DNA of 36,138 bases from contig CASEPN010000003.1 of assembly GCA_949289845.1 (NCBI GenBank), forward strand, positions 141,558 through 177,695, read 5' to 3'. The translations under genes were made by a program, and so were the position numbers. The notes under the pieces were generated by a model that saw only the letters and a program-made list of their open reading frames with translations, made no database searches and was not told the DNA's origin. This DNA comes from an uncultured Bacillota bacterium (lineage in GTDB: Bacteria > Bacillota_I > Bacilli_A > RFN20 > CAG-826). Every line of letters starts with the position of its first letter. Position 1 is the stretch's first letter. This document shows, piece after piece, positions 1 through 36,138 of the stretch.

Positions 1-163
1 GCTCCCGATCGTGCTCGTCTGGGCCGACCTCTTCGGGGACGACGTGTCCCTGGCGATGGGCGGCACGGGCCTCATCATCATCGTCGGCGTGGCCATCGAG
101 CTGAACAACCAGATCGACGGCCTCATCGCCGGGAAGAGCCACGAAAGGGCCAGGGAGGGATAG
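1..163 (+). CDS. secY: Protein translocase subunit SecY, C-terminal end (partial)
   Basis: The gene is cut by the left edge of the window; about 53 C-terminal residues are visible, read in the frame starting at base 2 and ending at TAG 161-163. The visible part has the last transmembrane helix, with the family motif GGTGLIIIVGVAIE followed by a polar cytoplasmic tail (LNNQIDGLIAGK). SecY is the pore of the Sec translocon in the cytoplasmic membrane. Its position one base before adk is the usual end of the spc operon in Bacillota, which supports the call independently of the short match. Confidence 0.9.
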   Translation, partial: LPIVLVWADLFGDDVSLAMGGTGLIIIVGVAIELNNQIDGLIAGKSHERAREG

Positions 164-164
164 C

Positions 165-818
165 ATGCTGAACATCATCCTCATGGGTCCGCCGGGGGCC
201 GGCAAGGGCACCGCGGCGACCTGGATCCGGGAGGACTTCCATCTTCCCCACATCTCCACGGGCGACATGTTCCGCGAGGCGATGGCCTCCGGCTCCCCGC
301 TCGGGGAGAAGATCCGCAAGATCGTCGAAAGCGGCGGGCTCGTCAGCGACGAGCTCACCTGCGAGCTCGTGAAGGAGCGCCTCTCGCGCCCCGACTGCCA
401 GGAGGGCTACCTCCTCGACGGCTTCCCCAGGACCATCGCCCAGGCGGAGGCTCTGAAGAAGATGGGGGAGGAGATCAAGCGCCCCCTCGTCGCGGCGATC
501 AACCTCGCCTGCCCTGCCGAGATCCTCGTCGAGCGGGTGACCACCCGCCGCGTCTGCCCCAAGTGCGGGGCCTCCTATAACGTCAAGACCCTGAAGCCGA
601 AGGCGGAAGGGATCTGCGACCTATGCGGGGCCGAGCTCATCCAGCGGAAGGACGACAACGAGGAAGCCTTCCGCACGAGGCTTGAGAACTACAGGAAGAG
701 CACCGAGCCGCTCCTGGGCTACTACCGGGAAGCCGGGCTCCTCCACGAGTTCGACGGCACCCTCCCGATGGGGAACCTGAAGGTGGAGCTCTCCGCCTTC
801 CTGAGGTCGCTCCTCTGA
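165..818 (+). CDS. adk: Adenylate kinase, zinc-binding long form
   Basis: Cytoplasmic enzyme interconverting ATP + AMP and 2 ADP. The 217-residue protein has the P-loop GPPGAGKGT at residues 8-16, the AMP-site STGDMFR around 31-37, and the LDGFPRT signature near 84-90. The LID domain carries two cysteine pairs (Cys131/Cys134 and Cys151/Cys154), which is the structural zinc site typical of Gram-positive long-form kinases. It starts one base after the secY stop and its TGA stop overlaps the proposed CTG start of map, so secY-adk-map appear to be one transcription and translation unit. Confidence 0.97.
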   Translation: MLNIILMGPPGAGKGTAATWIREDFHLPHISTGDMFREAMASGSPLGEKIRKIVESGGLVSDELTCELVKERLSRPDCQEGYLLDGFPRTIAQAEALKKMGEEIKRPLVAAINLACPAEILVERVTTRRVCPKCGASYNVKTLKPKAEGICDLCGAELIQRKDDNEEAFRTRLENYRKSTEPLLGYYREAGLLHEFDGTLPMGNLKVELSAFLRSLL

Positions 819-1582
819 TCGAGAGGAAGAGCGCCCGCGAGATCGCCCTCATGGAGGAGGCCGGGCGCCTCCTCGCCTCGGTCTTCGACCGTCTCGAGGG
901 CGAGATCCGGCCCGGGGTCTCCACCCTGGCCCTCTCCGAGCTCGCCGACCGCCTGATCCAAGAGGGCGGGGGCGTGGCCGCGAGCAAGGGCTACGGGGGC
1001 TTCCCCGAGGCCATCTGCGCCTCCGTGAACGAGGTCCTCGTCCACGGCATCCCCTCTTCCCGGACCATCCTCCGGGAAGGGGACATCGTCTCCCTCGACA
1101 TCGTGGTGAGGAAGGCCGGCTACCACGCCGACGCCTGCCGCACCTACGGGGTCGGGGTCGTCTCCGAGGAGAAGAAGGACCTGATCGAGGCGACGAGGTC
1201 CAGCTTCTTCAAGGGGCTCGAGGAATGCCGCCCCGGACGCCATCTGGGTGACGTGAGCCACGCCATCCAGAGCTACGTCGAGAGCCGCGGCTACTCCGTC
1301 TCGCGCGACTACACCGGCCATGGGATCGGGCGCGAGATGCACGAGGATCCGGCGGTGCCGAACTGGGGAAGCCCAGGATCGGGCCCGCTCCTGAGGCCGG
1401 GGATGGCGCTTGCCATCGAGCCGATGGTGCTCATGGGCTCGCCCCGCGTCCGTGTCCTGAAGGACGGATGGACGGCGGTGAGCAGGGACGGGAAGCCCAC
1501 CGCCCATTACGAGAACACCGTCGTCGTCGCCGAGGATGGCCCCTTGGTCATCACCCTTCAGGAGAAGGAGAGGACAAAGTGA
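815..1582 (+). CDS. map: Methionine aminopeptidase type I, probable CTG start
   Basis: Removes the initiator methionine from nascent proteins in the cytoplasm. The pita-bread-fold metal ligands are all visible: His in LVHGIP, Asp in SLDIVV, Asp in HADACRT, His in [12 protein letters not shown], Glu in AIEPMV and Glu in HYENTV. The first ATG (851) would remove the conserved family N-terminus. Reading upstream in frame gives [11 protein letters not shown] before that Met, which matches the usual MI..K(S/T)..E(I/L)..M start. CTG at 815-817 overlaps the adk TGA and lies 8 bases after a GAGG (803-806), so I place the start there (255 residues). If only ATG is allowed, the start is 851 (243 residues). 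The stop overlaps the infA GTG. Confidence 0.9.
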
Positions 1583-1800
1583 GCAAGAAGGACTGCATCG
1601 AGATGGACGCCACCGTCCTGGAGAGCCTGCCCAACGCCTACTTCCGCGTGAAGCTTGCCAACGGAGTCGTGATCACCGCCTGCGTCTCGGGAAAAATCCG
1701 GATGCACTACATCCGCATTCTCCCCGGTGATAAGGTCACGGTCCAGTTCTCCCCCTACGATCTAGAACACGGGCGGATCAGCTTCCGGCAGAGAAGCTAG
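1579..1800 (+). CDS. infA: Translation initiation factor IF-1
   Basis: A single S1/OB-fold protein of 73 residues that binds the 30S A site during initiation. The hallmark segment is intact: [13 protein letters not shown], then [15 protein letters not shown], then [13 protein letters not shown]. The GTG start (1579-1581) overlaps the map stop TGA (1580-1582), and GGAGAAGGAGAGG just upstream serves as ribosome binding site. A Met at codon 9 is internal, because starting there would delete the first conserved strand. The position between map and rpmJ is canonical. Confidence 0.96.
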
Positions 1801-1819
1801 GAAGCAAAGGAGAAAGCAC

Positions 1820-1933
1820 ATGAAAGTAAGACCGTCGGTCAAGCCGATCTGCGACAAGTGCAAGGTCATCCGGCGCCATGGCGTCGTGATGGTCATCTGC
1901 AGCAACCCCAAGCACAAGCAGCGCCAGGGTTAA
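1820..1933 (+). CDS. rpmJ: Large ribosomal subunit protein bL36
   Basis: A 37-residue basic protein starting [14 protein letters not shown]. It is the zinc-binding form of L36, with ligands Cys11, Cys14, Cys27 and His32. AAAGGAG sits just before the ATG. It lies 19 bases after infA and before rpsM, which is the standard order in Bacillota. Confidence 0.96.
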
Positions 1934-1957
1934 GGGAAGGGAAAGGACAAAAGAATC

Positions 1958-2338
1958 ATGGCAATGGCACGCATCGCGGGCGTCGACATCCCCGCGGAAA
2001 AGCAGGTCTGGGTTTCCCTGACCTACATCTACGGCATCGGCAGGACGACCGCCAGGAAGATCTGCAAGGATGCCAAGGTCGTCGAGACCAAGCGCGTGAA
2101 GGACCTCACCGACGAGGAGATGGTCCGCATCCGCGCCGAGGTGGCCAAGTACCGCACCGAGGGCGACCTCCGGCGCGAGGTGGCCTACAACATCAAGCGG
2201 CTGACCGACATCGGCTGCTACCGCGGCATCCGCCACCGCCGCGGCCTCCCCGTCCGCGGGCAGAGGACGAAGACCAACGCCCGCACCCGCAAGGGCAAGA
2301 GGAAGACGATCGCCAACAAGAAGGAGGCCACGAGGTAA
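1958..2338 (+). CDS. rpsM: Small ribosomal subunit protein uS13
   Basis: Protein of the 30S head that contacts the 50S subunit and the P-site tRNA. The 126 residues include the family start ARIAGVDIP, the helix-hairpin segment [14 protein letters not shown] and the basic C-terminal tail [22 protein letters not shown]. Two in-frame ATGs are possible (1958 and 1964). I chose 1958 because AAAGGA at 1942-1947 is then about 10 bases upstream. The shorter form, MARIAG, would resemble most homologues more closely. Confidence 0.96.
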
Positions 2339-2341
2339 CCT

Positions 2342-2752
2342 ATGGCAGAGAAGAAGACCGCCGCCCGGGGCAAGGGCCCCCAGCGGAAGAAGAAGGTCAG
2401 GCGCAGCTTCACGGACGCCCTCGCCTTCATCACCAGCAGCAGCAACAACACCATCGTCACCGTCACCGACCGCCAGGGGAACGTCCTCACGTGGTCGGCC
2501 GCCGGGGCCCTCGGCTACCGGGGCGCCAAGAAGAGCACTCCCTACGCCGCGAGCCAGGTCGCCGAAAGCGCCGGGCAGAAGGCCTACGAGCAGGGGATCC
2601 GCAACGTGGACGTCCGCGTCCGCGGCGTCGGCCCCGGTCGCGAGGGCGCGATGCGCGGCCTTGTGAACGCCAAGCTCAACATCCTCTCGATCGAGGACGT
2701 CACCCCGATCCCCCATAACGGCTGCCGTCCGCCCAAGAGGCGGAGGGGCTAG
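2342..2752 (+). CDS. rpsK: Small ribosomal subunit protein uS11
   Basis: Platform protein of the 30S subunit, 136 residues. Conserved segments visible are [51 protein letters not shown] and the C-terminal [17 protein letters not shown]. The N-terminal 20 residues are a basic extension. It starts three bases after the rpsM stop and precedes rpoA, as expected. Confidence 0.97.
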
Positions 2753-2769
2753 ATAGCGAGGAGGAAGAA

Positions 2770-3762
2770 ATGGCTATCGAAAGCAAGGAGACGCTCATCG
2801 CCCGCCCCTTCCAGGGCTTCGACATCCGCATCGAGTCCATGAGCGAGGAGGAGCACTACGCCCGCTTCGTCATGGAGCCGCTCGAGCGCGGCTTCGGCCA
2901 GACGATCGGGAACGCCCTCCGCCGGGTGCTCCTGAGCGCCCTCCCGGGCGTGGCCGTCTACGCGGTCGAGATCGAGGGCGTGCGCCACGAGTTCAGCGCC
3001 ATCGAGGGCATCGAGGAGGACGTCACGAGCATCATCCTCAACCTCAAGGAGCTCGTGCTCCGCTACGATGACGGGGGCACCGACTCCCGCCGCCTCGAGG
3101 TCGACGTGAAGGGGCCCTGCACCCTCCGCGCGGGGGACCTCCGCCTTCCCGCGATGACCTCCGTCGTGAACCCGGAGCTTGAGATCGCCCACCTCCGCGA
3201 GGGGGCCGAGCTCAAGATGCTCGTCTACGTCGGGGCCGGGAGAGGTTACTTCACGAGCGAGGAGAACAAGGTCGAGCGCAAGGTCGACCACATCGGCGTC
3301 ATCACCACCGACAGCAGCTTCTCGCCGATCGTGAAGGTCGGCTACAAGGTCGAGCCGACCCGCGTGGGCCACGACTCGCGCTACGACTCCCTTGAGCTCG
3401 AGGTGACCACCGACGGCTCCCTCGAGCCGAGCGAGGCCGTCGCCATGGCCGCCCAGATCCTCATCACGCACTTCCAGAAGTGCCTCGACCTGGACGAGAA
3501 GGCGAAGTCGGTCCGCACCGAGATCGAGGAGCGCCACGTCGAGGAGAACCGCTACCAGGACATGATGATCGAGGAGCTCGACCTCAGCGTCCGTTCGCAG
3601 AACTGCCTCAAGCGCGCCGGCATCTGCACCGTCCTCGAGCTCACCCAGAAGAGCGAGGAAGACATGATGAAGGTGCGCAACCTCGGCAAGAAATCGCTGA
3701 AGGAAGTGAAGGACAGGCTCGCTGGGCTCGGGCTCCACTTCCGCGACTACGTAGGAGATTGA
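2770..3762 (+). CDS. rpoA: RNA polymerase subunit alpha
   Basis: Alpha subunit of RNA polymerase, 330 residues. The N-terminal dimerisation and assembly domain shows EPLERGFGQTIGNALRRVLLSALPG and later LRAGDLRLP. The C-terminal domain (from about residue 260) has the helix-hairpin-helix segment IEELDLSVRSQNCLKRAGI and LGKKSLKEVKDRL, which contacts UP elements and activators. AGGAGGA lies immediately upstream of the ATG. The TGA stop is two bases before the rplQ ATG, indicating co-translation. Confidence 0.98.
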   Translation: MAIESKETLIARPFQGFDIRIESMSEEEHYARFVMEPLERGFGQTIGNALRRVLLSALPGVAVYAVEIEGVRHEFSAIEGIEEDVTSIILNLKELVLRYDDGGTDSRRLEVDVKGPCTLRAGDLRLPAMTSVVNPELEIAHLREGAELKMLVYVGAGRGYFTSEENKVERKVDHIGVITTDSSFSPIVKVGYKVEPTRVGHDSRYDSLELEVTTDGSLEPSEAVAMAAQILITHFQKCLDLDEKAKSVRTEIEERHVEENRYQDMMIEELDLSVRSQNCLKRAGICTVLELTQKSEEDMMKVRNLGKKSLKEVKDRLAGLGLHFRDYVGD

Positions 3763-3764
3763 CC

Positions 3765-4169
3765 ATGGCAAGACAAGGTAGGAAGAACGTCCACGGCAAG
3801 GCCGGCGTCCGCTTCAAGGCCGGCTGGACCGCGAGCAAGGAATGGAGCATGATCCGCAACCACGTGAGCGAGCTCATCGTCCACGGGGAGATCAAGGTTC
3901 CTTCCGGCGTCGTCAAGGAGCTCGTCTCGGAGACGGAGCGCTGCGTCACCTTCGCGAAGAAGGGCGACCTCGCCTCTCGCCGCCAGGCGGCCCGCATCGT
4001 CCGCGAGAACATCCTCGCCAAGGACGGGAGGAGCTGCCTCAAGGTGCTCTTCGAGGATATCGCGCCCCGCTATAAGGAGCGCCAGGGCGGCTACACCCAG
4101 ACCTTCAAGCTCGGGCCCCGTCGCGGCGACAACGCCGAGATCGTGCTCGTCCGCTTCGTCCAGGACTAA
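3765..4169 (+). CDS. rplQ: Large ribosomal subunit protein bL17
   Basis: Last gene of the alpha operon, 134 residues. The N-terminal third is somewhat divergent (GRKNVHGKAGVRFKAG where most homologues have LGR..aHR.AllrNl), but ELIVHGEIKV, the basic helix region SRRQAARIV, RYKERQGGYTQTFKLGPRRGDNAEIVLVRFV and the length identify L17. The ATG is at 3765; a longer open frame upstream is only read-through of rpoA in another frame. A terminator follows directly. Confidence 0.95.
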   Translation: MARQGRKNVHGKAGVRFKAGWTASKEWSMIRNHVSELIVHGEIKVPSGVVKELVSETERCVTFAKKGDLASRRQAARIVRENILAKDGRSCLKVLFEDIAPRYKERQGGYTQTFKLGPRRGDNAEIVLVRFVQD

Positions 4170-4216
4170 GCGCCCTGGGAACAGGCGCCTTCCTTCCGGG
4201 GAGGGCGCTTTTCTCT
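4169..4216 (+). terminator. Rho-independent terminator of the spc/alpha operon
   Basis: The perfect 8-bp inverted repeat AGCGCCCT (4169-4176) / AGGGCGCT (4202-4209) has a 25-base loop and is followed by TTTTCTCTT. It starts on the last base of the rplQ stop codon. Confidence 0.85.
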
Positions 4217-4253
4217 TGGCTGGATTAGTTTTCTCTCCGAACCATTCACAAAG

Positions 4254-4280
4254 CCGGGAAGGGGAATTATCCTTACCCGG
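4254..4280 (+). promoter_or_regulatory. Stem-loop directly before the ribosome binding site
   Basis: CCGGG-AAGG at 4254-4262 pairs with CCTT-A-CCCGG at 4271-4280 around an 8-base loop. It ends directly against AAAGGAG (4281-4287). It could protect the 5' end of the mRNA or modulate translation of the downstream membrane protein. No promoter could be placed confidently in 4217-4253. Confidence 0.35.
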
Positions 4281-4293
4281 AAAGGAGCGCTCC

Positions 4294-5481
4294 ATGCAAA
4301 AGAAGCCATTCTCCGGAAAGACGCTGCGCCTCGTTTTCGGGATCATCGCGGCCATCCTCTTCCTCGTCTCGCTCGTGTCCTACTTCGTGATGTCCGCCCA
4401 GGCGTCGCTTCCCAAGGACGACCCGAACTACGTGATGATCCCGCCCTACGTCGTCGCGCTTCCGGGGGATATCGCGATCATCACGGGGGCAGCCGCCCTC
4501 TTCCACCTTCTCTTCGCGGGGCTTGCGAAGAAAGGGAAGGCCGCGAACTGGGTTTCCCTCGCTTCCTCGATCGCCCTCATCGGGCTTAGCCTCGGCCTCG
4601 GCTTCTCCCTCGGGCTGATGGACGACGGGGCCTTCCAGGGAGGGAACATCGTCCTGATCCTTTTCCCGACGATCATCGGCCTTATCTTCGCGATCCCTCT
4701 CCTCATCGGGTCGATCATGGGGATCCGCTATGCGGGCGTCATCGCCCCGGGCGAGGAGAAGGACATCGAGGCGGAGGAAAGGAGAGCCCGCCACGATGAG
4801 GAGAGGAAGGAGCGCATCGAGCGCGCCGAGCGCCTTGCCAAAGGGACGGTGCCCGAAGGGGAGAGCAAGTTCATCGGGAACGGGCTCGAGCTCTGGGGAT
4901 GGTCGCTCCTTGGCTCCTTGGTCACAATCTGCACCTGCGGCATCTGCCTCCCCATCGCGGTGAACTGGATCTACCGCTACAAGACGGAGCACATGCTCGT
5001 CTCCGGAAGGAAGCTCGTCTGGCATGGGACCGCCGCCGGTCTCTTCGGAAACTGGATCAAGTGGCTCCTGCTCACTATCGTCACCTGCGGCATCTACGGG
5101 CTCTGGGTGGAGAAGAGGCTCCTCCAGTGGAAGGCGAGGAACACCTCCTACGAAGGCTGCCCGGTCGGAAGCGAGGAGGATGGGGACTACGACGGCAGCG
5201 TCCTCGGCCTCTTCCTGGTCCGCCTGGCCTCCGGCCTCCTGACGCTCATCACCTGCGGCATCTATAGCCCCTGGGCGTACGCAAGGATCACGCGCTACCA
5301 GATGGAGCACACCAAGTACGCGGGGATGCGCGTCGCCTTCGAGGGCAGCGGCGGGGACTACTTCCTCACATGGCTCAAGAGCGTCCTGCTCTCCCTCATC
5401 ACCTGCGGGCTCTACGCGATCATCAAGTGCCCGATCCTCTGCTGGATCGCGGAGAACACCTACTTCGAGCGCCCGGAATAG
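4294..5481 (+). CDS. Polytopic membrane protein with DUF898 (YjgN-like) C-terminal half
   Basis: The start is ATG 4294 with AAAGGAG 6 bases upstream, giving 395 residues. Residues 1-155 contain about four hydrophobic helices. A charged coiled-coil-like stretch (EERRARHDEERKERIERAERL) follows. The C-terminal half is built from tandem units, each with a hydrophobic helix carrying TCGI(C/Y): ICTCGICLP, IVTCGIYGLW, LITCGIYSPW and LITCGLYAII. Between them are RY..EH/NT..G..V.FHG-like linkers typical of the DUF898 (YjgN) family. The function of that family is unknown; the protein is expected in the cytoplasmic membrane. It is monocistronic between two terminators. Confidence 0.75.
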   Translation: MQKKPFSGKTLRLVFGIIAAILFLVSLVSYFVMSAQASLPKDDPNYVMIPPYVVALPGDIAIITGAAALFHLLFAGLAKKGKAANWVSLASSIALIGLSLGLGFSLGLMDDGAFQGGNIVLILFPTIIGLIFAIPLLIGSIMGIRYAGVIAPGEEKDIEAEERRARHDEERKERIERAERLAKGTVPEGESKFIGNGLELWGWSLLGSLVTICTCGICLPIAVNWIYRYKTEHMLVSGRKLVWHGTAAGLFGNWIKWLLLTIVTCGIYGLWVEKRLLQWKARNTSYEGCPVGSEEDGDYDGSVLGLFLVRLASGLLTLITCGIYSPWAYARITRYQMEHTKYAGMRVAFEGSGGDYFLTWLKSVLLSLITCGLYAIIKCPILCWIAENTYFERPE

Positions 5482-5492
5482 GGAAATCTATG

Positions 5493-5519
5493 AAAGGAGG
5501 CGGGTTCTGCCTCCTTTTT
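5493..5519 (+). terminator. Rho-independent terminator after the DUF898-like gene
   Basis: AAAGGAGGC (5493-5501) and GCCTCCTTT pair perfectly over 9 bp with a 7-base loop, and the right arm runs into a T tract (TTTTT). It starts 12 bases after the stop codon. Confidence 0.85.
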
Positions 5520-5649
5520 CGTTAGCCAAAGTAGTTCTTCCCCCGTGAAACAGATTTGGGGAAGGCGTCCTTGGCCAGCGGGAAAGAAAGAAAGGGAGTC
5601 CTTGCTTGGCCTCTTAGCCAGGGTTTCCCTTGCTTCGGGGAAATCTATT

Positions 5650-6555
5650 TCAGAAGGAAGCATCCGGATTGATCACGCGCTTATCTTGGTACGACCTCAG
5701 GAGAACGGCGAAGAAGACGAACCAAGCCTTCGCGTCCGGAGGGGTCTGGCTTTCCGGAGGGAAGGCAACTTCCACCATATTGTTTCCCATTTCAATGATA
5801 GAGAAAAGGCGCCTTGCCCCATCGGTTTCGGTTTGGTTCCTCAAAAGGCAAGGCAAGCATTCCCTGGCTTCTCTGTGAATCGCTTCGTATTGGTGGGGTG
5901 AGCCGTAGTAGAGGTAGGAACAAACGCTAGGAAGCTCAGCTTTGATGTTTTTCACATAGGACTTGGATTGCGATAGCTTTCCAGCGTCCAGGATCGCGAC
6001 AGGGAAGAAGCGGTGGTCTGTCATGATGAGAAAATTACTTTCTCCGTGGGGGATGAGGGGGAAGAGCGCTGCTTCGGCGAATTCGTCAAGGAACCCGGCT
6101 TCATGGGACATCCGCATGAGGCCTCTCAGGAGGGGATCGTGGCTTTCCCAGAGGCGGGACAAGACATGACGCATATTCCGGCCTTCCGCATCGTTCTGCG
6201 CGGCGATATCCCCGACTAGGGAAAGACGTTCCTGGAGCTGGGGAAGGGCCTCCTTGCCGTCCATTGCCGCGCGCAGAAGTTCCAGCGGCCTGACGATGTC
6301 GACAAAGCGGGCATTGTCGATGTCTGCCCTTCTTGTTTTTCCCCGGATTTTCCTAGGGACGTCGCAGTTCATCGCCCGAACCAGCGAAAGCCCATGGTCA
6401 ACAGGGTCGCGATGAATCTTCTTCAGGTCCTCGTGGTACCCGATGGTCATGACGAAACGGGTGACGGTCTTCTTTCGTTCTTTGCAGTAATGGGATTCGT
6501 ATATCTGGAGATATAGCCCCCTTTTGCGGACGCTTTTCCTTAGGAAGTAGCTCAT
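5650..6555 (-). CDS. Protein with IS1634-transposase-like N-terminus; possible domesticated or deleted transposase
   Basis: 301 residues on the minus strand from ATG 6555-6553. The first ~60 residues (MSYFLRKSVRKRGLYLQIYE, then RFVMTIGYHEDLKK and a DPVDH segment) match what I know of the N-terminus of IS1634-family transposases. The rest does not show a recognisable RNase H-like DDE core. It has alpha-helical segments, then FLIMTDHRFFPVAILD and, near the end, AKAWFVFFAVLLRSYQDKRV, which faintly recalls a transposase C-terminal helix. No Shine-Dalgarno precedes the ATG, and codon use is less GC-biased than in neighbouring genes, consistent with acquired DNA. It could be an internally deleted transposase (pseudogene) or a separate family sharing the N-terminal domain. 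No terminal inverted repeats were found. Confidence 0.5.
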   Translation of the reverse strand: MSYFLRKSVRKRGLYLQIYESHYCKERKKTVTRFVMTIGYHEDLKKIHRDPVDHGLSLVRAMNCDVPRKIRGKTRRADIDNARFVDIVRPLELLRAAMDGKEALPQLQERLSLVGDIAAQNDAEGRNMRHVLSRLWESHDPLLRGLMRMSHEAGFLDEFAEAALFPLIPHGESNFLIMTDHRFFPVAILDAGKLSQSKSYVKNIKAELPSVCSYLYYGSPHQYEAIHREARECLPCLLRNQTETDGARRLFSIIEMGNNMVEVAFPPESQTPPDAKAWFVFFAVLLRSYQDKRVINPDASF

Positions 6556-6586
6556 CGGGGGTGGACGGAGAGAGCAAACCGGCTCT

Positions 6587-7075
6587 CTATTCGGGCTCTT
6601 TCTCCGGACGGAAGTAGGCCCAGATCTTGCAAAGGACGTAGATGAGGAAGTTGGGGAGCGCGGTGCCGAACAGGATGATGAGGCCCATCTGCCAATACTC
6701 ATCCTGCATGCGGTACAGATACTCTGTGATTCCCGAGGGGGACACCCTCGCGTAGACATCCATCGTGAAGAAGGCGATGAGGGACACGAGCGCGAGGACG
6801 ATCGACATGGAGAGGAAGCACCTTGCGAAGAGGGGATCCCTGGCGAACTCGTCCATCCCCCATTTCGCGCCCTTCTTGCTTTCGCGGATCTTCCGGGATA
6901 TGGGGCGATAGAGAACCGTGTAAAGTGGAATGAGGCCGAACAAGACGGTGTAGATGACTAGGTAGGCTGACGGATACCAATATCCACTGAAATGAAGGAA
7001 CGTCCCTGTGTCTAGGAAGAAAAGCAGAGTAACGACGCCTGTGTAGCAGGCGAGCAAATGGTTGACTTTCTTCAT
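6587..7075 (-). CDS. Small four-helix membrane protein of unknown function
   Basis: 162 residues from the minus-strand ATG at 7075-7073, preceded by GGGAGG about 8 bases upstream, which decides against the longer open frame. Four hydrophobic segments are seen, around residues 9-28, 35-56, 87-107 and 128-152. The loop between helices 2 and 3 is basic (YRPISRKIRESKKGAKWG), suggesting a cytoplasmic side. I do not recognise a family. It stops 31 bases before the transposase-like gene on the same strand, so the two may be co-transcribed. A structured stretch (7100-7168) lies in its probable 5' untranslated region. Confidence 0.6.
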   Translation of the reverse strand: MKKVNHLLACYTGVVTLLFFLDTGTFLHFSGYWYPSAYLVIYTVLFGLIPLYTVLYRPISRKIRESKKGAKWGMDEFARDPLFARCFLSMSIVLALVSLIAFFTMDVYARVSPSGITEYLYRMQDEYWQMGLIILFGTALPNFLIYVLCKIWAYFRPEKEPE

Positions 7076-7099
7076 TGTCGTTTCCTCCCGACATAGGTT

Positions 7100-7168
7100 C
7101 CAGCAGGAGTAGAGGGCAGCGGACTCTGCCCTCGTATGGCAGCTTCCTAACCTGCGATTCTCTGCTGG
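7100..7168 (-). ncRNA. Possible structured leader RNA (three-way junction) of unknown class
   Basis: Read on the minus strand, CCAGCAG (7168-7162) pairs with CTGCTGG (7106-7100) to close a stem. Inside lie a GCAG/CTGC hairpin (7155-7152 with 7142-7139) and a perfect 8-bp hairpin, GAGGGCAG / CTGCCCTC (7133-7126 with 7119-7112). The whole element ends 24 bases before the membrane-protein start codon. It does not match the riboswitch consensus sequences I can recall. The smallest stem (4 bp) could be chance. Confidence 0.35.
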
Positions 7169-7366
7169 CGATAGAAGCCTCGGCCGCAACGTGCTCTCAG
7201 ATGGGCTTTTTTGCAAATCCTATTTTATCTAGGGCAACTGAAGGGAGGGAGATTATCGGAGGTAGCATATTCCCCTTTGTAAAGGCAATTCAAACGCGCT
7301 TGTCCTCCTTATAAATCGGTAAGCCGGTAATTCACTCCGGAAATCACTTTCCCCGCCATCCTTTCG

Positions 7367-7394
7367 TTGCCATGCGCGCCCACGCGCTTAAAAT
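7367..7394 (+). promoter_or_regulatory. Candidate sigma-A-type promoter of the hydrogenase operon
   Basis: TTGCCA (7367-7372), a 16-base spacer, then TAAAAT (7389-7394), with the ATG of the first hydrogenase gene 54 bases downstream. A convincing Rex-type palindrome was searched for by eye and not found. Confidence 0.5.
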
Positions 7395-7448
7395 CAACTC
7401 AGTATCGCCGTCCTTTTCATCGCGGCGAGCCGCCAGGAGGTACCGTCG

Positions 7449-7934
7449 ATGGCCATACGCGCCGACAGCAGGGAGAAGATCGAGAGGATCTGCGACTCCC
7501 ACAAGGGGGAGCCCTCGCCCCTCATGATCGTTCTCGAAGAGATTCAGAGGGAGTTCGGCTACATTCCCTTCGAGGTGCAGGAGATCGTCGCGGAGAAGCT
7601 TTCCCTTCCCGTGAGCGATGTTTACGGGGTCGTCACCTTCTATAACTTCTTCTCCCTCAACCCGAAGGGGAAGTACGTGATCGGGGTGTGCCTCGGGACC
7701 GCCTGCTACGTGAAGAACAGCCAGGCCGTCATCGACAAGTTCGAGGAGGTCCTCGCGATCAAGACGGGCCAGACGAGCGCGGACGGCCTCTTCACGATCG
7801 AGGCGCTCCGCTGCATCGGGGCCTGCGCCCTCGCCCCCGCCGTCAGCGTCAACGGGAAGGTCTACCCGATGGTCACCCCGGACAAGGTCCCGGCGATCGT
7901 CGCCGAATACCGCAAGATGGAGGAGGTCGCCTGA
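7449..7934 (+). CDS. hydC: NADH-dependent [FeFe] hydrogenase, NuoE/HydC-like subunit
   Basis: Small thioredoxin-fold [2Fe-2S] subunit of a trimeric electron-transferring hydrogenase, 161 residues. The cluster ligands are Cys81 and Cys86 (VCLGTACYVK) and Cys122 and Cys126 (LRCIGACALAP), the NuoE pattern. The helical N-terminal part includes LIVLEEIQREFGYIP-like residues (27-40) seen in this family. AGGAGGT lies 7 bases before the ATG. The TGA stop overlaps the next start (TGATG), and the following genes encode the flavin and H-cluster subunits, so the three work as one cytoplasmic complex linking NADH (and probably ferredoxin) to H2. Confidence 0.93.
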   Translation: MAIRADSREKIERICDSHKGEPSPLMIVLEEIQREFGYIPFEVQEIVAEKLSLPVSDVYGVVTFYNFFSLNPKGKYVIGVCLGTACYVKNSQAVIDKFEEVLAIKTGQTSADGLFTIEALRCIGACALAPAVSVNGKVYPMVTPDKVPAIVAEYRKMEEVA

Positions 7935-9811
7935 TGGTCGAGGAGATCAAGAACCCCGCGGAGCTGGATTCCGCGATCGAAAGCTGCACGGAGGCCTTCG
8001 AGAAGAAGATCTCCGGCAAGGGCGGCAAGCGCGCCGTCCTCGTCTGCGGAGGGACCGGCTGCCTTTCCAACGACTCGGAGGCGATCCTCAAGGAATTCGA
8101 GCGGCTCGTCGAGGAGCGCGGGCTTTCCCGGAGCGTCACGGTGAACCACGTCGGATGCTTCGGCTTCTGCTCGCAGGGCCCCTTCGTGAAGATCTACCCG
8201 GAGGACACCCTCTACTGCAAGGTCAAGGCGAAGGACGTCGCGGACATCGTCGAGGAGGACCTCGTGAACGGGCGCATCGTCGAGCGCCTCCTCTACGTGG
8301 ACCCCGTGACCCACGAGAGGGTCCAACGCCAGGACGACATCACCTTCTACAAGCGCCAGATGCGGATTAGCCTCCACGGCTGCTCCCTCGTGAACCCGGA
8401 CTTCCTCGAGGAAGCGCTCGGCTACGACGGCTTCAAGGCCCTGAAGAAGGCCCTCACCTCCATGACCCCCAAGGAGGTCATCGACGAGGTGCTTGCCTCC
8501 GGGCTCCGGGGGAGAGGGGGCGCCGGCTTCCCCACTGGGAGGAAGTGGCAGTTCGCCGCCGACCAGAAGAGCGAGGAGAAGTACATCGTCTGCAACGGCG
8601 ACGAGGGCGACCCCGGCGCCTTCATGGACCGCTCGATCCTCGAGGGGAACCCCTTCGAGGTCATCGAGGGCATGATGATCGCCGGCTACGCGTTCGGGGC
8701 CCACGAGGGCTACTTCTACGTGCGCGCCGAGTACCCGGTCGCCGTCGAGCGCCTCCGCCGGGCGATCGAGGACATGGAGAAGGTCGGGCTCCTGGGGGAC
8801 AACATCCTCGGGACAGGCTTCTCCTTCCGCGCGCATATCCGCGAGGGCGCGGGCGCCTTCGTCTGCGGCGAGGAGACGGCGCTCCTCAATTCCATCGAAG
8901 GGAAGCGGGGCATGCCCCGCCCCCGGCCCCCGTTCCCCGCGATCAAGGGGCTCTGGGGGAAGCCGACCTGCGTGAACAACGTCGAGACCCTCGCCCAGGT
9001 CCCCTACATCATCCGCGTGGGGGCCGAGAAGTACCGCGAGGTCGGGACCGATGGGAGCAAGGGCACGAAGGTGTTCGCCCTCGGCGGCAAGGTCAACAAC
9101 GTCGGCCTCGTCGAGGTCCCGATGGGGACGACCCTCCGCGAGCTCATCTACGAGATTGGCGGCGGCATTCCCGGCGGCAAGAAGTTCAAGGCCATCCAGA
9201 CCGGCGGGCCTTCGGGCGGCTGCCTCACCGAGGAGGACCTCGACACCCCCATCGATTACGACACCCTCGTCGCCAAGGGCTCGATGATGGGCTCGGGGGG
9301 CGCGATCGTCATGGACGAGGACAACTGCATGGTCGACGTCGCCCGCTTCTACATGGACTTCATCTGCTCCGAGAGCTGCGGGAAGTGCACCCCCTGCCGC
9401 ATCGGGACGAAGAGGCTCTACGAGATGCTCTCCGAGATCGTCGAGGGGAAAGGCACGAAGGAGACCCTCGAGGAGATGAAGGCGCTCGCCTCCGTCATCC
9501 ACCAGGGATCTTTATGCGCCCTCGGGCAGACCGCGGCCAACCCCATCCTTTCCACGATGGAGAAGTTCCCGGAGGAATATCTCGCCCACGTCGAGAGGAA
9601 GGAATGCCCGGCGCACGTGTGCAAGAGGCTCATCCGCATCGAGATCAACCCCGAGCTTTGCCGGAAGTGCTCCCTCTGCGCGAGGAACTGCCCGGTCGGG
9701 GCCATCACCGGCGTCCCCGGGAAGGAGCCCTACCACATCGACCAGAAGAAGTGCATCAAGTGCGGCGCCTGCGTGAGCAGCTGCCGCTTCAAGGCCATCG
9801 CGAGGAAGTAG
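7934..9811 (+). CDS. hydB: NADH-dependent [FeFe] hydrogenase, NuoF/HydB-like flavoprotein subunit
   Basis: 625 residues in three parts. Residues 30-110 are a thioredoxin-like [2Fe-2S] domain (Cys38, Cys43, Cys75, Cys79). The middle is NuoF-like, with the NADH/FMN-site segments GLRGRGGAGFPTGRKW (190-205) and CNGDEGDPGAFMDR (220-233), then the [4Fe-4S] motif ESCGKCTPCR. The C-terminus is a two-[4Fe-4S] ferredoxin domain (CRKCSLCARNCPVG and CIKCGACVSSC). This is the architecture of the diaphorase subunit of bifurcating and NAD(P)-linked hydrogenases. The ATG overlaps the hydC stop, and the next gene starts 9 bases after the stop. Whether the enzyme bifurcates electrons cannot be read from sequence alone. 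Confidence 0.94.
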   Translation: MVEEIKNPAELDSAIESCTEAFEKKISGKGGKRAVLVCGGTGCLSNDSEAILKEFERLVEERGLSRSVTVNHVGCFGFCSQGPFVKIYPEDTLYCKVKAKDVADIVEEDLVNGRIVERLLYVDPVTHERVQRQDDITFYKRQMRISLHGCSLVNPDFLEEALGYDGFKALKKALTSMTPKEVIDEVLASGLRGRGGAGFPTGRKWQFAADQKSEEKYIVCNGDEGDPGAFMDRSILEGNPFEVIEGMMIAGYAFGAHEGYFYVRAEYPVAVERLRRAIEDMEKVGLLGDNILGTGFSFRAHIREGAGAFVCGEETALLNSIEGKRGMPRPRPPFPAIKGLWGKPTCVNNVETLAQVPYIIRVGAEKYREVGTDGSKGTKVFALGGKVNNVGLVEVPMGTTLRELIYEIGGGIPGGKKFKAIQTGGPSGGCLTEEDLDTPIDYDTLVAKGSMMGSGGAIVMDEDNCMVDVARFYMDFICSESCGKCTPCRIGTKRLYEMLSEIVEGKGTKETLEEMKALASVIHQGSLCALGQTAANPILSTMEKFPEEYLAHVERKECPAHVCKRLIRIEINPELCRKCSLCARNCPVGAITGVPGKEPYHIDQKKCIKCGACVSSCRFKAIARK

Positions 9812-9820
9812 GAGGGAACC

Positions 9821-11614
9821 ATGGCAACTGTCGAAATCAAGATCGAGGGGCGCCTATACCAGGTGGACGACTCCCTCACCGTCCTCGAGGCGGCCAGGGC
9901 TTGCGGCTACAGGATCCCCACCCTCTGCTACTGGAACAAGGGGCATAACTCCCTGGCCTCCTGCCGGGTGTGCCTCGTCGAGATCAAGGGGGCGAGGGGC
10001 TCCCGCCTCACCGCCTCCTGCGTCTATCCCGTGAAGGAATGCCCCGCCTCGAAGGGTTTCGAGATCCTCGTCAGCTCCCCGATGGCGGTGAGCGCGAGAA
10101 GGACCGCGGTCGAGCTCCTCCTCTCCAACCACAGCAAGGAGTGCCAGACCTGCTCGAGGAACGGGGAGTGCGAGCTGCTCGAGGTCGCCAACATCACGGG
10201 CGCCAAGACGGGAAGCTACCTCGGGGAAAAGACCCCGACGACGAAGGACGATCTCGCCCCCGGCATCGTCCGCGACACGAGCAAGTGCATCCTTTGCGGG
10301 CGCTGCATCGAGCGTTGCAAGGAGGCGACAGGGATCGGCATCCTCGGCTTCGAGAACCGGGGCTTCCAGACGATCGTCGCCCCGATCGCGAACCGTTCCT
10401 TCGATAGCGTCCCCTGCCTCCAGTGCGGCCAGTGCGTGAACGTCTGCCCCACCGGCGCCCTCAGCGAGAAGCGCGAGATCGAGAGGGTCGACGAGGCCTT
10501 CCGCGAAGGGAAGTACGTCGTCTGCCAGATCGCCCCGGCCGTCCGGGCCGCGATCAGCGAGGAGTTCGGCCACCGGATCGGCGAGGAGAACGGCGAGGGG
10601 AAGATGGTCGCCGCGATAAGGAGGCTCGGCTTCCGGAAGGTGTTCGACGTCGACTTCGGCGCCGACCTAACCATCATGGAGGAAAGCCACGAGCTCCTGG
10701 AGAGGATGCTCCATAAGACGGGCCCCCTCCCGCAGATCACCAGCTGCTCGCCCGGCTGGATCAACTACCTCGAGTACTTCTATCCGGACCTCATCCCGAA
10801 CGTGAGCACCTGCAAGTCCCCCCATGAGATGCAGGGGGCGATCACCAAGAGCTACTTCGCCGAGAAGGAAGGGCTCGACCCGAAGGACATCTTCGTGGTG
10901 TCCGTGATGCCCTGCACGGCGAAGAAGTACGAGAAGGAGCGTCCCGCGAACAGCGTCGACGGGCTTCCCGACGTCGACGCGGTGCTCACCACGAGGGAGC
11001 TCGCGCTCCTCATCAAGCGCTCGGGCATCCTCTACGACGAGCTTCCGGAGGAGGATTTCGACCCGATCCTCGGGGAAAGCTCCGGGGCCGGCGTCATCTT
11101 CGGCGTCACCGGGGGAGTCATGGAGGCCGCCCTCCGGACCGCCTACTTCACCTTGACCGGCAAGGAGTACGAGAAGGTCGCCTTCGAGGAGGTCAGGGGC
11201 TTCGAAGGCGTCAAGGAGGCCACGGTCGAGATCGGCGGGACCGCGATCAAGGTCGCCGTCTGTTCCGGCGCGGCGAATGCCCGCCCCATCCTCGAGAGCA
11301 TCCGCGCCGGGAAGAGCGAGTACGCCTTCGTCGAGATCATGGGCTGTCCCGGCGGCTGCCTCAACGGCGGCGGCCAGCCCTTCGTGAAGCCGACCCTCCT
11401 CCCCAGGGAAGGGAAGGACATCCTCGACACCTACCTCGAGAAGAGGGCGGCGATCCTCTACGGGATCGACGAGCGGAAGAAGATCCGCCAGAGCCACAAC
11501 AATCCCGAGGTCCAGGCACTCTACAAGGAGTTCCTGGGCGAGCCGGGAAGCGAGAAGGCGGAGCATCTCCTCCACACCTCCTACCGGAAGGACAGGGAGC
11601 GCTACCCCCATTAG
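9821..11614 (+). CDS. hydA: [FeFe] hydrogenase catalytic subunit (HydA)
   Basis: 597 residues carrying the H-cluster. The N-terminus is a plant-type [2Fe-2S] domain (Cys36, Cys48, Cys51, Cys67). A His-Cys3 [4Fe-4S] site follows (His104, Cys108, Cys111, Cys117), then two [4Fe-4S] ferredoxin motifs (156-166 and 199-209). The H-cluster motifs are TSCSPGW (307-313), MPCTAKKYE (363-371) and EIMGCPGGCLNGGGQP (505-520), followed by the small C-terminal domain. L1 has Ser where many enzymes have a second Cys; I recall this variant from NAD(P)-linked enzymes. No maturase genes (hydE, hydF, hydG) lie in the window, so they must be elsewhere. Confidence 0.96.
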   Translation: MATVEIKIEGRLYQVDDSLTVLEAARACGYRIPTLCYWNKGHNSLASCRVCLVEIKGARGSRLTASCVYPVKECPASKGFEILVSSPMAVSARRTAVELLLSNHSKECQTCSRNGECELLEVANITGAKTGSYLGEKTPTTKDDLAPGIVRDTSKCILCGRCIERCKEATGIGILGFENRGFQTIVAPIANRSFDSVPCLQCGQCVNVCPTGALSEKREIERVDEAFREGKYVVCQIAPAVRAAISEEFGHRIGEENGEGKMVAAIRRLGFRKVFDVDFGADLTIMEESHELLERMLHKTGPLPQITSCSPGWINYLEYFYPDLIPNVSTCKSPHEMQGAITKSYFAEKEGLDPKDIFVVSVMPCTAKKYEKERPANSVDGLPDVDAVLTTRELALLIKRSGILYDELPEEDFDPILGESSGAGVIFGVTGGVMEAALRTAYFTLTGKEYEKVAFEEVRGFEGVKEATVEIGGTAIKVAVCSGAANARPILESIRAGKSEYAFVEIMGCPGGCLNGGGQPFVKPTLLPREGKDILDTYLEKRAAILYGIDERKKIRQSHNNPEVQALYKEFLGEPGSEKAEHLLHTSYRKDRERYPH

Positions 11615-11621
11615 GAAACCG

Positions 11622-11644
11622 CCCGGCTTCGGCCGGGTTTTCCT
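11622..11644 (+). terminator. Rho-independent terminator of the hydrogenase operon
   Basis: CCCGGC (11622-11627), a TTCG tetraloop and GCCGGG (11632-11637), followed by TTTTCCTT. It lies 8 bases after the hydA stop. Confidence 0.85.
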
Positions 11645-11682
11645 TAGAAAACTCATAATCCCCCAGCGTTTTCTTCGATAAC

Positions 11683-11711
11683 TTGATTTCTTGGACGCTA
11701 ATTCCTACTCT
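11683..11711 (+). promoter_or_regulatory. Candidate promoter placing the transcription start at the HAD-gene ATG
   Basis: TTGATT (11683-11688), a 17-base spacer and TACTCT (11706-11711). The expected start of transcription is about 7 bases further on, at 11718, which is the A of the ATG. No ribosome binding site is present between promoter and ATG. Confidence 0.45.
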
Positions 11712-11717
11712 AGTCCC

Positions 11718-12365
11718 ATGAAGAAGGACTACATCTTCGATCTGGACGGGACGCTCGCGGACACTCTCCCCGACATCAGGGACGCGGTGAACGGTGCCCT
11801 CCTTGCCGTGGGTCGGGAGGGGACGCTTTCCCTCGAGGACGTCCGGAAGATGATCGGGAGAGGCGCGAGGAACCTCGCCCGTCTCGCCCTTGGAGGAAGT
11901 CCAGGCGAGGAGGAGCTCTCCTCCTTCATGAGGGAATACATGCCCCGCTACCGGGACTACCAGGGAAGGACGACGAAGCCCTTCCCTGGAGTGACTGAGA
12001 CCCTGCTCGCTCTCAAAGAAAGGGGAGCGAGACTCTTCGTCTGCACGAACAAGCCCCATGAGCTCGCCCTGGCGATCCTCGGGAAGATATTCCCGGAGGG
12101 GCTCTTCCAGGATGTGCAGGGGCACGAGGAAGGCCGTCCTCCGAAGCCTGACCCCTGGCTCCTGGATGCGCTATTCAAGAGGAACGGCATCAAGAAGGAA
12201 GAGGCTCTCTTCGTTGGGGACTCGCTTCCGGACAAGGAGACCGCGGATAACTACGGGCTTCCTTTGGTCCTTTGCCTCTGGGGCTATGGAAATTACGATT
12301 CCTCGCTCCTCATGGGGGCTAGTAAAATAATCAGAAGCCCCGAAGGGCTTCTTGATCCCATATGA
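11718..12365 (+). CDS. HAD-superfamily phosphatase (phosphoglycolate phosphatase-like)
   Basis: 215-residue soluble hydrolase. Motif I is FDLDGTLAD near the N-terminus (nucleophile Asp and general-acid Asp). Motif II is the FVCTNK segment, and motif IV is FVGDSLPDKETA. The helical cap between motifs I and II fits the Gph/PgmB/YhcW group. The substrate cannot be told from sequence. A longer frame from TTG 11691 would start upstream of the predicted transcription start, and MKKDYIFDLDGT is a typical family start, so ATG 11718 is preferred. No ribosome binding site is visible. The stop overlaps the next ATG (ATGA). Confidence 0.85.
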   Translation: MKKDYIFDLDGTLADTLPDIRDAVNGALLAVGREGTLSLEDVRKMIGRGARNLARLALGGSPGEEELSSFMREYMPRYRDYQGRTTKPFPGVTETLLALKERGARLFVCTNKPHELALAILGKIFPEGLFQDVQGHEEGRPPKPDPWLLDALFKRNGIKKEEALFVGDSLPDKETADNYGLPLVLCLWGYGNYDSSLLMGASKIIRSPEGLLDPI

Positions 12366-13315
12366 GCATCCGGAAGAGCGAAGGCGCCTCCGCCCTCCCC
12401 GAGGAGAAGGACGGGGAAGGAGCACTTTCCCCGCGCTCCCTTCCGATCCCAAAGGAGAGCTTCCTTTCCTTCTACCTTCTCCTCGCCTCGATCTTCTATG
12501 CGATTGTCTACACCCAGCCCTACTGGGAGGGGGACGCGACGAGCCACTTCTCCATTTCCTGGTGGGTGCCGCTCGCCCTTGCCCCCTTCGTGCTCCTCTC
12601 CTTCTTCCTGGACTGGAGGCTCAAGGGAAAGGATGGGTTTCTGCCTAGGATATTCCAGATTTTTCCTCGTCTTGGGGAGGTCGCCGTGGCGGCGATCGCG
12701 GTGAACTTCTATTTCGCCGGCTACGGGTTCCCGACAGGGGACGGGGGAGCGGGGATGGTGTCGCTTCTGAGGCTATTCGCTGCGATTGCGGCGCTTCTCC
12801 TGCCCTCGCTAACGATCTTCTTCCTTGTCCTCCGGGCGCTTGGGAAGGAAGAGAAGTCTATTCCCGGAGGAGAGCGCCCCGTGGTGGCGCTTGGCCTTTC
12901 CCTCCTTTCCCTCTTCCTCTTCCTATGCGCCTCCAGCGTCGCCCTCGCCCTCCAGGGCTTCTCCGGGCTGGACCTCTGGATCTATCTTGTGGGGGCGATC
13001 CTTTCCCTAGGGGGAGCAGGCTATTCCTCCTTCCTTTCCTTCTTCCGGAAGGGGGAGGGGATGGAGAAGCACGCCCTCGGGGTCTCCGGAGCAATCCTCG
13101 GGATCAGCTTCGCCACGCTTCTTTTCGGGGCGGCGCGCTTTGACCTTGGAAACGGGATGAGCGCCCTCCACTTGTTCCTTTGGGCCATCGGGGCGGGATT
13201 CGGGGGGACGATCGCCGGGGCCATCGCCTTCTACTTCCTTTCCGAAGGGATCCTCTTCGGGGAGGAAGGGGGAGCCCGCGCGGAGGAGAGGAAGGAGGAA
13301 CACTCGCATGGATAG
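12362..13315 (+). CDS. Polytopic membrane protein of unknown function
   Basis: 317 residues with a charged ~30-residue cytoplasmic-looking N-terminus, about eight hydrophobic helices, and a charged tail rich in Glu, Arg and His (GGARAEERKEEHSHG). No family recognised. It is translationally coupled at both ends: the ATG overlaps the HAD stop by four bases, and the cysS start lies inside its last eight bases. Composition matches the neighbours, so it is probably a vertically inherited lineage-specific gene rather than an insertion. Confidence 0.7.
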   Translation: MSIRKSEGASALPEEKDGEGALSPRSLPIPKESFLSFYLLLASIFYAIVYTQPYWEGDATSHFSISWWVPLALAPFVLLSFFLDWRLKGKDGFLPRIFQIFPRLGEVAVAAIAVNFYFAGYGFPTGDGGAGMVSLLRLFAAIAALLLPSLTIFFLVLRALGKEEKSIPGGERPVVALGLSLLSLFLFLCASSVALALQGFSGLDLWIYLVGAILSLGGAGYSSFLSFFRKGEGMEKHALGVSGAILGISFATLLFGAARFDLGNGMSALHLFLWAIGAGFGGTIAGAIAFYFLSEGILFGEEGGARAEERKEEHSHG

Positions 13316-14651
13316 GAAGCTATATCTTCATAACTCGCTTTCCGGGAGGAAGGAGGAGTTCGTCCCCCTCAAGGAGGGGAAGGTCTCGCTTTACTTCTGC
13401 GGCCCCACCGTCTACGCGGACCCCCACATCGGGAACTTCCGTCCGGTCGTCGTCTTCGACCTCCTCCGCAGGGTGCTGGAGGCGATCGGCTACGAGGTGA
13501 CCGCGGTCAGCAACTACACGGACGTCGACGACAAGATCATCCGCCGGGCGAAGGAGCTCGGGATCACCGAGCGCGAGCTTTCCGACTCCGTCATCGAGGA
13601 CTACCGGCGCCTCGTCGAGGAAGTGGGCTCCAGGCAGCCGTCCCTCACCCCCCGTCCCACCGAGATGATGCAGGAGATCATCTCCTACGTCGGGGACCTT
13701 GTGGAGAAGGGTGCGGCCTACGTGAGGGACGGCGACGTCTACCTCAGGGTCAGGGACATCCCTCATTACGGGGAGCTTTCCGGGAACTCGGTCGAGGAGC
13801 TCGAGAGCGGGGCCCGCATCGCCCCGGGGGAGAAGAAGGAGGATCCCCTCGACTTCGCCCTCTGGAAGAGGACCGAGGAAGGGATCCGCTGGGAATCCCC
13901 GTGGGGGATGGGGCGCCCTGGCTGGCACACGGAGTGCTGCGTGATGATCGACTCGATCTTCCGCGACCAGGGCGGGCTCATCGACATCCACGGGGGCGGG
14001 TTCGATCTGAAGTTCCCCCATCACGAGAACGAGATCGCCCAGGCAAGGGCCCATAACGGGAACTCGCTCGCGCGCTACTGGGTCCATAACGGCTTCATCG
14101 ACATCCGCGGGGAGAAGATGTCCAAGTCCCTCGGGAACGTCGTCCTCATGAAGGACGTCATCAAGGAGTACGGGGGGCTTCCCTTCCGCCTCATGGTCCT
14201 GGGGAGCCACTACCGCGCGCCCGTCTGCTTCGCGCCCGAGACGATCGGGGAGGCAAAGAAGAAGATGGAGCAGCTAAGAAACGCCAGGAAGCGCGCCTCG
14301 ATCCTCCTCCAGAGGATGGGCGTCAAGGAAGAAGAGATGTCCCCTATTCTTGAGGACAGGATTCTCTCTCCCCTTCTCGACGACCTCGGGAGCCCGAACG
14401 CCCTGAGCGCCCTCTATCTCGAGCTCAAGGAGCTGAACGCCTCCCTTCCGAAGGGGGACAAGGAGATGATCCTCCGTGCCTACAGATCCCTCAGGGGAGG
14501 GATGGACGTCCTTGGCCTAGTGATCCACGACCCTGTCCTCCAGGAGGAGGACAAGGGTCTCTTCCTCGCGTATGATGAGGCCAGGGAAAGGAAGGACTAC
14601 GCCGAGAGCGACCGCTTGAGGACGCTTCTTATGGCCAAGGGACTTTTCTAA
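13308..14651 (+). CDS. cysS: Cysteinyl-tRNA synthetase
   Basis: Class I synthetase charging tRNA-Cys, 447 residues. The HIGH motif appears as PHIGN with the preceding YFCGPTVYAD, whose Cys is one of the active-site zinc ligands. The other ligands lie in HTECCVM and HHENE. The KMSKS loop is EKMSKSLGN. The C-terminal anticodon-binding domain is slightly short. GGAGGAA lies about 9 bases upstream of the ATG. Its place ahead of rlmB and a sigma factor mirrors the cysS-rlmB-sigH neighbourhood of Bacillus and clostridia. Confidence 0.97.
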   Translation: MDRKLYLHNSLSGRKEEFVPLKEGKVSLYFCGPTVYADPHIGNFRPVVVFDLLRRVLEAIGYEVTAVSNYTDVDDKIIRRAKELGITERELSDSVIEDYRRLVEEVGSRQPSLTPRPTEMMQEIISYVGDLVEKGAAYVRDGDVYLRVRDIPHYGELSGNSVEELESGARIAPGEKKEDPLDFALWKRTEEGIRWESPWGMGRPGWHTECCVMIDSIFRDQGGLIDIHGGGFDLKFPHHENEIAQARAHNGNSLARYWVHNGFIDIRGEKMSKSLGNVVLMKDVIKEYGGLPFRLMVLGSHYRAPVCFAPETIGEAKKKMEQLRNARKRASILLQRMGVKEEEMSPILEDRILSPLLDDLGSPNALSALYLELKELNASLPKGDKEMILRAYRSLRGGMDVLGLVIHDPVLQEEDKGLFLAYDEARERKDYAESDRLRTLLMAKGLF

Positions 14652-14663
14652 GAAGGAGCGGGA

Positions 14664-15404
14664 ATGACCACGGTCGACCAGATCATCATCGATTGGTTCA
14701 ATAGCGGCTTCAACGGGGCGACCTACCCCGAGGCCGGGAATTTCCTCCTTGTCCTCCTTTCGATCCTCATGGCGATCCTCCTCAGCTTCCTCATCGGCTT
14801 CGAGCGCGAGTTCCACGGGCATGCCGCCGGGCTGAGGACGCACCTCCTCGTGGCTGTCGGGAGCTGCCTCGTCATGCTCGTGTCCATCTACGGCTTCGGA
14901 AGCGCTTTCCCGAACCGCGACCCCGCGAGGCTCGCCGCCCAGGTGGTCGCCGGGATCGGCTTCCTGGGCGCCGGGACGATCGTCCAGACGGGGCTCGACG
15001 TCAGGGGGCTCACCACCGCGACGACAATCTGGGTGGTCATGGCGATCGGCCTTGCCGCCGGGTCAGGGAACTTCCTCATCGCGACCCTGGCGACGATCCT
15101 CGCCCTCGTCTGCCTCGTCCTTTTCCGGGGGATCGAGCGCTACCTCGCCCGGAGGAACCCGACCGTCCATCTCGTCGTCCCGAGCGAGAAGCCCGTCCTC
15201 AAGGACGTCCATAGCATCGCCGCGCGCTACGGGATCACGATCCTCGACACCAGGACCGAGATCATCGACTACGAGGGGAAGAGCGCCCTCCGCATCACGA
15301 TGCGCTGCCTCTTCACCGGCCAGAGCCAGATCACTTCCTTCATGGACGACCTCCGCTTCTCGGTCCGTCCTTTTGCCCTTAGCGTGAGCGCGGAGCCGCA
15401 GTAG
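14664..15404 (+). CDS. MgtC/SapB-family membrane protein
   Basis: 246 residues. The N-terminal ~150 residues hold four to five transmembrane helices with the family hallmarks LIGFEREFHGHAAGLRTHLLV and QVVAGIGFLGAGTI, then GLTTATTIWV. The C-terminal ~90 residues form an ACT-like cytoplasmic domain. MgtC proteins are tied to growth under low magnesium and to ATP-synthase modulation in pathogens; the role in this organism is unknown. GAAGGAG precedes the ATG, and the TAG stop shares one base with the rlmB GTG. It stands where mrnC is found between cysS and rlmB in Bacillus. Confidence 0.9.
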   Translation: MTTVDQIIIDWFNSGFNGATYPEAGNFLLVLLSILMAILLSFLIGFEREFHGHAAGLRTHLLVAVGSCLVMLVSIYGFGSAFPNRDPARLAAQVVAGIGFLGAGTIVQTGLDVRGLTTATTIWVVMAIGLAAGSGNFLIATLATILALVCLVLFRGIERYLARRNPTVHLVVPSEKPVLKDVHSIAARYGITILDTRTEIIDYEGKSALRITMRCLFTGQSQITSFMDDLRFSVRPFALSVSAEPQ

Positions 15405-16159
15405 TGAGAAAGAAACTGGGGCGCCCATCCTCGGAAGGGGAGGCTACAATCATCTACGGCAGGAATGCCGTGCGGGAGGCCTTGAGGGCAGGGCACGTCC
15501 ATGTCCTCTTCGCGAACGGGAGGCTCGTGAACGACCCTCTCGTGAAGGAGGCCCGCGGAATCAAGGCGGACGTCAGGCTCGTCGAGGAGCGCGAGCTGAC
15601 GCGCATGGCCAGGAACCCCTCCCACCAGGGGCTCGTGGCGATGGTGGAACCCTATGGCTCCCATTCCCTGAAGGAGCTCGTGAGGAGGGGGCAGGAGACA
15701 GGGAGAAAGCCTCTTCTCCTCATGCTCGACGGCATCGAGGACCCGCAGAACCTCGGGGCCATCCTCCGCTCGGCGGACGCCTTCGGGGTCGACGGGGTCA
15801 TCGTGCCCAAGAGGGGCTCCGCGCCCCTCGGGGGCACGGTCGCCAAGGTGTCGACCGGGGCGATCGAGCACGTGATGGTCCACGAGGCGACGAACCTCCG
15901 GCGGACCGTCGACGAGCTGAAGGGGCTTGGCTACTGGGTCGTCGCCGCCGAAGGCACGGCCGAGACGCTCTACGACGAGGTCGACTACGGCTACCCCACG
16001 CTCCTCATCGTCGGGAGCGAGGGGTTCGGCATCTCGAGGATTCTCATGGACGCGGCCGATTTCCGTGTCAGAATCCCGATGCTTGGCCATGTCAACTCGT
16101 TGAACGCCTCGGTAAGCGCCGGGATTCTGCTCGCGAACATCCTCCGCTCCCGCAGCTAG
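15404..16159 (+). CDS. rlmB: TrmH/RlmB-family 23S rRNA 2'-O-methyltransferase
   Basis: SPOUT-class methyltransferase using S-adenosylmethionine, 251 residues. The N-terminal substrate-binding domain begins IIYGRNAVREAL. The three knot motifs are DGIEDPQNLGAILRSADAFG (motif 1), IVGSEGFGIS (motif 2) and IPMLGHVNSLNASVSAGI (motif 3, with Asn and Ser positioned for catalysis). It most likely methylates G2251 of 23S rRNA, by family and context. The start is GTG at 15404 overlapping the mgtC stop; the ribosome binding site is weak, so a slightly later start cannot be excluded. Confidence 0.9.
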   Translation: MRKKLGRPSSEGEATIIYGRNAVREALRAGHVHVLFANGRLVNDPLVKEARGIKADVRLVEERELTRMARNPSHQGLVAMVEPYGSHSLKELVRRGQETGRKPLLLMLDGIEDPQNLGAILRSADAFGVDGVIVPKRGSAPLGGTVAKVSTGAIEHVMVHEATNLRRTVDELKGLGYWVVAAEGTAETLYDEVDYGYPTLLIVGSEGFGISRILMDAADFRVRIPMLGHVNSLNASVSAGILLANILRSRS

Positions 16160-16171
16160 AGGAGGTCCTTT

Positions 16172-16753
16172 ATGGAACAGTTGGCCGACGAGGAGCTTTT
16201 GCTTCTCTCCAGGATGGGGGTTGCCCGCGCGGGGAAGGTGCTTTTCGATCGATATATCCGCAAAGCGAAGCCCTTGACAAAGATATCGATTCCTCTCCTT
16301 CCAAGGGGGATGGACGAGGCGGCGTTCCTTTCCACCTATCTTTCCGTCCTTTCCACCGTGTCGAGGACCTACCGGTTCGAGGGAGTCCGCTTCGAGACAT
16401 ACTTCGTGAACGTCCTCTCCCATGAAATGCCCAAGTTTCTTGCCAGGGAGACGAGGCAAAAGGTTTATACGGCGATATCGCTCGTCGATCCGGTAGGGAG
16501 GGAAGGGTCGGCGATCACCCTCGGGGACGTGGTTCCTGCCCCCGGGGAGGACCCGAGGGAGCGGTCCCTTGGCAACGAGAAAGCGGAGTCCCTCCTGGCG
16601 AAATATCGCGATATTTCGGAAAAGGATCGCCTATTGCTTCATTATCGGGGACTAGGGTATTCCTTCCAGAAGTGCGCGGACCTGCTGGGCTTCACCGTGA
16701 AGAAGGTGCGCTACCGCCTCCAGGAGGTCCGGAAGGCCCTCTCCGGGGAGTAG
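16172..16753 (+). CDS. Sigma-70-family RNA polymerase sigma factor, SigH-like by position
   Basis: 193 residues. The N-terminal half (ELLLLSRMG...RAGKVLFDRYI, then FLSTYLSVLSTVSRTYRFEGVRFETYFVNVLSHEM) reads as a divergent sigma region 2. The C-terminal 50 residues (ISEKDRLLLHYRGLGYSFQKCADLLGFTVKKVRYRLQEVRKAL) form a region-4 helix-turn-helix. AGGAGGT lies 7 bases before the ATG. Following rlmB, it occupies the sigH position of Bacillus and clostridia, so it may be a diverged SigH. Region 2 is weak enough that the promoter specificity could be quite different. The surface-protein locus begins 146 bases downstream. Confidence 0.8.
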   Translation: MEQLADEELLLLSRMGVARAGKVLFDRYIRKAKPLTKISIPLLPRGMDEAAFLSTYLSVLSTVSRTYRFEGVRFETYFVNVLSHEMPKFLARETRQKVYTAISLVDPVGREGSAITLGDVVPAPGEDPRERSLGNEKAESLLAKYRDISEKDRLLLHYRGLGYSFQKCADLLGFTVKKVRYRLQEVRKALSGE

Positions 16754-16816
16754 ATGGTTCATGTTTCGTAATATTTACATTTAAGTTAGGGTGCAATCTT
16801 GGAGGATTTCACACCC

Positions 16817-16832
16817 CCTCTTATAGAAGAGG
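16817..16832. repeat. Perfect 6-bp inverted repeat upstream of the surface-locus promoter
   Basis: CCTCTT (16817-16822), ATAG, AAGAGG (16827-16832). It is not followed by T residues, so it is a poor terminator. It lies 10 bases upstream of the -35 box and could be an operator. The preceding 16754-16800 is unusually AT-rich for this genome. Confidence 0.35.
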
Positions 16833-16842
16833 ATGAGCACGC

Positions 16843-16870
16843 TTGCAGGCGCGTCCCCTGCCCATATACT
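16843..16870 (+). promoter_or_regulatory. Candidate promoter of the surface-protein locus
   Basis: TTGCAG (16843-16848), a 16-base spacer and TATACT (16865-16870). The predicted start is near 16877, followed by GCAAGGAGTG as ribosome binding site and ATG 16900. Confidence 0.6.
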
Positions 16871-16899
16871 CCGCTCAAGAAAAGGCAAGGAGTGAAACC

Positions 16900-17712
16900 A
16901 TGTCCAAATCTACAAGACTACAAAGCCGCCGGAAGTGGGCCCTCGGGGGTGTCGGGCTTCTCCTCGGCATCGGCCTCATCACCACCGCCGGGGCGACCTG
17001 GATCATCGGCGCGAACGCTGGTTCGACGGACAACAACGTCAGCGTCGCCGTGGACACCGTCCAGAACAAGTCGGTGAAGCTCACCGCCTCGCTCAGCGAC
17101 AGCAACATCACTCTCGGCGAGGCCGCGGGCACCTCCCTTTCCTACAGCGGCATCGTCGGTTCCGAGGGTGCGGCGGGAGACCTTTCCATCACCTTCAGCA
17201 AGATCGAGGTCGAGTACGGCTCGAGCTTCGTTCCTGAGGATGGCAGCCTCAAGATTTCCTTCGAACTGAAGTATGGAGCGGAGCACACCGAGAACGCCCA
17301 GAATCTCGTGGAGGATGTTGGCAATATCACGAACCTTCACGATGAGGCCAAGACGGTCGATTCCAACGGCGGCAGCAACGTCAATTCCTGGACCTACATC
17401 GACATCGCTTCCGGGAGTGAGAGCATCACTGTCCCCGAAACCAACGACGAAACCTGGAATACGCAGACGAGCGAGGACACCGGTCTCATCACCGCGACCG
17501 GCACCGACATCACCTTCAACTTCACCTGGGGCAGTTTCTTCGGCGGAATGTCCCCGGCCAACTACTACAACAGCAAGTTCAATAGCGGGAATCCTGCCGA
17601 AAACAAAGACGCCGTGAACATCGAGAAGGAACTCACCGCGATGAAAACCGCACTCGATGGAAAGACCATCGTCCTGACTGCCACGGTCACTGGCGAAGCG
17701 GCCGGCGCTTAA
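16900..17712 (+). CDS. Exported TasA-like surface subunit 1
   Basis: 270 residues from ATG 16900 (AAGGAG upstream; the longer open frame starts at the -35 box and is rejected). A basic start (KSTRLQSRRK) and a hydrophobic helix at about 13-35 form a signal sequence. It is followed by NNVSVAVDTVQNKSVKL, resembling the segment after the cleavage site in TasA/camelysin-type proteins. The remainder is Ser/Thr/Gly/Asn-rich and predicted beta-sheet, with no cysteine. A C-terminal segment, FNFTWGSFFGGMSP, recurs in the next protein. The nearby SipW-type peptidase is the likely processing enzyme. The TasA relation is by pattern and context and is not proven. Expected outside the membrane, possibly as a fibre subunit. 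Confidence 0.7.
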   Translation: MSKSTRLQSRRKWALGGVGLLLGIGLITTAGATWIIGANAGSTDNNVSVAVDTVQNKSVKLTASLSDSNITLGEAAGTSLSYSGIVGSEGAAGDLSITFSKIEVEYGSSFVPEDGSLKISFELKYGAEHTENAQNLVEDVGNITNLHDEAKTVDSNGGSNVNSWTYIDIASGSESITVPETNDETWNTQTSEDTGLITATGTDITFNFTWGSFFGGMSPANYYNSKFNSGNPAENKDAVNIEKELTAMKTALDGKTIVLTATVTGEAAGA

Positions 17713-17734
17713 TCTAGGAAAGGATCAGACCACC

Positions 17735-18532
17735 ATGGCCAAGTCCAAGATCAGCCGCAAGAACGGCAAGGGCGCCATCGTCGCGATCGCCCTCGGGGCG
17801 GTCGCCCTCAGCGGCGTCGCCTTCTCCGCCTGGATTCTTTCGGGGCAGACTCCGGCTACCGTGAACAACATCTCCGTCTCGGTCGGATCCGTCAAGGACC
17901 ACCGCCTCAAGATCAGCGGGGCGGACGTGACAGGCGGAGGCCTCGTCTTCGACTGCGATGCCTCGGATACCAGCGGCCCCATCATCTACGATTCCTCCGA
18001 CAATCGTGGCGGGGAGAAGATGAGCTTCACCGTCACCTTCTACATCGAGGGGGCTCTTGAGAACGGGAAGTTCGCGGGCTACTTCAACGGGTTCAGCGTC
18101 AAGCTCGGTTACATGAGCGCGAGCAGCCTGAATTCGGCTGACGCGGGGATGTCCCAGGCGATCAGCGCGAGCTGGATCGTCCCTCCCGTTGCGATCGACA
18201 ACACCACCTCCGTTGATATCACCAGCATCCCCGCTATCAGTGACTCCTCAATCAGTGACACCGCAATTACTGTTGGGGATGGCGCCACTCTCAGCGCGGT
18301 CTATTCCGCGGTCACGGGTGATGATGAAGGCTACGACTCAACCTCTGACGTCAAGGTCACCCTTACCGTCGCCTTCTCCTGGGGCTCCGCTTTCAGCGGC
18401 ATGAACCCGGGCCAGTTCGCTAATGGGAGCATGAGCGATTCCGAGCTCGATAGCATCATGTCCGCGCTCTCTTCGCTCCACGGCGCCAGTGGTGCGGGCC
18501 TTAGCATCACCCTCACCCCGCTTGTCATGTAG
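17735..18532 (+). CDS. Exported TasA-like surface subunit 2 (paralogue of subunit 1)
   Basis: 265 residues, ATG 17735 with GGAAAGGA upstream. It has the same plan as the preceding gene: a basic start (KSKISRKNGK), a signal helix at about 13-34 ending in AWILSG, then NNISVSVGSVKDHRLKI, and a late VAFSWGSAFSGMNPGQF aligning with the FTWGSFFGGMSP of subunit 1. The middle portions are strongly diverged, so this is an old duplication. There is one cysteine in the mature region. Together they look like major and minor, or co-assembling, subunits of a surface structure. No cell-wall sorting motif is seen at either C-terminus. Confidence 0.7.
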   Translation: MAKSKISRKNGKGAIVAIALGAVALSGVAFSAWILSGQTPATVNNISVSVGSVKDHRLKISGADVTGGGLVFDCDASDTSGPIIYDSSDNRGGEKMSFTVTFYIEGALENGKFAGYFNGFSVKLGYMSASSLNSADAGMSQAISASWIVPPVAIDNTTSVDITSIPAISDSSISDTAITVGDGATLSAVYSAVTGDDEGYDSTSDVKVTLTVAFSWGSAFSGMNPGQFANGSMSDSELDSIMSALSSLHGASGAGLSITLTPLVM

Positions 18533-18558
18533 GCGGGCCATTCCTCTCATGTCGCCTT

Positions 18559-18622
18559 GGGAAGCGTCGCCGATGCCTCTAGCCTTGGTTTCTTCTGGGC
18601 GAAGGCGTCCTGGGCGCTTCCC
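18559..18622 (+). repeat. Long-range inverted repeat between subunit 2 and the peptidase gene
   Basis: GGGAAGCG (18559-18566) pairs with CGCTTCCC (18615-18622). A competing pair, CGCCTT (18553-18558) / AAGGCG (18602-18607), overlaps it. In the 122-base gap after the abundant-subunit gene, such structure could act as an mRNA stabiliser or partial attenuator. There is no clear T tract. Confidence 0.3.
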
Positions 18623-18655
18623 TCTTGGCCTTCTCCTTGAAGGGGGATATCTCCG

Positions 18656-19714
18656 ATGACGGGGCTTGAGACGCTATCGCTCATCGTGACGATCGTCTGC
18701 CTCGTCGCCTTCAGCGGGGTGTTCACGATCCTCTTCCGGAACTACTTCCTGAACGCCCAGGAAGGGGTGGAGGAGGGGAAGGAGGACCTCGTGCTTCTCC
18801 AGGAATGCGCCCTCCGCGAGGAGGAGAAGCGTTCCCCGAGAAGGAAGGCGATCCGCATACTCAAGGGTTCCCTATGGGGGATCCTCGGGGCGGCCGCGCT
18901 CCTCTTCTTCGGCTTCTCCCTCGCCTCGAGGATCACGGGCTCGCCTCTCGTCCTCGGAGACTACGGGACGCTGGTCATCTCCTCCGGGTCGATGAGCGAG
19001 AAGAACCCTGTGAACCGCTACCTCTTCGAGAACAATATCGAGGACCAGCTCAGCACCTACGATCTCATCGGGGTGGAGAGAGTCTCCTCCCCGGAGGACA
19101 TCGCCCTCTACGACATCGTCGCCTTCCGCGCGGAGGACGGGCGGACCATCGTCCACCGCGTCGTCGAGATCGAGCGCTTCGAGGAAGGGACCTTCTTCCT
19201 CACCAAGGGGGATGCCAACGATGAGGACGACTCGAACGCCCTCTACGGGGACTACCTCGCCTTCGAAGGGATCCTCGGGCGCTACTCGGGGTTCCGGATT
19301 CCTCTTCTGGGGGTGTTCGTGATCTTCCTCCAGTCGGGCGCCGGGATCGCGACGATCCTGTCCCTCATCTACTGCTACCTCATGTACGGCTACTTCCGGA
19401 ACAGGCTCGGGAAGGCCGTCGACGAACGGACGGAGTACCTTCTCTCCGTCATCCCCTTCGCTCCCGAGGAGGACGGGGAGCCGGCCTACCTCGAGGAAAG
19501 GGAGGCCATCCTCTACAAGGGGGAGGTGTACCTCTTCCGGGAGGGGAAGCTAGAAGGAAGCCACCCCGCTTCCGAGGAAGAGACGAGAACCTTCCTCGAT
19601 GGGGTGGAGGAAGAGGAAGAAGGGAAGCCCTCCTTCCTCGAACGGCTAAGGGCCCTGGTACCTTGGAAGAAGGGTTCTTCCGGGGATGAACATAAGGACG
19701 AAGGGAGCGAATAG
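18656..19714 (+). CDS. sipW: SipW-type signal peptidase I (Ser-His) with extended C-terminus
   Basis: 352 residues. There is an N-terminal helix (5-28), a second helix (71-92) and the catalytic domain. The nucleophile is Ser112 in SSGSM, and the general base is His167 in TIVHRVVE, the archaeal/ER-like Ser-His form found in SipW rather than Ser-Lys. GDAN follows at about 185-188, as in the family. A C-terminal helix (about 217-247) precedes a ~100-residue acidic cytoplasmic-looking tail that ordinary SipW lacks. The enzyme should cleave the signal sequences of the two upstream subunits on the outer face of the membrane. It lies directly between them and the AAA+ gene. Confidence 0.85.
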   Translation: MTGLETLSLIVTIVCLVAFSGVFTILFRNYFLNAQEGVEEGKEDLVLLQECALREEEKRSPRRKAIRILKGSLWGILGAAALLFFGFSLASRITGSPLVLGDYGTLVISSGSMSEKNPVNRYLFENNIEDQLSTYDLIGVERVSSPEDIALYDIVAFRAEDGRTIVHRVVEIERFEEGTFFLTKGDANDEDDSNALYGDYLAFEGILGRYSGFRIPLLGVFVIFLQSGAGIATILSLIYCYLMYGYFRNRLGKAVDERTEYLLSVIPFAPEEDGEPAYLEEREAILYKGEVYLFREGKLEGSHPASEEETRTFLDGVEEEEEGKPSFLERLRALVPWKKGSSGDEHKDEGSE

Positions 19715-19724
19715 GAGGCTCACC

Positions 19725-21527
19725 ATGAAAGCAAAGTTCAAGAGAATCGACGGCATCGCCATCTCGGCGGTGTTCTTCTACCTTCTGGCCGTCCTCATGA
19801 CGGGACTCTTCCTCGACGCGGGAAGCAGCCTCGTCGTCCAGGGGAACCCGATCCAGTCCCTGGCGGAGGCCTTCGCCTTCCCCCTGGTGGACGCCTCCCT
19901 TCCGAGCGCGATTCTCCTGACCATGTTCGCGGTCTACTCGCTCATCTTCGCGGGGCTCGTGATCGTTGAGATCCGCCTCGCACAGGGCAAGGGCAGAAGC
20001 GCCCTCTCGGTCCGGAACTGGGCCTACTACGCGATCACCTTCTTCGTTTGCTACGGCCTTGCCGCCGGGATCGGCATCAGCGCCCACGCGCCGGTCGAGG
20101 ACTGGACGCTCGTCGGGAATTCCTTCCTATATGTGGGGGAGAGCTTCTTCCTCGCCCTCCTCGCCTATCTCGTCCTCTTCCTCGCCGTCCTCTTCCTCGT
20201 CATGCTCGTCACGAGCATCCGCCGCTACCGCATCCCCTTCGGGGAGGATGCTCCTGAAGAGGCCCCCTCCCTCACGGAGGAGGAGCACGAGAACCTCGTC
20301 CAGGAGGAAAGGGCCCGCCTCCAGGGGTCCCTCGCGGCGACCTTCGGGGCGAACGCCCAGGGCGTCGCCGGCGCCCCCTCCGCGGATGGGGCTTCCGGAG
20401 TCAGCCAGCCCGCCCTCGGGAACAAGACCCAGGTGTTCCCGGGCCTCAGCCAGATCGAGGTTCAGGAACTCAACGAGGAAGGGAAGGAGTACCAGGACGA
20501 CGGGAAGATCTCCCTCCGCGAGCTCGCGGAGAGGTTCCGCCGCTACCTCGCTAAGGAAGAGAAACTCTACTACGACATCCACTCCATCCGCGCCTTCCTC
20601 GCCGGGCTCAGCGCCTCCCGCCTCATCATCCTCGAGGGCCTTTCCGGCACCGGCAAGAGCTCGCTCGCCCGCTACTTCAGCTCCTTCGTCGGGGAGAAGA
20701 GCTTCTTCGCCCCCGTCCAGGCCACCTGGCGGGACAGGACCTCGCTCCTCGGCTTCTATAACGACTTCAGCCGCTCCTACAGCGAGACCCCCTTCCTGAA
20801 GCGCCTCTACCGCGCGAGCTTCCGCGAGAGGGCGGTCAACATCATGGTCCTTGACGAGATGAACATCGCCCGCGTCGAGTACTACTTCGCCGACTTCCTC
20901 TCCATCATGGAGTACCCGATGGAGGACTGGACGCTCGACATCATGCAGCTTCCCTACGGCTTCGAGCCGCCGATGCACCTGGACGAGGGAAGGCTCCATA
21001 TCCCCGCGACCACCTGGTTCATCGGCACCGCGAACAAGGACGACAGCACCTACACGATCACCGACAAGGTGTACGACCGCGCGATCGTCATCTCCTTCAG
21101 CGACCAGAACGTCCCCTTCGAGGAGGCGGGCGAGTCCTCGCCGGTCTCCCTTTCCTACCAGGGCCTCCTTGCCCTTTTCGAGGACGCCTGGAAGAAGGAG
21201 GAGGATCTCCTCGACACCCAGGACAGGAAGAGGATCCAGCGCCTCGCCTCCTACTGCTACGAGAAGTTCGAGCTCGCCTTCGGGAACCGCATCATGAACC
21301 AGATCGAGCTCTTCGTCCCCACCTACGTCTCCGCCGGCGGAACGAAGGAGGAGGCGATCGACTTCATGTTCGCCCGCAAGGTGCTCGCCAAGCTCGAGGG
21401 CCGCTTCGAGGAGTATGTCGGAGAAGGCCTCCGCGGGCTTGAGAAGCTCATCGCCTCCGAGTACGGGAAGAACAGCTTCCCGGAATGCCGCGCCCTCATC
21501 GCCCACTACCTGAGGAGATTCAACTAA
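19725..21527 (+). CDS. Membrane-anchored McrB-like AAA+ ATPase
   Basis: 600 residues; ATG 19725 follows AGGAGG, and an earlier ATG inside the preceding gene is rejected. Residues 1-165 hold four transmembrane helices. Residues 170-260 are a charged, low-complexity cytoplasmic linker rich in Glu, Ala and Gly. The AAA+ domain (about 295-540) has Walker A LEGLSGTGKSS (303-313) and Walker B IMVLDEMNIARVEYYFADFL, the typical McrB-type DEMN followed by an aromatic segment. A sensor-like FIGTANKDD follows, then the helical lid. In McrB the ATPase drives a nuclease; here it is tied to the membrane and sits inside a surface-protein operon, so an export or assembly motor role is inferred. Confidence 0.8.
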   Translation: MKAKFKRIDGIAISAVFFYLLAVLMTGLFLDAGSSLVVQGNPIQSLAEAFAFPLVDASLPSAILLTMFAVYSLIFAGLVIVEIRLAQGKGRSALSVRNWAYYAITFFVCYGLAAGIGISAHAPVEDWTLVGNSFLYVGESFFLALLAYLVLFLAVLFLVMLVTSIRRYRIPFGEDAPEEAPSLTEEEHENLVQEERARLQGSLAATFGANAQGVAGAPSADGASGVSQPALGNKTQVFPGLSQIEVQELNEEGKEYQDDGKISLRELAERFRRYLAKEEKLYYDIHSIRAFLAGLSASRLIILEGLSGTGKSSLARYFSSFVGEKSFFAPVQATWRDRTSLLGFYNDFSRSYSETPFLKRLYRASFRERAVNIMVLDEMNIARVEYYFADFLSIMEYPMEDWTLDIMQLPYGFEPPMHLDEGRLHIPATTWFIGTANKDDSTYTITDKVYDRAIVISFSDQNVPFEEAGESSPVSLSYQGLLALFEDAWKKEEDLLDTQDRKRIQRLASYCYEKFELAFGNRIMNQIELFVPTYVSAGGTKEEAIDFMFARKVLAKLEGRFEEYVGEGLRGLEKLIASEYGKNSFPECRALIAHYLRRFN

Positions 21528-21533
21528 GGGAAG

Positions 21534-22811
21534 ATGGCGCTTCCTTCGAAGAAGACGTCCTCCCCTCTCCTGGAGGGGGAAACGCTCGGGGCGAGGGTCC
21601 TCCGGAACCGCCTCCTGGGCGTCAGGAAGGAGGAGCGCCTTTCCTCGTCCCGGAAGGAGAGGGAATGGTCATTGCTCCTGGACGCCCTTGAGGGCATCGC
21701 CAGGAAGCCCCTCTACCGCGCCAAGGAGGAGGACGCGCTCGTGAGAAGCGAGCTATCCGGCGCCCTCCCGCCCGAGAGCTTCCTCAGGACCATGAGGGAT
21801 CCTTCCCTCTGGAGAAGGAAGCCTGGCGCGGGCATGCTCCCGGAGTACGTCCACGCGATCCGCTACGAGGATGACATGAGGCTCTACGAGAACCTCCTGA
21901 CCATCCGGGCGATCCGCCTGCTTCGCTCCGAGGTCCTCTCCTCCGTGCAGGAAAGCACGAGGGGACCTGAGTCCATCGAGTCGCTTTATCTCCGCGAAAA
22001 GGCCGTCTTCGGCGAGAAATCGTTCCTCATCGACATGGACGAGCACTCGGCGAGAGTCGGGCGCGCCCTCAAGGAAAGGGGCGAAAGCGCGAAGAAGGAA
22101 GAGGCCTCGAGGAAGCTCCTCCGCCGGATCGACGGGATACGGGGAAGCCGCTTCTACCGAACCCTTAGAGGGGAAAGGCAGCCGGAGACGCTTCTTCCGA
22201 CGAACGTCCTTCTGCATCATCCGCTCTACAAGAAGGTTTACCGCTACCTCTTGAACCGGAGGGACGCTTCGAGGATGAGCCCTGTCGAAAGGGACATCCG
22301 CTTCATCCTCGCCATGGAAAGGGTGCTCAAGGCGAAGATGAGGATGAAGGCAGAGGTGTCGCTCTACCTCAAGGACGGGAAACTCGGGCTCGTGCCTTTC
22401 TCCTTTACGAGAAGGGGGGTGAAGGTCGAGGTCAGCCTGGAAGGCGAGGAGCTTCGCTTCCATTGCTCCTACAAGGGCCATGAGGCTACAAGGAAGATCC
22501 TCCTCGACGGGACCGAGAGGGACGACTCCTACCGCCTCATGACGAGCGGTTCCCTTGGGGAAGGGAATGCCTTCCTCCTACTTCCAGAGGAAGAGATGGA
22601 AGGGCAGTGCAGGAGCTTCCTTGCGAGCCTTGCCACCTTCATTCCCTACAAGGGCTCGCTCCGGAACTGCCCCGTCTGCGGGGGACGGATCGCCGGAACG
22701 AGGCCCGGCGAGGAGAGGGAGTGCCCCCACTGCGCCTCCCGCTTTTCGAGGATTCCCGCCTCGATCGGCACTGGAGGGGATATCCTCATCCTTTCCTTCT
22801 GGGGGAGATAG
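21534..22811 (+). CDS. Zinc-ribbon protein, probable partner of the AAA+ ATPase
   Basis: 425 residues, soluble, rich in Arg, Lys and Glu, starting six bases after the AAA+ stop. No family recognised with confidence. The middle (YEDDMRLYENLLTIRAIRLL, and TNVLLHHPLYKKVYRYLLN) recalls DUF2357-type proteins that accompany McrB-like ATPases, a weak resemblance I could not verify. I see no clear PD-(D/E)xK nuclease motif. The C-terminus is a zinc ribbon with Cys379/Cys382 and Cys397/Cys400 (NCPVCGG and ECPHCAS). Adjacent position and matching length suggest an adaptor or regulator of the ATPase. Confidence 0.65.
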   Translation: MALPSKKTSSPLLEGETLGARVLRNRLLGVRKEERLSSSRKEREWSLLLDALEGIARKPLYRAKEEDALVRSELSGALPPESFLRTMRDPSLWRRKPGAGMLPEYVHAIRYEDDMRLYENLLTIRAIRLLRSEVLSSVQESTRGPESIESLYLREKAVFGEKSFLIDMDEHSARVGRALKERGESAKKEEASRKLLRRIDGIRGSRFYRTLRGERQPETLLPTNVLLHHPLYKKVYRYLLNRRDASRMSPVERDIRFILAMERVLKAKMRMKAEVSLYLKDGKLGLVPFSFTRRGVKVEVSLEGEELRFHCSYKGHEATRKILLDGTERDDSYRLMTSGSLGEGNAFLLLPEEEMEGQCRSFLASLATFIPYKGSLRNCPVCGGRIAGTRPGEERECPHCASRFSRIPASIGTGGDILILSFWGR

Positions 22812-22814
22812 AGC

Positions 22815-23633
22815 ATGGGATTCCTTGATAGATTCAAGAAAACCAAGAAAATCGCGGCTCCTCGCGTCGATTTCGACGAGCTTGTCCTAAAGAACGAGCT
22901 CCCGAAGGAGGCCGTCCTCGTCGAGGACGTCCATAAGTCCTACGGGGACCACGAGGTTCTCAAAGGCCTTTCTTTCTCCGTGAGGAGGGGGGAGTGCTTC
23001 GGCTTCCTCGGGAAGAACGGGGCTGGCAAGTCCACCTTCATCGACTGCCTCGTCGGCCTCAAGGAATACGACACCGGCTCCATCAAGGTGTTCGGCCTCG
23101 ACGAGAAGGAATACCCCCTCGAGATCAAGGGGCAGCTTGGCTACGTGCCGAGCGAACCCCTTGTCTATGATCTCATGACGGGGAACGAATTCATCGAGTT
23201 CATCGCCTCCAGCTACGACATGGACGTTGAGGGGTTCGAGAGGAACTTCGCCTTCCTCAAGACGAAGTTCGACCTAACGGAGGAAGAGCTCGCGCGCCCC
23301 GTGGGCGGCTATTCGCACGGCATGAAGCAGAAGCTCCGCCTCATGAGCTCCCTCATCCATAATCCTCTCCTATGGGTCATGGACGAGCCGACGGTCGGCC
23401 TCGACATCATGGCCTACGAGACCCTCATGGCGATGATGCGCCAGTACGTGAAGTCCGGGAAGACGATTTTCCTGACCTCCCATAACATCGAGCTCGTCGC
23501 GGAAGCCTGCGACAGGGTCGCCATCCTGAAGGAGGGGAGGATCGCCTCCCTTATCGACTTCGCCCTCGAGCCCTTCAAGAGGAAGGAGCTTAGGCGCATC
23601 TTCCTCCACATCCAGGGAAGGGAGGACCTATGA
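22815..23633 (+). CDS. ABC transporter ATP-binding protein (ABC-2 type)
   Basis: 272 residues. The nucleotide-binding domain begins near residue 33, after a charged N-terminal extension. Walker A is GKNGAGKST (66-74), the signature is GGYSHGMKQK (164-172), Walker B is LLWVMDEPTVGLD (185-197) and the switch His is in LTSHNIE (220-226). The Q-loop reads YVPSEP, so the usual Gln is Ser, a change also seen in other YtrB/EcsA-type ABC-2 ATPases. Its stop overlaps the permease start (ATGA), so the two form one transporter. It may export a component of the surface structure, a modifying molecule or a lipid. Confidence 0.92.
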   Translation: MGFLDRFKKTKKIAAPRVDFDELVLKNELPKEAVLVEDVHKSYGDHEVLKGLSFSVRRGECFGFLGKNGAGKSTFIDCLVGLKEYDTGSIKVFGLDEKEYPLEIKGQLGYVPSEPLVYDLMTGNEFIEFIASSYDMDVEGFERNFAFLKTKFDLTEEELARPVGGYSHGMKQKLRLMSSLIHNPLLWVMDEPTVGLDIMAYETLMAMMRQYVKSGKTIFLTSHNIELVAEACDRVAILKEGRIASLIDFALEPFKRKELRRIFLHIQGREDL

Positions 23634-25231
23634 CCCTCGCCCTCCTCATCGAGGAGATTCGTTCCGGCTGGACGGAGCGAGGCTGGCGTCTCGCGCTTTC
23701 CCTCGTCCTGAAGTTCCTCGGGGCGGCCCTTTTCATGCTGCTCGTCGGCTACCTCTTCTGGGGAATCGACGCGAAGCTCCGTTCCTTCAGCTCCTACGGG
23801 ACCTACGACTTCCTGGTCCTCTATATCTTCCTTGCCACTCTGGCCTCCTCCCTCGCCTCCCTCCCCGGCTCCTACAAGGCCCTGGAGAGGACTGAGGACC
23901 GGCTCATTCTCTCGCCCCTTCCTATCTCGAGGGACGAGAGAATCCTTGCGAAAGCCGCCTTCTTTTATACGAAACTGGTGGTCTCTCTCTTCCTTCTCAG
24001 CTTCCCTGCGCTCGTCGCCTACGGGATCGCGAGGGGACAGACCGCCCTCTTCTACGTCTTCTCCGTCCTTTACCCGGTCCTTGGCTCTTTCTCTAGCCTC
24101 GGCCTCCTGACGATGCTCCTCGGGCCCTACGGGCTCCTGATGGAGGTCATGCGGAGGCACAAGGTGGTCCAGTTCGTCCTTGCCTCGCTTCTGGTGATCG
24201 CCCTTTGCTTCGTCTACAGGGAAGTCTTGAACCTCTTCCTCGACCTTCTCGCGGGGGCGGAGCTCGACAGCTTCTTCAGCGAGCCCTTCCTTCAGTCCCT
24301 CAACGGGGCCTCCCCGTACCTTTTCCCCGCGGGGAGCTACCTCGCCCTCCTGACGGGGGACGGGAACGTCGCCGGCCATGTCACCCTTTTCATCGGAGCG
24401 TCCCTCACGCTCCTCGTCCTTGGCTTCTACATCCTCTCCTTCCTCATGGGGAGGCTGGAGAAGGGGCGGAGGGAGAAGGGCGCGCGTAAGGCGAAGCCCG
24501 CCCGCCTCCCGAAGAACAGGATGGTCGCGCTCCTCAAGAAGGAGTGGGTGCTCCTCTTCCGCGACAGCTCCTACCTCTTCAGCTACACCTCTCTCCTCAT
24601 CATGCAGCCCTTCCTCGCCTTCGTGGTCGTGGAGAGCCTCTCTGGCATCCTCCAGGACGGGATGGGCATGTTCCTCGCCTATTTCCCGGAGCTCATCAAC
24701 GGGATCCTCATCTTCCTCGTGCTCCTCTTCGCCTCCCTCATCTCCGGGGCGAGCGCAGACGGGGTCTCGCGCGAGGGAAGCGGACGCATCCTCATGAAGG
24801 AGATCCCCGTCCCCCCGGGAGAGCAGCTCTTGGCGAAGCTTCTTGTTTCCACCGCGGTGTCCCTCGTCTCGCTCCTGGTGACCTCGCTCGTGCTCCTGGG
24901 CTTCTCGCTCCTCCCCGTCCACGTCTTCTTCTCGGTGCTCGGGACGGGCTCGCTCTTCATCGTGTCCTTGAACCTCCTGGGCGCGCTCGACGACTTCCGC
25001 CGGCTCGGGGAAGGGGGCAAGGGAGGGGTCTCCCTTCTCGCCCTCTATAGCATCCTCCTTCCCGTCCTCCTCGCCCTTCTCCACTTCCTCATGACCTTCC
25101 TCGGGGTCGCGGTCCCCATCCTCTACCTCGTCGAGTTCCTCATCCCTCTCCTTCTCATGGGGGCGCTCCTCCTGCTCCTTCGCTGGAGGCTCCCCTCCCT
25201 GTTCCTGCTGATGAGGGTGGACTACGTATGA
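23630..25231 (+). CDS. ABC-2 type permease
   Basis: 533 residues with roughly 12 hydrophobic helices arranged as two related halves. Each half contains a cytoplasmic segment of the same type: ALERTEDRLILSPLPISRDE in the first and SREGSGRILMKEIPVPPGEQ in the second, the ABC-2 hallmark. A basic linker (KGRREKGARKAKPARLPKN) joins them. The ATG overlaps the ATPase gene and the stop overlaps the next start. The substrate is unknown. Confidence 0.85.
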   Translation: MTLALLIEEIRSGWTERGWRLALSLVLKFLGAALFMLLVGYLFWGIDAKLRSFSSYGTYDFLVLYIFLATLASSLASLPGSYKALERTEDRLILSPLPISRDERILAKAAFFYTKLVVSLFLLSFPALVAYGIARGQTALFYVFSVLYPVLGSFSSLGLLTMLLGPYGLLMEVMRRHKVVQFVLASLLVIALCFVYREVLNLFLDLLAGAELDSFFSEPFLQSLNGASPYLFPAGSYLALLTGDGNVAGHVTLFIGASLTLLVLGFYILSFLMGRLEKGRREKGARKAKPARLPKNRMVALLKKEWVLLFRDSSYLFSYTSLLIMQPFLAFVVVESLSGILQDGMGMFLAYFPELINGILIFLVLLFASLISGASADGVSREGSGRILMKEIPVPPGEQLLAKLLVSTAVSLVSLLVTSLVLLGFSLLPVHVFFSVLGTGSLFIVSLNLLGALDDFRRLGEGGKGGVSLLALYSILLPVLLALLHFLMTFLGVAVPILYLVEFLIPLLLMGALLLLLRWRLPSLFLLMRVDYV

Positions 25232-27678
25232 AGAAGACCCTAGGAGTGCTCCTCGTCGCCCCCTTCGCGGTGGCCATCCTCGCCTTCGGGGCGATCGTCA
25301 TCCTCGAGAACACCGTTCCCGTGGACATTTCCGGCATCCGCTGGGACTACCGGGAGAACGAAGGCTTCCAGGTCCGGGAGGAAGGCTATCTCCTCGAGGC
25401 GGAGCCGATCTACGACCCCGCCCTCGAGCTAGGGGAAGGGAACGACCTCGTGTGGGAGGTGTCCTCTCTTGAAGGAGGGGAGACCGAATGCGCCTCCATT
25501 TCCGAAGTAGGGGATTCCTACTATCTCGAGGCCATCTCCGAAGGGAACGTCCGCCTCACCTGCCGGAACGAGAAGAACACCGTCTCTCGCTCCCTCAGGG
25601 CCCTCATCTACGAGGACGGGGCGATCCTCATCAACGACGCTTCCGCCCCTGCCTCGGGGCAGATGGTGGGGGAGCTCCGCCGCTATGGGGAATACGACTT
25701 CGACGAGGAAGGGCGTAAGACCTATGCGAGGATCGAGCTCGAGACCGAGGCCCTCAGCACGGTCATGGGGGATGTCGCCCAGCTTGTCTCCCATAGCGAA
25801 AACCTACAAGTCCAAGGCGGAATCATCGAAATCCATGGGGCGGGGGAGAGCTACGTCCGCTTCCGCCTCAAGGAAATGCCCTTCGTCGAGGAGGAGTACC
25901 GCTTCCTTGTCGAGGAGGACGCGGTCAACGTCTACGACTATGGCGACTTGATGCTCGCCACCAACAAGAGCGAGGACGGGGACCCCGTCTGCCTCCAGCG
26001 GAACCTCCTTTCCCTCAAGAACACCTACCGCCAGGAGAACGGGCGCTACGTGGAGGAGCTCCTCGCAGAGAACACGAGGCTCTTCGGGCGCTACGACTTC
26101 GGGAGGCAGGAGATGCTTTCCTTCGAGGAGGACGTCTACCGCTTCCCCACTACCTATAACGACCTATATATCCGCCAGTACGTCGAGGAGGAGGAAGGGA
26201 ATAATCCTGAAATCCTTCAGAAGAGGCTCGAGGTCATCGCCGGGGTCCACGTCCAGGACGACTTCTTCGGGAACGGCTTCACCATCTCGATGCAGGAGCT
26301 CTGCTACCCGAACCATGGGAAGTACGACGACTATTCCGGCCTCATCGAGCCGGGGGAGGAGGACCTCTTCCAAGGACCTCTCACCCTCGTCTCGATCGGC
26401 CTCATCGACACGCCCATCATCAAGGCGTTCGGCCAGGACAACTCCGGCTTCTACGTGGAAGGGGACGGGATCCTCATCGACGACGTCCGCCTCCAGAACA
26501 CCGATAACCTCGCGAACCTATATGACCTCAGCTACGCCGGCAGCGTCATCGACCTCAAGGGCGAGGACATCACCATCCAGAACTCCTTCCTCCGCTACGG
26601 GAGGACGTGTCTCAGGGCGATGGACGCCGACGGCCTTCTCGTGAGGAACTGCCTCATGGAGAACTCCCGCGAGTTCCTTATGAAGGTGGGTTCGGACGAG
26701 TTCGCTTCGACCGATCCGGAGAAGAGGGTCACCTACCAGCACAAGGGCGACTACTACAGCGGGGCGATCTCAGGGCTCATGGACCGCTCCTATGGGGCGG
26801 CAGACCGTCTTTTCAACGAGGCCCTCGGGCTTCAGGAGGGGGATGATCCCGAAGGCACCCTGGAGCCGGCGATGGTCATCCAGGAGGCGCTCGACGGGGA
26901 TCCAGTGCTCGAGCCTGCCGAGATTGTCGTGGAGGACACCCTCTTCGGGAGGTCCGGCCTCTTCCCGATCGCCTTCGATTCCCTCTTCAACGGGCCCTTC
27001 CTCTATAACGGCCTCCCCTCCCTCATCCAGGACGTATTCTCCATCTTCACCGAGTTCGACATCCCCTTCCCCTCGATCGTCCCTGACCAGGTGGGCGGCA
27101 CCTCGAGGGCGAGCGAGCTCACCCTTAGGGGGGACTGCCGCTTCTACGACTGGAAGGACGTGGAGACGATCGACGCGAGCTGCCTCATCGAGGAAAGGAT
27201 CGGGGAGTTCCTCGGGATAATCCTGGGCACCGCGAGCGGGGAGACCCTGCCCAGGATCCCCATCGACAGCTACTTCCCGATCAAGGCGCTCCTGCTCCAG
27301 GAGGCCGAGCGGCTCGGCTACAGCTATCATGTGCCGGTCGAAGGCGGGGAGGAAGGCGAGGAGGACATCTACCTCTGCCCCATAGTCGGCTACTACGGAG
27401 GCGGCAGGAACGACTCCCTCCTCATCCATGAGGACGATGGGATCGGGGAGGAGATCTCGATCGACTTCGCCAGGAGCTCCATCACCGGGGAGGGCCTTGC
27501 TTCCGCCGGGAGCGACATCGGGGACATCCTGGCCCCCGTCATCGCCCGCTGCGTGCCCATGGCCGCGGGCTTCCATCCCTTCCGCTTCCTCACCAGCGGA
27601 ACCTACGAAGACGTCCCCGAGACCTTCGGGAAGTCGCCCGACGTCTCGCTCATCATGAATCGCGGAGGTAAGTTATGA
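25228..27678 (+). CDS. Large membrane-anchored extracellular protein with a probable beta-helix region
   Basis: 816 residues; one N-terminal hydrophobic helix (about 5-27) acts as uncleaved anchor or signal, and the rest is acidic and hydrophilic. From about 390 to 485 are short strand-turn repeats (SGFYVEGDGILIDDVRLQNT, then GSVIDLKGEDITIQNSFLRYG, then DADGLLVRNCLMENS), the pattern of right-handed parallel beta-helices that often bind or cut polysaccharide. Residues 25-300 look like beta-sandwich domains. No catalytic motif is identifiable, and no sorting signal is present at the C-terminus. Translational coupling to the permease and to the lipoprotein gene ties it to the same process at the cell surface. 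Confidence 0.7.
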   Translation: MKKTLGVLLVAPFAVAILAFGAIVILENTVPVDISGIRWDYRENEGFQVREEGYLLEAEPIYDPALELGEGNDLVWEVSSLEGGETECASISEVGDSYYLEAISEGNVRLTCRNEKNTVSRSLRALIYEDGAILINDASAPASGQMVGELRRYGEYDFDEEGRKTYARIELETEALSTVMGDVAQLVSHSENLQVQGGIIEIHGAGESYVRFRLKEMPFVEEEYRFLVEEDAVNVYDYGDLMLATNKSEDGDPVCLQRNLLSLKNTYRQENGRYVEELLAENTRLFGRYDFGRQEMLSFEEDVYRFPTTYNDLYIRQYVEEEEGNNPEILQKRLEVIAGVHVQDDFFGNGFTISMQELCYPNHGKYDDYSGLIEPGEEDLFQGPLTLVSIGLIDTPIIKAFGQDNSGFYVEGDGILIDDVRLQNTDNLANLYDLSYAGSVIDLKGEDITIQNSFLRYGRTCLRAMDADGLLVRNCLMENSREFLMKVGSDEFASTDPEKRVTYQHKGDYYSGAISGLMDRSYGAADRLFNEALGLQEGDDPEGTLEPAMVIQEALDGDPVLEPAEIVVEDTLFGRSGLFPIAFDSLFNGPFLYNGLPSLIQDVFSIFTEFDIPFPSIVPDQVGGTSRASELTLRGDCRFYDWKDVETIDASCLIEERIGEFLGIILGTASGETLPRIPIDSYFPIKALLLQEAERLGYSYHVPVEGGEEGEEDIYLCPIVGYYGGGRNDSLLIHEDDGIGEEISIDFARSSITGEGLASAGSDIGDILAPVIARCVPMAAGFHPFRFLTSGTYEDVPETFGKSPDVSLIMNRGGKL

Positions 27679-28772
27679 AGAAGAACATCGTGCTGGGGGC
27701 GCTCCTCGCCCTCCTCGGGGCCTTGCCCCTCAGCTCCTGCGGCTTCCTGAACCTTGGAAGCGAAGGCTATCTCATCGAGAGCATGGGGACCTCCGTGAAC
27801 GAGAACGGGGAGACCGTCCTCGAGGTGACCTTCGACGACAAGAGCGTCCCGCCCCTTTCGATCACCCTTCCCAAGGGCGAGGACGGGGTCGGGATCGCCA
27901 ACATCGAGACCGCCCTGAACGCGGAGAACAACCTCCTCAGGGTCACAATCACCTACGACGACCCCTCGCGCCTGCCGGTGACGATCGACGTCCCCATCGT
28001 CCAGGGGAAGGACGGGGTCGGGATCGACCACGTGGACGTGGCGAGGGACCCCGAGACGGGGCTCACCACGGTCGAGATTTTCTACACCGACCCGGACATG
28101 CCGACGACGAGCTTCGGAATCCCCAAGGGGGAGTCCGGCGTCGGGATCGAAAGCGTGACCTCCCTCATGGAGGAGGGGAACCTCGTCCTCGTGTTCGCCA
28201 TGTCCGACGGGTCCGAGCAGCGCGTCTCCCTCTCGATGGAAAGCATCCGCGGCGAGGGCATCCAGAACATCGAGCTTGGCGTCGACGAGGACGGGGAGAA
28301 CTACGTCCTCCTCATCACCTTCGACTCCGGCTTCAGCCAGCGCCTCACCTTTCCCGTGCCCCACGCGACGGAGTGGCACGTCTCCAACGGCGACCCCCTT
28401 CCCTCCTCTGGCAGGGTCGGGGACTTCCACCTCAACACCTCCAGCGGTGCGATCTACCGGAAGACCGAGGCGGGATGGGTGCTCCAGATGGTGCTCGAGG
28501 GCACTTCCGCGGGGGACATCGAGGGGAAGCGCCACGTCGTCACCTTCCATCCGGGGGAGGGGACGTTCGTCGATCCCGCCCGCCCCACCTCCTTCGAGGT
28601 GGTGCATGGGAACTATTTCCCAGGCGAGCTACCGGAATGCGCCCTCGACGGGCATGAGTTCCTGGGGTGGTACACCGAGGAGGAGATCGGCCCGAACACC
28701 GGCCACTTCACCTCCCTCACCCCGGTGATGGCGGACCTCGACCTATACGCGGTCTACCAGCCGATCCTATAG
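27675..28772 (+). CDS. Repeat-containing lipoprotein with GxxGxGI repeats and an InlB-type repeat
   Basis: 365 residues with a lipoprotein signal: helix 4-17 and lipobox LSSC with Cys22 lipidated. Residues 29-229 form about five ~40-residue units, each a beta-rich stretch ending in PKG-like turns, with G(E/K)DGVGI at 68-74 and 111-117, GESGVGI at 152-158 and a degenerate RGEGI near 192. A GRVGDFHLNTSSGAIYRKTE segment then resembles the linker found in collagen-like and phage-tail-like proteins. The C-terminus (about 287-363) is an InlB B-repeat/Flg_new-type unit (FLGWYTEEE and DLYAVYQ). It is expected on the outer face of the membrane as an adhesin or assembly scaffold. The start overlaps the upstream stop. 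Confidence 0.75.
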   Translation: MKKNIVLGALLALLGALPLSSCGFLNLGSEGYLIESMGTSVNENGETVLEVTFDDKSVPPLSITLPKGEDGVGIANIETALNAENNLLRVTITYDDPSRLPVTIDVPIVQGKDGVGIDHVDVARDPETGLTTVEIFYTDPDMPTTSFGIPKGESGVGIESVTSLMEEGNLVLVFAMSDGSEQRVSLSMESIRGEGIQNIELGVDEDGENYVLLITFDSGFSQRLTFPVPHATEWHVSNGDPLPSSGRVGDFHLNTSSGAIYRKTEAGWVLQMVLEGTSAGDIEGKRHVVTFHPGEGTFVDPARPTSFEVVHGNYFPGELPECALDGHEFLGWYTEEEIGPNTGHFTSLTPVMADLDLYAVYQPIL

Positions 28773-28779
28773 GAAAGCC

Positions 28780-28808
28780 TTGCCGAAGATAGGCCTATCA
28801 TGGATAAT
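28780..28808 (+). promoter_or_regulatory. Candidate promoter of rpmG-secE-nusG with a palindromic spacer
   Basis: TTGCCG (28780-28785), a 17-base spacer and GATAAT (28803-28808). The spacer contains a perfect 12-bp palindrome, GATAGGCCTATC (28788-28799). The rpmG ATG follows at 28833. Confidence 0.55.
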
Positions 28809-28832
28809 CCGCCTGCCTAGGGGAGGAAAAGG

Positions 28833-28979
28833 ATGCGAGAGAAGAGGTTTTTGATTTGCGAGGAGTGCCTCTCCCGGAACTACCAGGTGACGAGGAGGAA
28901 GGACAGCGAGTCCCGCCTCGAGATCCGGAAGTTCTGCCCTAAGTGCAACCGCCACACTCTCCATAAGGAGAGCAAATAG
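28833..28979 (+). CDS. rpmG: Large ribosomal subunit protein bL33
   Basis: A 48-residue basic protein of the 50S subunit, too short for many gene finders. It is the zinc-binding form: Cys9/Cys12 (ICEEC) and Cys35/Cys38 (FCPKC), with [20 protein letters not shown] between, matching L33. GGGGAGGAAAAGG precedes the ATG. Its position before secE and nusG is standard in Bacillota. Confidence 0.95.
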
Positions 28980-29006
28980 GAAAGGGAAGGAGTATAGTTC
29001 GTCCGT

Positions 29007-29204
29007 ATGACCCCACCCATCAAGTACATGAAGGAGGTGGCGCGCGAGGCGCGCCGCATCCGCTGGCCCAGCCGGGAGAAGCTCTGGTCGACGATCCTCG
29101 TGGTCGTCTGCGTTGCCCTTTTCGTCGCCATCTGCCTCGCCCTCGAGGACCTTGCCGCCGGATCGATCATCCAGCAGCTGAAGGACGCGTTCGGAGGAAT
29201 GTAG
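29007..29204 (+). CDS. secE: Preprotein translocase subunit SecE
   Basis: 65 residues: a short amphipathic stretch (VAREARRIRWPSREKLWST, with the conserved R..WPS/T motif) followed by one transmembrane helix (about 30-47). It clamps SecY in the membrane. The ribosome binding site of ATG 29007 is distant (AAGGAG about 15 bases away); Met at 29028 is an alternative start and keeps the conserved part. It is followed after one base by nusG. Confidence 0.93.
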   Translation: MTPPIKYMKEVAREARRIRWPSREKLWSTILVVVCVALFVAICLALEDLAAGSIIQQLKDAFGGM

Positions 29205-29205
29205 G

Positions 29206-29760
29206 ATGCCTGAGCAGCTAGCCGACAAGCAGTGGTACGTCGTCACCACCTACGCCCAGCACGAGGCGAAGACGAAGGAGAACCTCGAGAAGAGGCGCGT
29301 CTCCATGAAGATGGAGGACCTCATCCAGAGGATCCTCATCTGCGAGCAGGAGGTCCCTGTCCTCAAGGACGGGATCCCGACCGGGAAGACCAAGAAGGTC
29401 AACCTTTACCCCGGCTATCTCTTCATCGAGATGGTCATGACCGACGAGAGCTGGTTTATCGTCCGTAACACCCCCGGGGTCACCGGCATCGCCGGCTCCT
29501 CCGGCGGCGGGCAGAAGCCTACCCCTGTCCCGCGGGAGCAGATCGAGCCCGTCCTCAAGAGGATGGGCATCGTCGACGCGAGCATGTACGACCGCTACCA
29601 GGTCGGGCTCCGGGTCAAGATCATCGGAGGCGCCCTCGAGGGAACCGAGGGCACCATCACGAAGCTCGACCGCGAGAACGGGATCGTGCGCGTGGAGACC
29701 CTCTTCTTCGGGCGCGTCACTCCCGTCGACCTCGACTTCTCCGAGATCGACATCCTCTAG
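29206..29760 (+). CDS. nusG: Transcription termination/antitermination protein NusG
   Basis: 184 residues. The N-terminal NGN domain begins KQWYVVTTYAQHEAKTKENLEKR and includes LYPGYLFIEMVMTDESWFIVRNTPGVTGIAG. The C-terminal KOW domain has VGLRVKIIGGALEGTEGTITKLD. NusG links RNA polymerase to Rho or ribosomal protein S10 and affects pausing. The ATG is one base after the secE stop, with GGAGG upstream, and the gene is closed by a terminator. Confidence 0.97.
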   Translation: MPEQLADKQWYVVTTYAQHEAKTKENLEKRRVSMKMEDLIQRILICEQEVPVLKDGIPTGKTKKVNLYPGYLFIEMVMTDESWFIVRNTPGVTGIAGSSGGGQKPTPVPREQIEPVLKRMGIVDASMYDRYQVGLRVKIIGGALEGTEGTITKLDRENGIVRVETLFFGRVTPVDLDFSEIDIL

Positions 29761-29776
29761 AGGGAAGCGAACCTCA

Positions 29777-29800
29777 GGCGGCCTCCGGGCCGCCTTTTCC
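29777..29800 (+). terminator. Rho-independent terminator after nusG
   Basis: GGCGGCC (29777-29783), loop TCCG, GGCCGCC (29788-29794), then TTTTCC. Confidence 0.85.
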
Positions 29801-29812
29801 ATATCTTCTTTT

Positions 29813-29885
29813 ATGAACGTTGATTCATGCTTGACACATGAACGTTTGCTCATATGATTAGAGCGAAGCATGAAGGAGAATTCAT
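29813..29885 (+). promoter_or_regulatory. Promoter with three ArsR/SmtB-type operator palindromes
   Basis: The promoter is consensus-like: TTGACA (29831-29836), a 16-base spacer and TATGAT (29853-29858). Three 16-bp sites flank and overlap it: ATGAACGTTGATTCAT (29813-29828), ATGAACGTTTGCTCAT (29838-29853) and ATGAAGGAGAATTCAT (29870-29885). The first two share ATGAACGTT and sit upstream of the -35 box and between the boxes. The third encloses the ribosome binding site AAGGAG and abuts the regulator's ATG. They fit the TGAA-N6-TTCA operators known for ArsR/SmtB-type zinc and cadmium sensors. Derepression by metal is the expected mode. Confidence 0.8.
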
Positions 29886-30188
29886 ATGTCAAGAGTTCCT
29901 GAGGACAAGGTCATAGACCGGATGGAGCATATTCTGAACATCGCCAGCGACTCCACGAGGCTCAAGATCCTCTACGCGATCTCGGGGGAGGAGAAGAACG
30001 TCTCCGAGATCGTGCGGGAGGTCGGCGCGAGCCAGTCCCTCGTCTCCCACCAGCTCATCGTGCTGAAGAAGGCGCGCCTTGTGACCACGAGGAGGGAGGG
30101 AAGGAACGTCTACTACCTCCTGGCGGACCAGCACGTGACGGCCCTTCTTTCGATCGTCCACGAGCACGTCCTTGAGGAGAGCCTATGA
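29886..30188 (+). CDS. ArsR/SmtB-family metal-sensing repressor
   Basis: 100-residue winged-helix repressor. The recognition-helix region is VSEIVREVGASQSLVSHQLIVLKKARLV, followed by the wing TTRREGRNVYYLL. The alpha-5 metal site is complete: Asp81 and His83, then His94 and Glu97, the spacing DxHx10HxxE of the SmtB/CzrA zinc sensors. The alpha-3N cysteine site of CadC/ArsR is absent. Zinc (possibly cobalt) is therefore the likely inducer. It should autoregulate through the three palindromes upstream. The stop overlaps the ATPase start (ATGA). Confidence 0.93.
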   Translation: MSRVPEDKVIDRMEHILNIASDSTRLKILYAISGEEKNVSEIVREVGASQSLVSHQLIVLKKARLVTTRREGRNVYYLLADQHVTALLSIVHEHVLEESL

Positions 30189-32320
30189 AGAAGACGTACC
30201 GGGTGAGCGGACTCGACTGCGTGGAGTGCGCCCTCAAGGCGGAGAAGGCTCTCTCCTCCGCGCCTGGGGTCATGGAGGCGAGGGTCGACTACCTCGGGGG
30301 AACCCTCCTTCTTTCCTCCTCCCTTTCCCGCGAGGAGGCGGAGCGCCTCATGAGGGAAGCCGAGCCGGAGTGCCGTCTCCACGAGATGGAGGAAAAGGAG
30401 ACGCCCCTCCGTAAGTACATGGCGCTCCTTATCGCCGGGGGAAGGGCCCTTCTCTCACTTCTCGTCGCTCTCCTCGGGCTTTTCCTCTTGCCAGTCGAGA
30501 CCTATGGCGCATGGCCCTTCATGCTCATGATGGCTGGCGCATGGCTCATCTCTGGGGCGGACCTTCTCTACAAGGCCCTCCGGGGGATCCTCCGGGGGAA
30601 GGACGTCTTCGGGGAGGCCCTTCTCATGTCCATCGCCTCCCTCGGGGCCTTCCTCCTGCCTCTCCTCTCGGGTGACTGCGACCCCGCCTTCGACGCGGTG
30701 CTCGTCGTCATCCTCTACCAGATCGGGGAGATCCTGGGGGACCTGGCGACGAGGAAGTCCCATGACGCGGTCCTCAAGGCCCTCGGCATGAGGAAGGCGG
30801 TAGCCCATCTCATCACGGAAGGCGGCACGAGGGACATCCCCTTGGAGGAGGTTCGCTCGGGCGACCGCTTCCTCGTGAAGCTCGGCGACAGCGTCCCCGC
30901 GGACGGGATCGTCCTCAAGGGCGAGGGGGAGATCGACCTCTCGAGCCTGACCGGGGAGTTCGCCCCCCGCCTTGCGAAGGAGGGGGACGAGGTCGTCAGC
31001 TCGGCGATCCTGAAGACTGGAAACCTTGAGGTCGAGGCGAGGAAGGACTACCGGGACTCCACGAGCGCCCGAATCCTTGAGCTTGTCGAGGGGGCGACGC
31101 GCGAGAAGGGGAGAACCGAGAAGCTCGTGGACCGCTTCTCGAGGTGGTACACGCCCCTTGTCATGGCGATCGCCATCCTGATCGCGGTGGTTCCTTCCCT
31201 CGCCCTTGGGGCGGGGGACCCGATGGTGTGGGCCCGCTGGGGGCAGGTCGCCCTCTCCCTCCTCGTCATCTCCTGCCCCTGCGCGATCGTCCTCGCGGTG
31301 CCCCTTTGCTACTTCTCCGGAGTGGGGGCTATGGGGAAGGGCGGCGTCCTCCTCAAGGGCACGGAGTACGTGGACGCGCTCGCTTCGCTTGGGCTTCTTG
31401 CCACGGACAAGACGGGCACCCTCACCGAGGGGCGCTTCTCCATCGCGGAGGCGAGGCCCCTTGGGATCTCGGAGGAGGAGCTCCTCAGGACAATCGCGAT
31501 CGCCGAGTCTCGTTCCTCGCACCCGATCGCGAAGGCATTCCATGAGTACCTTCCTGCGAATTCCGTTGAAAGAATCGGGAACTACGAGGAAATTCCTGGA
31601 AATGGGATCCATCTGGTCATGGACGGCAAGGATATCTACGTAGGAACCGCCTCTTTCCTCGAAAAGAAGGGGATTTCCGCAGAGAACATTTCCTCTGGGA
31701 CGAACGTCCACCTCGCGATCGACGGACAATACAAGGGGTGCGTGATCCTTCAGGACGCCTATAAGGCCGGGAGCAAGCCGCTCTTCAAGGAGCTTTCTTC
31801 CCGGAACATCGGAAGCCTCCTTCTCACGGGGGATCGCCCCGAGATGGCCGAGAAGGCCGGGCATGACCTCGGGATCGGGAAGGTCATGGGCGGACTCCTT
31901 CCCGAGGAAAAGGCGGAGGCCCTCCGCGAGGCGAAGCTATTCCTTCCCAAAGGGAAAACCCTCGGATACCTGGGGGACGGGATCAACGACGCGGCCTCCC
32001 TCGCACTCGCCGACTGCGGCATCGCCATGGGAGGTCTCGGGTCCGGGCTTGCCATGGAATCCGCCGACGTCCTTCTCATGGAAGACGATCCATCTTCCCT
32101 TGCCTCGGCCCTTCGGATCTCTCGGAAGACGCGGGGGATGGCCTACTTCCTCCTTGCCCTGACGCTTCTCCTGAAGTTTGCCATCATGTGCGCCTCCCTT
32201 GCCCTCGGGACAGGCTTTCCTCTCTGGGCGGCGGTGTTCGGGGACACGGGATTGACCATCCTGACCGCTGGGCTTTCCTTGATCCCCCTTTCCTTTGGAA
32301 CGTCGGGGAAAAGGGGCTAG
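30185..32320 (+). CDS. P1B-type heavy-metal-exporting ATPase (Zn/Cd/Pb class)
   Basis: 711 residues. The N-terminal metal-binding domain has GLDCVECA (Cys12, Cys15). Several transmembrane helices follow, with the metal-passage motif CPC at 364-366 (ISCPCAIVLAVP). The phosphorylation motif is DKTGT with Asp408, the P1B-specific motif is SSHPIAKA, and GDGINDAASLALADCGIAMG closes the ATP-hinge. CPC, a GMDCxxC-like N-terminus and partnership with a DxH-type ArsR sensor place it near ZntA/CadA. The actuator motif reads LTGEF where TGES or TGEP is usual; the essential Glu is kept. It exports metal across the cytoplasmic membrane. The gene is followed by a terminator. Confidence 0.93.
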   Translation: MKKTYRVSGLDCVECALKAEKALSSAPGVMEARVDYLGGTLLLSSSLSREEAERLMREAEPECRLHEMEEKETPLRKYMALLIAGGRALLSLLVALLGLFLLPVETYGAWPFMLMMAGAWLISGADLLYKALRGILRGKDVFGEALLMSIASLGAFLLPLLSGDCDPAFDAVLVVILYQIGEILGDLATRKSHDAVLKALGMRKAVAHLITEGGTRDIPLEEVRSGDRFLVKLGDSVPADGIVLKGEGEIDLSSLTGEFAPRLAKEGDEVVSSAILKTGNLEVEARKDYRDSTSARILELVEGATREKGRTEKLVDRFSRWYTPLVMAIAILIAVVPSLALGAGDPMVWARWGQVALSLLVISCPCAIVLAVPLCYFSGVGAMGKGGVLLKGTEYVDALASLGLLATDKTGTLTEGRFSIAEARPLGISEEELLRTIAIAESRSSHPIAKAFHEYLPANSVERIGNYEEIPGNGIHLVMDGKDIYVGTASFLEKKGISAENISSGTNVHLAIDGQYKGCVILQDAYKAGSKPLFKELSSRNIGSLLLTGDRPEMAEKAGHDLGIGKVMGGLLPEEKAEALREAKLFLPKGKTLGYLGDGINDAASLALADCGIAMGGLGSGLAMESADVLLMEDDPSSLASALRISRKTRGMAYFLLALTLLLKFAIMCASLALGTGFPLWAAVFGDTGLTILTAGLSLIPLSFGTSGKRG

Positions 32321-32342
32321 GCCTCTTCTTGCCTTCCGATGC

Positions 32343-32376
32343 AATCCCGCTTCCTTCCTAGGGGCGGGATTTTCTT
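32343..32376 (+). terminator. Rho-independent terminator after the metal-ATPase gene
   Basis: AATCCCGC (32343-32350) pairs perfectly with GCGGGATT (32364-32371) over 8 bp with a 13-base loop, followed by TTTCTTAA. Confidence 0.85.
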
Positions 32377-32458
32377 AACTAAACCCTAGCCTGCCCTCTC
32401 GTCTCGAGATATTCCTTGACTTGGCTCCTTGTTCGAAGACCATGAGGGCATGGACCGC

Positions 32459-34024
32459 ATGAAAAGATTCGAAAGCGCGATGGATCGGCTTGGGACAGCG
32501 TTGTCGAACGGATTTCTTAAAGTCCTCCTGCTTCTTTTCGCTTTTCTTTTTCCTCTCCTCGCCTCGAATTTCGTCGACCACCCTTTGACTTGGCCCATCT
32601 ACGCGATGGTCGCGGTCTTTTTCGCAACCTTCTTGCTTCAAGCATGCTTGGGGTTTCTCGCGAACCAATCCGAGGGGTGTTCCTTGAACCGCCTTCTTCT
32701 GATGGCTTTTTTCTTCGGGGCTGACATCTTGTCCACGGCGATATCCAGCATGGCGCTCATGGTGACCTTCCTGTCCTTCGGGGCCTTTGCCTTTGTCTAC
32801 CTGGTCAAGGGGAAGGAGGGCGGGAGCGAGGAGGAAGGGCAAAGGCACCAAGCATCCCCTTGGTGGATGGACGCGCTTCTCCTTGCCCTGCAGGGGGCGG
32901 AGATCCTAACGGTCGCTCTTGCCGGAGGGATACTCCGTGTCGCCCTTTCCTTCTCGTTCTTCCTCATTGCCGCCGCCTTGCTCGGGCTTTTGCTCCTTTT
33001 TGCTCGCAAAAGGACGGTCGCTTTCTCCCGGGCGCGGCTCATCAGCTATTCCTTTTGCGTGCTCATCCTGGTTATCCCCGCAATCCTCTCATGTTTTTCT
33101 ACAAAAATGCCTGCAGGCTTTCGCTATTTCCTATTTCCTGCTTTCGGGATCCCCTTGTCCTTGTCCTTCCTCTTCCTGGACCTGATCCGTGCCTATGGGC
33201 TTGTCGAACGGTTCAGGGTCCCTTTCCGCCTCGAAAAGAAGGACCCCTGCGGGTGGGCATGGCGCCTCCTCGTCAGGGCGATCGGGTCCTTGTTCCTGGT
33301 CTTTGGATCAGCAGGAACCATTGTGTTTTACCAAATGTCGCTCCCGGAGCCATATTTCATCGCCTTCCTTTATGTCTTTGCCGGCCTTTTCTTCCTCCAT
33401 GCGTGGCCTCTTGCCCTCCTCTACCCAGGCATCCGCAAAGGAAATCCCCTGCGGCCTACGATGCTCGCCTCGCTATTCGCGCTTTTCGCCATGTCCTATC
33501 TCTTCGTGGCATTCCTCTACGCCCTTGCCGTCGAGGAGGGATGGGAACCAATGAGGGGTCTCGCCACGCCCTTTGTCTTCGCCGTTTTCTTCCTCGAGTT
33601 CCTCGCTCTGATTTGGTTGGTTGATTTCATCGACCTAAAAGTGAGGGTTGAATCCGGGGGATCGAAATCCCCTGGCATTGCCATTTTCCTTGGGTTCTTC
33701 GCGCTATATTGCAACTTTGTCTACTTCGAAAATTCTTACCTCGGCGGAAACCAGGCTCTTCGCATCGCGATGGCCTCGCTTTGCGGGCTTGGCTATGCCT
33801 TGGGCCAGGCAGTCCTCGCCTGGAACGAGCGGCTCTTCCTCCTCCGCGGGGGGTTCGTCGTCCTTTATCTCGCCTCGCTCATGGTCCCTTTCCTCATTCC
33901 CGACCCCCTCCTCAGCTTCCTTCTTTCCGCGGCGAGTCTTTCGGTCCACTCCGCCACCATGGACGCCTTGCTTCCCTCTAATCCCCTTGCCGTCGTCTCG
34001 ATTGGATACCGGCCCGCTTTCTGA
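32459..34024 (+). CDS. Polytopic membrane protein of unknown function
   Basis: About 521 residues with roughly 14 hydrophobic helices, joined by short loops; a longer charged loop follows helix 4 (KGKEGGSEEEGQRHQ). No family recognised and no catalytic or transport motif seen. The start is uncertain: ATG 32459 has GAGGG about 10 bases upstream and is preferred. ATG 32450 would fit a leaderless transcript from TTGACT at 32416. TTG 32429 is unlikely. Its codon use includes more TTG, TTT and ATT than the ribosomal neighbours. It sits between the metal-resistance operon and rplK, so the whole 29.8-34.0 kb stretch may be an insertion in the ribosomal cluster. Confidence 0.7.
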   Translation: MKRFESAMDRLGTALSNGFLKVLLLLFAFLFPLLASNFVDHPLTWPIYAMVAVFFATFLLQACLGFLANQSEGCSLNRLLLMAFFFGADILSTAISSMALMVTFLSFGAFAFVYLVKGKEGGSEEEGQRHQASPWWMDALLLALQGAEILTVALAGGILRVALSFSFFLIAAALLGLLLLFARKRTVAFSRARLISYSFCVLILVIPAILSCFSTKMPAGFRYFLFPAFGIPLSLSFLFLDLIRAYGLVERFRVPFRLEKKDPCGWAWRLLVRAIGSLFLVFGSAGTIVFYQMSLPEPYFIAFLYVFAGLFFLHAWPLALLYPGIRKGNPLRPTMLASLFALFAMSYLFVAFLYALAVEEGWEPMRGLATPFVFAVFFLEFLALIWLVDFIDLKVRVESGGSKSPGIAIFLGFFALYCNFVYFENSYLGGNQALRIAMASLCGLGYALGQAVLAWNERLFLLRGGFVVLYLASLMVPFLIPDPLLSFLLSAASLSVHSATMDALLPSNPLAVVSIGYRPAF

Positions 34025-34097
34025 GGTTCATGGGCTTAACGCGAAAGCCAGCCTTTCCCCCTCAGGAACGAGGATGGGGACTTTGACCAACTTTTCC

Positions 34098-34126
34098 TTG
34101 CTTCCCGCTTCCCGCGTGCGCATAAT
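34098..34126 (+). promoter_or_regulatory. Candidate promoter of rplK-rplA
   Basis: TTGCTT (34098-34103), a 17-base spacer and CATAAT (34121-34126), with a predicted start near 34133 and an ~80-base leader before rplK. A second -35-like TTGACC lies just upstream at 34083. Confidence 0.55.
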
Positions 34127-34148
34127 CTCGCTCGCACGTGAGTGCACC

Positions 34149-34187
34149 CGGTGGATGGGGCAAGGCGATATGCCCCGATAACCACCG
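34149..34187 (+). promoter_or_regulatory. Probable ribosomal protein L1 autoregulatory leader
   Basis: CGGTGG (34149-34154), AT, GGGGC (34157-34161), a 10-base loop, GCCCC (34172-34176), GATAA, CCACCG (34182-34187). Two GC helices separated by an asymmetric internal loop (AT opposite GATAA) resemble the L1 binding site on 23S rRNA and on L1-regulated mRNAs. L1 is encoded by the second gene of this operon, so feedback control is the natural reading. Inferred from structure and position. Confidence 0.6.
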
Positions 34188-34212
34188 CCATCATTCCACA
34201 AGGAGGAACCAC

Positions 34213-34623
34213 ATGGCCAAAAAGATCACCAAGGTCCTGCGGCTCGAGCTCCCCGGGGGGGAGGCCCGTCCCGGACCGAAGCTCGCCAGCGCCGGCGTCG
34301 TGATGAACAAGTTCTGCACGGACTTCAACGCGAAGACGGCCGACCGCAAGGGGGAGACGGTGCCCGTCATCATCACCGCCTACGAGGACAAGTCGTTCGA
34401 CTTCGTCATCAAGACCAGCCCGGTCGCGGAGAGGCTGCTCCGCGCCGCCGGCATCAAGAAAGGCTCCGGCAATCCCAAGCAGATCGTCGGGCACATCACC
34501 GAGAAGCAGCTCGAGGAGATCGCCGCCTACAAGCTTCCGGACCTCAACTGCGCGGACATCGAGGCCGCGAAGAGAATCGTGGAGGGCTCGGCGCGCCAGA
34601 TGGGCATCGCCGTGGATCGCTAG
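34213..34623 (+). CDS. rplK: Large ribosomal subunit protein uL11, with shortened proline-rich segment
   Basis: 136 residues; AGGAGGA lies upstream of ATG 34213. It forms the base of the factor-binding stalk with 23S rRNA. The C-terminal RNA-binding domain is ordinary (ASGNPK-like GSGNPKQIVGHIT, then DLNCADIEAAKRIVEGSARQMGI). The N-terminal domain is odd: the usual NPAPPVGPALGQHG segment reads RPGPKLASAG, about four residues shorter and missing some of the prolines that shape the thiostrepton-binding surface. GVVMNKFCTDFNAKT then aligns normally, so this is not a frameshift. Confidence 0.93.
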   Translation: MAKKITKVLRLELPGGEARPGPKLASAGVVMNKFCTDFNAKTADRKGETVPVIITAYEDKSFDFVIKTSPVAERLLRAAGIKKGSGNPKQIVGHITEKQLEEIAAYKLPDLNCADIEAAKRIVEGSARQMGIAVDR

Positions 34624-34624
34624 G

Positions 34625-35314
34625 ATGAAGCGCGGAAAGAAGTATCGCGAGGCCCTGAAGCTCATCGAGCCGGGCCGCGTCTACACCTTCGAAGAGGCGA
34701 TTCCCCTCCTGAAGAAGACGAGCGTCACCAAGTTCGACAGCACCATCGACATCAGCTTCCGGCTGAACGTCAACCCGACCCTCGCCGACCAGCTGGTCCG
34801 CGGCACCCTCGTCCTTCCCCACGGGAACGGCAAGACCAAGAAGGTCCTCGTCGTGACCGGGACGAAGGAGGAAGAGGCGAAGAAGGCCGGCGCCGACTAC
34901 GTGGGCGGCAAGGAGATGCTCGAGAAGATCCAGCGCGAGAACTGGTTCGACTTCGACGTCATCGTCGCCACCCCCGACATGATGGGCGAGCTCGGGAAAA
35001 TGGGCCGCCTCCTCGGCCCGAAGGGCCTCATGCCGAACCCGAGGACCGGCACCGTGACGATGGAGATCGCCAAGGCCGTCGACGAGATCAAGAAGGGCAA
35101 GATCAGCTACCGCGTGGACCGGAACGGGAACCTCAACATCTCCGTCGCCCGCTGCGGCTTCAGCGACCAGGACATCCTCGACAATCTCAACGCCGTGGCG
35201 GAGGCGATCAGCCGCTCCCGCCCCTCGAGCGTCAAGGGCGCCTTCATCCAGAACGTCGTCATCCACACGACCATGGGCCCCGGGCTCAAGGTCACTTTCC
35301 CCTCCCGGAACTGA
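34625..35314 (+). CDS. rplA: Large ribosomal subunit protein uL1
   Basis: 229 residues starting MKRGKKYREALKLIEPGRVY one base after the rplK stop. Conserved parts are FDSTIDISFRLNVNP, RGTLVLPHGNGKTKKVLV, the LGPKGLMPNPRTGTVT signature and the final VTFPSRN. L1 lines the E-site stalk and represses its own operon in many bacteria. Confidence 0.97.
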   Translation: MKRGKKYREALKLIEPGRVYTFEEAIPLLKKTSVTKFDSTIDISFRLNVNPTLADQLVRGTLVLPHGNGKTKKVLVVTGTKEEEAKKAGADYVGGKEMLEKIQRENWFDFDVIVATPDMMGELGKMGRLLGPKGLMPNPRTGTVTMEIAKAVDEIKKGKISYRVDRNGNLNISVARCGFSDQDILDNLNAVAEAISRSRPSSVKGAFIQNVVIHTTMGPGLKVTFPSRN

Positions 35315-35329
35315 TCGGGAGAACCACTA

Positions 35330-35465
35330 GAGCGAACCGCCGGGTGCCTGAGAAAGCAAGGGGCGAAAGCGCCTCAAAAGAAGCAACCTTGCCGAGGGAT
35401 CCAACACGTGGCTCCGTCCGGCTTCCCAGCGTCGCGAACATAGCCGCAAGGCACAACAAGGAAAG
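35330..35465 (+). promoter_or_regulatory. Ribosomal L10 leader
   Basis: The 163-base gap between rplA and rplJ is rich in GC stems and contains the family-type CCTTGCCGAGG element (35387-35397) and A-rich internal loops, as in the L10 leader bound by L10(L12)4 for feedback control of rplJL. Exact edges are approximate. The call rests on position and the element, without a covariance search. Confidence 0.7.
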
Positions 35466-35477
35466 GAGGAAAGGAGC

Positions 35478-35972
35478 ATGAACCAAGAAGCGCTCGAGGC
35501 GAAGAAGGTCGCCGTCGAGGAAATCCGCAAGGGCCTCGACGAGAACGCCGGCTTCGCCATCGTCAGCTACCACGGGCTCACCGTGGCCGAGCTCTCCGAG
35601 CTCAGGAAGAAGCTCGCCGAGAAGGACGCCCGCATCAAGGTGTACAAGAACACCATGGTGCGCCGCGCTCTCGGGGAGGAGAAGGCCAGCTCCCTCGGGG
35701 ACATCCTCGAGGGCCCCAACGCCTTCGTCTTCGCCAAGGACGCGCCCGCGGGCGCGAGCGTCCTCTATAAGTTCAGCCGCTACCACGAGCATCTCGTTCT
35801 CAAGGGCGGGATCGTCGAAGGCCAGCCGCTGGACGGGGACGGGCTGAAGGCCGTCGCCAAGCTTCCCACGAAGGAAGCGCTGCTCTCCATGTTCTGCATG
35901 GTTCTCAACGAACCGATGGCCGGCTTCGCCCGCGCCGTCGATGCCATCGCCCAGCCGGGCGAGGCCGCCTAA
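35478..35972 (+). CDS. rplJ: Large ribosomal subunit protein uL10
   Basis: 164 residues. The N-terminal rRNA-binding domain shows KKVAVEEIRKGLDENAGFAIVSYHGLTVAELSELRKKL, then KVYKNTMVRRALGE, and later LEGPNAFVFAKDAP. The C-terminal helix anchors L7/L12 dimers. AAGGAGGAAAGGAG lies upstream. It precedes rplL as usual. Confidence 0.97.
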   Translation: MNQEALEAKKVAVEEIRKGLDENAGFAIVSYHGLTVAELSELRKKLAEKDARIKVYKNTMVRRALGEEKASSLGDILEGPNAFVFAKDAPAGASVLYKFSRYHEHLVLKGGIVEGQPLDGDGLKAVAKLPTKEALLSMFCMVLNEPMAGFARAVDAIAQPGEAA

Positions 35973-35990
35973 TGAAGGAGGAAGATTCCC

Positions 35991-36138
35991 ATGGCTGAAA
36001 AGCTTACCAACGAACAGATTCTCGACACCCTCTCCCAGATGACCGCCCTCGAGCTCAAGGCGCTCGTGGACGCCGTCTGCGAGAAGTTCGGCGTCACCGC
36101 CGCCGCCCCCGTGGCCGCCGCCGCGGCCCCGGCCGAGG
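35991..36138 (+). CDS. rplL: Large ribosomal subunit protein bL12 (L7/L12), partial
   Basis: Cut by the right edge after 49 codons. The visible N-terminal dimerisation domain reads [20 protein letters not shown], then [15 protein letters not shown], followed by the Ala/Pro/Val-rich hinge. AAGGAGGAA lies upstream of the ATG. It forms the mobile stalk that recruits translation factors. Confidence 0.95.

Follow-up and report, generated by a model that had tools for sequence, protein, structure and literature searches.

McrBC and its relatives are known as restriction enzymes, and those McrB relatives whose function is known work on nucleic acid. In the NosDFY system, the genes for an ABC ATPase, an ABC-2 permease, and the outer beta-helix protein NosD lie side by side, and the complex is thought to move the outer beta-helix protein by ATP from inside. 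We know of no McrB-like, DUF2357, ABC, or beta-helix genes that form part of the Bacillus tapA-sipW-tasA or sipW-tasA-calY loci. The association of an NxD-type McrB homologue with a DUF2357 protein and a signal peptidase was named CoCoPALM in 2024 (eLife 94800, PMC11090510). CoCoPALM is a prediction without experiment or mechanism, linked to signal peptidase and pilus assembly (PMC11090510). Its definition combines a McrB-like AAA+ protein bearing an NxD signature, usually with D or E next, and fusion of the GTPase to an FtsB-like transmembrane (TM) and coiled-coil module; coiled coils are usual, not strict, in both the McrB and the McrC homologues (PMC11090510). The same study describes the NxD branch of McrB GTPases and reports that DUF2357 is the part of McrC responsible for activating McrB (PMC11090510).

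We analyzed a window of 36,138 nucleotides (the whole stretch of DNA given above) from a genome of 1.3 Mb (98% complete) that belongs to an uncultured lineage of Bacilli. As a preliminary description of the window had proposed, positions 16900 to 28772 hold nine consecutive genes on the + strand (Table 1), each with a coding-type third-position GC content of 0.80 to 0.92. The ATGA overlaps reported for the last four genes are present at three junctions (abcA/abcM, abcM/big, and big/lipoprotein). Genes were called as open reading frames (ORFs) backed by profile matches; TM segments were called from hydropathy and coiled coils from a crude heptad score, both simple scores with no dedicated predictor. 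The start of the AAA+ gene was corrected to the ATG at 19725.

The cassette lies between sigH and rpmG-secE-nusG, inserted into the usual housekeeping run cysS-rlmB-sigH-rpmG-secE-nusG (window positions 16172 to 29760). Because it begins directly 3' of the sigH-like gene, control by SigH is possible. The one good promoter previously assigned to the first gene was not recovered: a sigma-70 scan found none, at its threshold, in the interval before subA (16753 to 16899), and the number of sigma-70 sites over the whole region was not above that in shuffles. Downstream of nusG (29886 to 32320), a gene for an ArsR-type regulator overlaps one for a P-type heavy-metal ATPase, which looks like an ordinary metal-resistance pair.

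Table 1. Genes of the cassette and its housekeeping flanks (window coordinates).
Feature	Position	Strand	Basis
sigH-like sigma factor, upstream housekeeping flank	16172..16753	+	weak TIGR02937/spore_sigH matches, synteny
subA, exported subunit, 270 aa, SipW-type signal region TTAGATWIIG, predicted beta-sandwich	16900..17712	+	ORF, subB homology, motif, model
subB, second exported subunit, 265 aa, homologue of subA	17735..18532	+	ORF, homology, shared motif
SipW/archaeal-type Ser-His signal peptidase, 352 aa	18656..19714	+	TIGR02228, NF046067, invariant residues
McrB-like NxD AAA+ GTPase/ATPase, multi-TM N-terminus, 600 aa	19725..21527	+	motifs, TM segments
DUF2357 (McrC N-terminal-like) protein, C-terminal C4 zinc ribbon, 425 aa	21534..22811	+	DUF2357 profile, invariant cysteines
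abcA, ABC transporter ATPase, 272 aa	22815..23633	+	ABC_tran, E 4e-22; drrA/GldA-like
abcM, ABC-2 type permease, 533 aa	23630..25231	+	PF01061, E 1.3e-3 (weak); many TM segments; ATGA overlaps
big, membrane-anchored extracytoplasmic protein, TM + two Ig/BIG2-like domains + right-handed parallel beta-helix, 816 aa	25228..27678	+	AF2 model
Repeat lipoprotein, C-terminal Listeria-Bacteroides (Flg_new) repeat, 365 aa	27675..28772	+	lipobox LSSC; PF09479
rpmG and secE, downstream housekeeping flank, then nusG	28833..29204	+	ORFs, synteny, small-protein sequence

Our leading interpretation, which we consider an even call, is that the cassette is a dedicated system for assembling a polymer or matrix at the cell surface, is related to the predicted CoCoPALM systems, and works as an energy-driven, membrane-anchored apparatus that matures SipW-processed surface subunits and assembles or anchors them. 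A conserved gene order that persists at different chromosomal sites, tight spacing between the AAA+ and beta-helix genes, the linkage to a peptidase, the invariant NxD motif, the DUF2357 partner, the beta-helix ectodomain, the signal motif and beta-sandwich model of the subunits, and the CoCoPALM precedent all argue for it. Arguing against it are the lack of detectable TasA kinship, the separability of the ABC/beta-helix module, the nucleic acid-directed activity of McrB relatives of known function, and a beta-helix fold shared with polysaccharide lyases and epimerases. The preliminary description had suggested a new build-and-export machine. A role in surface assembly fits the subunits, the peptidase, and the beta-helix protein, but the link among AAA+ protein, DUF2357 protein, and peptidase is already that of CoCoPALM (PMC11090510). 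We found neither an experiment on any homologue nor a description of the nine-gene combination (McrB/DUF2357/peptidase with ABC-2 transporter, Ig-Ig-beta-helix protein, and lipoprotein) in the open-access literature.

We mapped 20 kb around relatives, which were largely metagenome-assembled genomes (MAGs), and found the order of one to six subunit genes, peptidase, an optional large exported protein, AAA+, DUF2357, abcA, abcM, beta-helix, and lipoprotein in about 27 genomes. Conserved co-occurrence of the nine families, put forward earlier as a check on the proposal, was thus strongly borne out. The same order occurs in one family outside the window's taxonomic order, and a second outside family has a rearranged form. 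All named relatives with the cassette are MAGs (e.g., “Candidatus Alloenteromonas”); the AAA+ core of one of these MAGs does not differ from that of a genome in the window's own family. Among 196 genomes of the window's order there were 59 substantial matches to the beta-helix protein, 48 of which adjoin a same-strand AAA+ gene. The AAA+ gene lies 3.63 to 4.36 kb upstream in 39 of these and 7.8 to 8.2 kb upstream in 9, the latter representing a second gene order with a lipoprotein and a large protein in between; several of the remaining 11 matches are contig breaks. The chromosomal site is shared with the closest relatives (L032/L045 and L034/L046), and the other mapped loci have different flanks, indicating that the genes stay together wherever in the chromosome the unit lies. 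This conserved operon suggests an energy-driven machine that builds a surface layer or fiber.

The large exported proteins (830 to 1090 aa; L034:6996-9959, L036:7326-9977, L055:6441-8954, and L085:15390-18386) occur inside or beside related cassettes or alone with ABC/beta-helix genes, and are absent from the cassette in the window. Those of L034 and L044 matched no Pfam family.

The cassette consists of two separable modules that are usually joined, because the ABC/beta-helix module was also found without the other parts. Two loci (L085 and L086) carry only the large protein, abcA, abcM, and beta-helix genes, and two further loci on short contigs (L089 and L090) are probable exceptions of the same kind, with no subunits, peptidase, or AAA+ gene beside the ABC/beta-helix module. 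In L087 and L088, subunits, peptidase, and the ABC/beta-helix module are present without the AAA+/DUF2357 pair. Incidental association in relatives, which the preliminary description had named as the outcome that would speak against its proposal, was therefore found in part, and a single machine need not contain both modules. The strongest alternative, which we regard as unlikely, is that two modules with separate envelope jobs merely travel together, one comprising the subunits, SipW-type peptidase, and McrB-like/DUF2357 pair and the other the ABC-2 transporter and beta-helix protein, with or without the large exported protein. Besides the loci just listed, this alternative is supported by loci that have the AAA+, DUF2357, and SipW-type genes without the ABC/beta-helix genes (L065 to L083) and by those in which the module order is swapped, with the lipoprotein and large protein between the modules (L044, L093, L094, L114, and L120). 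However, separate action of the modules sits poorly with the tight spacing of the 48 AAA+-adjoining beta-helix genes and with the overlaps in the window, where the last four genes form one apparent operon. Loci with only one module constitute a natural comparison set.

The ABC-2 transporter and the large anchored beta-helix protein of the preliminary description were both recognizable. The match of the transporter ATPase is strong, and the permease is identified by its weak profile match and its many TM segments. The AF2 model of the beta-helix protein (mean pLDDT, 86.8; pTM, 0.88) shows the TM segment, two Ig-like domains, and a right-handed beta-helix. Its helical part (residues 231 to 798) resembles lyases, epimerases, tailspikes, and the adhesin PfbA at Z of ∼16, and its Ig/BIG2-like part (residues ∼31 to 230) reaches a best Z of 8 to 9. 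Pfam Beta_helix was matched in 4 of 20 homologues (E value, 3.3e-5), and Big_2 also in homologues. The final gene was likewise confirmed as a lipoprotein with a Flg_new repeat (E value, 1.6e-5 in the window and 4e-11 in a homologue).

As in NosDFY, the genes for the ABC-2 ATPase and permease adjoin that for an outer beta-helix protein, and we draw a mechanical analogy only. The window protein differs in having Ig domains before the helix, and the gene order is F-Y-D. NosD (PF05048) was not among the Pfam matches of 20 members of the beta-helix family, the NosD chain was missing from the fold lists, and the nine cassette families include no nosZ, N2O reductase, or copper-protein family.

A distinctly improbable alternative is that the locus encodes a polysaccharide or teichoic acid-type export and modification system, in which a glycan leaves through the ABC-2 transporter and is decorated by the subunits, with the beta-helix protein serving as a lyase- or epimerase-like enzyme or a glycan binder. 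The ABC-2 family and the best fold matches of the beta-helix protein (alginate and pectate lyases, epimerases, and depolymerases; Z, ∼15 to 16) are consistent with such a system. However, PfbA, an adhesin with the same fold, scores equally high, the shared fold shows no activity, and the conserved gene set contains no glycosyltransferase or other glycan-synthesis family.

The membrane-anchored, McrB-like AAA+ protein was confirmed by McrB-type motifs (Walker A at 304, Walker B at 374, and GTANKDD at 433) and by several N-terminal TM segments. N436-x-D438 is invariant in all 29 homologues compared, GTAN.D[DE] is present in 58 of 64 AAA+ sequences, and this signature matches the published NxD branch of McrB GTPases (PMC11090510). 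Pfam matches of the protein are essentially to NTPase families, and its N-terminal part consists of TM helices. Profile searches of the PDB with the AAA+ and DUF2357 proteins found no McrB or McrC chain, so the McrB assignment rests on the motifs, a weak match to NCBIfam PRK11331, the DUF2357 partner, and the published definitions. The zinc ribbon of the partner is likewise real, with four invariant cysteines (C379, C382, C397, and C400), and the protein has a further identity overlooked in the preliminary description, as a DUF2357 homologue. PF09823 was matched in 9 of 22 family members (best E value, 2.1e-11), with the window member itself below threshold.

The pairing of a McrB-type AAA+ protein with a DUF2357 protein is that of McrBC. 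In contrast to McrBC, the AAA+ protein carries TM helices rather than a methyl-DNA-binding domain, the signature is NxD instead of NxxD, and the invariant columns of the DUF2357 partner include no D/E-x-K triad of a PD-(D/E)xK nuclease. The resemblance to CoCoPALM is closer in composition, comprising a membrane-anchored NxD McrB-type AAA+ protein, a DUF2357 partner, a neighboring signal peptidase, and a suggested link to surface filaments. The differences are that the AAA+ protein has a multi-TM N-terminus rather than an FtsB-like TM and coiled coil, with no heptad run after the TM segments; that the partner shows no long coiled coil and carries a zinc ribbon at its C-terminus; and that the cassette adds an ABC-2 transporter, an Ig-beta-helix protein, and a repeat lipoprotein. 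By the crude score, neither the AAA+ nor the DUF2357 protein of the window has a consistent heptad run. The AAA+ protein is without the FtsB-like module that forms part of the CoCoPALM definition, and we found no earlier account of the nine-gene form; we therefore treat the cassette as a relative of the predicted CoCoPALM systems rather than as one of them.

A second architecture (L065 to L083) fits the published CoCoPALM description. Its AAA+ homologues are shorter, with one TM helix and then a heptad run, and in nine of them (L065, L069, and L074 to L080) the best heptad run falls at residues 79 to 129, just after the TM helix. They are accompanied by a DUF2357-type protein that is usually longer, by a SipW-like peptidase whose gene mostly lies on the opposite side, and by other exported proteins. 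In a tree of AAA+ sequences, the window type forms a group with 99/100 support apart from the FtsB type and includes the unusual L041, L042, and L092. In a sample of 295 genomes from the phylum, all 18 full-length AAA+ proteins of the window type have a same-strand SipW-like peptidase gene within 6 kb, as do at least 55 of all 74 AAA+ proteins, versus a chance expectation of 0.67. Architectures differ in which side of the AAA+/DUF2357 pair the peptidase gene occupies.

We consider it very unlikely that the locus serves defense or surveillance, with the McrBC-derived pair sensing phage nucleic acid or envelope disturbance and altering the surface layer in response. McrB ancestry, a match of the AAA+ protein to the PADLOC candidate PDC-M26A (1.3e-42), and the predicted antiviral role of the CoCoNuT relatives (PMC11090510) favor such a role. 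On the other hand, that match covers the AAA domain only, none of the tested neighbors specific to the matched PADLOC systems was found, conserved nuclease residues are missing, and the conserved partners are export and envelope proteins. We rejected a defense island on the ground that the PADLOC matches of the AAA+ protein are confined to its AAA domain. Carriage by phages or plasmids was also rejected: viral contigs yielded a single distant AAA+ relative, and plasmids matched the AAA half alone, at <40% identity among the records listed, with none covering 80% of the query.

The peptidase is of the Ser-His SipW type, as originally described, scoring 58.6 bits against TIGR02228 (cutoff, 51.85) and 65 bits against the SipW family NF046067, below the cutoff of that family; Ser112, Met113, Asp153, His167, and Arg168 are invariant in 28 homologues. 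SubA and SubB are mutually homologous and have in common an F-WGS-F...NP motif. In 40 of 43 subunit family members, versus 7.7 in shuffles, the N-terminus carries a hydrophobic stretch ending in small-small-aromatic residues, a signal motif of the SipW type. The predicted SubA monomer is a beta-sandwich (pLDDT, 79) with a low-confidence N-terminus (residues 7 to 47, pLDDT of <50). The description of these proteins as two TasA-like exported subunits therefore held for the exported-type signal, mutual homology, and beta-sandwich model, and found no support for kinship with TasA. No TasA/camelysin match appeared among the 43 members in Pfam or NCBIfam, a PDB profile search gave no support for such kinship, and hhalign against one real TasA sequence (8AUR) returned a probability of 0.2%. 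Fold searches with Foldseek and a second look with VIA returned generic Ig-type sandwiches only (Z, <6); TasA was missing from this list, an absence that at such Z excludes nothing. We therefore set TasA/camelysin kinship aside as unsupported by these searches.

The cassette resembles the Bacillus loci in having its Ser-His SipW peptidase beside two paralogous exported subunits of the beta-sandwich type with similar signal regions, but no TasA homology was detected, and we regard a tapA-sipW-tasA family biofilm fiber locus with extra genes as the least probable of the alternatives.

Within the surface-assembly interpretation, we tentatively propose, as a possibility that we hold well short of even, that a McrBC-derived, nuclease-free membrane NTPase pair powers or gates the assembly of SipW-processed fibers and is coupled through the ABC-2 transporter to the Ig-beta-helix scaffold. 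In the leading interpretation, the subunits would leave the cell by Sec, and the cassette peptidase would cut them at the small-small-aromatic site. The DUF2357 protein may act as a switch on the McrB-like ring, which would sit anchored beneath the membrane, in the way that McrC acts on McrB, and nucleotide hydrolysis by the ring would regulate or drive subunit maturation or assembly. By analogy with NosDFY, the ABC-2/beta-helix complex could use internal ATP to move or prime the large outer scaffold. The subunits would be assembled or anchored on this scaffold, in relatives together with the large exported “tip” protein, and the lipoprotein would probably form part of the surface attachment.

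If this is correct, a DNA defense motor has been turned into an envelope-building motor, and cells of the Gram-positive type would possess motor-driven fiber assembly that relies neither on sortase, nor on type IV pili, nor on simple TasA self-assembly. The cassette adds concrete partners to the CoCoPALM prediction (two subunit families, an ABC-2 transporter, and a modeled beta-helix ectodomain) and suggests that uncultured gut Bacilli have a surface structure not yet described.

Several further loci were observed. On contig C1 of the window's own genome, two exported proteins of ∼1045 aa (L117:4849-7983 and L118:5085-8222) are distantly related to the “tip” proteins of related cassettes and carry a Hint module (intein/hedgehog-type autoprocessing) near the C-terminus (E values, 5e-7 and 3e-6). 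DUF2357-type partners in L080:1984-8976 and L082:2242-8961 occupy open frames of ∼2240 to 2330 residues, versus the usual 425 to 700. Several loci of the FtsB type (G259, G326, G362, G267, and G314) have two SipW-like peptidase genes, one on each side of the AAA+ gene, and in another (L076:983-1744 and 5075-5722) two different SipW-like peptidases surround the AAA+/DUF2357 pair. Tandem pairs of short AAA+ homologues ∼3 kb apart occur in G113, G098, G066:C7, and G070; those counted had no SipW-like peptidase nearby among the matches listed, and these pairs are possibly another branch of these systems.
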